64,000 bases of DNA from contig NC_091220.1 in NCBI RefSeq assembly GCF_040958095.1, forward strand, positions 20,380,167 through 20,444,166, read 5' to 3'. Below, one piece after another: positions 1-64,000 of the stretch. The stretch comes from Procambarus clarkii (taxonomy: Eukaryota; Arthropoda; Malacostraca; Decapoda; Cambaridae). The position numbers and the translations under genes are program-made. Numbering within the stretch: position 1 is the stretch's first letter; every line of letters starts with the position of its first letter. The notes under the pieces are model-generated. The model was not told where the DNA came from. It did no database searches and saw only the letters and a program-made list of their open reading frames with translations.

Positions 1-79
1 AATTTCAAGTCATCAGGCTGTGGTTAAGTTCGGTACTGCGGTGGCTTTTCCAGACTTTCTTCACCGACGAGCGCACGTT

Positions 80-1398
80 ATAAATAAATAATAAATAAAT
101 AAATGTTTATTCAGGTAAGGTACATACATACAAGAGATTTTACAAAATTTGATATTTATATATAGAGCTAGTACATACAATGCCTAAAGCCACTATCACG
201 CAAAGCGTTTTGGGCAGGAAAAACATTAAAGACTAAAACTTAATACTAATTGAGTTTAAAGTATAAAATATGTTGAGAACAAATAAAAATAAAAAAGTGG
301 GGAACATGGCTGGAAAAGCAGCACAAATACAATTAGGTCGACAAACAGCGTTGTTTAAGAAACAGACATGGGTTGACAATATAGGGGTAAGGTAGGTTAC
401 AGGGAATTTATTAGGTAGTACTTAGTTTTTATCTTAAACTGGTTGAGAGAGGCACAGTCTTTAACATGGTTGGGAAGGTCATTCCACATTCTGGGCCCCT
501 TGATTTGTAGAGCATTTCTAGTTTGATTAAGTCGTACTCTTGGAATATCAAAACTGTATTTATTTCTGGTGTGGTGCTCATGGGTTCTGTTACAACCTTC
601 AATGAAGCTCTTGAGGTCAGGATTGGCATTACAGTTCAGCGTTTTATATATGTATAATACACATGAGAGAATGTGCAGTGACTTAATATCTAACATATTC
701 AGAGATTTGAGTAGGGGTACCGAGTGATGTCTGGGGCTAGAGTTGGATATTGTCCTAATAGCAGCTTTGTGTTGAGTAATTAGAGGACGTAAATGATTTT
801 GGGTAGTAGAGCCCCAAGCACAAATACCATAGTTGAGATAAGGATAGATGAGAGAGTAATAGTGTCACCAGGGCAGGGCGGGGTACATAATATCTGATCT
901 TAGAAAGAATGCCAACAGTTTTTGAAACTTTTTTGATATATTTAGAATGTGTCTCTGGAAATTCAGCTTGTGGTCAATGAGAACGCCCAGGAATTTGCCA
1001 TCTATTTTGTTACAATTTTGGGTATTGTTTATTCTGAGATTTATTTGATTAGAGGATTTATTGCCAAACAGAATATAGAAATTTTTGTCAATGTTGAGGG
1101 TGAGTTTGTTGGCAGTTAGCCAAAGATAGACTTTATTTAGCTCGGTATTTACTGTGGCATTTAGAGCAAGGGGGTCAGGACTGGAGTAAATGAAGGTTGT
1201 GTCGTCAGCAAATAGAATTGGTTTGAGGTGTTGGGAGGCATTTGGAGGGTCATTAATGTAGATGAGAAAGAGTAGAGGGCCAAGTATGCTGCCCTGAGGA
1301 ACACCAATGTTGATGGATAGGGTGGGAGAAATTGAATTATTCACAGAAACATACTGGAGCCTGTCAGTAAGGTAAGATTTGAGATATTGCAGGGAGTG
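80..1398 (-). mobile_element. LINE B: 5'-truncated CR1/L2-like retrotransposon
   Basis: The minus strand encodes the second half of a non-LTR reverse transcriptase. 865-1344 carries the motif B block GVPQGSILGPLLFLIYIND and the catalytic FADDT box. 397-696 carries the C-terminal tail with HHTRNKYSFDIPRV and GPRMWNDLP. The frame continues upstream to about 1398 (YLKSYLTDRLQYV), where the copy is cut off and a plus-strand fragment begins. The 3' UTR ends at 80-105 in an (ATAA)n run, the terminal microsatellite type expected of CR1/L2 elements. Frames are broken between the two blocks, so the copy is dead. The clade is inferred from motif style. Confidence 0.85.
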
Positions 1399-1716
1399 AC
1401 CTCCGACTCCTTAATGATGCATAACGTTCCGGATGCTGCTGGGTCTGTGGTTGTTTCAGACCGCAGCACGAAAGACAGAACACGAAACAATGAGTATAAA
1501 TTGAATAAGTTTAGATTTAGGAAAGATCTGGGTAAATATTGGTTCGGTAACAGGGTTTTTGATTTGTGGAACCAGTTACTGCATAACGTGGTGGAGATGG
1601 GGTCCCTTGATTGTTTCAAGCGTGGGTTGGACATGTATATGAGTGGGATTGGGCGGTTATAAATAGGAGCTGCATCGTATGGGCCAATAGGCCTTCTGCA
1701 GTTACTTTTATTCTTA
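1399..1716 (+). mobile_element. LINE D 3' tail
   Basis: 1387-1662 reads as a reverse transcriptase C-terminal tail: KFRFRKDLGKYWFGNRV, then DLWNQL and GSLDCFKRGLDMY. It is followed by the 3' end GGGCCAATAGGCCTTCTGCA and TTCTTATGTT. The same tail recurs at 4190, 40325, 52915 and 57413 (reversed), so this is a dispersed 5'-truncated LINE family. It abuts LINE B in the opposite orientation. Confidence 0.75.
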
Positions 1717-1902
1717 TGTTGATTAATAATTACTTTTTCTGTCTCTACAGGTAAGGCTTTTTTAGCTCATCGCGGGACACAATTCCACCAGCTTAAGGTA
1801 CGTTCCTGTTTCCTTTTGTTTCCGAAGGATATTTTGTTCAACAAAATATTACAGGACACGCAGTTACCATAATATAATTATGGGTAAATATCAAATCCTC
1901 GT
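1717..1902. other. No gene seen; contains a TSD copy
   Basis: Short spacer without coding signal. Its end (1890-1902, ATCAAATCCTCGT) is the left copy of the target-site duplication of the next element. Confidence 0.5.
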
Positions 1903-2012
1903 GCAGGCGATGAGTCACAATAACGTGGCTAAAGTATGTTGACCAGACCACACACTAGAAGGTGAAGGGACGACGACGTTTCGGTCCGTCCTGGACCATT
2001 CTCAAGTCGATA
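1903..2012 (+). mobile_element. Small one-arm retroposon with 13-bp TSD
   Basis: This 110-bp unit matches the 5' part and left arm of the foldback element at 24574-24743, including AATAACGTGGCTAAAGTATG and GACGTTTCGGTCCG. It is flanked by ATCAAATCCTCGT (1890-1902) and ATCAAATCCTTGT (2013-2025), a 13-bp direct repeat with one mismatch. It has no open frame. Confidence 0.6.
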
Positions 2013-2029
2013 ATCAAATCCTTGTCATT

Positions 2030-2331
2030 TGTCGTGGGAAACCCGAGGCCCCTCTTTTATTGATCGTGGGGGTGTCGAGCTCCCCTCCCCTTTTACTGGT
2101 CCTGGGAACGCCCAGGTCCTCCCCCCTTTTACTGGTCCTTTATTAACCCTGGGGAAGCCGAGGTAACCCTGTTTTATTGGTTCTAGAGACGCCGAGGCCC
2201 CCATATTTAACTGGTTCAGGGGGCACCAAGTCACCCCACTTTTGGTGGCCCTGGGGCCGCCGATGTCCCCCCATTTACTAGTTCTGGAGGCGCCGAAGCA
2301 CCCCCTTTTGCTGGTCTTTTGGGTACCGAGG
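2030..2331. repeat. Degenerate edge of the 34-bp minisatellite
   Basis: The text keeps the rhythm of the adjacent array (TTTTACTGGTCCTGGG, ACGCCGAGG, GGCGCCGA) at intervals of about 35 bp, but with many substitutions and indels. It looks like diverged ancestral units. Confidence 0.7.
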
Positions 2332-4050
2332 CCTAATTCCTCTTTATTGGTCCTGGGGGCGCCGTGGTCCCCTCTCCGTTGGTCCTGGGGGGCGCCGTGG
2401 TCCCCTCTCCGTTGGTCCTGGGGGGCGCCGTGGTCCCCTCTCCGTTGGTCCTGGGGGCGCCGTGGTCCCCTCTCCGTTGGTCCTGGGGGGCGCCGTGGTC
2501 CCCTCTCCGTTGGTCCTGGGGGCGCCGTGGTCCCCTCTCCGTTGGTCCTGGAGGCGCCGTGGTCCCCTCTCCATTGGTCCTGGGGGGCGCCGTGGTCCCC
2601 TCTCCATTGGTCCTGGAGGCGCCGTGGTCCCCTCTCCATTGGTCCTGGGGGGGCGCCGTGGTCCCCCTCTCCATTGGTCCTGGGGGCGCCGTGGTCCCCC
2701 TCTCCATTGGTCCTGGGGGGCGCCGTGGTCCGCCTCTCCATTGGTCCTGGGGGGCGCCGTGGTCCGCCTCTCCATTGGTCCTGGGGGGCGCCGTGGTCCC
2801 CCTCTCCATTGGTCCTGGGGGGCGCCGTGGTCCCTCTCTCCATTGGTCCTGGGGGGCGCCGTGGTCCCCCTCTCCATTGGTCCTGGGGGGCGCCGTGGTC
2901 CGCCTCTCCATTGGTCCTGGGGGGGCGCCGTGGTCCGCCTCTCCATTGGTCCTGGGGGGCGCCGTGGTCCGCCTCTCCATTGGTCCTGGGGGGCGCCGTG
3001 GTCCGCCTCTCCATTGGTCCTGGGGGGCGCCGTGGTCCGCCTCTCCATTGGTCCTAGGGGGCGCCGTGGTCCGCCTCTCCATTGGTCCTGGGGGGCGCCG
3101 TGGTCCCCCTCTCCATTGGTCCTGGGGGGCGCCGTGGTCCCCTCTCCATTGGTCCTGGGGGGCGCCGTGGTCCCCCTCTCCATTGGTCCTGGGGGGCGCC
3201 GTGGTCCGCCTCTCCATTGGTCCTGGGGGGCGCCGTGGTCCGCCTCTCCATTGGTCCTGGGTGGCGCCGTGGTCCCCCTCTCCATTGGTCCTGGGGGGCG
3301 CCGTGGTCCCCCTCTCCATTGGTCCTGGGGGGCGCCGTGGTCCGCCTCTCCATTGGTCCTGGGGGGCGCCGTGGTCCCCCTCTCCATTGGTCCTGGGGGG
3401 GCGCCGTGGTCCCCCTCTCCATTGGTCCTGGGGGGCGCCGTGGTCCCCCTCTCCATTGGTCCTGGGGGGCGCCGTGGTCCCCCTCTCCATTGGTCCTGGG
3501 GGGCGCCGTGGTCCGCCTCTCCATTGGTCCTGGGGGGCGCCGTGGTCCCCCTCTCCATTGGTCCTGGGGGGCGCCGTGGTCCCCCTCTCCATTGGTCCTG
3601 GGGGGCGCCGTGGTCCGCCTCTCCATTGGTCCTGGGGGGCGCCGTGGTCCGCCTCTCCATTGGTCCTGGGTGGCGCCGTGGTCCCCCTCTCCATTGGTCC
3701 TGGGGGGCGCCGTGGTCCCCCTCTCCATTGGTCCTGGGGGGCGCCGTGGTCCGCCTCTCCATTGGTCCTGGGGGGCGCCGTGGTCCCCCTCTCCATTGGT
3801 CCTGGGGGGGCGCCGTGGTCCCCCTCTCCATTGGTCCTGGGGGGCGCCGTGGTCCCCCTCTCCATTGGTCCTGGGGGGCGCCGTGGTCCCCCTCTCCATT
3901 GGTCCTGGGGGGCGCCGTGGTCCCCCTCTCCATTGGTCCTGGGGGGCGCCGTGGTCCCCCTCTCCATTGGTCCTGGGGGGCGCCGTGGTCCGCCTCTCCA
4001 TTGGTCCTGGGGGGGCGCCGTGGTCCCCCTCTCCATTGGTCCTGGGGGGG
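2332..4050. repeat. GC-rich 34-bp minisatellite, about 50 units
   Basis: Units of about 34 bp contain GGTCCTGGGGGGCGCCGTGG followed by a TCCCCCTCTCCATT-type end. Variants include CCGTT versus CCATT (the former only near the left edge), CCGCC versus CCCCC, and G-run lengths of 5 to 7. 34 is not a multiple of three, so long open frames occur on both strands by composition alone. Each unit has GGCGCC, a self-complementary hexamer. Confidence 0.95.
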
Positions 4051-4189
4051 TCCAAAGTCCACTTTCATGTAGTGTCCATTTTTTTTTAATTTCAAAAGTC
4101 CAGACTTCGAGGGTAGTGCTAATATTGATAGACTTGATGTGAGTACTTGGTGGTGAATGTTGGGGCTTGTTGTTTAATGTAATGATCCC

Positions 4190-4342
4190 ACCTCCACCGC
4201 GTAACGTGGTGGAGGTGGGGTCCCTTGATTGTTTCAAGCGCGGGTTGGACATGTATATAAGTGGGTTTGGGGGGTTATAGATAGGAGCTGCCTCGTATGG
4301 GCCAATAGGCCTTCTGCAGTTACCTTTGTTCTTATGTTTCTT
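4190..4342 (+). mobile_element. LINE D 3' tail
   Basis: Starts in the coding end (GTGGAGGTGGGGTCCCTTGA, VVEVGSLDCFKRGLDMY) and runs to GGCCAATAGGCCTTCTGCAG and TTCTTATGTT. It is a 5'-truncated copy 140 bp right of the minisatellite, in the same orientation as the copy at 1399. Confidence 0.75.
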
Positions 4343-4700
4343 AAACACCCTCAACACTCCTCCAATATTGTTGAGTGCCTGAGGTAGTTAGAGAGCTATA
4401 AGTATCTCACACCATTTCTTACAGAGCACTCACATATATATAGTATTGGAGAATGTGTACTAATTTGTTTACATACATCATAAATCGTTAATTCGTGCTT
4501 TTTTTTTCTTTTGAGTGATTGCTCCTCTGCAGGACCTAATTTCCTGAAGTGTGTGTGTGCTTTACAAGAAAGAATGGATTATCTAGGCCCAAATTCTGTA
4601 GGACATGTATATTGAAATATTCAAAACTGTCCTGACTTTAGTATACGCAAAATTAAAAAAAAATAGCAGCTACACAGAAATCACAATAGTGTGATGCATC
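4343..4700. other. No recognisable feature
   Basis: AT-rich sequence with no supported gene, repeat or RNA. Confidence 0.5.
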
Positions 4701-4711
4701 AAATGAACAAA

Positions 4712-4797
4712 TCCTCAAGGGCCGTGACGAGGATTCGAACCTGCGTCCGAGAGCATCCCAGACGCTGCCTTAATCGACTGAGCTACGACATGGTTAA
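4712..4797 (-). mobile_element. tRNA-derived SINE head (tRNA-Pro-like)
   Basis: The minus strand reads GTAGCTCAGTCGATTAAGGC (box A-like), a TGG-anticodon-like arm and GGTTCGAATCC (box B). The anticodon stem is imperfect and the expected T before the anticodon is C, so this is a tRNA relic. I read it as a SINE head, not a functional tRNA. Confidence 0.65.
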
Positions 4798-5079
4798 AAG
4801 AATTGCAACCGGGAAATCCTCCTGATTTACCAACGGATCCTGCAGCCTCTCCGAGACACAAACCAGGGTTACGCAATTCCCCCCCCTACCTCGGGTGACA
4901 TAGCACCCGAGCTATGTCAACAGGCTGTTCTACCTCTTCCAGTTACATTAAAGAAAACAAATCCATCGTTTCAGGAGGTTATTTGGGGATGGAAATGTAT
5001 GGGTGGTAACTAGTGTATTAATATACTAACGGTTCAGTTCATTAATGTACTATGTCTATTTGTATGTAAATATTTGTAT

Positions 5080-5470
5080 TTAAATATACAAGAGTTTTTA
5101 CGTTCTTCGTGGGAGACATCTCCCGTCACGCAGGGTGCAGTCGCACCTCCACGGCTCAAAAGGGCCACCACTTACGGGCTATTCATGCCCGTGCCACCTC
5201 TTGGGTGGCTTAATCTGTATCAATCTGTCAATCTTACATTCTTGAACAGCCACTAGCACGCGTAGCGTTTCGCGTTTCGGGCAGGTCCTTAATCCTATGT
5301 TCCCTGGAATACGACCCGCCAAATCGTTTAACAACCAGGTAGCCATTCACTGTTGGGTGAACAGAGGCAACAGTTAAGGATTGACGCCCTGTAAATCCTT
5401 CCCCGGCCAGGATACGAACCCAGTGTCGAAACGCCAGGTTAGTGTCTTACCACTACACCACGGGGACTGT
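5080..5470 (-). mobile_element. tRNA-derived SINE S1, interrupted by a hairpin element
   Basis: The tRNA-like head is at 5405-5470 on the minus strand (GTGGTGTAGTGGTAAGACAC, then GGGTTCGTATCC as box B). The body matches the copies at 18768-19036 and 57948-58135. The 3' end holds the GCCACTAG.ACGCG.AGCGTTTCG motif (5253-5285) shared with LINE tails. The tail is split by a 126-bp insertion at 5108-5233. Confidence 0.75.
5108..5233 (+). mobile_element. HP-2 hairpin-chain retroposon inserted in SINE S1
   Basis: Flanked by TTACGTTCTT (5098-5107) and TTACATTCTT (5234-5243), a 10-bp duplication with one mismatch. Uninterrupted S1 copies at 18790 and 57973 show the empty site. It contains GGGAG-ACAT-CTCCC, GGTGC-AGTC-GCACC, ACGGGC-TATTCAT-GCCCGT and GCCACC-TCTTG-GGTGGC hairpins, and ends GGCTTAATCT. 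It lacks the CAGTATCA hairpin present in the copies near 17.9 kb. Confidence 0.7.
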
Positions 5471-5696
5471 TGGATTATAATTTAGTATCATAACACACTG
5501 TTGAAGGGAGAACGGGCTGCAACGCACACATCCATTAGTGTATAGAACCCATATAATGATGCTCTATATTTATTTAATGCAACATTGTCACACGTGAAAG
5601 AGAGAGCAAGAAAGGAAACGAATAGGAGTCCAACAAGAGAGAAGAGACAGCGACAAACTACTAGTCCAACAAGATGGGTTGACGCAGTGTTCTCAC

Positions 5697-6103
5697 CTGG
5701 AAGTCTATGTCAGGGTTGGACGCCTCTTTCAGCCACATCACCCCGTCTCGTTCTGCAATGCACACCTGGAGGCACCTCACTTTCCTGAGACAATCAATAT
5801 ATACCTTCAGGAACACGTATGGCCGACATGCTGTCGATGCACTAGACATTTATACCGGTATATGTACACACAACACCTGTCTGCATAAACAACACCACAC
5901 ATGTACCTGTAGAGGTGTGTGAGAGCCAGCCTGACGTGTCCCTCCTGGAGAGGCTCCGGAGTGCTAAGACTCATATAGTAGCAGAGAAGGAAGTTGCCAT
6001 CCTGGTGGCCCACCTCGCAGTTCCTCTCCATAGGGGACGCCGGCCGGAGCCACTGGCCTTCAAAGCCCTTCTGCATATCGTGACGTCGGGATGTGGCGCC
6101 AAG
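5697..6103 (-). CDS. Possible condensation/acyltransferase-like protein, two 5' exons
   Basis: Two minus-strand exons fit GT/AG rules and join in phase. Exon 1 is 5907-6103 (acceptor AG at 6104-6105, donor GTACAT) and exon 2 is 5697-5784 (acceptor CTCAG, donor GTGAGA). A possible start ATG lies at 6076. The joined product has 'WLRPASPMERN', then LLCYYMSL, then EGHVRLALTHLYRKVRC, and ends DGVMWLKEASNPDIDFQ. The order R-P-x-S..E, an 'AL..LyrK...L' helix and a final 'idF' resembles the N-terminal part of condensation-domain (CoA-dependent acyltransferase) folds. That is a judgement from pattern only. The HHxxxD catalytic motif would lie further downstream and is not seen. Later exons are missing or displaced by repeats below 5.5 kb, so the gene may be broken. 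Confidence 0.4.
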
Positions 6104-6119
6104 CTGTCTCTACACTAGT

Positions 6120-6520
6120 GTTTAATTTGGGATCTCTACTCGCTCCAGCAGCTGTGTTATGCCCCAAGAAGGAGTATTAATTTAGAGAGGTTAATATTGT
6201 CATCAAAGAAGCAGGATATAGAAATCTGTATTCAATTTATAAGAGTGATTAATCTGGTTCAGTGCCTGATGCATTCAAATTGGCATGAATTATCGACAGT
6301 TGCCCCAGAACACATGAGGACTTTGCATTAACTTGACTAATACATTCAGAGGTCTCAATTGTTCTATCCCTGCACCCTAAACTTTGGAAGATGACTTAAA
6401 ACTTTCAACTTGGCTGAATTACAGTTTACATGGTATTATATTCTCACTAAGAAGGTTCGTAATGGTGGAGAACATGATTTACAGTCAAGGAAAGTGGGGA
6501 GTTGCTTGTGGGGGCTGACT
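6120..6520. other. No recognisable feature
   Basis: AT-rich sequence upstream of the acyltransferase-like exons on the minus strand. No promoter motif could be supported. Confidence 0.4.
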
Positions 6521-6524
6521 TATT

Positions 6525-8575
6525 TAATTTATTTATATACAGGAAGGTACATTGGGGTTTGTGAGAATACATAGCATAGTATATACAATCTTGTAAAGCC
6601 ACTAGTACGCGCAGCGTTTCGGACAGGTCCTTAATCTAACAGATAATTTTAAGTAGGTAAATTCTAGCAGAATTAATAAAATGATAAGATACATTGCAAG
6701 AAAAAAAATGAGAGAGATTAGCAAGTATATTAAAGCACATTGGTATATGAAAGCTCTGATTGATTATATTGACAGCTTGATTGGTAATTTAAACAAGATT
6801 AATAGACACCAGACAGCAGATTGATAGCACATATAAGACAGCAATGAACACAATGGTAAAGATGTTCGGATTGGGTACATAAAGATTGGGAGATTGGGTA
6901 GCAATTAATACAGAGCAATTTTAAGGCAACAAGGTAAAAAACTATGAAGATAAAATTAGGTACTTTTTAGTTTTTTTTTAATGACGCAAAGGTTTGACAG
7001 CTTTTCAATTCAATAGGGAGTGAGTTCCATAGACTGGGTCCCTTTATTTGCATAGTGTTTACACAGATTAAGTTTGACTCTGGGGATATCAAAGATATAT
7101 TTATTTCTGGTGTGGTGATAATGGGTCCTATTACATCTGTCCAGGGAGAGTTTCAGAGAAGGATTTGCATTTAAGAACAGGGTTTTGTAAATGTAGTTGA
7201 CACAAGAGAATTTGTGGAGTGAGATTATGTTTAGAGAGTTAAACAAGGGGGCTGAGTGTTGTCTGAAAACAGAATTTGTTATTAGTCTGATAGCAGATTT
7301 TTGCTGGGTGATGATGGACTTGAGGTGGTTTGCAGAGGTTGAACCCCATGCACAGATACCATAATTAAGATAAGGATAAATTAGTGCATAATATAGACAG
7401 ATGAGAGCAGAGTTTGGAACATAATATCTGATTTTGGAGAGTATACCAACTGTTTTAGACTTTCTTAGTTATGTGTTGTATGTGGGTGCTGAAGTTGAGT
7501 CTCTTGTCTAGGAATAGGCCAAGAAACTTACCATCAATTTTAATACTAATGTTTACATTGTCTCTGAAGCTGAATTGCCTTTGTAGATTTGCTTCCAAAT
7601 AAGATGTAGTCGGTCTTTTCTATGTTAAGTGTTAGTTTGTTGATTGACATCCATAAGTGGACTTTTTTTAGTTCATTATTAACAACATTATTTAGTGTAT
7701 GTGGGTTGGGGTTAGAGTAGATGAGAGTAGTATCATCAGCAAACAATATAGGTTTCAGAATGTTAGAGACATTAGGCAGATCATTGATGTATATAAGAAA
7801 TAGGAGAGGTCCCAAGATGCTGCCCTGTGGCACTCCAACGGTTATTGGTAGAGTGGGAGAGGTTATATCATTGATGGCTACACATTGGTGTCTATCACTA
7901 AGATAGGATTGGATATAGTCCAGTGCATGGCCTCGGATTCCATAATGATGGAGTTTACGTAAGAGGTAGTTGTGATTAACAGTATAAAAGGCCTTTCTCA
8001 GGTCAATGAAGAGTCCAATCGGAAACACATTTTTGTCAAGGGCTGAATAAATTATATCAAGGAGACTAATAATTGCATCGTTGGTACTCTTTTGGGAGCA
8101 GAAGCCAAACTGACAGGGGCTAAGAATGTCGAATTTTACGAGATAGGAGTAGAGCTGTTTGTAGATAATTTTTTCAAATATTTTTGATAGTATGGGTAGG
8201 TTTGATATTGGTCTATAATTGTTTATGTCTGACGGATTACCTCTTTTATGAACTGGCGTTACTCTTGCTTTTTTAAGGATATCAGGGAAGGTATGACACT
8301 CTAGGGATTTGTTGAACAGCAGAGCTATAGGTGGTGCAAGGGCATGGGAGGCGCTTTGGTATACAATGGATGGGATTTCACTGATGTTCCCAGCTTTGGT
8401 TTTTAGTGAGTGTATGATGGACACAACATCTGTCGGGCTGACTGGTGAGAGGAGAAGAGAGTTTGGATAGTTGCCTGAGAGATATGTGTTGATATGTGTC
8501 TGAGTCTGTGGGATTTTACTGGCAAGGTTAGCACCAACCGATGAAAAGCTATTAAATTCATTTGTCATTTGCCAA
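6525..8575 (-). mobile_element. LINE A: CR1/L2-like retrotransposon, 5'-truncated
   Basis: The minus strand encodes a reverse transcriptase at 7546-8568 with NNYRPISNLPILSKIFEKII, FGFCSQKSTNDAI, motif A FIDLRKAFYTVNH, motif B GVPQGSILGPLLFLIYIND and motif C FADDTTLIY. The frame breaks near 7546. The C-terminal tail at 7010-7246 has HHTRNKYIFDIPRV. The 3' UTR spans 6525-7000 and contains the shared GCCACTAGTACGCG.AGCGTTTCGG motif (6597-6625). The endonuclease half is missing. The tail also occurs at 16992, 24890, 38690, 42430 (RT part) and 58140. Confidence 0.88.
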
Positions 8576-9060
8576 TGGGCTCAGGGACTGAACCCCACAA
8601 TTCATTTAGCTAAGCAAGTTACAATCTTGATGATCTAGTTACAAAATTATATGCACATCGTCACATCAGCAATGGGCTCGAGACCGACCACAAGTACAGT
8701 TTATATTTTAAGCAACTGATATATGGGGAGAGCTAGTGTCACAATTGATATGTTTACCTACACTCCGCCCCCATCCAATGGACAGCGGTGGATAGGTTAT
8801 AATCACTCAGATGCTACCTACATTTAGCAAACTGGGGATATTTGGCTAAAATTTCTGGTAGCAGATCATTTTGAATGAAATATGTACACATCGTTGGAAC
8901 ATTGGTTATAGAATTGTCTCTAAATTCACGTATCTTTTCGCACTCCATCACATAGTGACGGAGGGTGTGCGAATAATTTTATTGAGTTTACATTTGGTCA
9001 GGTCTACATCGGCAGATAATGAAAATTCCCAGAGATACTTGTAACCGAAATGCTTTAACA
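8576..9060 (-). mobile_element. LINE C fragment (C-terminal knuckle and 3' UTR)
   Basis: 8576-8760 is a diverged match to the 3' UTR of the LINE C copies at 9866 and 58404 (shared TTTAGCTAAGCAA and CTAGTTACAAAATTAT). 8825-9060 on the minus strand encodes the C-terminal region with YKYLWEF, SADVDLTKCKL and a 'TLRHYVMECEK'-like knuckle, out of frame in places. It is a decayed copy. Confidence 0.65.
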
Positions 9061-9069
9061 AAATCCATG

Positions 9070-9353
9070 TATACTACATCTACCGGTAGATGCACGTTTT
9101 TTTTTTTTTTACATACTGCTGAAGTCCTTTGAGTAGCTGTTTCCAAAAATGTGAGCAAGTTTGTAAGGCAGGATCTATTTTTACTAAACCCATGTTGTGT
9201 TGATTTTACAAGACTGTGCAAAGAAAGATGGTGACTGACAGGAACATAATGAGGGTCCAAAAGGGTCCAAAAGGCCAGACACAAGAATAACCATTTAATT
9301 CTCCACATATATTTGAATATATACAGTGACGACCTATACCTACTGCACAACAC
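9070..9353 (-). mobile_element. Reverse transcriptase fragment
   Basis: The minus strand encodes QHGFSKNRSCLTNLLTFLE and VDVVYMDFVKAF, the finger/motif A region of a non-LTR reverse transcriptase. An A-run splits the two parts. No further domain is present. Confidence 0.7.
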
Positions 9354-9359
9354 TATAAC

Positions 9360-9860
9360 TATAGTCTATGCAAGAAAGCCTAATAAAAACGACGGTTAAA
9401 CTGTACGCTCACCAGAATGACGGTTGAAATTGAAATAAGTTTATGGAGGTCAAATACACACAAAGGGATGAGGTAGCTCAAGCTATTCTCACCCCGTTCA
9501 GTACATCGTGTTCATACATACATAGACACACATCACAAACAATAAACATATTACCGAACATTCTGAGAGGTAAATATAGTAACATGACTATGACTCACCA
9601 TAGATGTAAAGTGAGGGTTCGTCGCTGGTGCACTGGTGCTACTGAAGCTGGGGAGCCTCTCATGTCTTCTGTTTATCTTGAATGTCACGCGGTAATCGCT
9701 CAGTTGCCAACACCAAATTGTGACATTTTACGACCGCTAGATTAACATATTGTATTAAATCTAGTATTAATCTTAATACTTTAGTATTAATCAAATCTTT
9801 ATTGTATCAAATTTAGTATTAATCTAATCTTTGTGTATTGTGTCAAATTTTCTTACATAT
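9360..9860. other. No gene; AT-rich, with a short LINE C-like match
   Basis: No coding signal was recognised. 9592-9613 (GACTCACCATAGATGTAAAG) matches the LINE C 3' UTR at 58552 in the plus orientation. 9755-9845 repeats TAGTATTAATC several times. Confidence 0.45.
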
Positions 9861-10029
9861 TTCTTTCTTTATTATGCACCCTATACCCATCCCGTGGGCG
9901 GTGGTGTAAAGGATTTGAGGAACTGAACCCTCTAGTTCGTTTAGCTAAGCAAATAACAATTTTTGACGCTAGTTACAAAATTATTAATGTTATATATACA
10001 TGCACACATTCTCATACATACATGTACAT

Positions 10030-10090
10030 GTATATATATATATACGTATACATATATACATACTCATACATATCTATTCACCCGCACAAA
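10030..10090. repeat. TA/CA-rich simple repeat
   Basis: Alternating TATATATA and CATACATA runs inside the LINE C 3' UTR. The copy at 58650-58730 has a matching, length-variant tract. Confidence 0.7.
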
Positions 10091-10202
10091 TACACACATC
10101 AATAATCTTTTGTGTCACAAGTGATCAACAAGAGGCTCACAACAGTCACTATACAAGGCACTTTACATCTATGGTGAGTCACACAGTTACTAGTCTTGCT
10201 GC

Positions 10203-10620
10203 ACACCCACCCAACTGGGCGGCAGCTTTACAGTCATGTGCTCCACACCCACCCAACTGGGCGGCAGCTTTACAGTCATGTGCTCCACACCCACCCAACT
10301 GGGCGGCAGCTTTACAGTCATGTGCTCCACACCCACCCAACTGGGCGGCAGCTTTACAGTCATGTGCTCCACACCCACCCAACTGGGCGGCAGCTTTACA
10401 GTCATGTGCTCCACACCCACCCAACTGGGCGGCAGCTTTACAGTCATGTGCTCCACACCCACCCAACTGGGCGGCAGCTTTACAGTCATGTGCTCCACAC
10501 CCACCCAACTGGGCGGCAGCTTTACAGTCATGTGCTCCACACCCACCCAACTGGGCGGCAGCTTTACAGTCATGTGCTCCACACCCACCCAACTGGGCGG
10601 CAGCTTTACAGTCATGTGCA
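10203..10620 (-). repeat. 42-bp minisatellite inside LINE C, 10 units
   Basis: AACTGGGCGG recurs every 42 bp from 10213 to 10591, giving ten near-identical units. The related LINE C copy at 58447-58530 has only two. On the minus strand each unit reads HMTVKLPPSWVGVE (14 codons), but several frames are open because the unit is a multiple of three and has no stop. Confidence 0.95.
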
Positions 10621-11174
10621 TGCATTACCTACAGTAAGCAAATGACTCGCTGCCGGCGCCATTGCTAGCTGGCCGCACACGGATTTGTTCCCGGAAAAAA
10701 CTCACGATTCTGAGCACCCATCAGCTCCATTCATCGCGGTTTTATGGGGAAGAATACATCAGTACTCCAAGACCCAGACAATATCTTGTTTTGAAGGAAA
10801 CAATTCCGATTTCGTCTACAATAGACGGAGAAACATCGTTGTTGATTACCTGCTGCCCAGCTGACTGGTATTCTGCGCAACCCAGTACGCAGGCGACCCA
10901 AACTCTCGTACCGGACCGTATCACTGACCAGGTCACTTAGAGTCCTACCCTGAAGGGCGAGGCGATACCCTGCGGGCAGCGCCACAAGGGGGCACCTTAG
11001 AAGGTGTACCTGAGCCTGACAGGGAAAGGTAGACCAAACAACTCATTTAGGTGTTAGGTATCCCTGATTCCATCCGGGGGAATCATTCTACGACCTCCGT
11101 TGGAGGGGAATGAATTTCTCCAGGCCTAGGAGTGTCTCAGGCATTAGGTAGGGCAGTGATTCGGTCCTCACTAC

Positions 11175-13020
11175 GTGGAGAGAGTCATGGGGAAGGCTAA
11201 GAGAAAGAGGCAATGGAGGCAGCTTTCAGACGAGGAGGGACGGTGGACCGATGTGCAGCAGGCACCGAAGAAAACTGCTATCGAGGCTTCACCACTTGCT
11301 TCTACCAGCAAGACAGCAGACGTAATGGACCTAGAGAGGATAGCATCAGTCTCTCACCAGCCAGTGTCAGACAATGCTTCTCTGTCCACAACACAGCCAC
11401 AGGACAACAGTATGAGACAGGAGAGGACACCATCAGCCTCACACCAGACATCGCCAGACTGCACAGCTTCCAAAATTCAAGATAATGCAGACCGACCACT
11501 TTCCTACAGCATATGGAGTAGAAACGGGAATGGAAAAAGAACAATCAGAGCTCAAACTTTCCATTACAGTCAACCTGAAAGTATAAATAATAACACCACC
11601 ACAAGACCAACAGACTGCAAATTACTTAGAAAAAGTAAGAGTCCTGCAAGGGAAACCTGTATGCTTGGAAAAGCTGGACCCTTCAGAAAGACGCACACGA
11701 GTCCTGCTTTTGGGATAACCAATCGACTTTCCCCTGGATCCAGTACTAGAACACAAGCAAATCCTGAATGCGGAACGATGCCGCACAAAAGTAGACAAGG
11801 TAGCGACACGTCAGGTTCTGGTCACCGTCATGGGACATGTGCCAGAAACATTCAGTCTTGGAAATTGGGGAACATACCGACAGAGACCATACGTCCCAGA
11901 ACCCCTGCGCTGCTTCAGGTGTCAGAAATACGGCCACCATCAATCACGCTGCACAGGACAGGAGAGATGCGGAGTGTGCAGCCTGAGACATCCAACCAAA
12001 GACTGTATAGCCAAGCATAAGGCAAACCAGGCTACAACAGCCAAATGCCCAAATTGTGGAGGCAAACATCCTGCCTGGAGCACAACCTGCTCTGCACGGA
12101 AAGAAAAGATGCAGACAGCTCAGGCCAGGATAAACACACAGACCAGCACCACATACACCAACACCAACGTCTGGAACACTCGTGCACAGCCACAACAGAC
12201 ACCCACTCTCACAGAGCAAAACTTCCCGAATATATTAATTTCAAATCAGAAAATACACAAACGTGCTGCAGAAATACAGCAAATGCAAAAGAGTAAAAAA
12301 CAATTACTTTCGGAATCAACACAACAGATATACAGTTTTACCCCCGCGGTCCAGCTGAAAAACATGGTGAACATCATGGCAGAGACCGTTATCAATTGCC
12401 TACAGGTGACGCAGAACGCCTCACAGCAACAGACTCAAGAAATCACTTGTGTGATAATGGAGAAGATCGTGCAGCAGACCACAGTTACACAAGAAGTAGA
12501 CAGTCTGAGACAAGACGGAGCACAAGAGGACAAACAACGCAACATGGACATACAGACTACCAACAACAGTCAGGGTAGTCAAGACACCAGAACATCAACA
12601 TTTACAACAGCAACTGTAAGAAGCAGTGACCACCCAAGATCAACAGAATCTTACAACACAAGAGTCAGACAACAACAGCCAATGCAGTCTAATATGCAAC
12701 AACCCCAACAAAGACGTATTGAACAGCAGAGATGCACAGGTTCCAACAACACAAGAAACAGCCACGAGCAATCAATGCAGTCCGACATGCAGCAATACCA
12801 ACAACAAAGTGATGGACCACAGTTATGCACAGATTCCAACAACGTCGGGGATGACCACGAACAATCAGTGCAGTCCGACATGCAGCGACACGACTTGCGA
12901 GGTGGAGAATATAGAGGTCGATCCCGAAGAAGAGTTCTGGTAGAACAGGCAACACCAACCGTACACCGTCGTCTAGCCATTACGAATACTGCAGTGGAAC
13001 ATACAAGGTCTTGGAAATAA
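11175..13020 (+). pseudogene. LINE ORF1, gag-like nucleic-acid-binding protein (frameshifted)
   Basis: The product would coat LINE RNA in the particle used for retrotransposition. Translation starts at 11175 in one frame (to 12020) and continues in another (11830-13020), so a frameshift lies between about 11830 and 11990. The second part has three zinc knuckles: CFRCQKYGHHQSRC (CX2CX4HX4C), CGVCSLRHPTKDC and CPNCGGKHPAWSTTC, the triplet seen in ORF1 of Jockey/I-type LINEs. The N-terminal third is basic (GKAKRKRQWRQ). The C-terminal third is rich in Q, N and T, with local QQ runs. The end overlaps the ORF2 start in another frame. Confidence 0.8.
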
Positions 13021-16000
13021 AAACCACACACTTCAGGAGGCTGCAATCAGTAAGAAAGCAGATATAATCGTTTTGGAAGAAACTCTTTTTCCAGCCACGA
13101 AATCCTTCAGATTAGCTGGATATCAGCACTATGTTATACCTGTATGAGCAGGGGAGACAAAGAGGATTAATGACCCTAGTCAGGAACACAATACCTGGCA
13201 AGAAAATAGACCCAGTTTCATGTGGGGATGGAGTAGAGGTATTAGCAGTAATAGTGAATATGGCTAATATTGAGCTCCTCATATACAACGTCTACAAGCC
13301 CCCTAGACGTAAACTAGAAGCAGAGGCAGTGCTTGCCTTGGCCACGCAGGAAAATGTAATTATTGCTGGGGATTTTAATGGTCATCATCCAGAGTTAGGT
13401 GCGACTGGGCCAGCCAATGCAGATGGGCGCCACTTAGCTGCAGCTCTGCGAGAAGTACCTGAAATTACACTTCTCAACACTGGGTAACCCACTCACATTC
13501 TAGGAGGTTCCCTTGTTCTTACATTCATCTCAACAGCACTCAAGCATCAGGCGAAGTGGGAAGTAGACCCAGTGATCACCAGTGACCACTATGCTACTGT
13601 CACAACACTAAACATAGAACGTCCTCCTACACCACCCTACACAACCTAGGTGGAATTTAAGAAAGGCCAATTGGAATATATACCAAGAAGAACTTGAAAA
13701 ATGGTATGCAACGTACACGCCACCTGAGGATTTGAACATACACGAGACCAATCTGTAGGAAGCCATTGCAGCTGCTGCAAACAAAGCTATTCCAATCATT
13801 ATCACAGGAAACACAAAACGAAAGAACTATTGGTTCTATAGTAATGAAGTTAAAGAACAGAACCACAGAGTCAACATCTTCAGAAAACATCTAAAGAGAA
13901 ACCCCACACCAGAAGGAAGAACTTTGCTAAGAGCGGTGATATCTGAAGCAAGACGAGTTTCTAGAGAAGTAAAGGAGGCAAGATGGTTTGAGTGTTGTCA
14001 AACTCTAAATGAACACAGTAGTCTTGGCAAGATACGGGGTCAGATTAAAACTATATCAGGTCGACCAGCCCGACCACAGGCATGTATTCAACCATTGCAG
14101 GAGGCTGAGAGACTTGCTCTCCAATTTGCAGAAAGAACAGCTTCATATCAGCTTCCTGCAATGGTCCGGAGGCAGCAAGAACACTTAAAACAAGAGAGGA
14201 TGACAGTCATTCATGAGGGCATAGCTATAAATGACGAATGTGACTGTCCCTTCACCAAACAGGAACTAATCAGGGCCAAAAAAGGTGGTAAGGACACTGC
14301 ACCAGGTGCTGATAACATTACATACTCAATGGTCGCACACACAGTTCCTGCTGGAGAACAAGGAATATTGGACGTCATCAGTGCATCTTGGCAGCAAGGC
14401 AAACTACCAACCTCTCGGAAGAAAGCAGACATCATGCCGATTCCTAAGCCGAAAGAACCTGGCAATTACAGACCCATTTCATTAACATCATGCATTAGTA
14501 AAACTGCAGAACGGATGGTCTTAAATAGGCTACTGTGGAAGACTGGACACCTGCATAAACACATATTTGGCTTCACTAGAGGAGTAGGTACTGCAAACTG
14601 CATAGCAACATTACTAGGAACAGTTAACTCAGGTCCAGCTATAGTGATCTTCCTTGATCTAGAAAAAGCATTCGAACTTACAACTCCGCAAGCAATTTTA
14701 CACACCTTAGTTAAAAAAGGTGTAAAGGGAAAAATTCTAGCATGGATTCAAGATTACTTAAGTCACAGGTATGCCAGAGTAAAGTTGCAAGGACAAGTGT
14801 CGGACTACCACTTGCATGAGAATGGGACTCCACAAGGAGGAGTCCTCAGTCCTAGTCTTTTTAACATCTTTATGGAAAACCTTGTTACCATGACATTTAC
14901 AGAAGGGGTTAAATTGCTATGCTGATGATATAGCATTAGTCATTACAGGTCCTTCACTTCTAAATACAGCACAAGGTGCATTAGATAAAGTAACATCTGA
15001 ATGCAGCGTTTTAGGGCTAAAAATATCTGCACAGAAGTCTAAGGTAATGAGACTAGGCGGCAACACTCCAGACAGGCACCTACGCATTCAAGACATTAAC
15101 CTTCAGTGGGTTACACAATATCAATATCTCGGAGTGTGGATAGATTTTAAAATGACATTCAACAAGCAAATTCAATATCTAAAGGAGAAAGCAAAATCAC
15201 GACTGAATATAATGAGAGCAATCACAGGGCCCCGTCTAGGAGCGGGACACAGAGTGTTGAGAATGTTTTACATACACGCCGTTCGTTTCCTAATTGATTA
15301 TGCAGCGCCTGCCTTACTCACTCTTTCCCCTTGTCAGTGGGCAAACGTTGAGGTTATTCAAAACAATGCGAATCATAACAGGAGCTCCCAGATGGACTAA
15401 AATACTGAACCTAAGACTAGAAACCAAGCTAACGTCGATTGAAATAAGGGTAAAAGGGATTGCTGCGTGCATGCTGACCAAGATATTGACTAGACCTAGA
15501 ATCAGTTCACTTAAAGATATAATCACTGGAGCACTAACTCTGGACAGAAGAGCCTCCAATAGCAACAGGTGGACCCATTATGCGATAAACACCATCAATA
15601 CATTCGATATAACAAACACAGTCACTGAGAAGGGTGTCGACGACATACATGCAGACTGTTATGCAAGCCCCTTGGGAATCTCTGCCAGCAGACTTTAAGA
15701 TTATGGTTCTTGAAGGAAAAAAGAACCAGACTAATCCTCATCTGCTACGTAACATTGCACAGATGCATATAGAAGCAAACATGGCATCCGACAGCTTCAC
15801 ATACTTCACAGATGGATCAGTAGACCAGCAGGGACAAGAAACAGGAGCTGCAGTTATAGCAGGAAACTGTAAATAGTTGGAGGACTCTCAAATGGGTGTT
15901 CGACTTTACAAACAGAGATGCTAGCCATTCAAAAGGCTTTGGAACATGCTCTTGCTCAACACCGACAACATGTTATCATACATACAGATTCGAGAACCGC

Positions 16001-16586
16001 CATTGAAACCTTGCAACAAGAACACATATGTGATAACATACACCTGATCACAAATGTCATATCATTAATGCAAACACTCAAACGACAAGGCCGTCGGGTA
16101 CTTATCAACTGGGTGCCAAGTCATGTGGGAATAATAGGAAATGACATTGCAGACGAAGCTGCAAAACTTGCAACTAAGAGAAGAAATGTAGATATTTACA
16201 TACCACAGAGTCTATCACAGATTAAGAAAGTAATTAGAAACAGAGCAATGCAAAAGATGTATAGTGACCACAACACAGCAGTTGCAACATCAGGATCTGC
16301 GGGTTGGTACAAGAATTCAACCAACTACGAACCACTTAGTTTGATGAAAGTGAGCAGTAGAGCAACAGAAGTGCGCTTACTTCGCATTAGGCTTGGATAC
16401 CCATGTGCATGGGAAATAGGCTTACAGGTTCCGGAAGATGAGAGGAAATGTCAACACTGTGGAGAAATGGCCGACAGACCACTGAAACATTATCTAACAC
16501 AGTGCACAGTTACAAACCCATTAAGATTTCAACTTAGATTCAACAGAGTAGAAGAAGTTGTTAAACACATGGCAAAATCTTACTGA
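12985..16586 (+). pseudogene. LINE ORF2: endonuclease, reverse transcriptase, RNase H (frameshifted)
   Basis: The enzyme nicks target DNA and copies LINE RNA. It begins near 12985 with QWNIQGLGNK. The endonuclease shows NVYKPPR and IIAGDFNGHHPELG (13131-13487), then decays to about 13920. The reverse transcriptase runs from 13924 with YRPISLTSCISKTAERMVL, motif A FLDLEKAFE, motif B GTPQGGVLSPSLFNIFM, then a frameshift at about 14920 into YADDIAL. A second shift lies near 15370. RNase H follows with FTDGSVD (about 15810), TDSRTA (about 15985) and NWVPSHVGIIGNDIADEAAK, interrupted by a stop at 15874. The terminal knuckle is CQHCGEMADRPLKHYLTQC. All catalytic blocks are recognisable but lie in at least five reading-frame pieces. 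Confidence 0.88.
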
Positions 16587-16708
16587 AGCGACCATACGAG
16601 TATTAAATACTCATACTCCGCCCAAGTAAAACAGAAACAAGCAACACTTAGTGGGCCAGCCAGAGGCTTAGGGCCCACGCAGGAATATCCCTGCAAAAAA
16701 AAAAAAAA

Positions 16709-16990
16709 GCAAATTTTGGATACTTCGCTAAGATTTCGGGCAGCACATCATTATGAATGAAGTACTTACACATTTCTTGGACACTATTGATGGTGTTATC
16801 TCTAAATTCCACGATTTTTTCACATTCCATTATATAATGACGCAAAGTATGCGAATAGTTCTGCTGACAGAGTTTACATTTAGTCAAATCTACATCAGCA
16901 GATGTTACAAATTCCCAGAGGTATTTGTAGCCGAGCCTAAGCCTAGCCTCTAAACATTTTTTGTCAATTTTACTGGAATTACCCACTTAA
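16709..16990 (-). mobile_element. LINE C, portion upstream of the nested insertion
   Basis: The minus strand encodes LGYKYLWEFVTSADVDLTKC, then CKLCQQNYSHTLRHYIMEC (a zinc knuckle) and EILAKYPKFA. After KFA the apparent frame runs into the poly(A) of the inserted LINE and is artificial. The true continuation is at 10643 and below. Confidence 0.8.
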
Positions 16991-16991
16991 A

Positions 16992-17117
16992 AATGTTAGA
17001 TTAAGGACCTGCCCGAAATGCTATGCGTGCTAGTGCTTTACAAAAATGTAAAATCTTCATTGCTATGTACTCACTTAACCCCCATTGTACATTCTTGTAT
17101 ATAAATAAAAAATCAGA
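16992..17117 (+). mobile_element. LINE A-type 3' tail fragment
   Basis: Reverse-complement match to the tail at 6525-6640: TTAGATTAAGGACCTGCCCG, GCTATGCGTGCTAGTG, then TTCTTGTATATAAATAAA at its 3' end. Confidence 0.65.
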
Positions 17118-17270
17118 TTTAAAACAAAAAATGGCGCGAAAGGAGGACATGTTGTCCCGCATCTCCGTCAGTGAGCTACTGTGGTGGCCTTGATAACCCT
17201 CCCGCAATGATAGGCTTTTATTACCTCAATTAACAAAACTAAATACAGAACGAAGATTTATTTATTATGC
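17118..17270. other. No recognisable feature
   Basis: A GC-mixed spacer between two LINE tails, without a supported frame. Confidence 0.4.
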
Positions 17271-17274
17271 GCGT

Positions 17275-17455
17275 AGATACATCCTGTAGATGGGAACGTA
17301 ATGGTTATTGCCACATATCGGGTATCTGCCCGAAACGCTTTGCGTAATAGTGGCTTTAGGCATTGTATGTACTAGCTCTATCTATAAATCCATCAATCTT
17401 TGTAAAATCTCTTGTATGTATGTACCTTACCTAAATAATCATTTATTTATTTACA
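17275..17455 (+). mobile_element. LINE B 3' tail
   Basis: Reverse complement of the tail at 80-225 and 52566-52735: CTGCCCGAAACGCTTTGCGT, TAGTGGCTTTAGGCATTGTA, then TGTACCTTACCTAAATAA and TTTATTTATTT at the end. Confidence 0.7.
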
Positions 17456-17681
17456 TACTGGGGATCAGGAATTAGACCAGAAAGTTTTTGACTAATTAGA
17501 GGGCCATTCTCCCCCCCCCCCTCACCCCTTTAAAAAAACTATGGAAGATAAGGTGAGTGGCAGTGTTTGGTGAATGTGAGATTACTGACCACTCTCAGAT
17601 AACGCAATACGATACTCATGGCTTCTACTGACCTCAGCCGTCTCCTAATCTATTGATAAGCGTGAACTAACAGCTTATCAG

Positions 17682-17766
17682 CTTATTTTACGGGTTCACC
17701 CTAGCCCGTGCTACATGGACACTTCGTCCTGAGTAGCCAAATCTGAAACAACAACAACAGCAGCAG
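17682..17766 (+). mobile_element. HP-1 hairpin retroposon with 11-bp TSD
   Basis: Flanked by CAGCTTATCAG at 17671-17681 and 17767-17777. It contains ACGGGTTCACCCTAGCCCGT, a hairpin with arms CTAC.GGAC and GTCC.GAGTAG, and an (AAC)n/(CAG)n tail. It has no protein frame. Confidence 0.7.
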
Positions 17767-17835
17767 CAGCTTATCAGTCTCAGGTCAATGACTCCTCACC
17801 TTGTTATATATAACTCACTGCAAAGCTTGTGACTC

Positions 17836-18170
17836 CACGGGAGACATCTCCCGTCACGCAGGGTGCAGTCGCACCTCCACAGATCTCCAGTATCAGCTCT
17901 TGATACTGGTAATGGCTCAAAAGGGCCACCACTTACGGGCTATTCATGCCCATGCCACCTCTTGGGTGGCTTAATCTTTATCAATCATCAATCGTTAGCA
18001 GTGTTCGACCTGGTCACCACTTGGTCCGGGAGACATCTCCCGTCACGCAGGGTGCAGTCTCGCCTCCACAGATCTCCAGTATCAGCTCTTGATACTGGTA
18101 ATGGCTCAAAAGGGCCACCACTTACAGGCTATTCATGCCCGTGCCACCTCTTGGGTGGCTTCATCTTCAT
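17836..18170 (+). mobile_element. Two HP-2 hairpin-chain copies in tandem
   Basis: Copies at 17836-17993 and 18026-18170 run in the same orientation, 32 bp apart. Each reads as consecutive hairpins: GGGAG-ACAT-CTCCC, GGTGC-AGTC-GCACC (G to T at the loop edge in the second), CAGTATCA-GCTCT-TGATACTG, GGCTC-AAAA-GGGCC, GGGC-TATTCAT-GCCC and GCCACC-TCTTG-GGTGGC. The 3' ends are TTAATCTTTATCAATC and TCATCTTCAT. Confidence 0.75.
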
Positions 18171-18180
18171 CTTGCGACTC

Positions 18181-18321
18181 CCACGGGAGACATCTCCCGT
18201 CCACGAGGCTAACCATAGCCTGTGCTTCTTGCCCCGCTCCTGTGCCAGGTAAGTTACGGGCTCACCATAGCCCGTGCTACTTGGAACTTGTTCCGAGTAG
18301 CTTAATCTATAACAACAACAA
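18181..18321 (+). mobile_element. HP-1 hairpin retroposon, longest copy, 10-bp TSD
   Basis: Flanked by CTTGCGACTC at 18171-18180 and 18322-18331. Hairpins: 18183-18200 (ACGGGAG-ACAT-CTCCCGT), 18206-18221 (AGGCT-AACCAT-AGCCT), 18256-18275 (ACGGGCT-CACCAT-AGCCCGT) and 18277-18300 (arms CTACTTGGAA and TTCCGAGTAG). The tail is CTTAATCT then (AAC)4. It shares its 5' hairpin with HP-2, so the two are related families. Confidence 0.8.
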
Positions 18322-18331
18322 CTTGCGACTC

Positions 18332-18765
18332 GCCCTAAACGCTATGCTGGTACGTGGCCTTGCAAAAAATGTGCCATTTGATGACCAAAATTTGTACTGA
18401 CACAAGTAGTTCTATCCCATTTCCTCGGGGTGAACCGTTGACGTGAACCAGCATCTTCCCTCGTATTACTCTGATCCCTAACTGCAAGGCTTTCACTGGA
18501 AATGTTTTTTGCTGGACTGGAGCCAGATTCACGAAAGCACTTACGAACCTGTCCATCTTTTCTCAATCTTTAGCGACTTTGTTTCCAATTATTGAACAGT
18601 TAATGAGCTCCGAAGCACCAGGAGGCTGTTTATAACAATAACAGTTGATTGGCAAGTTTTCATGCTTGTAAACTGGTTTAACAAATGTAACCAAAGCCGT
18701 CAAAGATTGAGGAAAGATGTACACGTTCGTAAGTGCTTTCGTGAATCTGGCCCCTGGTCTTGAAG
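18332..18765. other. No gene recognised
   Basis: 18323-18365 has a diverged copy of the LINE-tail motif (CGCCCTAAACGCTATGCTGG). 18520-18570 and 18715-18755 share an inverted segment (CCAGATTCACGAAAGCACTT versus AAGTGCTTTCGTGAATCTGG), an inverted repeat about 180 bp apart. Confidence 0.5.
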
Positions 18766-18767
18766 AT

Positions 18768-19036
18768 ACATTTTTTTTTTTTGAGATATATACAAGAGTT
18801 GTTACATTCTTGTACAGCCACTAGTACGCGTAGCGTTGCGGGCAGGTCCCTGGAATACGATCCCCTGCCGCGAAGAATCGTTTTTTCATCCAAGTACACA
18901 TTTTACTGTTGCGTTAAACAGAGGCTACAGTTAAGGATTTGCGCCCAGTAAATCCTCCCCGGCCAGGATACGAACCCATGACAAAGCGCTCGCGGAACTC
19001 CAGCCAAGTGTCTTACCACTACACCACAGAGACTGG
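18768..19036 (-). mobile_element. tRNA-derived SINE S1, near complete
   Basis: The minus strand runs from a tRNA-like head (GTGGTGTAGTGGTAAGACAC; box B GGGTTCGTATCC) through a body with TTAACGCAACAGTAAAATGT and a GCGGCAGGGGATCGTATTCC block, to the LINE-like tail (GCCACTAGTACGCGTAGCG in plus orientation) and a poly(A) end (poly(T) at 18769-18781). Confidence 0.78.
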
Positions 19037-19079
19037 TGTAGTGGTAAGGACTACACTGGTGGTAGTAAGGACTGGTAGT

Positions 19080-20840
19080 GGACTTGAGATCTAGGAAGGT
19101 AGTATATGACTTTTCAGTGTGCAGGGTAAGAAAGGTGGTGATGCAATGATGCACACTCCTTCCATGCTGGAAGCCATATATCTGAGGGGATAGCATGGTT
19201 CTTATTCTATGGAGGAGACGGTTTAGGACCATTCTCTCGAATGTTTTGCAAATGCAGCTAGTAAGGGAAATTGGCTGGAAAGCATTCTCTTGATTTGGCT
19301 TGGGAATTGGAATGATTATACTGTTGGTCCAAGAGTTAGGAAGCTCCCCAGTAACATAGCTCATATTATACAGCTTCAGCAGGGGATTCCCTGGTACTAA
19401 AGGAAGTAGACGCAATACGTCATAAGTGATACCATCATCACCGGGGATGTGGCTTTACCTTTGTTTAGGGCCGCGAGTAATTCAAACTCGGTAAATGACA
19501 CGTTGCATTCATCTTCCTTGTGGAGCATGAAGTCAACGAGCCTTTCTTGATCTCCGTAACCAGCATTTAATCTGAACTGTATGTCTGGGGGAAGATTATT
19601 GAAGCTAGAGGTGGTTGCCCAAGCATCGACTAACTCGTTTGCTCTGTGTAGAGTGTGAGGGTGTGCTACTTGGCCGATCTTATCGCCTTTAATTCTTTTA
19701 ATATCCTTCCATGCCTGGCTGAGGGGGGTGTGAGAGTTGAGACTGTTAACAAAAGTTTCCCAGTTATCTTGCTTGAGCTCTGTCATGCGTTCCCTCGCCT
19801 TGGCTAGGGCTTTCTGTAAGAGCTTGAGCATTGCTGGCGTACGTGTTTCCCTATATGCAAGCCCAACTCGTCTGGCAGTGCGTTTTAAAGTGCGCAGTTT
19901 AGGGTCATTATAATAGGCATGGTGTTTATTACCTTTCATATCGTTCCTGTTATTGGATGTTGCAGGGGGCCGACCTAAAGGGTCAGCAAACATCTGAATG
20001 CTCTGTACTAGACCGTCGTTAAATGTCTGGACTGTGGAGGGATCATAAGTGCTGTACCACTCTGACACATGAGCAACAAAGTCTTCACGTCGAGCAGGAG
20101 GAACACTGAGCCATTTGTGTTTGAAAGTCCCACCGGGCAGGATGGTATTTCCTATACATAGAGTAGTCAATCTAGGGTGATGATCTGACAACAAATGTTA
20201 CAATAGATGATGTGCACCAGACGTGAGAGACGTTCAAACCAACACAGAGGTCTAGAATGCCTCCACAAATATGCGTGGGTTCAAGGTCGCCCACAATTTG
20301 CACATCTTGGTGACTATTTAGAAGTGACAACAGTTGATTCCCATTACGGTTACTGAAGCGAGAGCCACCAATGTCCTTGTGTCTAGCATTGTAGTCACCA
20401 AGAATGATGGTGGGCTCTGCTTGACCGAAGGCCAAAAGATCAATATAATTTAACTTTCCTGCTGGAGCATATAGATTAAATACATTGAGGACAGAGTTGC
20501 CCACAGATCCTCACTCCATGATATTGCTGACCGGCAGTTTGTTTTTCTGGCAGAAGTTGATGGGGTAGGGATTGTTTAATATAGAAAATGCAAGAGTTAC
20601 TGGATCTGAGGCTGTAAGAAACAAATGAGGGCAATTTCGGAGATGAGGATCTTGCGGGAACTCTGCACTCCTGGAGACATTCAATATCGATGTGTTCAGT
20701 TGTTACTTTTGTGATGTAAATCTGAGAACCTTTTTATGAGGGATGCAATGTTCCAGCTTAGGATGGATAACTTAGTTATTTGTGCACTTAAAGTCAGCAT
20801 TATATATTGATATTATTAGTCCACTTAATATATATTATCT
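19080..20840 (-). pseudogene. LINE ORF2, endonuclease plus partial reverse transcriptase
   Basis: The minus strand starts near 20800 with LSILSWNIASL (endonuclease start). It continues with NVFNLYAPAG and TIILGDYNARHKDIGG at 20172-20504, then a linker (19397-20194) with basic helices (LLQKALAKARERMTELKQDN). The RT follows at 18903-19415 with IIIPIPKPN, FQPISLTSCICKTFERMVL, IYGFQHGRSVHHCITTFL and a motif A remnant TTFLDLKST. It stops there: motifs B and C are absent and SINE S1 follows at 19036. Stops near 20700 and frameshifts make it inactive. It pairs with the ORF1 at 20847-21716 as one element. Confidence 0.82.
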
Positions 20841-20846
20841 ATTTCA

Positions 20847-21716
20847 CTACGATATAAGTCCAGGAACATTTCTTAGTTTATTACCAATGTCACACATTTG
20901 CCTCCAATTGTCTAGTACAAGTTGTCTGTCATTTCCAGCTATAGAGTCGTTTTGGACATACTTTAGCACAACTTTAGCAGTTAACCTGCGTGGAAGGACT
21001 CCACTACACAAGATTTCAAGATCACTAGAAATTTTCCCTGATGGGCAAGCGAACACATGTTTGGAGGGTTCAGGGGTGGAAGGGATAGTTTGGCAGTCAT
21101 TGCTTAAAAATCCCCTTATACACATGACCATCATCGAAATATCGCTGGTGGATTTTTTCTCATGTTGGAGTTGCTCTTGCAGCCGCTCCATCTCCTGCTG
21201 TGACTGCTGTTGGTGTTCCTGCAACCGGTCACGAAGGGCAACCACTGCTTGAATAGTGGAGCGACCCAAGGGCGAGGTGGTAGGGAGGCTGAGGTTGCGA
21301 TCTGTCTCATTTTGATCCAGTTCCTTATCCCCCACTTCCAGTTGACTGTAGGGTCCAGCTGTGGATGGTGGTCTCACAGTAAGTGACATTAACCCAGAAC
21401 CAGGAAGTGGCCACTCTACATCAGGGGAAGGCCCACCACTGGCAGAAGATGCAGCACCTGGTTCTTGTGGGGGAGCTGGGATGATGGCAGGAGTCTTCAG
21501 TCGGGCACCGGTCCCCTTGTGCACTTCGTAATTTAAAGGTGGTGAGTTTGGCAGCCAGCTGGAGCGAACATCACCTCCAGATGGCTCTGCACAGCGAGTG
21601 GGACTGATGGCAGCATTTGGCAACTGCTCTTCATGGTGGTGTGAAGGGTATGACGAGTGTTGTGTCAACACCCCCGGGAGGCAGGTTCCTGGCACCTGAT
21701 GGGCAGGCGCAGGCAT
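20847..21716 (-). CDS. LINE ORF1 with coiled coil, 289 aa, intact frame
   Basis: The frame is an uninterrupted 289 codons just upstream of the endonuclease start of the same element, so it is most simply LINE ORF1. The first 150 residues are rich in P, S and G. A charged, Q/E-rich helix (RDRLQEHQQQSQQEMERLQE, about residues 160-190) predicts a coiled coil, the multimerisation device of many LINE ORF1 proteins. The last 90 residues (VFACPSGKISSDLEILCSGV, then ALTAKVVLKYVQND-like) are a compact domain of unknown type. No zinc knuckle is present, unlike the ORF1 at 11175. A host origin cannot be excluded without a search, because the frame is better preserved than the ORF2 behind it. Confidence 0.6.
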   Translation of the reverse strand: MPAPAHQVPGTCLPGVLTQHSSYPSHHHEEQLPNAAISPTRCAEPSGGDVRSSWLPNSPPLNYEVHKGTGARLKTPAIIPAPPQEPGAASSASGGPSPDVEWPLPGSGLMSLTVRPPSTAGPYSQLEVGDKELDQNETDRNLSLPTTSPLGRSTIQAVVALRDRLQEHQQQSQQEMERLQEQLQHEKKSTSDISMMVMCIRGFLSNDCQTIPSTPEPSKHVFACPSGKISSDLEILCSGVLPRRLTAKVVLKYVQNDSIAGNDRQLVLDNWRQMCDIGNKLRNVPGLIS

Positions 21717-21717
21717 A

Positions 21718-21975
21718 AACTGTGGCAGGAGCGGTGTTCAAGTCTGGCACCTTGACTGTGTCAAGCGACGAGCTGCTTACAGTCAGGTGCCCAGCCCCGC
21801 CCACCCGGGAGGACGGTTGCTGGGTACTGCTGCCGGCTCTAATTCCTGTGCTGAGCCACCTGGACGTAGTGTTCGTAGCAGCTGGATACCAAATACTTCA
21901 TCAGCTGGATACCATCTGCCAAGCACCAAGTGCACGGGGCCAGACGACAGGTGTCTGTTCAATAGCTGATAACTA
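21718..21975 (+). pseudogene. Inverted partial copy of the neighbouring ORF1 start
   Basis: The plus frame at 21787-21969 reads CAEPPGRSVRSSWIPN, matching CAEPSGGDVRSSWLPN of the minus-strand ORF1 whose start is at 21716. The two copies are head to head around 21717. The sequence then degrades. Confidence 0.6.
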
Positions 21976-22149
21976 GTTCAATATTATATTTAATCAACAA
22001 CAAGCTCAGTCTGAATGCTCTGTGAGAAACAAGATTCATCTTATGTTTGGCAAGGGCGACGGGAATAACGCATACCCCCGGTTTTAAGGAACCCTGTTAT
22101 AAATATTATTGTAATTAAATATCCTTCTCACATGATCCAATTCTATGAA

Positions 22150-22530
22150 TTAATGTATAGTAATTATTTAGAGCTCAGTTTGATCTCTGGTTTCCAACTA
22201 AGGAACCCTTGTTTGCTTGTTTGCTGTTGGGGAGTTCTATCCACTAGTTTGGCTTTTGGTAGCAATTTTAACCAGAATAGGGGTTTGTTTTGGAAGCTTA
22301 CCTTTCTAGATGCTTGACCTGGTCGATGGCAGACATAGAATGCTTCCAACCACACGGGGGTTTCTATAGGCCATTGCTTCCCTTGCCTCTCTGAGGGGGC
22401 CAGGTTCTGGCCGTGGGCCCCGGTAGGCCCTAAGAACTCCATACACATGACTGTGCCAAAGTCTGACATTAGCATATCAGCCTGGTAAAGCTCCGGGGAG
22501 CCGACGGGGCTCCCCCCCAAAAAATCCATA
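22150..22530 (-). repeat. Dispersed repeat of unknown class (end type G7-AGCCCC)
   Basis: The minus strand starts with ATTTTTTGGGGGGGAGCCCC and GGCTCCCCGGAGC and includes GCCAGAACCTGGCCCCCTCA. The same end type and internal words recur at 28670-29060 and 33600-33780. No coding function is supported despite a 121-codon open frame. Confidence 0.55.
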
Positions 22531-22539
22531 TTTCAGAGT

Positions 22540-24540
22540 AAACATCAATATTTCCTTCATTGAATTATACCTCATACAAAAATATATGTATTATTCATCT
22601 CTGTTCTGTTAAAATGGGAATTTTATATAGAAAAAATTGCATACATACAGATTTTTATGCAATATTAAGTTTTCCTGTTACATACAGTAATCTAAGTTCT
22701 TATCTCAATGTAAAACATTGAGCTTCATATTAAGGTACTCAAAACAAAACACTGAATTATATATGAAAGACAAATCTTCCAAAAATCACATTGATTGGAC
22801 GTGTCATTTTAGCTCATACAGTACTGTATATACATTAATTTGCAACATTAGGATACATTAGGATATATACAGTATATTTGGTAATACCTAAGCCATGTTG
22901 TGAGAGGTTTTAATGTGGATAACCTTGGCTATATAACCAGTATGGTTATGTAGTACAGCATTAATTAATTCGGAGAGAAATTAAAAGTTTCTAGATATTA
23001 GTCAAAACTATTTACAGTATAGACATAGGTTACCTATGTTGTTGACCAGTTTCACCGAGAATTTTATTGAGAAAAAATTTCTTTAAAGAGCTACCGTAGT
23101 TGGGAATCAAAGTTCCAATAGACAACTAAGTGGAACAATGCAATATGAACAGTAAAGGTGAGGCCTTTCTTGCCACTAACTGCTCAGGAGTTAACTGTGT
23201 GGTGCCAAAAAAAACAGTAGCCAAGCCGAGGAGCAAGAATCCACTCTATCAAACATATAAATTATTGGGACTGATTAAAAGTTCTAAATCTGTATTCTCT
23301 AGAGCGCAGGTGAGGGAGAAACATAATAATTTACATGTAGAAAACATTAGACGTTTATAATTTTCACACAGAAATAACATCATGTGAAACTAGTAAGGAT
23401 GGCAGGATGTGGAAAACAGCCTCATTGAAATGCAGAGGTGCAGTAGGTATGCTGAGAGAGAGCTCCATCAACATCAAAGGCCCAAGACACTTCAACTTTC
23501 ATTTTTCAAGGCCCAAGATATTTCATTTTCTCCCACTATACATAAGGGGCATAACTGGCCAGCCTCTTACGGTGATCAAGAGAGAGCTCAATAAACCACT
23601 CCAAAGGATACCTGATCAATCAGGCTGTGATCAGCCACTTCCAACACCTTGGTTGACCAAATGACCAACCATTAGTCCTGGACAGGACCGGGTAGTGGGA
23701 ATGTTCATTCCTGAAACCACCACTGGGTAGGTATGGTACGAAAATATGAACTTCAACAAAAAAATAATTATCTGTCTGAAGCATACATTTCCAGTATAAT
23801 TGTCTAAAAAAAATATTTTCTTATATCATAAAAGTTTAAGTTAAAAATAAAATCTGTCAAATTAGAAATATAAAAAACTGAGCCCCCCATTTATCTAGGC
23901 AAGAGGTTAATTCATACCAGCACAAGTAACCTAACTCCTGTAAATAATGACTAATTCTAACTCCACAAACACATCTGTGAAACACTAGAGACTGGTTGGA
24001 TGGAGAAGTTGCAACACACAGTATAACTCCCTTTCACCAACACAAATATTGCAAGTGACAAAAATATATAAATTGCCAAGATGGAGGGTATTCAGGAGCA
24101 AACTTTCTATTAAAATTACCAATCCAAATTCTCTCAAGTGTGTAATATTTTTCCAACACAATGGTATAAATTTTTTTTATATCTTGCTCTTTTTTTACCA
24201 CAATTTCTCATTCCTATCATTAATTTCACTATAATGAATTTATATACTGTACTGTATTCATAGTCCTTTAATCTTCTGTCTCCGCATACCTGAACCATTT
24301 CACTACTCCATCTTCCATTTTGTTACCACGCCTCTACTATTACCTTACACCTTTCTTTCATACTCTGTCCAAACTTCTCCTTATATAACTAACCTTCACA
24401 AACTGTTGGTAATTCTTGCTATCCAATTAGAATTCTAGACCAACTTACCAGTTCAAGACATTTGCTTAATATCCATCATGGTATTAAAGAGACTCCAACC
24501 ATAATAATAGGCCAAGACCCCACAACAGTCTTCACAAGCT
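22540..24540. other. Two kb without a supported gene
   Basis: AT-rich. 23590-23720 contains a decapod-type dispersed repeat fragment (CCAAAGGATACCTGATCAAT, CAGGCTGTGATCAGCC). No coding signal or splice-consistent exon was recognised. Confidence 0.5.
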
Positions 24541-24573
24541 CACCTCCACTGTTAGGAAAGTTAGCTAAAGAGG

Positions 24574-24743
24574 CGATGAATCACAATAACGTGGCTAAAG
24601 TATGTTGACCAGACCACACACTGGAATGTGAAGGAACGACGATGTTTCGGTCCGATCTGGACCATTCTCATCGACTTGAGAATGGTCCAGGACGGACCGA
24701 AACGTCGTCGTCCCTTCACATTCTAGTGTGTGGTCTGGTCAAC
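24574..24743. mobile_element. Foldback retroposon with 13-bp TSD
   Basis: Perfect 13-bp duplication TTAGCTAAAGAGG at 24561-24573 and 24744-24756. Between them is a 30-bp lead (GATGAATCACAATAACGTGG), then inverted arms of about 67 bp (24604-24670 and 24677-24743) around the 6-bp centre TCGACT. The arms begin GTTGACCAGACCACACACT and differ at only a few positions. There is no open frame. Confidence 0.8.
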
Positions 24744-24889
24744 TTAGCTAAAGAGGTATAGTTTGAATGTGACATTCGTGTGTGTGTCTTGCAGCTTGTT
24801 CTTCCATCCAGCCCCGAGTGTTTCACACACGGTGTATGGAGGTGTGGAGTTAAAATATCGTATTGCACGTTTAAACTTGTTCAAGCATA

Positions 24890-25020
24890 TACTCTTTTAT
24901 TTATTTATTTATGCATATACAAGAAGGTACATTGGGATTGTGAGGATACATAATATGGTAATTACAATCTTGTAAAGCCACTAGTACGCGCAGCATTTCG
25001 GGCAGACCCAGATCTTTTCT
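24890..25020 (-). mobile_element. LINE A 3' tail fragment
   Basis: TTTATTTATTTATGCATATACAAGAAGG, then the shared motif GCCACTAGTACGCGCAGC (24979-24996), as at 6525-6625. Confidence 0.7.
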
Positions 25021-25482
25021 AGGTACAGTACAGTATCTGTATAGGAGAAATGACAAGGGAAATTTTGAACAGGTTATATTGGTTAATTCCATATTATAAA
25101 GAAATGTATATTGCACAATGTAAAATTTAAATTACAAAATATAAACTATACACAATTAAGTAGTTATCTGGCCAGGAACACACACAAACATACAATACTC
25201 TTAATTAAGTTCCTCCTTACTTTATTTTTTTTTAATAAAATATTTAACAAAGTATTATCCTTGAATACTACTTCACGCACTTAAGATACCATCTTGGCCC
25301 CCTGGTCTCACCTCACATGAAACTTAACAAAGTTTCTGCTAGGAAAAAGTTACTTTTTTTTTGTAATTTAATCAAATTGTAAAAATAAATATATAAATGC
25401 CTATATTATATATATAATAAAATGTATTGAATGTGCAAGATGAATAAATTTACGGAATGTCAACCATTTTGATGAGTATAAA

Positions 25483-25735
25483 TCATTCTACAGACTGGAA
25501 TGTGCTGTATGAGTCTGATGTTCCTCCTTCTTGATCCAAGATGCTGGACAAAGCCACATCACGCTTGTTTTTTACAACTTTCCATGAGCGCTGCGTGTAA
25601 GTGAAATATGCCTCAATTTCCCCAAGGGTGCGGCCCTTGGTCTCCGGAACAAGTAAATACACGAGTATCAGTCCAATAACACACACACTGCTGTAGACTG
25701 TGCAGGTACCAGCAATACCAGTCAAGGATTCCAAT
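25483..25735 (-). CDS. Transporter exon 9 (TM12, C-terminus, stop)
   Basis: TM12 is followed by VPETKGRTLGEIEAYF and a 45-residue cytosolic tail. The TGA stop is at 25483-25485. Confidence 0.93.
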
Positions 25736-28700
25736 CTAATTAGAAATAGAAATAATGAAGATTGTAGTACACTACTGTAATCCTAAATATACTGTATAGC
25801 AAGTAAGTAATCATGAAAAGAAAAGTCAAAGCCCAGAAAGCTATATAGATAATGTACAGCAAAATATGCATGTTACTTTTAACAGAGGCAAGAGCTGGTA
25901 TTATTTACCGTCCTAAATAATTTGGCTTTCTAGGTCACCACTTTGGACAAATTAGGTTAGTCAGTTTTGGAAATTTTAGATCTTGGTTTAGGTTACAAGT
26001 GGCCCTTATATAAGACTGCTGTTTGTCAGAATTTGAGCAGTAGGCAAGAAAACCAGCTTGTAATAATGAAATACCTCTTACTGGTTGGGCTTCAGTGACT
26101 CCCTTGTCTTTTCCCCCCTCTACCAGGTGAGTTGAATTGTTGTCATAGGCTTTGGCCTGATGAATGTTGACAAGGGGAGCCAGCAACTCCCAATAATGCT
26201 GCCATCTGTCAATGGTCAGCTGTAACTAGAGGGTTTTGAACCAACAACTGGATTTGCAGATTTCTTTGCTGCTTGAATTTTTCTCCGTGAACCTTTAAGT
26301 TGCCTATTTTGCTTCGCTTACACATTGGATGTTTCCTTGGTAAGGATAATTGTAACACTTCCCTGCTTTTGTGAGTAGGGAGAAGCTCGGGAATCTGGTC
26401 TCCAGTAGCTGGTGTAAAGGACTTCTAGTGCAAATGACTCAATATGTGCGGAGCTATCTCAGTGTGGCTAGGCTACAGGGTTGTTCATTATAGTCACCAA
26501 CAATGACCAAAAATTATTCCATTATTTCCGTCTAAGAGAAAAAGTTTCTATTACAATGCTGCTAAAAATCATTATTAAGCAAGTTAAATTAAGTAACAAT
26601 TTTCAATATTATGGGATAAAATTTGAGAAATTTGTACTCCAGAAAAAATACAGTAACATATGTAAACACTAAGGCTTGTAAAGTATATTTAAAGAGTAAG
26701 CATGACAAGATAAAAAAAAAGGTGCTCCTATAAAATAAAAATGATATAGCCTGCTTTGCTTAATATAAAAAATAAACTTGTCCTTTTATAAATGTATTTC
26801 ACGAAAAACCAGACTACGAATTCAAATAGATATTTTAGCAGCTTAAGGTCAACTCACACCTTGAATCAAATTGCACATCTCCTTTGGAATGCATAGGTTA
26901 AATACATTAGTTTTAGTTGTTACAGAGATTTTGCTCATTGTTCTTAATCATAACTTTATGGGATGAGATTTAATATATATAGTTAATATATATTGCTCAT
27001 GATCGCTGCAAAACTAACGCTCAATACACATTACAGCATATTCAGCTATTTACAAATAGGACTAAGCAAAAATCATAAACTACTTACCTGAAGTAAGTCT
27101 TGGTAATTATGAAAGCTAGAAACCAGTTTAGTACAGAGATGACAGCAGCGGCCTTTTCCCTCGCTGCTTGTGGGAACATTTCCCCCACCAGCACCCACGT
27201 GATCGGCCCCACGCCGAACGAATAAGCGCTGACATAGACGATCGCAGCAAGTATTGCAACCCAACTTCCTCCTGCATTATGACAGAAAATATATATACTG
27301 TACAGTACATACATATATTTAATCATGTTGCTGATAGATACCATTACTTAGTATTTCTGAATTCTGTACTCCTTCCCGGCTTGGTGCCTTCTTTTGAAAT
27401 TCACTTACTTAACCACTGTGTTGCGCCGAGTTTATTGTGAAATTCCCCATGCGCATGAAATCAAGTGTTCCCAAAAATGATTTTTTCTTATTAAAATGAT
27501 GAATTCCCTTCCCTAAATATGTCTATGTAAAAATAAATGTCTAATTCCACTTACTTTGGGTGTGGGGACGTGGACACAATGTGTGCCGTGACGTCATCAG
27601 GGGCTGGTCGCCCGTGCATGAAGCTCCCAGACAAGGTCGCCCGGGCCATTCAAGCACCGCGTGTTGCCACAAATATATTTTCAATTATTTGTTCTATGTA
27701 TTTCCAATGCAGTTTTATTTTTTTTATCATCTATGATGCATATTTGTGTCCTTTAGAATATGTATATGGTAGAATGTTCATAATGTTCCATGGCACTGTG
27801 ATACATGTGTCAGTAATGTGTCCACAATAAATGTTTATTGTCGCAATATTACTTGTTAAAAATTCACTAAAATTACAATATGTACAGTTTCACACACTAT
27901 TTACACAGTAACACACTGTATTACACACTCAGTACTTCGGAAGTGAGTAATAACCAACGAAGTAGTCCAAGGTACACAGCGCGACTTCACTCCCGTTGCA
28001 CCAGGTACAGATAGATTTTTGCTTAGTGTTTCTTCGTTCTGTGTGCTTACAAATAACGCACTCACGTACACCCTTGGCTTTAGTACTTGTAGGTGGTATG
28101 TAGCCAAGCTTGTAAAGCATAAAGTAGCATTGAAAAGATTATAGGAAAAGATCATTTTGTAAGGTAGTCTTGAAAAGATCGCTTTGTAAGCTGAATCTAA
28201 GTGGGTGGCTGAATCTAATCCTGTGGCTTAGATTCAGCCACCCTCGAAGAGTTTCCGTCAATCTAAAAGTGATTCAGGCATTCTCGAAGAGATTCAGGCA
28301 TGCTGGAAGAGATTCAGCTATTCTTGAAAATATCTATGGAAAACACCACCATGGAAGCTGGTAACACTGTTCATCTATGCTAATTGTATCAGATGCATCG
28401 TCACTGAACACAGAAAACGATTCATCTATTTATCATCTACAGTGGTACCTCGGAATACGAGTGTCCCTGAATACTAGCAGGATTTGCTCGGAAAATGTGC
28501 TCGGTAGGCGAGGGTTACCTCAGAACACGAGTTAGCCGATACGTGTACAGGCCGAACTAGCGCATGGTGGTAAGGCGATCATCGCCCCTCACCCCTCAGT
28601 TTACCAGTTTAAATATTTCAACTAGTTGAAATTATGGAAGCTTAAAACAAGAATATACTTATGGTACCTTAAAACCCAGCATTGAATGTAATGAAATGCC

Positions 28701-31700
28701 TCTTTCTGGAGGATCCTTGGTGGCTCCCTGAACCTATCTTCCTGAGATTGTTTTTCATATTAAACTTGTTTTACTGTGTACTGATTGTTGCAGTATTTTT
28801 GCCTGATGTATTTGTAACTCCACCGAGCTCTTTTGAGTAAATCTCTTGTTCCGTGTGACTCATTTGCTTTAGTCATTTGGCAGTTTTCGAGGTTTCATTC
28901 TCTGTGAACTCTCCAGTTCCCGTAAAGCTGTGCTTTCTGGAGGCTATTCTCTGCACCTCTGTGAGGGGGCCACAGTCTGGCACTGGTCCCAGTTGGCTAA
29001 AGAGAACTGTACAGATATGCGGCTAATGTGACCGTGTAATGTGTAGAGATACACGGCTAATGTGACCTTTCAGTATGAAGCAATCTAAGGAAGATTGATT
29101 TTAGGCAAAGCCTAAAATTACCCGTGAATGAGCACCAATTTGCACACCACAACCTAATATGTATACTCATTCAGTTTGGTAACATCAATTTTCATGTTAC
29201 CTCGCTCGTTTTGGTATCAAATTGTTAACAATATAAAGATGCGTATTTTAAAACTAGTCCCATAATAATAGCACAAATAGAATTTTAACAAATATTTTAA
29301 AATTTAAAAATTAGACCCAAAAAGTATTTATAATCTTTCAAGTGTTCTGGCATTAAATTTCGCGTTACATCTTTCATTTTGGTATCAAATTGTGCGCATT
29401 CTAAAGGCACTTATTTTGAAACTATCCCGAGGTCGATCGGATAAAAAATGGATTTTATACAAATATTTTTGTAGTGGATGCAAGTCCTGTCCACGGCTAG
29501 GAATCAAGAGAACAAAAAAATGGACGTGATCGGTGTCCAAACCGAGCGATACTGTTAATTACTGCATATGAGAAACATTACAGCAAATGGATCTTGCTGA
29601 TACAGCATTATAAAAAATTATTTGGTAAACTCAATATGGTTTCAAAATTATTACAAAATTTTAATTGAATAATTAAAGCTTGGTCACAAACCTGCTCCAT
29701 ATTTAGTTGCAACTTCACAGATTGCAATGGTAGCCAGTGCAATAGCCATGGCAGCAATAGATGTCATGAGCAATTTTCGACGCCCTAACTTGTCCACAAA
29801 AACAGCAGCCCCAACAGTTGAAAATACCTGTAACATTAAAACACATAAAAACAGCAGTGACATCAAAGCTGCACAACGACTAGGAGCAAAAGTGAAACAG
29901 TTTGAAAGGCGTTATGAAAGGCGTTATGAAAGGCATTATGAAAGGCATTATGAAAGGCGTTATGAAAGGCGTTATGAAAGGCATTCATAACGCTCCAATT
30001 CCGATCAAATTCAATGATCCAACAATAAAATCAAAATGGCTACAATCAGTGGGGCCATCAAACCCTTTCCAGGTATTTCACTAAAAAAACTTACTGCAAA
30101 GTATTCATTTATACATGAGTATATGGATCTCTGCCATGACACATCTTAAGTATTTGAAACTATTCTGCGGTACTGTATTGTACTTGCAAAGCCACCCCAT
30201 TATTATAGTGTATGATAAGATCATCTGTGGAGGAGGCCATCATCAGGTATCAGTACAGTATATGGTCAAACCGATACTACTCCTCACAGAGTTTCCTAAC
30301 TAATATATCACTCTGTGTATCATAAAAACTGACTTAATTATAAACTAATACCGGCTTGCACTTTCCAAAAATCACATCACTACAGTTGTCAATGAATACT
30401 GATCATTTAGAAGTCATTATAAGAGCAAAGAGGCAATAAAAATTCCACTCAAATAATGCCTTTCATATAGAGTTGCTTTAAGGCAGGAAAATAATGGAAA
30501 GAATCCAGCATTCTTCAGAGGTTTTGCTAGTGCAGGCACTATCCACGTATATTTTATATTCTTGTATATAAGATGTTACAACATACTAAACATATCAAAC
30601 CTTAATTATGTAAACAAAAATTGCATAAGTACGTACGAGTGTAAGCGTTTGAAACGAGGCAGGATATACTAAGTCCAAGTGTTTGTTTACAATGTAAAAA
30701 AACCCTGGGCAAAAATTATATGATTTGGAAATATTTTTCTAGACGCAGTTACAAAAGTTGAATATCATAACACTGATCGAATTTACCTGATTTAAGCATT
30801 ACCACGCAATGCAGCATAAGGTACAGAAACACCAAGATAGAAAATGCCATTTAATGTATACAAATGGGCTGAATAAAATTTTGTGAAATACACAATACTG
30901 TACATTAGAAAAGTGGTAGTGTAGTACTGTACCTGCATGAGTGTGACCACAGTAGCTGCCCAATATTCACTGACAGCTGGCACAGCTTGATGAAGGAAGG
31001 TGGCACAGAATGTTATGATAGCATTGTAGCCAGAGCACCGATTGACCACAGTTACCAAAGCCACAACTCCAAGAGGGAACACACATGATCTATGAGTTAT
31101 GATGTCAAGCCATGAAAAAGCATTATATCTGAAAAAATGGTGAATATGAATAAGATTATAGTATCACATTCCTTATAATATACATACATAATAAAATGTT
31201 TGTATTTTTATGGTAAAAACCAGCATTAAATGTAATGAAACTCATCATTCTGGTAGATCCCCGGTAGCTCCCTGAACCTATCTCACCAAGATGGCTTTCC
31301 ACTATTGGGTCACATCAGTCACAGAAGTCCTGATTGACCTACTAAGAACCAGAGCCAGAACCTTGCCCCACCTCACAAGAGGAACAAAGAGCAGGGGATT
31401 GTTACAGACAACTGCAAGATTCACAAAGTAAAGTCACTGAACCAGCCAAATGACTCCACAAACGATTCATGCAGGTAAAACTCGCACCCCCTCTCATACC
31501 AAGAACTGCAATGAAAGATGCAAGTGGATTCCAATAACTAAGCCACCTGTAAACCATAGAAATGTTAACATTTGTGTCATGAATTCCAGATGCATGAAGG
31601 GGCAGAGAACATCGAATCTGCAAGGTACATCACCAGGCCGATCTGTTGGAAGAAGCAGAGCTGCAGAAAAAGCCCAGATGCCACACTGGGCCAGAGGAGC

Positions 31701-34700
31701 CATAAACAAAGGCTGAGCTAGACAATAAAGAGCCAAATGGGAAAGGCTTCCACTGCAAGAGCTTTGTTTTCAGGAAATGGAGCCATGTAAGTGGGAAGCT
31801 GCAGGTTCTACACTGACGTGAGAAGGTCCACCGCAGGGTGACCAAACATCTCACCGAGTCAACAGGACGTGGTGCCATTGATGGTTCAATTTATAAAAAC
31901 AGAACAGAAATGAGATAAAACCATCCATGAGAACACTGAACACACCCTGCACATGAACTACGCAGAGAGTCAGAAGCTGAGCTACTCGTCCAGTTCCAAA
32001 AGAGAAAAAACCAAAGTGATCCCCTGCTGTTCAATGAATTACCGAGGAGCAGTCGGAATGGAACCAGGAAGACAAATCTTCTGAAGGTCCTGCCACACTG
32101 TTGCAGACTTGTGCAGCGTGCTGTGTGCCCATTGCTCAAGGCCTGAGCAATGACTCGTGGAGGCTTGATGAGCACTGGTCACAAAAGCCCCATCCAGAAC
32201 CTAGGTGTCTGTGAACACACTGAGTGACAGGGAAGGATGGCACTATGGAACTAAACCCCCAAAAGCCCAAAGAAGCAGCAGGTGATACAAAGTCAAATAA
32301 GGACAAACAGGGGCGGAACCAGATGGTCCCGGCAATAGTTAAATGGGCAGAACCAGAGGAACCAGTACAATGCCCCAAAACAAAGTGTACCAAGGAAGAA
32401 TACCATGCAGGCAAAGTTCAGGCTCCTGCACAAGTGCTTGACCAACAACCTTTGGCTTCCTTTCCCCTTCAAAACATTGTGATTATGCTTATAGCCTGGC
32501 AAGATGCCGAGCTGGTTTTGGCATCCAGCCAGTCTGCGTGTTTGCAAGTTGATGTCCTGGTCATTTCTGTCTCGTCAGGTTTCGGTTTCTGGTGAATTGA
32601 TGAAGATCCCATTTGGTTTCACTGTGGGTTTGAACCTAGTTGAGCCTAGTCTGGATTTTTTCAAATGGCTTCCCTTTTCCTTCTACCTGCATGCCTGCTA
32701 TGCTTGACACTTGTCTCAGACTGGAAGCAAACAACATCTGGGTCATTTGTTGGCTTCCAGTTGCCAGTTTCCTCTTTCGTTTTTGGGGCAAAAAGCCATT
32801 CTCTCCCTCTGCACTCCCCCTCTTCCTAGATTCTTTGGCATCTAAAGGAAGACACCACTAAATCTATACTAACAGAACCAACACTTTTAGGATGGTAATA
32901 ATGTCTTGTAATGCAGGAGTAAACTAAAGGATAGAAATGGCATAATAGGCCAACACAGCCTGGTTATGACTGAGAAAGTTGACCTTGCCATGCTAATGTA
33001 AAGCACACAAATACACACTGCACCCCAAGCCAGAGAATGCTGCACCCTACTTGAGTAAAGACAGGACATTCAAGGAAAAGAACCCAACTCAACCCGGGCA
33101 AGGACCACCACAAGTGAAGAGAGCTTATAAGGAAGTGAACCCCAAATACCCCAAGGAAAGAGTACCCTGAAATGCATGGACATTATTAGGGAGCACAAAG
33201 GGAAGAAAACCGTGTGCACATGCAGCTCCAAGCACTAAAGTCCAGGCTCACACTACATTGAATAGTGTAAAGAAAAGCCAACAAAGTTAAGAAAACCATC
33301 ACTTAGCTGAAGCAGGAGACCAGAGACCAAGTGGAGAAAGGCGACCCGATACACACACACTACACACATCAGCATAGAACCGAGGACTGTGTCACTGGCT
33401 GACTGCACGCTACCTCTCCCCTGACTGTCCAAAAATGCCTGGGAGGTTAGGTAAATGAGTTGGTGCTTCTTTTGAAACTTTTCATTAATTTGTTGACATT
33501 GTTTTAGAGGTCTTCTGGTGTTCATGAGACTACGTTCTCTTCTTTAGTCATCTGTGGTTTGTTTTATCTCGCTGACTTTCTGGGATGCCTTCCCCAGAGG
33601 TGGCACAAAAAAAAAAGATAAATGCCACTTCTCCCTGTGCCTCTCCAACGGTAGCCAGGTTCTGGCTCTTGCTCCCCGGTAGGCCAGATAGAACTCCACG
33701 GCTGATGTGATCCAGTAGTTGATACACTATCAGTGATAGTAGCTTCAGGGAGCCACAAGAGCCCCCCCCCCCCGAAAAACCTAAATTATGTGTCTAGATA
33801 TGGGGGCTGACAGGTGTATCAAGATGATCAATAATACTGTCGTTACTGTTTTAACAGAAGCAGTCATTACTGCAAAGCATGCAGCATTTTGGGTGAGAAA
33901 TTAAACCTAACAAAGTAATTGAGATATGAAAAACATGCCATGATTTATAACTTACAAGGTGAACAGTAAATCTTGAATGATATAACAATTAGCAATATTA
34001 TTTATCATTAAACCAAAATTACAATAATGTCATAGTTAAATCAAACCTATTCATTGTTTATTATGGAGAAAAATAATTTTGAACGATATCAAATACATAC
34101 TGGCTTGCTTTAGAGGATATAATTTGCTGCAAATCGTATTCCACACAATAATGATGTCCACGTAGCCTCGTGAGGGTCTTCCTTGCATCATCCTCTCGGC
34201 CGCATGCTACTAGCCACACAGGTGAATTAGGAATGAAGAGAGTAGCCACAAAGTACACCACAACAGTAAAGGCTCCAAATATGGCTAAGCCTCGCCATTC
34301 CATAAATGTCCCTGAAATTCAAAATGTTATTTTTTTTCTGCACCATAAAGCAGGCTTGAGCTATACAACTTTATTTTTTATTTTTTTGTAGTAGTTACAT
34401 ATATATATATATAGCAGCTGTTGCTTTACCTTGTAAAATAAAGACATAATGTGATGGTGGACGAGTCGAAACATTTAGTATTGGTTTAAGTGCAGACAAT
34501 AGAGAGATAAGAAAAGAGAACAGACTGTACAGGTGTTCATGGTTATTTAGTCAGGTAAGCTCTGAAAATTGTTTGAAAATAAAATATGACATTTATTATG
34601 TATCAAATGTATTATCTAGCAGGTGTTTACAACAATAATAAAAGTGAAAAAAAAAGGTGGCACAAAAAATCAGTGAGAAACTAAAGAATTAAGAATGGGA

Positions 34701-36449
34701 ATTTATAAGAAACAGAAAGACATTGTGAAAGCTAAGAAAATATGGTAGAATAAGTAACTACTGTACATACCTGTAGTTACTAGGTTCAATGCAAGCCATT
34801 TCTGGCCCTAAATCTGGAAATATTTCAAATCATTTCATTATAATTGTCTATATAAAGTCATAAGAATTACCAGTCTTAGAGTAAAAGACACAACTGGTGG
34901 AGAGAGTTGTTCAAGTATGGTCGAGTGTTTCTTAATAAACACTACAGTTACTGTACATAGGATACACACAATATCTTACTGTAGAAAACCCAAAGACTAA
35001 AATATTACCAAGGAGAGCTATAGTAAAGATGCCCATGTTGACTCCCAGCTGTACCACACAACTCAGAGCACCACGCATAGATGAGTGAGCAATTTCACTA
35101 ATGTAAACTGGTGCTGCTGATGTTACAATTCCTAAAGACACTCCAGTCAGAAACCTGAGACAAGCAAAAATAAATTACAGTTATCATTTGAATAAATAAA
35201 TAAATCAGTTAACTAAAGTTAAAGAGAATACCAGATAATGTGAACAAGTCCTTTCCATGATAAATGCAGTCAGTGCACAGCTGCAGAGAAATCACTGTTG
35301 CTTTAACTGTTCCTGTTATTCATCTCCACAATTTTTAGCAACTATTAATAAAACTCAAAATAATTAATTTACACACACCTGCCACCATACATCATATACA
35401 CATCAGATGCAGCACTAATCATTATCCAACCAATCAAGCGTGGGAGAGCTGAGGCCAAAACAGCACGTCTCCTGCCCAAACTGATCACCCATGATGATAC
35501 GAGAGCCCCAATACAAGCACCAAGTAGGAGCAGCGAGCCCAGCCACGATGCTTCCTAGTGGATAAAGGCTAAAGTTACTACATGCCCAAAAGATGTTTTA
35601 TTTGTAGATTTACAGTACTGCAACATCAAGCATAAGTCTTAATTATATGAAATTTTGTAATTGTTAATTTAGGCATGTATTAAATTACCTGGCTAATTAG
35701 TGATTATACTTAACCTAGGACTTTTCCCACTATGATAACCATATTCCAAACAATATATATTCTTTGCCTACCTCTTCAGTAAGGAAGAGATCTGTAGATA
35801 ACTCTAGCTCTGTTTCGCCTCTCAATAGAACAGATAAATCATCATTTGAGTTGCTTGAATTCAAAAGGTAGCTGTTGTTATGAGTAACTGGTCCAGCATT
35901 GGAACTGAAATTGGAGCCGAGTGTGGTGCTGATGGTACTGACGTCTGACATTAAGGTGACGTCAGTTTGATTGTCGTAAGTATCTTCTTGGAGGAGGGTG
36001 GGTATGGCTGGGGAAGTGTATCCTTCTAGTACACCTCCGGAGAGAGTACTTAGTCCCATAACACATGCTGCTATTATCTGAAACAATTTCAGATATGTAA
36101 ACATCATCCAAGAATGTAAAAGCAGATGCTCTTCTCAGCTAAATTAATAGTGTCACATATAGTACAGTATAACAATTTATAAACATTAAGGTTGATAACA
36201 CACTTTATATATTTACACTTAATTTTTGGGGAAGGGGGGGGGGGTATAGTATTATAACTTCTAAACACATATACTAAGCAACTATCATATGCAATATAAA
36301 ACACATTAACAAACCTCAAACTTGCGAGTCACTGACTCTGCTCCTCCAACAGGATAAACACCAGGATAAAGTTCATCAATGTGTACTGCTCTCTCTGGGA
36401 CAACCACCACCACCTCCCCTTCATCCACACTATGCTCCTCTCTCATCAT
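25483..36449 (-). CDS. Facilitated sugar (trehalose-type) transporter, SLC2/Tret1-like, 9 exons, 580 aa
   Basis: This is a predicted plasma-membrane major-facilitator protein moving a sugar down its gradient. Trehalose is a guess from family resemblance. Exons (high to low): 36315-36449, 35772-36077, 35379-35554, 35009-35154, 34101-34311, 30933-31128, 29692-29827, 27088-27271, 25483-25735. All introns are GT/AG and all phases agree. In-frame TAA codons lie just before the start ATG. Landmarks: LGRRR (173-177), GRFLTG (205-210), PVYISEIA (221-228), IPNSPVWL (281-288, usually PESPRW), NRCSGYNA (354-361, usually QQLSGINA), DKLGRR (402-407), GVGPITWVLVGEMFP (455-469), VPETKGR (526-532). Extracellular loop 1 is long, with four N-glycosylation sequons. 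The family is secure; the substrate is not, given the altered TM7 motif. Confidence 0.93.
25736..27087. other. Transporter intron 8, no second gene seen
   Basis: AT-rich intron. No repeat or RNA gene could be named. Confidence 0.5.
27088..27271 (-). CDS. Transporter exon 8 (TM10-TM11)
   Basis: VYVSAYSFGVGPITWVLVGE then MFPQAAREKA is the conserved TM10 and inner-loop signature. TM11 follows. The donor GTAAGT is at 27082-27087. Confidence 0.93.
27901..28155 (-). pseudogene. piggyBac-like transposase C-terminal fragment
   Basis: The minus strand encodes RECVICKHTERRNTKQKSIC, then TWCN, ALCTLDYFVGYYS. The spacing CxxC, RR..T..iC..C, lC...yF..YyS is that of the cysteine-rich tail of piggyBac (PGBD) transposases. 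It lies in transporter intron 7. No catalytic core is present and no TTAA-flanked boundaries were identified. Confidence 0.55.
28203..28243. repeat. Perfect 16-bp stem hairpin
   Basis: GGGTGGCTGAATCTAA (28203-28218), 9-base loop, TTAGATTCAGCCACCC (28228-28243). Nearby AGATTCAG.CAT words repeat at 28270-28320. Confidence 0.85.
28438..28600. mobile_element. Possible Tigger/pogo-type MITE end
   Basis: Starts ACAGTGGTACCTCGGAATAC, like the CAGTGG.ACCTCG termini of Tigger-type elements and like the reverse complement of 37345-37373. The partner end was not found. Confidence 0.35.
28670..29060. repeat. Dispersed repeat, same family as 31222-33780
   Basis: Shares CAGCATT.AATGTAATGAAA and GGTGGCTCCCTGAACCTATC with the start of the 31222 element, and CTGTGAGGGGGCCA with 22390. 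Confidence 0.5.
29170..29490. repeat. Two diverged units of a roughly 170-bp repeat
   Basis: TTTTGGTATCAAATTGTTAA (29210) and TTTTGGTATCAAATTGTGCG (29378) head two similar segments that both end in a TTTT(A/G)TACAAATATTTT-like string. Confidence 0.5.
29692..29827 (-). CDS. Transporter exon 7 (TM8-TM9 loop)
   Basis: VFSTVGAAVFVDKLGRRKLL is the second GRR inner loop, followed by TM9. The donor is GTTTGT after KYGAG. Confidence 0.92.
29905..29987. repeat. 12-bp tandem repeat in transporter intron 6
   Basis: GAAAGGCGTTAT/GAAAGGCATTAT is repeated about seven times, 80 bp upstream (gene sense) of exon 7. Confidence 0.85.
30933..31128 (-). CDS. Transporter exon 6 (TM7-TM8)
   Basis: Starts YNAFSWLDI and includes FPLGVVALVTVV and NRCSGYNAI, where family members usually have QQLSG. 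It ends VTLMQ at donor GTACAG. A 3-kb repeat-bearing intron separates it from exon 5. Confidence 0.9.
31222..33780. repeat. Large unclassified repeat in transporter intron 5
   Basis: The left end has GGTAGCTCCCTGAACCTATC. The right end, reversed, has GTGGCTCCCTGAAGCTACTA, an inverted-terminal arrangement about 2.5 kb apart. The right end has a C13 run. Related ends occur at 22150 and 28670. Internal frames show no recognised transposase or polymerase, so the class is open. Confidence 0.4.
33790..34100. other. Intron sequence, nothing recognised
   Basis: AT-rich. No repeat or gene could be named. Confidence 0.4.
34101..34311 (-). CDS. Transporter exon 5 (TM6 and central loop)
   Basis: WRGLAIFGAFTVVVYFVATL is TM6, then IPNSPVWLV and the charged central loop (GREDDARKTLTRLRG). 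The acceptor is TTTCAG and the donor GTATGT. Confidence 0.93.
35009..35154 (-). CDS. Transporter exon 4 (TM4-TM5)
   Basis: Carries FLTGVSLG and PVYISEIA followed by SSMRGAL, a strong sugar-porter signature, then TM5. The donor is GTAATA and the exon ends one base into a Gly codon. Confidence 0.93.
35379..35554 (-). CDS. Transporter exon 3 (residues 148-205)
   Basis: Encodes TM2 (WLGSLLLLGACIGALVSSWV), the inner-loop LGRRR signature, TM3 and the first two bases of the Arg in GRFLTG. The donor is GTGTGT. Confidence 0.92.
35772..36077 (-). CDS. Transporter exon 2 (residues 46-147)
   Basis: Encodes TM1 (IIAACVMGLSTLSGGVLEGY, then TSPAIP) and a long Ser/Asn/Thr-rich outer loop with NQT, NFS, NNS and NSS sequons. 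The acceptor is TTTCAG and the donor GTAGGC, phase 0 at both ends. Confidence 0.9.
36315..36449 (-). CDS. Transporter exon 1 (start, residues 1-45)
   Basis: Tandem ATG ATG at 36444-36449 after in-frame TAA TAA. It encodes an acidic cytosolic N-terminus with a VVVVVPER run and ends KFE at donor GTTTGT. Confidence 0.85.
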
Positions 36450-37135
36450 AATGCCTTATTACTACAACAAAGCTGGAGACAAGTTAAAGCTGTGCTCAGT
36501 ACCATGCTCAGTCACCTCAGCTCATGGTATATGACAACTTCCAAAACTCAAAGAATATTCATTTCAGCACCAAAAACTTCTAAAGTTCATTGAACTTCAC
36601 TCAATATTTGTCAAAATAATCCTGCAATTACAATAGTATTATATGTAGTAATACATGACAAAAAATTCACTTCAGCAAACCATAAAGTACATTTCCAAAC
36701 AAGCATTATATTAGTCCATTATCACATCAGGCAGTAATGTTTTCTCTGGGGTACTCTCTCTCCTACGTTTTGCCTGAATACCACTAAGACCTGGTTGTGG
36801 TTCAGTGCTTGTTTGTCTCACTACAAATTTGTCAAGAGACATTTGTTTTTCCCCTTCGTTTTAACATTTGTCTGTAATGATGCATCAGTGTCATTGAATA
36901 GGTTAAGGCAATGACCTACTGCAGCTTGATTTGGGTGAGTCGTTTCAGCAAAGGTTTGCAATTCTTCCTATGCTGCACACATTTTCTAAATTGTTGAGGA
37001 AGAGACATTCTGTACTCTTGTTTCTGCTCTATGGTCATCCTTACATGGGTTTTCATATGTTGAGCCTTATCACTGACTTTCCTGGGACTCTTAGTGTGAT
37101 ATATAATAATTACTTTAATGTTCAAAATGCAAAAA
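36450..37135. other. Upstream of the transporter start, no promoter motif supported
   Basis: This would hold the 5' UTR and possibly the promoter. No convincing TATA/Inr arrangement or further exon could be defended. Confidence 0.35.
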
Positions 37136-37139
37136 ATCA

Positions 37140-37375
37140 CCACAAAAGAGGAATTTCTTATAGGCGCGATCGTCACTAAGCGGGCAGCTGTAGTAAACTG
37201 AGGCATGTCGGCCAAGTGACCAGGAACCATGTGCTCGGTCGACCCGAACGTGTACCAACAAATATCGGAAGTCGACGACACCATCGGATGTCGAGTCGCA
37301 TTTTTCTATGAAATTTACATTGTAACTCGAAATTATCGTAAGTAGGGGCAATTGTATGTCGAGGTGCCACTGTAC
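37140..37375 (-). mobile_element. Possible Tigger/pogo-type MITE
   Basis: Ends at 37345-37373 with TATGTCGAGGTGCCACTGTA, the reverse complement of a CAGTGGCACCTCGACATA terminus. The body has short CG-rich repeats (GTCGA words). Confidence 0.4.
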
Positions 37376-37379
37376 GTAA

Positions 37380-38150
37380 TATGTTGAGCTATGAATAGGC
37401 TTACTGCCTTGTAATTACCCAAGATATTTTGAGTACATACTGTAATGCTAATTCCTTCACATTAGAAATAAAGATGGCATAATTACAGCACATTATCAGG
37501 TGTTTCTTAAAGATTGGTGTATAACAGCACCAAAAGACAATGAAATACAATAATGAATGAATGTAAGACAACACACAATTGCCATTCAGCCTACATATAT
37601 TTTTCTTTTTAAATGAGCCTCATAATCACTCATTACATCCTGCAAAATGTTATGTAGATAACACTTAACATCATGGAGATAGGATACCTCAACTTATATA
37701 TGTAACATGTTTGAAGAGAACATTTTGAGTGTAAAGCTTCATAAAGGTTTATCTAAACACAATATATAATCACTTTCATTAAGTTAATTGTTAACATGTT
37801 ATATATTTTGGTGTTTAAAGTATTGAAATTTTGTTACCTTGCCAGAAGTGAATTTCTCAAATAGTATACAGGTACTGTACAAGAAAGAATTGGATGACTG
37901 ACAATTGCAGATTAAACCACATTGAGGATAAAAATACAAAATACATTCATCACAAATTTTCAAAATCTCAAAAAGCTAAGAATTTAAATATTTACAAAAA
38001 TTATAGAAGCTATATATATATAATTAATGAATGTCTTAACACTGTAAATATTACTAATTTTAATGAGAACTATCAAAGTATACATAATTTGTATACAATA
38101 ATTATCATGCATTTATGATTAAAATGTGTATTCATGTGCAAATACATTAC
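37380..38150. other. No recognisable feature
   Basis: Strongly AT-rich. No gene, RNA or repeat could be named. Confidence 0.45.
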
Positions 38151-38189
38151 AAACCCTTCACCTACACTAAGTACTGTGGATTTGTTAAC

Positions 38190-38450
38190 AACAGGCACTT
38201 GGGATGATGTACTACTTGGCTGGTCAGCAGAGTCTGTTATAGCCAAAAGGTTCGGGAATTGATTCCCACATCAGGACAGACATTTGAGCAACATCATCTT
38301 TCACCTGATATCTCTGTTCACTTAGTAGTTAATAGGTACCTGGGAGTTAGGCAACTGCTGTGGGTTCCATTGTTAGGAAAGTCAGGAATTGGCCAAGGGT
38401 GACAATGATATGACAATGAGGCTTACTGTTCCCAGATGAAGGAAATCCAT
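38190..38450 (+). mobile_element. SINE with conserved core (S5)
   Basis: The head has a weak box B (GGTTCGGGAATTGATTCCC). The core AGTTAATAGGTACCTGGGAG then TTAGGCAACTG matches the cores at 54360, 57780 and 59590. Confidence 0.55.
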
Positions 38451-38689
38451 GACTGCAATATTGTATAATAACTAACTGCAATATTGTATAATAACTATGG
38501 TACAAGACAACCAGTGTTATGGGCTGATCATGGAACTACATGATGCAGCATTCTGATGCAATGGCAAGGATTCAGGCATCTTTAAACAGGGAAGAATTTG
38601 GAAAACACTGAAAATGCATTGCAGGTACTATAATTATAAGTCTAAACACCTAACCTATGATACTTGTTATGTTTTATTTTTTATTTTAT

Positions 38690-38960
38690 TTATTTTATTT
38701 ATATATATACAAGAAGATACATTGGGTTTGTGAGAATACATTGGATAGTACAGTATTTACACTTTTGTAAAGCCACTAGTACGCGCAGCGTTTCGGGCAG
38801 GTCCTTAATCTAACAGATAATTTTAAGTAGGTAAATTCTAGCAGAATTGATAAATGATAATGATACATTGCAAGAGAAAAATGAGATGAGAGATCTTAGT
38901 AAGTATATTAAAGCACATTGTTATATTAAAGCTCTGATTGATTACATTGTATATATAAAG
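38690..38960 (-). mobile_element. LINE A 3' tail
   Basis: Near-identical to 6525-6780: GAAGATACATTGGGTTTGTG, GCCACTAGTACGCGCAGCG, AATTTTAAGTAGGTAAATTC. Confidence 0.8.
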
Positions 38961-38964
38961 TACA

Positions 38965-39470
38965 TTGTACAATGTAATTATGAAGGTAAAGCACTAGGCC
39001 AATATTTCTATATAGCAGATAGAGTACATTTGAAAAAAGCCAATACTGCCTATAAGGCCACGTTAATCTCGGCCTTCATTGAGTACATAATGACCAGATT
39101 CCATATTTTCCTCTCGAGTGTTGCTCCTCAACAGTTGGTTCATAATAATAAAATGTCTTGTAACAAAAGGTCCGATTTAAGATCCGATCTGATAGAAGAC
39201 AATGTTCACAAGAGCCGTCCAGCAGCACACTGGAGTCACGGGTGGTTCAAGTACGTTTATTGAGACAATAAAGTAGATCTCAAAGGGGTAGAGCAGTTTA
39301 GGCTATTTCCACCCACCCCACGGGTGGTGTCACCAGGGAACAGCAGTCATGGAGCGTCCTGCACCAGTACTAGTCCCGTCATGTGACCACTACTCTTGAG
39401 GCACCGTGTGTGACCTTACATCGCGTGACTGACACGACTGTTGTTACCCCGGCGACCACCCTATTGTTTA
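38965..39470. other. No gene; unclassified sequence before a minisatellite
   Basis: 39200-39330 looks like a dispersed repeat (AGCAGCACACTGGAGTCACG) but no second copy lies in the window. Confidence 0.35.
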
Positions 39471-39477
39471 CCTCGCC

Positions 39478-40325
39478 GCCCTTGTCCGCACCCTCCAGCT
39501 GGCCCTGGCTTCCACCTGTCATCCGCACCCTCCAGCTGGCCCTGGCTTCTACCTGTCATCCGCACCCTCCAGCTGGCCCTGGCTTCCACCTGTCATCCGC
39601 ACCCTCCAGCTGGCCCTGGCTTCCACCTGTCATCCGCACCCTCCAGCTGGCCCTGGTTTCCACCTGTCATCCGCACCCTCCAGCTGGCCCTGGCTTCCAC
39701 CTGTCATCCGCACCCTCCAGCTGGCCCTGGCTTCCACCTGTCATCCGCACCCTCCAGCTGGCCCTGGCTTCCACCTGTCATCCGCACCCTCCAGCTGGCC
39801 CTGGCTTCCACCTATCATCCGCTCCCTCCAGCTGGCCCTGGCTTCCACACCTCACCACCTGTCGTCCGCTCCCTCCAGCTGGCCCTGGCTTCCACACCTC
39901 ACCACCTGTTATCCGCTCCCTCCAGCTGGCCCTGGCTTCCACACCTCACCACCTGTTATCCGCTCCCTCCAGCTGGCCCTGGCTTCCACACCTCACCACC
40001 TGTCGTCCGCTCCCTCCAGCTGGCCCTGGCTTCCACACCTCATCACCTGTCGTCCGCTCCCTCCAGCTGGCCCTGGCTTCCACACCTCACCACCTGTCGT
40101 CCGCTCCCTCCAGTTGGCCCTGGCTTCCACACCTCACCACCTGTCGTCCGCTCCCTCCAGCTGGCCCTGGCTTCCACACCTCACCACCTGTCGTCCGCTC
40201 CCTCCAGCTGGCCCTGGCTTCCACACCTCACCACCTGTCGTCCGCTCCCTCCAGTTGGCCCTGGCTTCCACACCTCACCACCTGTCGTCCGCTCCCTCCA
40301 GCTGGCCCTGGCTTCCACACCTCAC
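39478..40325. repeat. Two-part minisatellite, 37-bp then 47-bp units
   Basis: 39490-39822 has 37-bp units (CCGCACCCTCCAGCTGGCCC, end CTGTCAT). 39823-40325 has 47-bp units that carry ten extra bases (ACCTCACCAC) and CCGCTCCC instead of CCGCACCC. The long open frames are compositional. Confidence 0.93.
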
Positions 40326-40705
40326 AAGACAGAACACGAAACAAAGGTTTAAATTAGATAAGTTTAGATTTCGGAAAGACCTGGGTAAATTCTGGTTCGG
40401 TAACAGGGTTGGTGATTTGTGGAACCAATTACCGCATGACGTGGTGGAGGTGGGCTCCCTTGATTGTTTTAAGCGTGGGTTGGACATGTATATAATTGGG
40501 ATTGGTTGGTTATAAATCGCAATCTTTGCTTGTTACAGCCCCGCTCCTGTGCCAAGTAAGTTCATTACGGGCTCACCATAGCCCGTGATACTTGGAACGT
40601 TTTGTTCCCAGTAGCTGAATCTTAAACAACAACAGGTTATAAATAGGAACTGCCTCGTATGAGCCAATAGTCTTTCTGCAGTTACCTTTATTCTTATGTT
40701 CTTAA
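40325..40705 (+). mobile_element. LINE D 3' tail, split by HP-1
   Basis: Begins AAGACAGAACACGAAACAAA directly at the minisatellite end. Encodes KFRFRKDLGKFWFGNRVGDL and GSLDCFKRGLDMY. After the HP-1 insertion it resumes with GAGCCAATAGTCTTTCTGCA and TTCTTATGTT. Confidence 0.8.
40518..40634 (+). mobile_element. HP-1 hairpin retroposon in LINE D, 10-bp TSD
   Basis: Flanked by GGTTATAAAT at 40508-40517 and 40635-40644. The LINE D copy at 1655-1670 shows the empty site. It has hairpins ACGGGCTCACCATAGCCCGT and TACTTGGAAC/GTTCCCAGTA, then CTGAATCT and (AAC)n. Confidence 0.85.
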
Positions 40706-41121
40706 TGTTAATGATAGCGTCAATGTTAACGAATACAACATCAATGTTAATGATAGCGTCGAAAGTAATGATAACAGCTCTTTTTTTTTATTATTATACT
40801 ATTTTCTACCACAGACGCAGCATCTACAATGCTAACCAGCACATATACATTTTCTTCTGTCCTCCATGGACAGGGTTAGAGAAGTGTTAAACATATAGTT
40901 CAAGGGTTTATTGAACACTCAACCACAGAAGGTGATTAGGTGCTTTTAAAATGCTAAGCTAACCTACATACGTAAATACATATACACACAGATTTACGTA
41001 TGCCCTACATAAAGTGTTTGATGTGTCCTTTACATAGTGTCATTAATGTACATTCACAAAGGTGAAATGTAATTCTGATCAGCTTCCATATATACTTTAT
41101 ACCCATACATATACATACACA

Positions 41122-41195
41122 TCCCGGGACCAAAGAGCCAAAGCTCAACCCCCGCAAGCACAATTAGGTGAGTACACACACATATACATACATAT
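41122..41195 (+). mobile_element. 3' end of the CR1-like LINE seen at 55625
   Basis: GGGACCAAAGAGCCAAAGCT and CCCCGCAAGCACAATTAGGT then GAGTACACAC match 56995-57060. Confidence 0.7.
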
Positions 41196-41344
41196 ATACA
41201 CACACACACATGCATTCACATACATTGGTCTCATTTACTCTGACAGGGTGAGATAGCTGGTAAAGAAACTAGTGTGCAATTAAGCACTTAATCACTGAAG
41301 GTGCTTTTACAAGCTCAGGTTATATAGTTACATCATATATATAC

Positions 41345-41900
41345 ATTGTATAATTGATATATTACATGGTCAATCTTGGATACAAGTCCAATATATCATC
41401 AAGTGTTCCAGTACTCATATAGTAATTACACAGTTCAGCATACCTTAGCCCAGGAGGGCGAAAGTCAGTCAGTATGGGACATTCTACAATATAATGTTCA
41501 AGAGAGTGCATGTTTTCTCTTTCACAAAGATAACAGCTTCTAAGGTCAGAGAACTTCCGTAATGATAACGGCAACAGTGGTAATGATAACAGAATGAACG
41601 CTAAGAGTGCACGCACCTGATGAGTCTTGCAGACATCAGTAGCCTCGCCACTCTTCGTCTCCACCTTCATCATCCTTATCATGTCTGATGTTACATTGCA
41701 CGTGTACTGAGCGGTGTACTAGTGCTTAACCACCACTTATCGTGAAGATGAATTATTATCCTGAGTGTGAACTGGGCGACACAGCTTGGGTTTCCTGGTA
41801 CCAAGTTTAACACTTTAGCACATTGACTTATCCTGTCATCAGCCTCAAGCACAGCCAAAGAATCCAGAGCGTGGAGCTCGTGTGCGCGTTTAGACACGAC
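41345..41900 (-). mobile_element. LINE C-like C-terminal fragment
   Basis: The minus strand encodes CYLCERENMHSLEHYIVEC, the same knuckle layout as CKLCQQNYSHTLRHYIMEC at 16709-16990, followed by DDILDLYPRLTM. 41691-41897 appears to hold the preceding segment (SLAVLEADDRISQCAKVLNL) in a shifted frame. Confidence 0.6.
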
Positions 41901-42429
41901 ACCGCACCTTTCTCACACTCACTGGTCTAAATTACAGGACAGCATGTGTGTGCTTATCATTACGTAAGTACACCTGCTAATACACCTGTGCTCAGCGCAG
42001 CAAATAGGTCAGGGTTCAATTCACACGGCAGGATAGAAGTCTGATGCCTCTTCTTGATAGTGGGTGCAGTTTGCATGAAGTGTTTGTTCTCCCGATGACT
42101 GCACCAGTACACATGTTGGGATACGCGTTTATGCTGAGGATGATAAGAGTTTCAAAAGTGCTTGTTGTGTTGTGCTGTAGGTGGAGGAGCGGCGACTAAA
42201 ACAGAGGTGTATGTTAGAGGGAGACTTGTCGCACCGTAGGGCGGTAAGCTGTGTTTACGGCGTCAGCTGATCCATGGTGTTGCCACAAGGCACTTGTTTC
42301 CTGTGTTTAGCTGTTGGTGGCGCCAGGTATAAATGTGGCACAATTTGTTGGTCGACTGGAGATATTTAGCCAGTGCTTTGACTTTGGTATTTTTCCTGTA
42401 ACGAGGGGTCACCGCCGCCTCCTATATAG

Positions 42430-42860
42430 CAGGGCAATATAGTGCCTTTTTGGGTCTGAAGCCATATTGGCAAGAGCTAAGTATATTAAGTTTGGCAAGA
42501 GTAAAACTGCTTGTAGATTAGTTTCTCAAATATTTTTGACAAGTTTGACAGAATTGATATAGGTCTGAAGTTGTTGACGTCAGTGAGATCACCACATTTA
42601 TGGACAGGGGTTACTTTCGCTTTTTTTTTTAGAATATCTGGAATGGTTTGGAATTAAAGTGACTTGTAGAGCAATGCAGTGGCAGGAGCTAAAAATCTGG
42701 AGGCTTTTTTGTAAATTAGAATTGGTATCTCCGCGAGGGCACTAGACTTTATTTTAAGGGAAAGGATTGTCTCATTAACATCAGTGGAATTAGCAGGCGT
42801 TAGGTACAGAGACTGGATAGTTACCTGCAAGGTAGTCCTGAACATTAGTACTGGAGGATG
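42430..42860 (-). mobile_element. LINE A reverse transcriptase fragment
   Basis: The minus strand matches the start of the LINE A RT at 8300-8470: LAEIPILIYKKASRFLAPATALL versus ISEIPSIVYQSASHALAPPIALL, then PDILKK, TPVHK and FRPIS. It is frameshifted near 42654. Confidence 0.7.
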
Positions 42861-42924
42861 GAATATTAGAAATCTTTCATATGAAGAAAGATTAACAAAG
42901 CTTAACTTGCATTCACTCATAAAT

Positions 42925-43890
42925 CATTTATATATATTATAAACAACAGAGGTCCCAGGACAGAGCCTTGAGGCACTCCACTTACAACATTTTCCCACTC
43001 TGACTTAACCCTATTTATACTAACTCTGTTTCCTTTGGAATAGCCATGCCATAATCCAACTTAATATATCATCCCCAATACCATGAGCCTCTATTTTTTT
43101 AATCAGTCTTTCATGTGGCACTGTATCAAAAGCTTTGCTAAAGTCAAGGTACACAACATCACAATCCTTACCACTATCAACTGCCTCAACTATGCTGGAA
43201 TAAAAAGATAGCAAATTTGTTAAACATGAACGGCCATTTGTAAAACCATGTTGCGACTCATTTATTAATTTATATTTTTCAAGATGAAGACGAATTGTAT
43301 TTGCAATTATCGATTCAAGTAACTTTCCCACAATAGACGTTAGGCTAATTGGCCGATAGTTTGACGCAAGTGATCTATCTCCTTTCTTAAAAATTGGTAC
43401 CACATTAGCTACCTTCCATGACTCTGGCACTCTACCTAACTCTATTGATTTATTAAATATGGTAGACAGTCGCTCGGAAAGCTCCTCTTTGCATTCTTTA
43501 AGCACCCTGGCAAACACTTCATCCGGCCCTGGGGATTTGTTTGGTTTTAGTTTTACTATTTGTTTAATTACATCCTCCCTGGTAACTGCTAAACTAGTCA
43601 ACCTGTCCTCGTCCCCACCCACATATATTTGTTCGGCTGAAAGCATTTTGTTAAGTTCCTCTTTAATAAATACAGATATAAAATATTTATTAAAAATACT
43701 ACTACTCATCTCGTCATTATCCATTATTTGACCTGTCTCAGTTTTTAATGGACCTATCATTTCCCTAGTCTTAGTTCGATATAACTGAAAAAACACTTTA
43801 GGATTTGTCTTCACTTGCTCTGCTATGCGAACTTCGTAGTTTCTTTTTGCTTTCCTTATCTCTCTCTTTCTGATCAGGGGGAAAAAGACA
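42925..43890 (-). mobile_element. CR1-like reverse transcriptase fragment, well preserved
   Basis: 43020-43814 on the minus strand is one open frame with KPNKSPGPDEVFARVLKEC, VANVVPIFKKGDR, NYRPISLTSIVGKLLESII, QHGFTNGRSCLTNLLSF and motif A VVYLDFSKAFDTVPH. After a break it continues to [20 protein letters not shown] near 42930 and is cut before the catalytic DD box. A similar C-terminal half lies on the plus strand at 45135. Confidence 0.85.
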
Positions 43891-43894
43891 CAGG

Positions 43895-44965
43895 CAGTTT
43901 TGGGGGCTTATTTATTAGTAAATTAAATTCTGCAGAACATGTAAATATACAAGTAGGAATTAACAAATGTAACGTGTCCATGTCTGAGTACTAATATTTA
44001 ACTTAAAATGTACCGCTTAGCCTAGTGACATGGCAAACACGTTCTGCAGAAGCCTAATGGCAGATGAAATGTAATTAGAGCTAGGTATAACAGTCAGGAC
44101 ACAAAGGGGAAAATAAAGTGAATAGATCACATAACACTTAACGGAGTCCGACCAAGACATAATGGTAAATCCTAGCTGAATTAACAGGAATTAACAGGCG
44201 GGCAGAAAATACCTAGTGCCTGGGGAAAAACTGATATGACAGTGGGAGAAGTTTTTCCCAGGGCGTGAGGCCGGCCGCCAAGGAATAAGGAGAAGGGTTT
44301 CCTGACTAAAGGTAGGGCTTACTAGCACCTAGACTGGGTAAAGTATTAGCTACGGACAGCGGGACACTTGGGGACCGGCGCTGCACCCCCACCGCAGGCC
44401 AACTGGCCGGACCCCCCCCCCCCCCCCCAGGGCGAGGCCCGCTGGCCGCAAGGAGGCCTCAGAGTGGCAGAGCAACAACGTTCCCGCCTGACGTAGGAAG
44501 TTTATTTAGGTTTATTTAGGTAAAAGTAAAGTAAGTAAAAGCGCTCCTCTTCCACCTGCCGACTGCCATTATCTCCGATTGGCGAGCCCGTCTAGAGACA
44601 GCTGGGTGGCCCTGCCGATACGAAAGGAATGAGGGCGTAGTCGGCTGGAGGCGAGCCTAGCTCTGCGAGGGTGGCGCGAAGCGCCCTGGAGAAGTCTTGC
44701 CTGGTCACTGGGGCACGGGGCCGGGTAGAACTTCCCGGGGGGGTCGCTCGCCAGGCTAGGGTATGCGTGCGTCCCGCGCTGTGCCTGTAGGATCCGAACA
44801 TAGTGCCGATTCCTGACCATGTAAACGATACCTGGTCCAGTCAGAGCATGTGTCGACCTTTTGCCGCGTAGATTACCTCCCCCGGGCTGAAAGTAATAAG
44901 GTAGTAAGGGTGGGCCCCTGCCGAATCGGCAGACTGATGAATGCAGGACCGAGTACTGGTCCACG
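43895..44965. other. No gene supported; GC-rich part at 44380-44960
   Basis: The GC-rich part has a C-run (44407-44427) and open frames on both strands with no recognisable product. Confidence 0.4.
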
Positions 44966-44969
44966 TGTC

Positions 44970-45097
44970 GTTACCTGATACCTGGTTGATGGGGTTCTGG
45001 GAGTTCTTCTACTACCCAAGTCTGGCTCGAGGCCAGACTTGTGAGAGTTTGGTCCACCAGGCTGTTGCTCGGAGCGGCCCGCAGGCCCACATACCGC
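44970..45097 (+). repeat. Dispersed decapod-type repeat
   Basis: ACCTGGTTGATGGGGTTCTG, CTGGCTCGAGGCCAG (hairpin) and GGTCCACCAGGCTGTTGCTC, a repeat type I associate with decapods. It is single-copy in this window. Confidence 0.45.
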
Positions 45098-45134
45098 TTT
45101 GTTGTTGCAAAGCAGAGGCCATTTTCCGTCACCT

Positions 45135-45640
45135 GTCGCTGGGTTCACGTCACGTTCAGTATAAATGGGGTTAAGTCAGAGTGGGATAATGTTGTAGGTG
45201 GAGTGCCGCAAGGCTCTGTCCTGGGGCCTCTGTTGTTTATAAAATATATAAATTATTTAGATTCAGGTTTGAGTAGCAACATTTGCAAATTTGCCGATGA
45301 TACAAAAATCGGGAGGGAAATAAACACGGAAGAAGACTCACTATCACGTCAAATCGATCTAAATAGGGTTTTGAAATGGTCAAAAAAATACAGATGCAGT
45401 TTAATGTTGATAAATGTAAAGTTTTGAGGCTAGGTAATGATGATACAAGAGTTACAAGATACGAGCTGGATGGTGTTGAGATTGCGAAAGAGATCTGGGA
45501 GTTATGATTAGTAAGAATTTAATACCAAAAGATCAATGCATGAATGTTCGTAATAAGGTAAATTACTCTGGGATTTATTAATCGAAGCATTAGTAACAAG
45601 ACACCTGGTGTGGTTCTTCAGCTATATCTTGCTTTGGTTA
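45135..45640 (+). mobile_element. CR1-like reverse transcriptase fragment, C-terminal half
   Basis: Plus frame 45041-45427 reads [31 protein letters not shown] and VLKWSKKY. Later frames hold EIWEL and LALVRP. The first block matches the end of the minus-strand copy at 42925. Confidence 0.8.
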
Positions 45641-46002
45641 GGCCCAAAGCCTAACCAAACATTTATAACATTTTGCTATAAAATGATACTTTTTCACAGT
45701 AAAAATATGTTTTTCATGCTCTACATTCAGCACAACATTATAATGAATAAATATATCATATTTATTTAATACTAACGTAATGCTAGGATGCTTTGTGTAG
45801 CTTTGAGTAAGTTTGGGTAACTTAGGTAATTAGACGGACCCATTATAAGTACGTGTCCAAGTCTTAGTGAAGAGAGTACATGATCCTCAACTGGTGTAAC
45901 CACTTTACCACTAATGTCTTGGAGCAATACAATCTTCCTTAAACTAGCATCATATTATTTATTTAAAAAACTTGTGTGGGGTGATGTCCTAAATCCATAA
46001 GT

Positions 46003-46920
46003 TCATGAACCACTACCTGGGCTATACACCCATGAACCACTACCTGGGCTATACACCCATGAACCACTACCTGGGCTATACACCCATGAACCACTACCTG
46101 GGCTATACACCCATGAACCACTACCTGGGCTATACACCCATGAACCACTACCTGGGCTATACACCCATGAACCACTACCTGGGCTATACACCCATGAACC
46201 ACTACCTGGGCTATACACCCATGAACCACTACCTGGGCTATGCACCATGAACCACTACCTGGGCTATGCACCATGAACCACTACCTGGGCTATACACCCA
46301 TGAACCACTACCTGGGCTATACACCCAGGAACCACTACCTGGGCTATACACCCATGAACTACTACCTGGGCTATGCACCATGAACCACTACCTGGACTAT
46401 GAACCATGAACCTCCACCTGAGCTATGAACCATGAACCACTACCTGGGCTATGAACCATGAACCACTACCTGGGCTATGCACCATGAACCACTACCTGGG
46501 CTATGAACCATGAACCACTACCTGGGCTATGCACCATGAACCACTACCTGGGCTATGAACCATGAACCACTACCTGGGCTATGAACCATGAACCACTACC
46601 TGGGCTATTAACCATGAACCACTACCTGGGCTATGAACCATGAACCACTACCTGGGCTATGCACCATGAACCACTACCTGGACTATGAACCATGAACCTC
46701 CACCTGAGCTATGAACCATGAACCACTACCTGGGCTATGAACCATGAACCACTACCTGGGCTATGCACCATGAACCACTACCTGGGCTATGCACCATGAA
46801 CCACTACCTGGGCTATGAACCATGAACCACTACCTGGACTATGCACCATGAACCACTACCTGGGCTATGCACCATGAACCACTACCTGGGCTATGAACCA
46901 CGAACCTCTACCTGGACTAT
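46003..46920. repeat. 26/27-bp minisatellite
   Basis: TGAACCACTACCTGGGCTAT is followed by ACACCCA (27-bp units, mostly left of 46250) or by GCACCA/GAACCA (26-bp units, right). About 34 units. It lies downstream of the VWC/CTCK gene. Confidence 0.95.
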
Positions 46921-46924
46921 GAAC

Positions 46925-47460
46925 CCAACCTATATTCTCTATGATGTAGAAGACCTCGTATGTCTTGTTTAAAAGTGTCTAGGTAAATACTCTTTAAAGA
47001 ATCAAGAAATAAATAGGAAACAGAACAGAAGTGTATGTTTTAAACCCATTGTGATTCTCTTACATAAAATTTGGATACAAATAAACATATACATTGCAGA
47101 TTTTATTGTCTCAATAACCATTTAGGTTCATATATATATTTTTTTGTTTTTATAATGCTTATATTTTTGTACTTTTATTAATTGCAATTACATCTAGTTA
47201 ATGAGTACATTAATAAACTAGTCCAAATCGGTCGGTCGTCATCGAATATCAACAAGGTCGGGTACAGTTCCGTGACATCATCAGTAAGGAATATGGGGCT
47301 AGATCCTGGTATATAATGTACACCAACATTATTACAGAAGATGGGAGCACGGCTCTGTATGGGGCTGGATACACCACGATTTTGCCAACCACAACAGTTA
47401 CGTGCTCAACACCAGTTAAATATTTGGTCCCACAGCCTTGATTTGTTTTCACATGCAAGT
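46925..47460. other. No recognisable feature
   Basis: AT-rich spacer between two minisatellites, no supported gene. Confidence 0.45.
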
Positions 47461-47462
47461 GT

Positions 47463-48250
47463 TACTATCATGTTTCATCATACACATACATGGGTTACCA
47501 TCATGTTTCATCATTCACATACATGGGTTACCATCATGCTTCATCATACACATACATGGGTTACCATCATGTTTCATCATTCACATACATGGGTTACCAT
47601 CATGTTTCATCATACACATACATGGGTTACCATCATGTTTCATCATTCACATACATGGGTTACCATCATGCTTCATCATACACATACATGGGTTACCATC
47701 ATGTTTCATCATTCACATACATGGGTTACCATCATGTTTCATCATTCACATACATGGGTTACCATCATGCTTCATCATACACATACATGGGTTACCATCA
47801 TGTTTCATCATTCACATACATGGGTTACCATCATGTTTCATCATACACATACATGGGTTACCATCATGCTTCATCATACACATACACGGGTTACCATCAT
47901 GTTTCATCATTCACATACATGGGTTACCATCATGTTTCATCATACACATACATGGGTTACCATCATGTTTCATCATACACATACATGGGTTACTATCATG
48001 CTTCATCATACACATACATGGATTACCATCATGCTTCATCATACACATACATGGATTACCATCATGCTTCATCATACACATACATGGATTACCATCATGC
48101 TTCATCATACACATACATGGGTTACCATGTTTCATCATTCACATACATGGATTACCATCATGTTTCATCATACACATACATGGGTTACCATGTTTCATCA
48201 TTCACATACATGGATTACCATCATGTTTCATCATACACATACATGGATCA
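47463..48250. repeat. 33-bp minisatellite, about 24 units
   Basis: ACCATCATGTTTCATCATAC then ACATACATGGGTT. Variants are ATACAC/ATTCAC, GTTTC/GCTTC and GGGTT/GGATT; two units lack three bases. The array ends about 45 bp from the gene's stop codon, so it lies in the 3' UTR or just past it. Confidence 0.95.
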
Positions 48251-48296
48251 CCATCAAAACTGGTGGGCAAATATTTATTCGCTTAAATTCTTCAAA

Positions 48297-48484
48297 CTAT
48301 TTCGGTGGAAATTCAATGGGCTTGAGTCCTGCGGAGTTATCACATAGTTGACACTCGCACTCCTTGATGTTATCATATTTATAAGTGGTGTTCTTCCCAA
48401 ACTCACACTGCAGCTCTACCGATATCTTGATAAATGCAGAGGGTTTGCAACACTTGCATGTAGACACATGCATTGCTTCTTCAC
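48297..48484 (-). CDS. vWF-like exon F (end of cystine knot, stop)
   Basis: STCKCCKPSAFIKISVELQC to KECECQLCDN, then LKPIEFPPK and TAG (48297-48299). The acceptor is TTTAG. Confidence 0.87.
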
Positions 48485-51400
48485 CTAAACGATAAGATAT
48501 ATATTTTTATTGAATCCATTTAAAAATCGAGTTGGACTTACAAGACTTTGTATATATACACATTATTTCAGTTTATTATGTACTGGGCACTATGTAGTGT
48601 TTATTAAACAAGGCCTGTAGTTATTTTTGTAATAATTGTAATTGTAGTTATTTGTAGCACTGTATATTAGGTGTCATTATACTTGAGTATGACTGATGTT
48701 GACTGTCAACCATTCTGGTCACAACACTGAGGTCACCTGGGGTCACAACACTGAGGTCACCTGGGGTCACAACACTGAGGTCACCTGGGGTCACAACACT
48801 GAGGTCACCTGGGGTCACAACACTGAGGTCACCTGGGGTCACAATACTGGGGTCACCTGGGGTCACAACAGTGGTCACCTGGGGTCACAACACTGTGGTC
48901 ACCTGGGGTCACAACACTGAGGTCACCTGGGGTCACAACACTGAGGTCACCTGGGGTCACAATACTGGGGTCACCTGGGGTCACAACACTGTGGTCACCT
49001 GGGGTCACAACACTGTGGTCACCTGGGGTCACAACACTGTGGTCACCTGGGGTCACAACACTGTGGTCACCTGGGGTCACAACACTGTGGTCACCTGGGG
49101 TCACAACACTGTGGTCACCTGGGGTCACAACACTGTGGTCACCTGGGGTCACAACACTGTGGTCACCTGGGGTCACAACACTGTGGTCACAACACTGTGG
49201 TCACCTGGGGTCACAACACTGTGGTCACAACACTGTGGTCACCTGGGGTCACAACACTGTGGTCACCTGGGGTCACAACACTGTGGTCACCTGGGGTCAC
49301 AACACTGTGGTCACCTGGGGTCACAACACTGGTCACCAGGGGTCACAACACTGTGGTCACCAGGGGTCACAACACTGTGGTCACCTGGGGTCACAACACT
49401 GTGGTCACCTGGGGTCACAACACTGTGGTCACAACACTGAGGTCACCTGGGGTCACAACACTGTGGTAACCTGGGGTCACAACACTGTGGTCACCTGGGG
49501 TCACAACACTGTGGTCACCTGGGGTCACAACACTGTGGTCACCTGGGGTCACAACACTGTGGTCACCTGGGGTCACAACACTGTGGTCACCTGGGGTCAC
49601 AACACTGTGGTCACCTGGGGTCACAACACTGTGGTCACCTGGGGTCACAACACTGTGGTCACCTGGGGTCACAACACTGTGGTCACCAGGGGTCACCTGG
49701 GGTCACAACACTGTGGTCACCAGGGGTCACAACACTGTGGTCACCTGGGGTCACAACACTGTGGTCACCTGGGGTCACAACACTGTGGTCACCTGGGGTC
49801 ACAACACTGTGGTCACCTGGGGTCACAACACTGTGGTCACCTGGGGTCACAACACTGTGGTCACCTGGGGTCACAACACTGTGGTCACCTGGGGTCACAA
49901 CACTGTGGTCACCAGGGGTCACAACACTGTGGTCACCTGGGGTCACAACACTGTGGTCACCTGGGGTCACAACACTGTGGTCACCTGGGGTCACAACACT
50001 GTGGTCACCTGGGGTCACAACACTGTGGTCACCTGGGGTCACAACACTGTGGTCACCTGGGGTCACCTGGGGTCACAACACTGTGGTCACCTGGGGTCAC
50101 AACACTGTGGTCACCTGGGGTCACAACACTGAGGTCACCTGGGGTCACAACACTGAGGTCACCTGGGGTCACAACACTGAGGTCACCTGGGGTCACAATA
50201 CTGGGGTCACCTGGGGTCACAACACTGTGGTCACCTGGGGTCACAACACTGTGGTCACCAGGGGTCACAACACTGTGGTCACCTGGGGTCACAACACTGT
50301 GGTCACCTGGGGTCACAACACTGTGGTCACCTGGGGTCACAACACTGTGGTCACCTGGGGTCACAACACTGTGGTCACCTGGGGTCACAACACTGTGGTC
50401 ACCTGGGGTCACAACACTGTGGTCACCAGGGGTCACAACACTGTGGTCACCTGGGGTCACAACACTGTGGTCACCTGGGGTCACAACACTGTGGTCACCT
50501 GGGGTCACAACACTGTGGTCACCTGGGGTCACAACACTGAGGTCACCTGGGGTCACAACACTGAGGTCACCTGGGGTCACAACACTGAGGTCACCTGGGG
50601 TCACAATACTGGGGTCACCTGGGGTCACAACACTGTGGTCACCTGGGGTCACAACACTGTGGTCACCAGGGGTCACAACACTATGGTCACCTGGGGTCAC
50701 AACACTGTGGTCACCTGGGGTCACAACACTGTGGTCACCTGGGGTCACAACACTGTGGTCACCTGGGGTCACCTGGGGTCACAACACTGTGGTCACCTGG
50801 GGTCACAACACTGTGGTCACCTGAGGTCACAACACTGTGGTCACCTGAGGTCACAACACTGAGGTCACAAACTCAGAGACCAAGTACATGACATGAAAAT
50901 AGCCTTATCAAATAATTGATCTAAACAGATAAGCAGCCAAGTGTACAGAAATGTCAACACATTATAGCGTGTCAACGCCCCTTACCTTGGTAGCTAGTGG
51001 AGGAGTTACACTGCCCGTAGCACTGCATAAACTTTTCCACAGCAAAATTATTTTTACATTTTCCGGACTCCGGGTTAAATTTCTTAAAGATGCCCACAGT
51101 GTCTTGGGGAGGCATTTCCTCTGGCACACACACTATTGGAAGTCATAATTTTGTTATAAGACAATTCATAACATTCTCTTTGTCTATTTTCCACATCCAG
51201 TTGTATAACAAATACAAAACATTCACAAAAGGTTACAGGAAAGTTGGGTAAACCTCTTTGTTTTTAACTTATTTAATAAGAAGTAAATTAAAACTATTAA
51301 TGAAAAGTCTGGCGCTTTTAGTAGATCTTTCCTATAAGTGGTGTTACTCTTGTCCCCACTTCCACGTTCTCACACGTACTCTTTATGACTAGCACCCGCT

Positions 51401-52568
51401 AGCTGTAAAGTTAGAGCCGCTAGCTGTGCTGTATGTAGAGCTCTCACTACTAGCTGTACTGTATGTAGAGCTCTCACTACTAGCTGTACTGTATGTAGAG
51501 CTCTCTCACTGCTAGCTGTACTGTATGTAGAGCTCTCTCACTGCTAGCTGTACTGTATGTAGAGCTCTCACTGCTAGCTGTACTGTATGTAGAGCTCTCA
51601 CTGCTAGCTGTACTGTATGTAGAGCTCTCACTGCTAGCTGTACTGTATGTAGAGCTCTCTCACTGCTAGCTGTACTGTATGTAGAGCTCTCACTGCTAGC
51701 TGTACTGTATGTAGAGCTCTCACTACTAGCTGTGCTATATGTAGAGCTCTCACTGCTAGCTGTACTGTATGTAGAGCTCTCACTACTAGCTGTGCTATAT
51801 GTAGAGCTCTCACTGCTAGCTGTACAATATCTAGAGTTACGTTATTGAACGTTGTGTACAAGATGTGTTTGAATGGCATTCATGATTATTAATTCAAGAA
51901 TTTTCCCAAACTAATGGTCAAGCTATGGTGCCAATAGTCTAACGCTTGTGATCTCTCCCTCTGCTTAAAAACCTGCACCACATTTACAACCCTCCAATAT
52001 TCTGGTTACCAGCATGCACTGAGGCCGAGTAAATATACAAAAAGTATGTGTCCACCTACGACATCGCTACTATTTAAATATAGCTAACCACACTTAGTCT
52101 AAAGTGACTTAGCCTAATGTAAATAACAAAAATTGTTGTTTTATATATTCTGTGGACGAGATGTGTGACTTCACTATGACGTTTTAATGTTTATATCAGT
52201 ACAGGTTTTAGACTCCTACTGACTAAGGTGGTGGTGTTTAAACTATCTGCTCTCCTCTCTCCAGTCCTTTGTATATAAACTCGGTAATGTCACTTATGTC
52301 ACTAAACTCTAAATGCAAACAGCAATTATCTGTCAGTGTTTTGTATGTAAATTAAAGTGCAAAATAAATCTATGATTAAATTTCAAACTTGTTTATTATT
52401 CTAAATGATCGTCTTAGGCAAAGACATTGGATACTTACCGCGTTGCTTTTGTCCGCAATAACTGCAGCAACCCGAGTCGTCCTGATATGTGTCTTCGGCA
52501 GGACACTCCGGGTTAAAGTGGGGGCATTCTATGTGATCAACGACCAGTGTTGGGACGTCGCTCGACTA

Positions 52569-52599
<31 letters not shown>

Positions 52600-55487
52600 A
52601 AAATAAATAAATAGTTTATTCAGGTAAGGTACATACATACAAGAGGTTTTACAAAAAATGATAGATTTATAGATAGAGCTAGTACATACAATGCCTAAAG
52701 CCACTATTGCGCAAAGCGTTTCGGGCAGAAGCTATCTCTCAGCTATCGTTGCGACAAGGGTTGTCGCTGACCCACTGATCGCCCACGGAATATGTGTATC
52801 AAAATACTGTACACACAAAAAAGTCAAGACCAGCAATCAACAGCCAATTAATGCACAACTATATTCTACCCACTTCAAGACTCCGAACCAATATAGAAGC
52901 ATCAAGAGGAAGTATGGGCCAATAGGCCCTCTGCAGTTACTTCCATTCTTATGCTCTCATATCCAATTAATACCCACAGTTTCGTGTTCTATCTTGTATT
53001 TGTCACAAGTTTGTTCACCTCACCCAAATGCGAGTACAAGTATGACGGATTTGCTGACTGTGTTTTTTTTTTCCCAAACTACGGGCTCACCATAGCCCAT
53101 GCTACTTGGAACTGTTTTTTCCAAGTAGCAAATCTTAAACAACATGACTCTGTTTAGTGTTTACAGGTTACAATTGTGTGTGTAAACTAAAGTCTTTGAA
53201 AATGTAATAAGTTATTACAAAACGCGTTCAAGTGTCGCGTCAGACTAGAAATAGAAATGAATGTTTTAGAATTGATTTTTCAATTACCATCGACAGTAAA
53301 AAGAAACATAAGAAATATTGAGAAAATTCGTGTAAGAATTATTAACCTTACTTTTTTGGTCATATTTAAATATATCACACACATGTATATACGACACACA
53401 TGTATATTCCACACACATACATGTATATACCACACATGTACATGTATATACCTGTACCACACACATACATTGTATATACCACATACACACACACACATAC
53501 ATGTACTGTATATACCACAGTTAAGTATATCGACTCATTAATGGGGTTTTATAATGAAAAATGTGTACAATTTAAATGAATTAACACAATTTCGATATTA
53601 TTTTCAAGATAAAAAATCATGTGAATATGAGATAGATACAGGATGTCTATTAAAGGTTTAGCATGCACACACGCATATATTAAATGCAACACAGGCTAAG
53701 AATTGTATAAAGTTTACTTACATTTTTGTTACACGTATAGGTGGTGCAGTTGTCGTCTGAGTTCCAGATCTTGCCCACTGGTATCGTCTCATTCTTCCAA
53801 GGACACCCCACCTACCACAGTGTACACACTTATCATTAAACAAAGTTTTCAAAGTTTTGAGCCAAATAATTGTTGTTGAGAATACCACATACATGTGATA
53901 GAGATACATATGTGGGAAGCCATCCTCTTAAAATTACAAGGGCTTATAACAATTGCTGGGTCAAACTTTCCCATATGTTTGGCAGGACAAAAAATTTCCT
54001 GTTTTGTACCATTCATTTTGTAGAGAGCATGAAATATATACTGAAATGCATGCTTACACATTCCTAGGCTTACTAAAGCGCGTATGTGTACTATATTAGT
54101 CCTGAGAAACAGTATATTTGGCATAGGATTGCTAGGTCAGATCAGGTTCATTCAGTTACATTTCCAATTTTGTAGAATACCATTTTGTGAACTTTTGGAG
54201 GTTCAACAGTATATTTTATTACATGTCAGCACACAATTGATGTTATCTTGAGGTTATCTTGAGATGATTTCGGGGCTTTAGTGTCCCCGCGGCCCGGTCC
54301 TCGACCAGGCCTCCACCCCCAGGAAGCAGCCCGTGACAGCTGACTAACCCCCAGGTACCTATTTACTGCTAGGTAACAGGGGCATTCAGGGTGAAAGAAA
54401 CTTTGCCCATTTGTTTCTGCCTCGTGAGGGAATCGAACCCGCGCCACAGAATTACGAGTCCTGCGCGCTATCCACCAGGCTACGAGGCCCCCTCGTAGAC
54501 TGGTTGTAAGTACTGCCACTTTAGGGGGACAGGATGACGCGTGGTTAGGCCCAACTGGCAGTTGAATTAAGACACAAGTCTATGCAACAGTCCCTGATAA
54601 ACTGACCGAGTTGCCTGCTTGTAAAACTTGTACACAAATCAACTGAAGGTAGAAAGACTGACCCATAGAGCTACAGATAAACTCCAACCCACCTAGGTTA
54701 GTACAGCTAAGGATAGTAATTACTCGCCCTCACACATTCACCCCATTTACCCCTTCCCCTCCACTTCACACTCATCCCAACCCGCATACACACTTTATCC
54801 CCCCCCCATATTCACCGCATTATCCCCCCCCCCAAACACACACATCATCCTCCCCTCCCCCCTCCACATACACACACAATCATCCTCTCCCCCCCCCCCC
54901 CACACACACACCACATCATGTAGTGTGCTAGAATACACAAACTGGAAAAGGTGCAAAGACATGGAAGTAAATAGTTCCCAGAACTGAAGGACAAGAGCTA
55001 CAAGGAGAGGTTAGAGGCATTAAATATGCCAAAACTAGACGATAGAATAAAACGAGGCGATATGATCACTACATACAAAATAGTAACAGGAATCACTAAA
55101 ATTGATCGGGAAGAATTCCTGGGACCTGGAACTTCAAGAACAAGAGATCATAGATTTTAACTATGTAAACAAAGTTGCCGAAGGAATATAAGTAAATTAA
55201 TTTTCGCAAACAGAGTGGTAGACGGTTGGAACAAGTTAGGGGAGAAGGTGGTGGAGGCCAAGACCGTCAGTAGTTTCAAAGCGTTATATGACAAAGAGTG
55301 CTGGGAAGACGGGACACCACGAGCGTAGCTCTCATCCTGTAACTACACTTAGGTAATTACACACACACACATACTCACACACACACACATTCAGTAATTA
55401 CATATTATAACCCATTGCATACTTTATTCCCCAAAAAGTCACTTTTGGGGAATGGTCACTTTTATCAACGTGTGTGTGTGTGTGTGC

Positions 55488-55560
<73 letters not shown>

Positions 55561-58500
55561 CAGCTCCTAGGAGGGCTAGGAGCTTAGCTCGACCTTGCAA
55601 GCACATCTAGGTGAGAACACACACACACACACACACCATAGTGTATAGTAGGTCACTGGAAACGGGAGACCTACCAGAAATATGGAAGACTGCTAATGTA
55701 TTACCAATATACAAAAAGGGTGACAGACAAGAGGCACTGAACTACAGGCCAGTGTCCTTGACTTGTATACCATGCAAGGTGATGGAGAAGATTGTGAGAA
55801 AAAACCTGGTAACACATCTGGAGAGAAGGGACTTCGTGACAAATCGCCAACATGGGTTCAGGGAGGGTAAATCTTGCCTTACAGGCTTGATAGAATTCTA
55901 CAACCAGGTGACAAAGATTAAGCAAGAAAGAGAAGGCTGGGCGGAGTGCATTTTCTGGGATTGTCGGAAAGCCTTTGACACAATACCGCATAAGAAGCTG
56001 GTACCTAAGCAATAGGAAGCAGAGAGTTGCGGTGAGGGGTGAGATCTCAGATTGGCGTGGTCATCAGTGGAGTCCCACAGGGCTCTGTACTCGGTCCTAT
56101 CTTGTTTCTGATATATGTAAATGATCTCTCAGAGGGTATAGATTCATTTCTCTCAATGTTTGCTGACGATGCCAAAATTATGAGAAGGATTAAGACAGAG
56201 GAGGACAGCTTGAGGCTTCAAGAAGACCTAGACAAGGTGAAGGAATGGTCGAACAAATGGTTGTTAAGAGTTTAACCCAAGCAAATGTAATGTAATGAAG
56301 ATAGGTGTAGGGAGCAGGAGGCCAGATACTAGGTATCATCTAGGAGATGAAATTCTTCAAGAGTCAGAGAGAGAAAAAGACCTGGGGGTTGATATCACGC
56401 CAGACCTGTCCCCTGCAGCCCATATCAAGAGGATAACATCAGCGGCATATGCCAGGCTGGCCAACATAAGAACGGTATTCAGAAACTTGTGTAAGGAATC
56501 ATTCAGAACTTTGTATACCACATATGTCAGACCAATCCTGGAGTATGCAGCCCCAGCATGGAGTCCATATCAAGTCAAGGATAAGACTAAACTGGAAAAG
56601 GTTCAAAGGTTTGCCACCAGACTAGTACCCGAGCTGAGAGGTATGAGCTACGAGGAGAGACTACGGGAATTAAACCTCACTTCGCTAGAAGACAGAAGAG
56701 TTAGGGGGACATGATCACCACATTAAAGATTCTCAAGGGAATCGATAGGGTAGATAAAGACAGGCTATTTAACACAAGGGGCACACACACTAGGGGACAC
56801 AGGTGGAAACTGAGTGCCCAAATGAGCCACAGAGATATTAGAAAGAACTTTTTTAGTGTCAGAGTGGTTGACAAATGGAATGCATTAGGAAGTGATGTGG
56901 TGGAGGCTGACTCCATACATAGTTTCAAGTGTAGATATGATAGAGCCCAATAGGCTCAGGAACCTGTACACCTGTTGATTGACGGTTGAGAGGCGGGACC
57001 AAAGAGCCAGAGGTCAACCCCCGCAAGTACAATTAGGTGAGTACAATTAGGCGAGTACACACACACTTTCACGCACATAATTAACACTGTCACCCACATA
57101 CGAATAAAGGAATATATAGGCTGCCTACAAGCCGGCCATACTCGCACACGCTCACCTGTTTACATTGCCCACAGCACTGGTTAGTGTTTTGGGGCGGTGG
57201 TTGATAATGATAGCCTTCGGGGCAAGACTCGTTACAATCTTTAATCGTCTCTCTCGCCTTCACCTCGCCTTCTTCGGTCTTCACACACTCCACACTTCGA
57301 CACCTTTCAGTTTTATTATCTCCAACCTGTCAAAATGTGTTTAGATTTTATATCTATATTCACTTTTAACACACAAGATTTAATGTAATTAAAACATATG
57401 ACAATGTAAGAACATAAGAACAAAGGCAACTGCAGAAGGCCTATTGGCCCATACGAGGCAGCTCCTATCTATAACCACCCAATCCAACTCCTATACATGT
57501 CCAACCCGCGCTTGAAACAATCCAGGGACCCCACTGTCCTAAGAACTAACTGTCAGGTTCTGAAGAGGAAAATACCTAATGGAGTTTCATCTGAAACTGA
57601 TCAGTTGTTGTAAATGGCCGGAGATCACATTGTAAAGTCGTCACTCACGACTTTGTGATTACTGAACTTTTAGGGGTCCAGGTAGCACAGTCGGATTCAT
57701 TCTCGACCCACAAATGGAGAATTCTGGGTTCGAATCCTGGGCAAGACAGAAATGGGTGCGTTTCCTATCACCTAATCCCCTGTCCACCCAGGAGTTAGTC
57801 GGCTTGTTGTGACATTACATCCTAGGGAGGGTCAGTAATTTAACCACGGGGAGAACCAATCATGTACAGTCTGTATAAACTGGATTCCTGTCCCCCAACA
57901 CAATTATTATTATTATAAATATTAATTATAGCCTATTAATCTTCAGTTTTTTTTTTTTTTTTTGAGATATATAGAAGAGTTGTTACATTCTTGTACAGCC
58001 ACTAGTACGCGTAGCGTTTCGGGCAAGTCCTTAATCCTATGGTCCCTGGAATACGATCCCCTGCCGCGAAGAATCGTTTTTTCATCCAAGTACACATTTT
58101 ACTGTTGCGTTAAACAGAGGCTACGTGTAGCGTTTTGGGTTAAATTACCAATCAAGCTGTCAATGCAATCAATCAGAGCTTTAATATACCAATGTGCTTT
58201 AATATACCTACTAATCTCTCTCATCTCATTTTTTTTCTTTCTTGCAATGTATCCGTTATCATTTTATTAATTCTGCTAGACTTTACCTACTTAAAATTAT
58301 CTGTTAGATTAAAGACCTACCCGAAACGCTGCGCGTACTAGTAACTTTACAAGATTGTAAATACCATGCTATGCATTCTCACAAACCCAATATACCTTCT
58401 TGTATCTTAGCGAAGTATCCAAAATTTGCTTACTGTAGGTGCAGCATGCACATGACTGTAAAGCTGCCGCCCAGTTGGGTGGGTGTGGAGCACATGATTG

Positions 58501-60203
58501 TAAAGCTGCCGCCCAGTTGGGTGGGTGTGGAGCAAGACTAGTAACTGTGTGACTCACCATAGATGTAAAGTGCCTTGTATAGTGACTGTTGTGAGCCTCT
58601 TGTTGATCACTTGTGACAAAAGATTATTGATGTGTGTATTTGTGCGGGTGATTAAATATGTATGTGTATGTAAATATGTATAAGTATGTATATATGTACA
58701 TGTATGATTGTGTGTACATGTATATGTAACATTAATAATTGTGTAACTAGCGTCAAAAATTGTTATTTGCTTAGCTAAACGAACTAGAGGGTTCAGTTCC
58801 TCAACCGATTATGTGCCTCTGTAATCCTTTACACCACCGCCCACGGGATGGGTATGGGGTGCATAATAAAGAAATTGAATTAAATTGTATATAAATAAAT
58901 AAATTATACTGAGTGGTCTGCTTCCTTAAACCACATGGATTCCTATCTACATATCTGTGATGTGCTGAATTTTGATTAAGGTTCTAAATAGTAACTGGCA
59001 AGTATACCTTTGTTGTAAACAGAGTATTCTCAAATTATAACTGAATGTGTATGTATGTATGTTAGCCATCATTAACCACGTTTTCTTTTATGAGCTTTAA
59101 AGTCAAGGTTTTCTTTTAAAATTAAATCTAGGGTATACTCAAGCAGGCCAGAATTTCATGTTTTCACATGTCTGATGATGCATTACAGTAGCATAACCTT
59201 ATCTGAAGTAGAGAAACATAACATCACCTTAATCTAATCTAATTAAGGATAGGAGATACAGAAGCACTAATTACCTAGTGTGTTTTAACATGTGTATAAC
59301 AAAGTTCCAATACATATACCCCTGGGAGGATATATGCTATGTGTGCTAGTCGCTGTTAAACAGTGTAAAAACTCTTGTACATATAAATAACTAAAAATAT
59401 ATAATAATTATATGACAGAATTAAACTGAGATGATAAGAAAAATAAAATTTAATTTAGGCTGCATTGAAATGTTGGATTATAATAATGTAATTAGAACCT
59501 GGCAGGCCTAAACTATTGTAATCTCAGGCGGACAGAAATGGTTGGGCACATTTCCTTTCACCTAATGCAGCTGTTCACCTAACAGTAAACAGGCACCCAG
59601 GAGTTAGTCAACTTGTCGTGGGGTTGCATCCTGGGAGGGGTCAGTAATTCGACCTTGGGGGGGGGGGAAGGGGGGGGGGGTGGACCCGGTAAATGCCTAA
59701 AGTGTATGAATACTGTCTGGCTTCCTGTCCCCAGACACAATGAATTAATAAAAGCCTGGTAGGCCTATACTATTATTGAGAGACAGGAGACATGTCAGGA
59801 TTGTCGAGGTTCATCTAGCCGAAGACAAGGCTGAAAACATACGTAATCAATGTACGAAAGTGGCGGAAACAATGAATTCACCGTTATGGTAGATACACAA
59901 AGCAACATAAAAGTTAATATACTCTTCCTGTGTTGTCTTTATCTTGTGTTAGTTAAATTTCACATATGATAACGACAAGCATGGCAGATGACTTACTTTA
60001 ATGATAACTCCGTTATCCTTACAAGCAATTTTCTTGATGACGGGGCAGCACTCATTTGGTACTCTCTTCTCCTCGTACTGGTCGTTGTCAAAGTGGGTAT
60101 TGCGGGAACATTCCGTTTGGACACACTGATAGTGAGGGTAGCCGTCAGAGTCCTCCAAGCACTTACAGCTCCGGCATAACCCGTCAAGCCACTTCCCACC
60201 AAT
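48297..60203 (-). CDS. vWF/hemocytin-like secreted protein, last six exons (309 aa, 5' incomplete)
   Basis: Exons (high to low): 59997-60203, 57156-57326, 53722-53811, 52439-52565, 50986-51132, 48297-48484. All boundaries are GT/AG and all phases agree. Residues 1-69 have VWC-type spacing: LCRSCKCL, CVQTEC, ECCPVIKKIAC. Residues 70-126 have CRSVEC, CNESCPEG and CCGQC. Residues 127-198 form another module (VGCPWKN, IPVGKIW, DNCTTYTC, then CPHFNPEC and GCCSYCG). Residues 199-309 form a C-terminal cystine knot with CYGQCNSST, STCKCCKP, LQCEFG and ECECQLC. This order matches the ends of von Willebrand factor, mucins and arthropod hemocytin/hemolectin, secreted proteins acting in clotting or barriers. 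CTCK domains typically dimerise by disulfides. The upstream exons are outside the window. Confidence 0.85.
48715..50870. repeat. 24-bp minisatellite, about 88 units, with higher-order structure
   Basis: Unit CACCTGGGGTCACAACACTG then TGGT. Variants GAGGT, AATACTGGGGT and CACCAGGGG mark a 408-bp higher-order period. It fills most of the intron between exons F and E. Confidence 0.96.
50986..51132 (-). CDS. vWF-like exon E (start of cystine knot)
   Basis: VCVPEEMPPQDTVGIF to CYGQCNSSTSYQ, with the C-x-G-x-C knot signature. The acceptor is AATAG and the donor GTAAGG. Confidence 0.87.
51404..51835. repeat. 30/32-bp minisatellite
   Basis: TAGAGCTCTCACTGCTAGCT then GTACTGTATG, about 14 units. Some have an extra TC (CTCTCTCAC) or GTGCTATATG. 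It lies in the intron between exons E and D. Confidence 0.95.
51840..52438. other. Intron, with a faint RT-like segment at 51880-52030
   Basis: 51880-52010 resembles the untranslated-looking strand of a CR1-type RT (compare 43310-43420), too decayed to name. The rest is featureless. Confidence 0.35.
52439..52565 (-). CDS. vWF-like exon D
   Basis: SSDVPTLVVDHIECPH to GCCSYCGQKQR. The donor is GTAAGT. The acceptor TTTATAG sits directly on the (TTTA)n end of a LINE B copy (52566 onwards). Confidence 0.85.
52566..52735 (-). mobile_element. LINE B 3' tail abutting exon D
   Basis: (AATA)n at 52568-52612, then GTTTATTCAGGTAAGGTACA, ATGCCTAAAGCCACTATTGC and GCAAAGCGTTTCGGGCAG, colinear with 80-225. 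A LINE D 3'-end scrap (GTATGGGCCAATAGGCCC) follows at 52912-52975 on the plus strand. Confidence 0.82.
53066..53144 (+). mobile_element. HP-1 hairpin retroposon, imperfect 11-bp TSD
   Basis: Flanked by TGACTGTGTTT (53055-53065) and TGACTCTGTTT (53145-53155). It has CGGGCTCACCATAGCCC and a perfect 10-bp stem CTACTTGGAA/TTCCAAGTAG (53102-53111 / 53119-53128), then AAATCTTAAACAAC. Confidence 0.65.
53380..53520. repeat. ACACATACATG-type simple repeat
   Basis: Irregular units of 20-28 bp built from CACACATACATGTATATACC. Confidence 0.8.
53722..53811 (-). CDS. vWF-like exon C
   Basis: VGCPWKNETIPVGKIW to YTCNKN, 30 codons, phase 0. The donor is GTAAGT and the acceptor GGTAG. Confidence 0.82.
54236..54492 (-). 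mobile_element. tRNA-derived SINE S2, complete
   Basis: On the minus strand the head folds as a tRNA: acceptor arms GCCTCGT and ACGAGGC pair perfectly, the anticodon arm CAGGA-CTCGTAA-TTCTG gives CGT (Thr-like), and box B is GGGTTCGATTCCC. The D arm is poor. The core CAGTAAATAGGTACCTGGGG follows, and the end is ATCTCAAGATAACCTCAAGA. Confidence 0.8.
54500..54920. other. No gene; C-rich simple sequence at 54720-54915
   Basis: Runs of C up to 13 mixed with CACACA; otherwise nothing recognised. Confidence 0.6.
54925..55375 (+). mobile_element. CR1-like LINE C-terminal fragment
   Basis: Frames read KLEKVQRHGS-like, LKDKSYKERLEALNMPKLDD, RGDMITTYKIVTGI, IFANRVVDGWNKL and VSSFKALYD, the usual CR1-type C-terminal tail. 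It ends with TGTAACTACACTTAGGTAATT. Confidence 0.7.
55465..55560. repeat. (GT)n microsatellite
   Basis: About 45 GT dinucleotides with a few GC interruptions, ending GCGCGCG. Confidence 0.97.
55625..57065 (+). mobile_element. CR1-like LINE, RT half and 3' end, in the vWF-like intron
   Basis: Frames: 55611-56015 with VLPIYKKGDRQEALNYRPVS, RQHGFREGKSCLTGLIEFY and CRKAFDTIPH (motif A, with C where D is expected in the first position); 56039-56275 with [20 protein letters not shown] and FADDAKI; 56295-56714 with KDLGVDI, TTYVRPILEYAAPAWSPY and ELRGMSYEERLRELNL; 56711-56953 with FFSVRVVDKWNAL. Breaks at about 56015, 56275 and 56710. The 3' end is CCCGCAAGTACAATTAGGTG. It is antisense to the host gene. 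Confidence 0.88.
57156..57326 (-). CDS. vWF-like exon B
   Basis: VGDNKTERCRSVECVK to CCGQCKQ, 57 codons, phase 0. The donor is GTGAGC and the acceptor TGACAG. Confidence 0.85.
57413..57545 (-). mobile_element. LINE D 3' tail
   Basis: AACATAAGAACAAAGGCAAC, GCAGAAGGCCTATTGGCCC and CCCGCGCTTGAAACAATCC are the reverse complement of the tail at 4190-4342. Confidence 0.78.
57668..57905 (+). mobile_element. tRNA-derived SINE S4
   Basis: The head has GGTAGCACAGTCGGATTC (box A-like) and GGGTTCGAATCCTGG (box B). The core is CACCCAGGAGTTAGTCGGCT and the tail GGATTCCTGTCCCC then (ATT)n. Confidence 0.7.
57948..58135 (-). mobile_element. SINE S1, 3' half
   Basis: Poly(T) then GAGATATATAGAAGAGTTGT, GCCACTAGTACGCGTAGCG, GCCGCGAAGAATCGTTTTTT and TTAAACAGAGGCTAC. 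The tRNA head is missing. Confidence 0.8.
58140..58403 (+). mobile_element. LINE A 3' tail
   Basis: Reverse complement of 6560-6800: CAATCAGAGCTTTAATATAC, TACTTAAAATTATCTGTTAG, CGAAACGCTGCGCGTACTAG. It ends at CTTCTTGTAT, immediately followed by LINE C. Confidence 0.8.
58404..58885 (+). mobile_element. LINE C 3' part, uninterrupted copy with two 42-bp units
   Basis: Starts in the coding end (LAKYPKFAYCR), runs through two copies of the 42-bp unit to TAG, then the 3' UTR and an (ATAA)n end near 58885. It preserves the empty site for the LINE inserted at 10644. Confidence 0.85.
58890..59490. other. Intron sequence, nothing recognised
   Basis: AT-rich, no gene or repeat named. Confidence 0.45.
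59495..59745 (+). mobile_element. SINE S4, diverged copy
   Basis: Core CAGTAAACAGGCACCCAGGA then GTTAGTCAACTTGTCG and GTCAGTAATTCGACC. It ends GGCTTCCTGTCCCCAGACAC, as in 57885. A G-run (59656-59680) interrupts it. Confidence 0.65.
59997..60203 (-). CDS. vWF-like exon A (VWC module)
   Basis: GGKWLDGLCRSCKCL to CKDNGVIIK. The donor is GTAAGT and the exon has 69 codons, phase 0. The acceptor (GGCCAG) has a weak pyrimidine tract. Confidence 0.8.
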
Positions 60204-60538
60204 CTGGCCGATGAAACATAGAGTCATTTCACCGAGGATTTTATCAATTTGCATAAAATAGCCAAGTTTTGCTCACAATAAAGCCATATAATACAGAGTA
60301 TATAGAATAATTATACACAATATGTTACCAGTGTGACGGTAACGATATGTCAATATATCTGCAATGAGTGGCTAAAACTATATATTATGGATACATGATT
60401 CTAAAACAAAAATACACCTCTGATTATTGAAAATAAATCACTAATGTTTAATGAACATTCACAAATGTCAATATAATTTTATTCAAAATTATATGAAGAA
60501 GTAACATTAGAAGTACTGACTTTTTTGTAGCTGATGTG

Positions 60539-63500
60539 TGTTGACCATTAACCACACTAGTCCTAGCTGTAGTGTTGACCATTAACCACACTAGTCCTAG
60601 CTGTAGTGTTGACCATTAACCACACTAGTCCTAGCTGTAGTGTTGACCATTAACCACACTAGTCCTAGCTGTAGTGTTGACCATTAACCACACTAGTCCT
60701 AGCTGTAGTGTTGACCATTAACCACACTAGTCCTAGCTGTAGTGTTGACCATTAACCACACTAGTCCTAGCTGTAGTGTTGACCATTAACCACACTAGTC
60801 CTAGCTGTAGTGTTGACCATTAACCACACTAGTCCTAGCTGTAGTGTTGACCATTAACCACACTAGTTCCTAGCTGTAGTGTTGACCATTAACCACACTA
60901 GTCCTAGCTGTAGTGTTGACCATTAACCACACTAGTCCTAGCTGTAGTGTTGACCATTAACCACACTAGTTCCTAGCTGTAGTGTTGACCATTAACCACA
61001 CTAGTTCCTAGCTGTAGTGTTGACCATTAACCACACTAGTTCCTAGCTGTAGTGTTGACCATTAACCACACTAGTTCCTAGCTGTAGTGTTGACCATTAA
61101 CCACACTAGTCCTAGCTGTAGTGTTGACCATTAACCACACTAGTCCTAGCTGTAGTGTTGACCATTAACCACACTAGTTCCTAGCTGTAGTGTTGACCAT
61201 TAACCACACTAGTTCCTAGCTGTAGTGTTGACCATTAACCACACTAGTCCTAGCTGTAGTGTTGACCATTAACCACACTAGTTCCTAGCTGTAGTGTTGA
61301 CCATTAACCACACTAGTTCCTAGCTGTAGTGTTGACCATTAACCACACTAGTTCCTAGCTGTAGTGTTGACCATTAACCACACTAGTCCTAGCTGTAGTG
61401 TTGACCATTAACCACACTAGTCCTAGCTGTAGTGTTGACCATTAACCACACTAGTTCCTAGCTGTAGTGTTGACCATTAACCACACTAGTTCCTAGCTGT
61501 AGTGTTGACCATTAACCACACTAGTCCTAGCTGTAGTGTTGACCATTAACCACACTAGTGCCTAGCTGTAGTGTTGACCATTAACCACACTAGTCCTAGC
61601 TGTAGTGTTGACCATTAACCACACTAGTCCTAGCTGTAGTGTTGACCATTAACCGCACTAGTTCCTAGCTGTAGTGTTGACCATTAACCGCACTAGTTCC
61701 TAGCTGTAGTGTTGACCATTAACCGCACTAGTTCCTAGCTGTAGTGTTGACCATTAACCACACTAGTTCCTAGCTGTAGTGTTGACCATTAACCACACTA
61801 GTTCCTAGCTGTAGTGTTGACCATTAACCACACTAGTTCCTAGCTGTAGTGTTGACCATTAACCACACTAGTCCTAGCTGTAGTGTTGACCATTAACCAC
61901 ACTAGTCCTAGCTGTAGTGTTGACCATTAACCACACTAGTCCTAGCTGTAGTGTTGACCATTAACCACACTAGTCCTAGCTGTAGTGTTGACCATTAACC
62001 ACACTAGTCCTAGCTGTAGTGTTGACCATTAACCACACTAGTCCTAGCTGTAGTGTTGACCATTAACCACACTAGTTCCTAGCTGTAGTGTTGACCATTA
62101 ACCACACTAGTCCTAGCTGTAGTGTTGACCATTAACCACACTAGTCCTAGCTGTAGTGTTGACCATTAACCACACTAGTTCCTAGCTGTAGTGTTGACCA
62201 TTAACCACACTAGTTCCTAGCTGTAGTGTTGACCATTAACCACACTAGTTCCTAGCTGTAGTGTTGACCATTAACCACACTAGTTCCTAGCTGTAGTGTT
62301 GACCATTAACCACACTAGTCCTAGCTGTAGTGTTGACCATTAACCACACTAGTCCTAGCTGTAGTGTTGACCATTAACCACACTAGTTCCTAGCTGTAGT
62401 GTTGACCATTAACCACACTAGTTCCTAGCTGTAGTGTTGACCATTAACCACACTAGTCCTAGCTGTAGTGTTGACCATTAACCACACTAGTGCCTAGCTG
62501 TAGTGTTGACCATTAACCACACTAGTCCTAGCTGTAGTGTTGACCATTAACCACACTAGTCCTAGCTGTAGTGTTGACCATTAACCGCACTAGTTCCTAG
62601 CTGTAGTGTTGACCATTAACCGCACTAGTTCCTAGCTGTAGTGTTGACCATTAACCGCACTAGTTCCTAGCTGTAGTGTTGACCATTAACCACACTAGTC
62701 CTAGCTGTAGTGTTGACCATTAACCACACTAGTTCCTAGCTGTAGTGTTGACCATTAACCACACTAGTTCCTAGCTGTAGTGTTGACCATTAACCACACT
62801 AGTCCTAGCTGTAGTGTTGACCATTAACCACACTAGTGCCTAGCTGTAGTGTTGACCATTAACCACACTAGTCCTAGCTGTAGTGTTGACCATTAACCAC
62901 ACTAGTCCTAGCTGTAGTGTTGACCATTAACCGCACTAGTTCCTAGCTGTAGTGTTGACCATTAACCGCACTAGTTCCTAGCTGTAGTGTTGACCATTAA
63001 CCGCACTAGTTCCTAGCTGTAGTGTTGACCATTAACCACACTAGTTCCTAGCTGTAGTGTTGACCATTAACCACACTAGTTCCTAGCTGTAGTGTTGACC
63101 ATTAACCACACTAGTTCCTAGCTGTAGTGTTGACCATTAACCACACTAGTGCCTAGCTGTAGTGTTGACCATTAACCACACTAGTCCTAGCTGTAGTGTT
63201 GACCATTAACCACACTAGTGCCTAGCTGTAGTGTTGACCATTAACCACACTAGTCCTAGCTGTAGTGTTGACCATTAACCGCACTAGTTCCTAGCTGTAG
63301 TGTTGACCATTAACCGCACTAGTTCCTAGCTGTAGTGTTGACCATTAACCGCACTAGTTCCTAGCTGTAGTGTTGACCATTAACCACACTAGTTCCTAGC
63401 TGTAGTGTTGACCATTAACCACACTAGTTCCTAGCTGTAGTGTTGACCATTAACCACACTAGTTCCTAGCTGTAGTGTTGACCATTAACCACACTAGTGC

Positions 63501-64000
63501 CTAGCTGTAGTGTTGACCATTAACCACACTAGTCCTAGCTGTAGTGTTGACCATTAACCACACTAGTGCCTAGCTGTAGTGTTGACCATTAACCACACTA
63601 GTCCTAGCTGTAGTGTTGACCATTAACCACACTAGTCCTAGCTGTAGTGTTGACCATTAACCGCACTAGTTCCTAGCTGTAGTGTTGACCATTAACCACA
63701 CTAGTTCCTAGCTGTAGTGTTGACCATTAACCACACTAGTCCTAGCTGTAGTGTTGACCATTAACCACACTAGTCCTAGCTGTAGTGTTGACCATTAACC
63801 ACACTAGTCCTAGCTGTAGTGTTGACCATTAACCACACTAGTCCTAGCTGTAGTGTTGACCATTAACCACACTAGTCCTAGCTGTAGTGTTGACCATTAA
63901 CCACACTAGTCCTAGCTGTAGTGTTGACCATTAACCACACTAGTCCTAGCTGTAGTGTTGACCATTAACCACACTAGTCCTAGCTGTAGTGTTGACCATT
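60539..64000. repeat. 34/35-bp minisatellite, about 100 units, running off the window
   Basis: Unit TGTTGACCATTAACCACACT then AGTCCTAGCTGTAG (34 bp), or AGTTCC/AGTGCC (35 bp). ACCGCAC variants cluster in threes and mark a higher-order period near 346-348 bp. It lies upstream of exon A, so probably in an intron. Confidence 0.97.

What the first reader, a model, noticed from the sequence alone, without database searches (positions are those of the whole stretch)
17682..18331. HP-1: a tiny hairpin-built retroposon with four independent target-site duplications
Seen directly: four copies (17682-17766, 18181-18321, 40518-40634, 53066-53144) each sit between their own 10-11 bp direct repeats (CAGCTTATCAG, CTTGCGACTC, GGTTATAAAT, TGACTSTGTTT). 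All share a GGGCT-loop-AGCCC type hairpin, a second hairpin with a CTAC/GTAG base, an (A/C)TGAATCT or TTAATCT block and an (AAC)n tail. There is no tRNA, 7SL or 5S head that I can see. This makes a mobile RNA of about 80-140 nt that is nearly all structure. Inference: it is moved in trans by a LINE that recognises the structure or the AAC tail.
Basis: partly seen in the sequence, partly recalled or inferred. Interest (0 to 1): 0.8.

Follow-up and report, generated by a model that had tools for sequence, protein, structure and literature searches.

The report
Hairpin-chain retroposon in two sister families
Short stretches of what is probably animal DNA, made almost wholly of RNA hairpins, have been copied into new places in this genome, probably with an enzyme borrowed from another element, and no promoter-bearing head of a known kind was recognised in them.

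Summary
The four HP-1 copies exist at the stated places, each between 10-11 bp direct repeats; repeats this good turn up at 0.1-6% of 20,000 random sites. HP-1 is half of the story: the window also holds three copies of a sister family, called C0 here (5108, 17836, 18028). C0 is a chain of up to six hairpins and shares with HP-1 a 5' hairpin (in the one HP-1 copy long enough to show it) and the 3' layout: two abutting hairpins, AATCT, repeat tail. HP-1 ends in (AAC)n, C0 in ATC/AATC-like repeats. The joined flanks of HP-1 40518 match three uninterrupted LINE-like copies with one repeat each; C0 5108 has such empty sites too. These are real insertions with target-site duplications, best explained by target-primed reverse transcription in trans by a LINE. 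No tRNA, 7SL or 5S head was found, while the same search found the tRNA head of another element at 54418. No LINE 3' end examined in the window matches, and no relative was found in prokaryote and virus collections; animal genomes could not be searched. Partner, promoter, copy number and spread stay open. A new variant of a known kind: SINE-like, head unknown, built of hairpin modules.

The parts
17682..17766 (+). HP-1 copy 1, 5'-short (H5 + H6 + AAATCT + AAC/AGC tail); TSD CAGCTTATCAG at 17671-17681 and 17767-17777
18181..18321 (+). HP-1 copy 2, longest copy: H1 (18183-18200), worn second copy of the H5 hairpin (18206-18221), linker, H5 (18256-18275), H6 (18276-18301), TTAATCT, (AAC)n; TSD CTTGCGACTC at 18171-18180 and 18322-18331
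   Evidence: in the minimum-energy fold of the whole copy the two H5-type hairpins pair with each other
40518..40634 (+). HP-1 copy 3, inserted in a LINE-like 3' region (CR1-like by eye); TSD GGTTATAAAT at 40508-40517 and 40635-40644; empty sites at 1515-1727, 4196-4344 (+) and 57407-57534 (-)
53066..53144 (+). HP-1 copy 4, 5'-short; TSD TGACTSTGTTT at 53055-53065 and 53145-53155
17836..17990 (+). C0 copy a: H1 17837-17854, H2 about 17861-17876, H3 17887-17909, H4 17913-17928, H5 17935-17953, H6 17954-17970, TTAATCTTTATC and AATC-like tail
18028..18170 (+). C0 copy b, same order of hairpin sequences; lacks the first three bases; no TSD of its own
17826..18180 (+). Unit C0a-spacer-C0b flanked by CTTGTGACTC (17826-17835) and CTTGCGACTC (18171-18180); the second is also the left TSD of HP-1 copy 2
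5108..5233 (+). C0 copy at a separate locus; lacks hairpin H3 as one 33-nt gap; TSD TTACGTTCTT (5098-5107) / TTACATTCTT (5234-5243); lies in a repeat that also forms the 3' flank of LINE-type ORFs; empty sites at 57969-58124 and 18760-18951

Best explanation
HP-1 and C0 are two sister families of a short, non-coding, non-autonomous retroposon. Its RNA is a chain of hairpins that ends in two abutting hairpins (H5, H6), AATCT and a short repeat tail. A LINE-encoded protein most likely binds this 3' end, nicks a target, starts reverse transcription at the nick on the tail, and leaves target-site duplications of 10-11 bp; early stops give the 5'-short copies. Shown: the copies, the duplications, empty sites at two of five loci, strong folding, the shared ends of HP-1 and C0, and no known head in the libraries tested. 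Inferred: a LINE acting in trans, recognition of the hairpins, and that both families use the same machine (both entered the same CTTGYGACTC site). How it is transcribed is unknown.
For: Direct repeats of 10-11 bp flank 6 units at 5 loci (4 HP-1, C0 5108, the C0 pair): three perfect, three with one mismatch; null 0.1-6% per site. Joined flanks of HP-1 40518 match three uninterrupted copies in the window at 87.5-89.3% identity, each with one GGTTATARAT; joined flanks of C0 5108 match 57969-58124 (77%) and 18760-18951 (71%) across the junction, each with one TTACATTCTT. (AAC)3 or longer occurs in the window only at three HP-1 tails (the fourth has two units) and never on the other strand. 7 of 7 copies fold better than 200 of 200 shuffles, z -2.57 to -7.39. 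HP-1 18181 and C0 share a 5' end (28-column local match; 0 of 2000 shuffle pairs as good) and a 3' layout (1 of 2000 as good). In H6 two pairs read U-A in HP-1 and C-G in C0. Of four copies with H1, three (5108, 17836, 18181) have it within two bases of the TSD, as a defined 5' end would; two of these three share one target site. Binding of the 3' stem-loop by the ORF2 protein is shown for zebrafish L2 LINEs in PMC4176376 (passages seen).
Against: None of the LINE 3' ends that I looked at in the window matches H5-H6-AATCT or has an AAC or AATC tail, so the partner is not shown. C0a and C0b have no TSD when taken singly, and C0b is preceded by a spacer of about 47 nt, so 1 of 4 copies with H1 does not start at a TSD. 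The fold is less tidy than the sketch: in the minimum-energy fold of HP-1 18181 the two H5-type hairpins pair with each other, and in that of C0b H1 and H2 do not form; the - strand of the two copies tested (of seven) also folds far better than shuffles. Covariation is mixed: cells with changes on both sides and the covariation score exceed 500 of 500 shuffles, but the number of such pairs (2) is reached by 263 of 500 and the number of further pair types (5) by 500 of 500; both changes coincide with the split between families. G-U cells do not favour a strand: 4 on +, against 3 that would be G-U on - (counted by hand). No convincing Pol III promoter. Only one window of one genome was read.
Confidence: 0.78

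Rival explanations
1. Internally deleted (bipartite) derivative of one LINE, such as an RTE: the 5' hairpins come from that LINE's 5' UTR and H5-H6-tail from its 3' UTR. It would still move in trans, so this overlaps with the best explanation; what differs is the origin.
For: Such bipartite families are called common for RTE elements, and the hagfish SINE1-1_EBu, held to be mobilised by an RTE, has AAC microsatellites at its 3' end (PMC7245038, passages seen). A defined 5' end plus a conserved 3' end fits.
Against: No LINE with these ends was seen in the window; the clade of the window's LINEs was not tested (6 of 10 ORFs scanned have an RVT_1 domain). The hagfish family has TSDs of about 17 bp, not 10-11.
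Confidence: 0.3
2. The copies are only 5'-truncated 3' ends of a long LINE whose 3' UTR is a hairpin chain.
For: 5'-short copies with TSDs and tails are typical of LINE insertion; 40518, 17682 and 53066 start at different points. C0b has further sequence upstream of H1.
Against: Three of four copies with H1 start within two bases of a TSD, at two target sites and in two families.
Confidence: 0.12
3. A non-autonomous DNA transposon (MITE-like or MULE-like) with 10-11 bp TSDs.
For: TSDs of about 9-11 bp are known for MULEs (recalled).
Against: No terminal inverted repeat is visible (5' CCACGGGAG, 3' AACAACAA); 5' ends vary and the 3' end is a simple-repeat tail of variable length (read).
Confidence: 0.04
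4. HP-1 18181 owes its H1 to the neighbouring C0 (conversion or template switch at a shared site), so H1 is not part of HP-1.
For: Only 1 of 4 HP-1 copies has H1, and it lies next to C0 at the same CTTGYGACTC site.
Against: The heads differ by two one-base indels just after H1, so it is not a fresh copy of the neighbour; H1 follows HP-1's own TSD.
Confidence: 0.2

Closest known systems
SINEs with GC-rich heads of unknown origin upstream of bipartite RTE sequence (two bird families mentioned in PMC7245038; passage seen)
   Same: Short, non-coding, 5' part of unknown origin, LINE-type 3' part
   Different: Those carry recognised RTE sequence; here no LINE sequence is recognised, the element is a hairpin chain, and two families share both ends with different tails
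SINE1-1_EBu of hagfish (PMC7245038; passages seen)
   Same: AAC microsatellite tail, LINE partner in trans, structured RNA
   Different: 7SL-derived head with boxes A and B, 282 bp, TSDs of about 17 bp, RTE partner identified
Stringent-type LINE/SINE pairs such as zebrafish ZfL2 and eel UnaL2 (PMC4176376, PMC3747384; passages seen)
   Same: A 3' stem-loop near the end as the recognised part, in LINEs that share it with SINEs
   Different: Two abutting hairpins here; partner LINE not found
tRNA-headed SINE-like element in the same window (about 54250-54490, - strand)
   Same: Short element with a repeat-like tail
   Different: Has a tRNA head found by Rfam and ARAGORN; HP-1 and C0 have none

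Membership tests
SINE (canonical: SINE1, SINE2, SINE3, SINEU) | Head derived from tRNA, 7SL, 5S or snRNA | tested here: not met
   ARAGORN and Rfam at gathering score on the whole window find only the tRNA at 54418. Rfam at E<=10 around all seven copies: 0 matches, 6 and 8 weak ones, all far below their gathering scores; none is tRNA, 7SL, 5S or spliceosomal snRNA, one is a snoRNA (E 5.8)
SINE (canonical: SINE1, SINE2, SINE3, SINEU) | Internal Pol III promoter (A and B boxes) | tested here: inconclusive
   Simple consensus scan of 5 of 7 copies: no copy has both boxes without mismatch. Partial matches: A-box-like TGGCTCAAAAG in both C0a and C0b (no mismatch); in C0b a B-like word with 3 mismatches 35 nt after an A-like word with 1 mismatch, and in the spacer a B-like word with 1 mismatch ahead of the A-like words; in HP-1 40518 a B-like word ahead of an A-like one, 1 mismatch each
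SINE (canonical: SINE1, SINE2, SINE3, SINEU) | Dispersed copies with target-site duplications and a simple-repeat 3' tail | tested here: met
   6 units at 5 loci with TSDs of 10-11 bp; empty sites at 2 of 5 loci
Stringent-type SINE/LINE pair | 3' end shared with a LINE of the same genome | tested here: inconclusive
   No match among the LINE 3' ends looked at in 64 kb; the rest of the genome is not held
Bipartite RTE derivative | 5' and 3' parts match one RTE LINE | not testable with these tools
   No animal genome or repeat library is held
MITE / DNA transposon | Terminal inverted repeats | tested here: not met
   Ends read by eye; no program was run for this
Retrozyme (hammerhead) | Hammerhead ribozyme motif | tested here: not met
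   No Rfam hammerhead match

The most novel reading that the evidence does not exclude
A class of mobile RNA that is nothing but a chain of exchangeable hairpin modules: no promoter head of known origin, modules lost or doubled as units (H3 missing as one block at 5108, the H5 hairpin doubled in HP-1 18181), only the last two hairpins and the tail needed for a LINE enzyme to move it, and transcription borrowed from the place of insertion.
Probability: 0.2. Interest if true: 0.72.

Novelty: new variant of a known kind. Interest (0 to 1): 0.46.

Why it matters
Short LINE parasites are usually explained as a Pol III gene fused to a LINE tail. A family with a clear insertion record and a defined 5' hairpin but no such head would suggest that structure at the 3' end plus some other source of transcript is enough. 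Two sister families with the same two-hairpin end and different tails would let one ask which part the LINE protein reads.

Tried and rejected
Relatives elsewhere: six exact-pattern scans of IMG/VR with HP-1 and C0 pieces gave 0 loci each. GTDB contigs gave 0 for an HP-1 piece and 6 for the 18-base hairpin H1, which I take as chance because the likeness in the six does not go more than about ten bases beyond the hairpin. The HP-1 copy 18181-18321 found nothing in phages and plasmids; C0 was not searched there. Two LINE proteins of the window found no relative in IMG/VR (5 and 3 pattern matches, none confirmed).

LINE partner: I compared by eye the 3' flanks of six LINE-type ORF stretches in the window and folded three LINE 3' ends. 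The RNase H-bearing element at 11.2-16.7 kb also ends in two abutting hairpins, but then poly(A), and without sequence likeness; a lead only. Another ends near a 14-mer repeat and others in A/T-rich stretches. LINE clades were not tested; 'CR1-like' is by eye.

Considered and set aside: chance repeats, MITE, retrozyme; the weak model match at 28303-28364 (E 1.3). An idea I dropped on checking: that the TSD mismatches are CpG decay. CTTGTGACTC/CTTGCGACTC fits; TTACGTTCTT/TTACATTCTT has the right letters, but the empty-site copies at 57969 and 18760 carry CA, so its direction is unclear; the third is not at a CpG.

Literature: ten searches listed no paper that I recognised as describing this element; most listings were judged by title and start of abstract, the library lacks most subscription journals, and no repeat library was at hand, so this says little. 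I recall, from no call, that sequences like HP-1 and C0 are frequent in decapod crustacean records; the host was not identified here.

Full report
Observation. Among 20,000 random site pairs at the same spacings, outside the large tandem arrays, scores of 10 or more occur in 0.37% and of 7 or more in 5.6%. Three HP-1 copies score 11, 10 and 10. The fourth, with one mismatch, scores 7 there because the search frame cut off its first base.

A sister family. A self-search of the window and alignments show three copies of a second element, C0. Its longest form is a chain of six hairpins: H1 GGGAG-acat-CTCCC; H2 GGTGC-agtc-GCACC; H3 CCAGTATCA-gctct-TGATACTGG; H4 TGGCTC-aaaa-GGGCCA; H5 ACGGGC-tattcat-GCCCGT; H6 GCCACC-tcttg-GGTGGC. 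Then come TTAATCTTTATC and AATC-like repeats. The copy at 5108 lacks H3 and its borders as one 33-nt gap and otherwise differs from 17836 at about three places. The longest HP-1 copy starts with the same H1, within one base of the same distance from its TSD, and ends in the same order: H5, H6, AATCT, tail. The 5' likeness is reached by 0 of 2000 shuffle pairs and the 3' likeness by 1 of 2000; a second, worn H5 hairpin inside HP-1 18181 is matched by 0 of 2000. H1 is seen in 1 of 4 HP-1 copies only, and that copy lies beside C0.

Insertions. Six units at five loci carry TSDs: four HP-1, C0 5108 and the C0 pair (17836-18170), which has one TSD around both copies and none around either alone. The TSD of the C0 pair (CTTGTGACTC/CTTGCGACTC) and that of HP-1 18181 (CTTGCGACTC twice) are the same site; CTTGYGACTC occurs three times in the window, all here. 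The simplest reading is that HP-1 later entered the same nick site, which suggests one endonuclease for both families (inference). Joined flanks give the best evidence. For HP-1 40518, three uninterrupted copies of the surrounding LINE-like 3' region (1515-1727, 4196-4344, 57407-57534; 88.7, 89.3 and 87.5% identity) run straight through the junction with one TSD copy. For C0 5108, copies at 57969-58124 (77%) and 18760-18951 (71%) do so; more distant ones that also cross the junction begin at 91, 6558, 16999, 38745, 58307 and 59336. For the other three loci (17682, the 17836-18321 cluster, 53066) no paralogous empty site was found in the window.

Structure. 7 of 7 copies fold better than 200 of 200 dinucleotide shuffles, z from -2.57 to -7.39. 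The folds are not all as sketched: in HP-1 18181 the two H5-type hairpins pair with each other in the minimum-energy fold, and in C0b H1 and H2 do not form. The - strand, tested for two of seven copies, also folds far better than shuffles, z -3.55 and -6.50. On the 3' part of all seven, 93.7% of cells pair, against 23-46% when the partners are slid. Two H6 pairs change U-A to C-G on both sides between HP-1 and C0. Cells with such changes and the covariation score exceed 500 of 500 shuffles; the number of such pairs (263 of 500 reach it) and of further pair types (500 of 500) do not. All three breaks in H5 on that alignment are at CpG sites and look like decay (reading). So the case is good for a folded element and modest for selection on the fold.

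Head and promoter. ARAGORN and Rfam on the window find one tRNA, at 54418 on the - strand. It heads what looks like an ordinary tRNA-SINE with a CAAGATAAC-like tail, so the search does find a head where one exists. Around HP-1 and C0, Rfam at E up to 10 gives nothing or weak matches far below their gathering scores. In five of seven copies scanned no A box plus B box pair without mismatch was seen; the partial matches are listed in the membership table. A perfect A-box-like word in C0 is expected by chance about once in 15 copies of this length (hand estimate). Two HP-1 copies have T4 or more in the H6 loop (40518, 53066), which would tend to stop Pol III; they may simply be worn.

Partner. 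Of 10 ORFs scanned with Pfam, 6 have a reverse transcriptase domain and one an RNase H domain. None of the LINE 3' ends looked at resembles H5-H6-AATCT, and (AAC)3 is found only at HP-1. The hagfish SINE1-1_EBu carries AAC repeats and is held to use an RTE (PMC7245038, passages), a hint towards RTE, though its TSDs are longer. LINE proteins of the L2 clade bind the stem-loop of their 3' tail (PMC4176376, passages).

Verdict. Real, inserted by a mechanism that leaves TSDs and a repeat tail, probably moved in trans by a LINE. It fails the head test of canonical SINEs, so I do not file it as SINE1, 2, 3 or U; it works like a SINE. It is a new variant of a known kind as far as these tools reach, with the caution that animal genomes and repeat libraries could not be searched.

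Noticed in passing
window about 54250-54490, - strand: What looks like an ordinary tRNA-headed SINE: tRNA-Thr-like head, body of roughly 150 nt, CAAGATAAC-like tail.
   Followed up: partly
window 11160-16710, + strand: LINE-type stretch with reverse transcriptase and RNase H domains; its 3' end folds as two abutting hairpins followed by poly(A).
   Followed up: partly
window 10197-10619 and 58448-58534: The same 42-bp minisatellite unit at two places in opposite orientation (10.1 and 2.1 copies).
   Followed up: no
window 60538-64000, 48717-50868, 2339-4049: Long minisatellite arrays with units of about 35, 24 and 34 bp.
   Followed up: no
window 5172, 17688, 17933, 18122, 18254, 40565, 53079: All seven HP-1/C0 copies lie on the + strand; for five loci on one strand chance is about 1 in 16. 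Unexplained.
   Followed up: no
window 17981-18027: Spacer of about 47 nt between C0a and C0b, of unknown origin; it may be a further 5' module, flanking DNA carried along, or a read-through remnant. It holds a B-box-like word with one mismatch.
   Followed up: no
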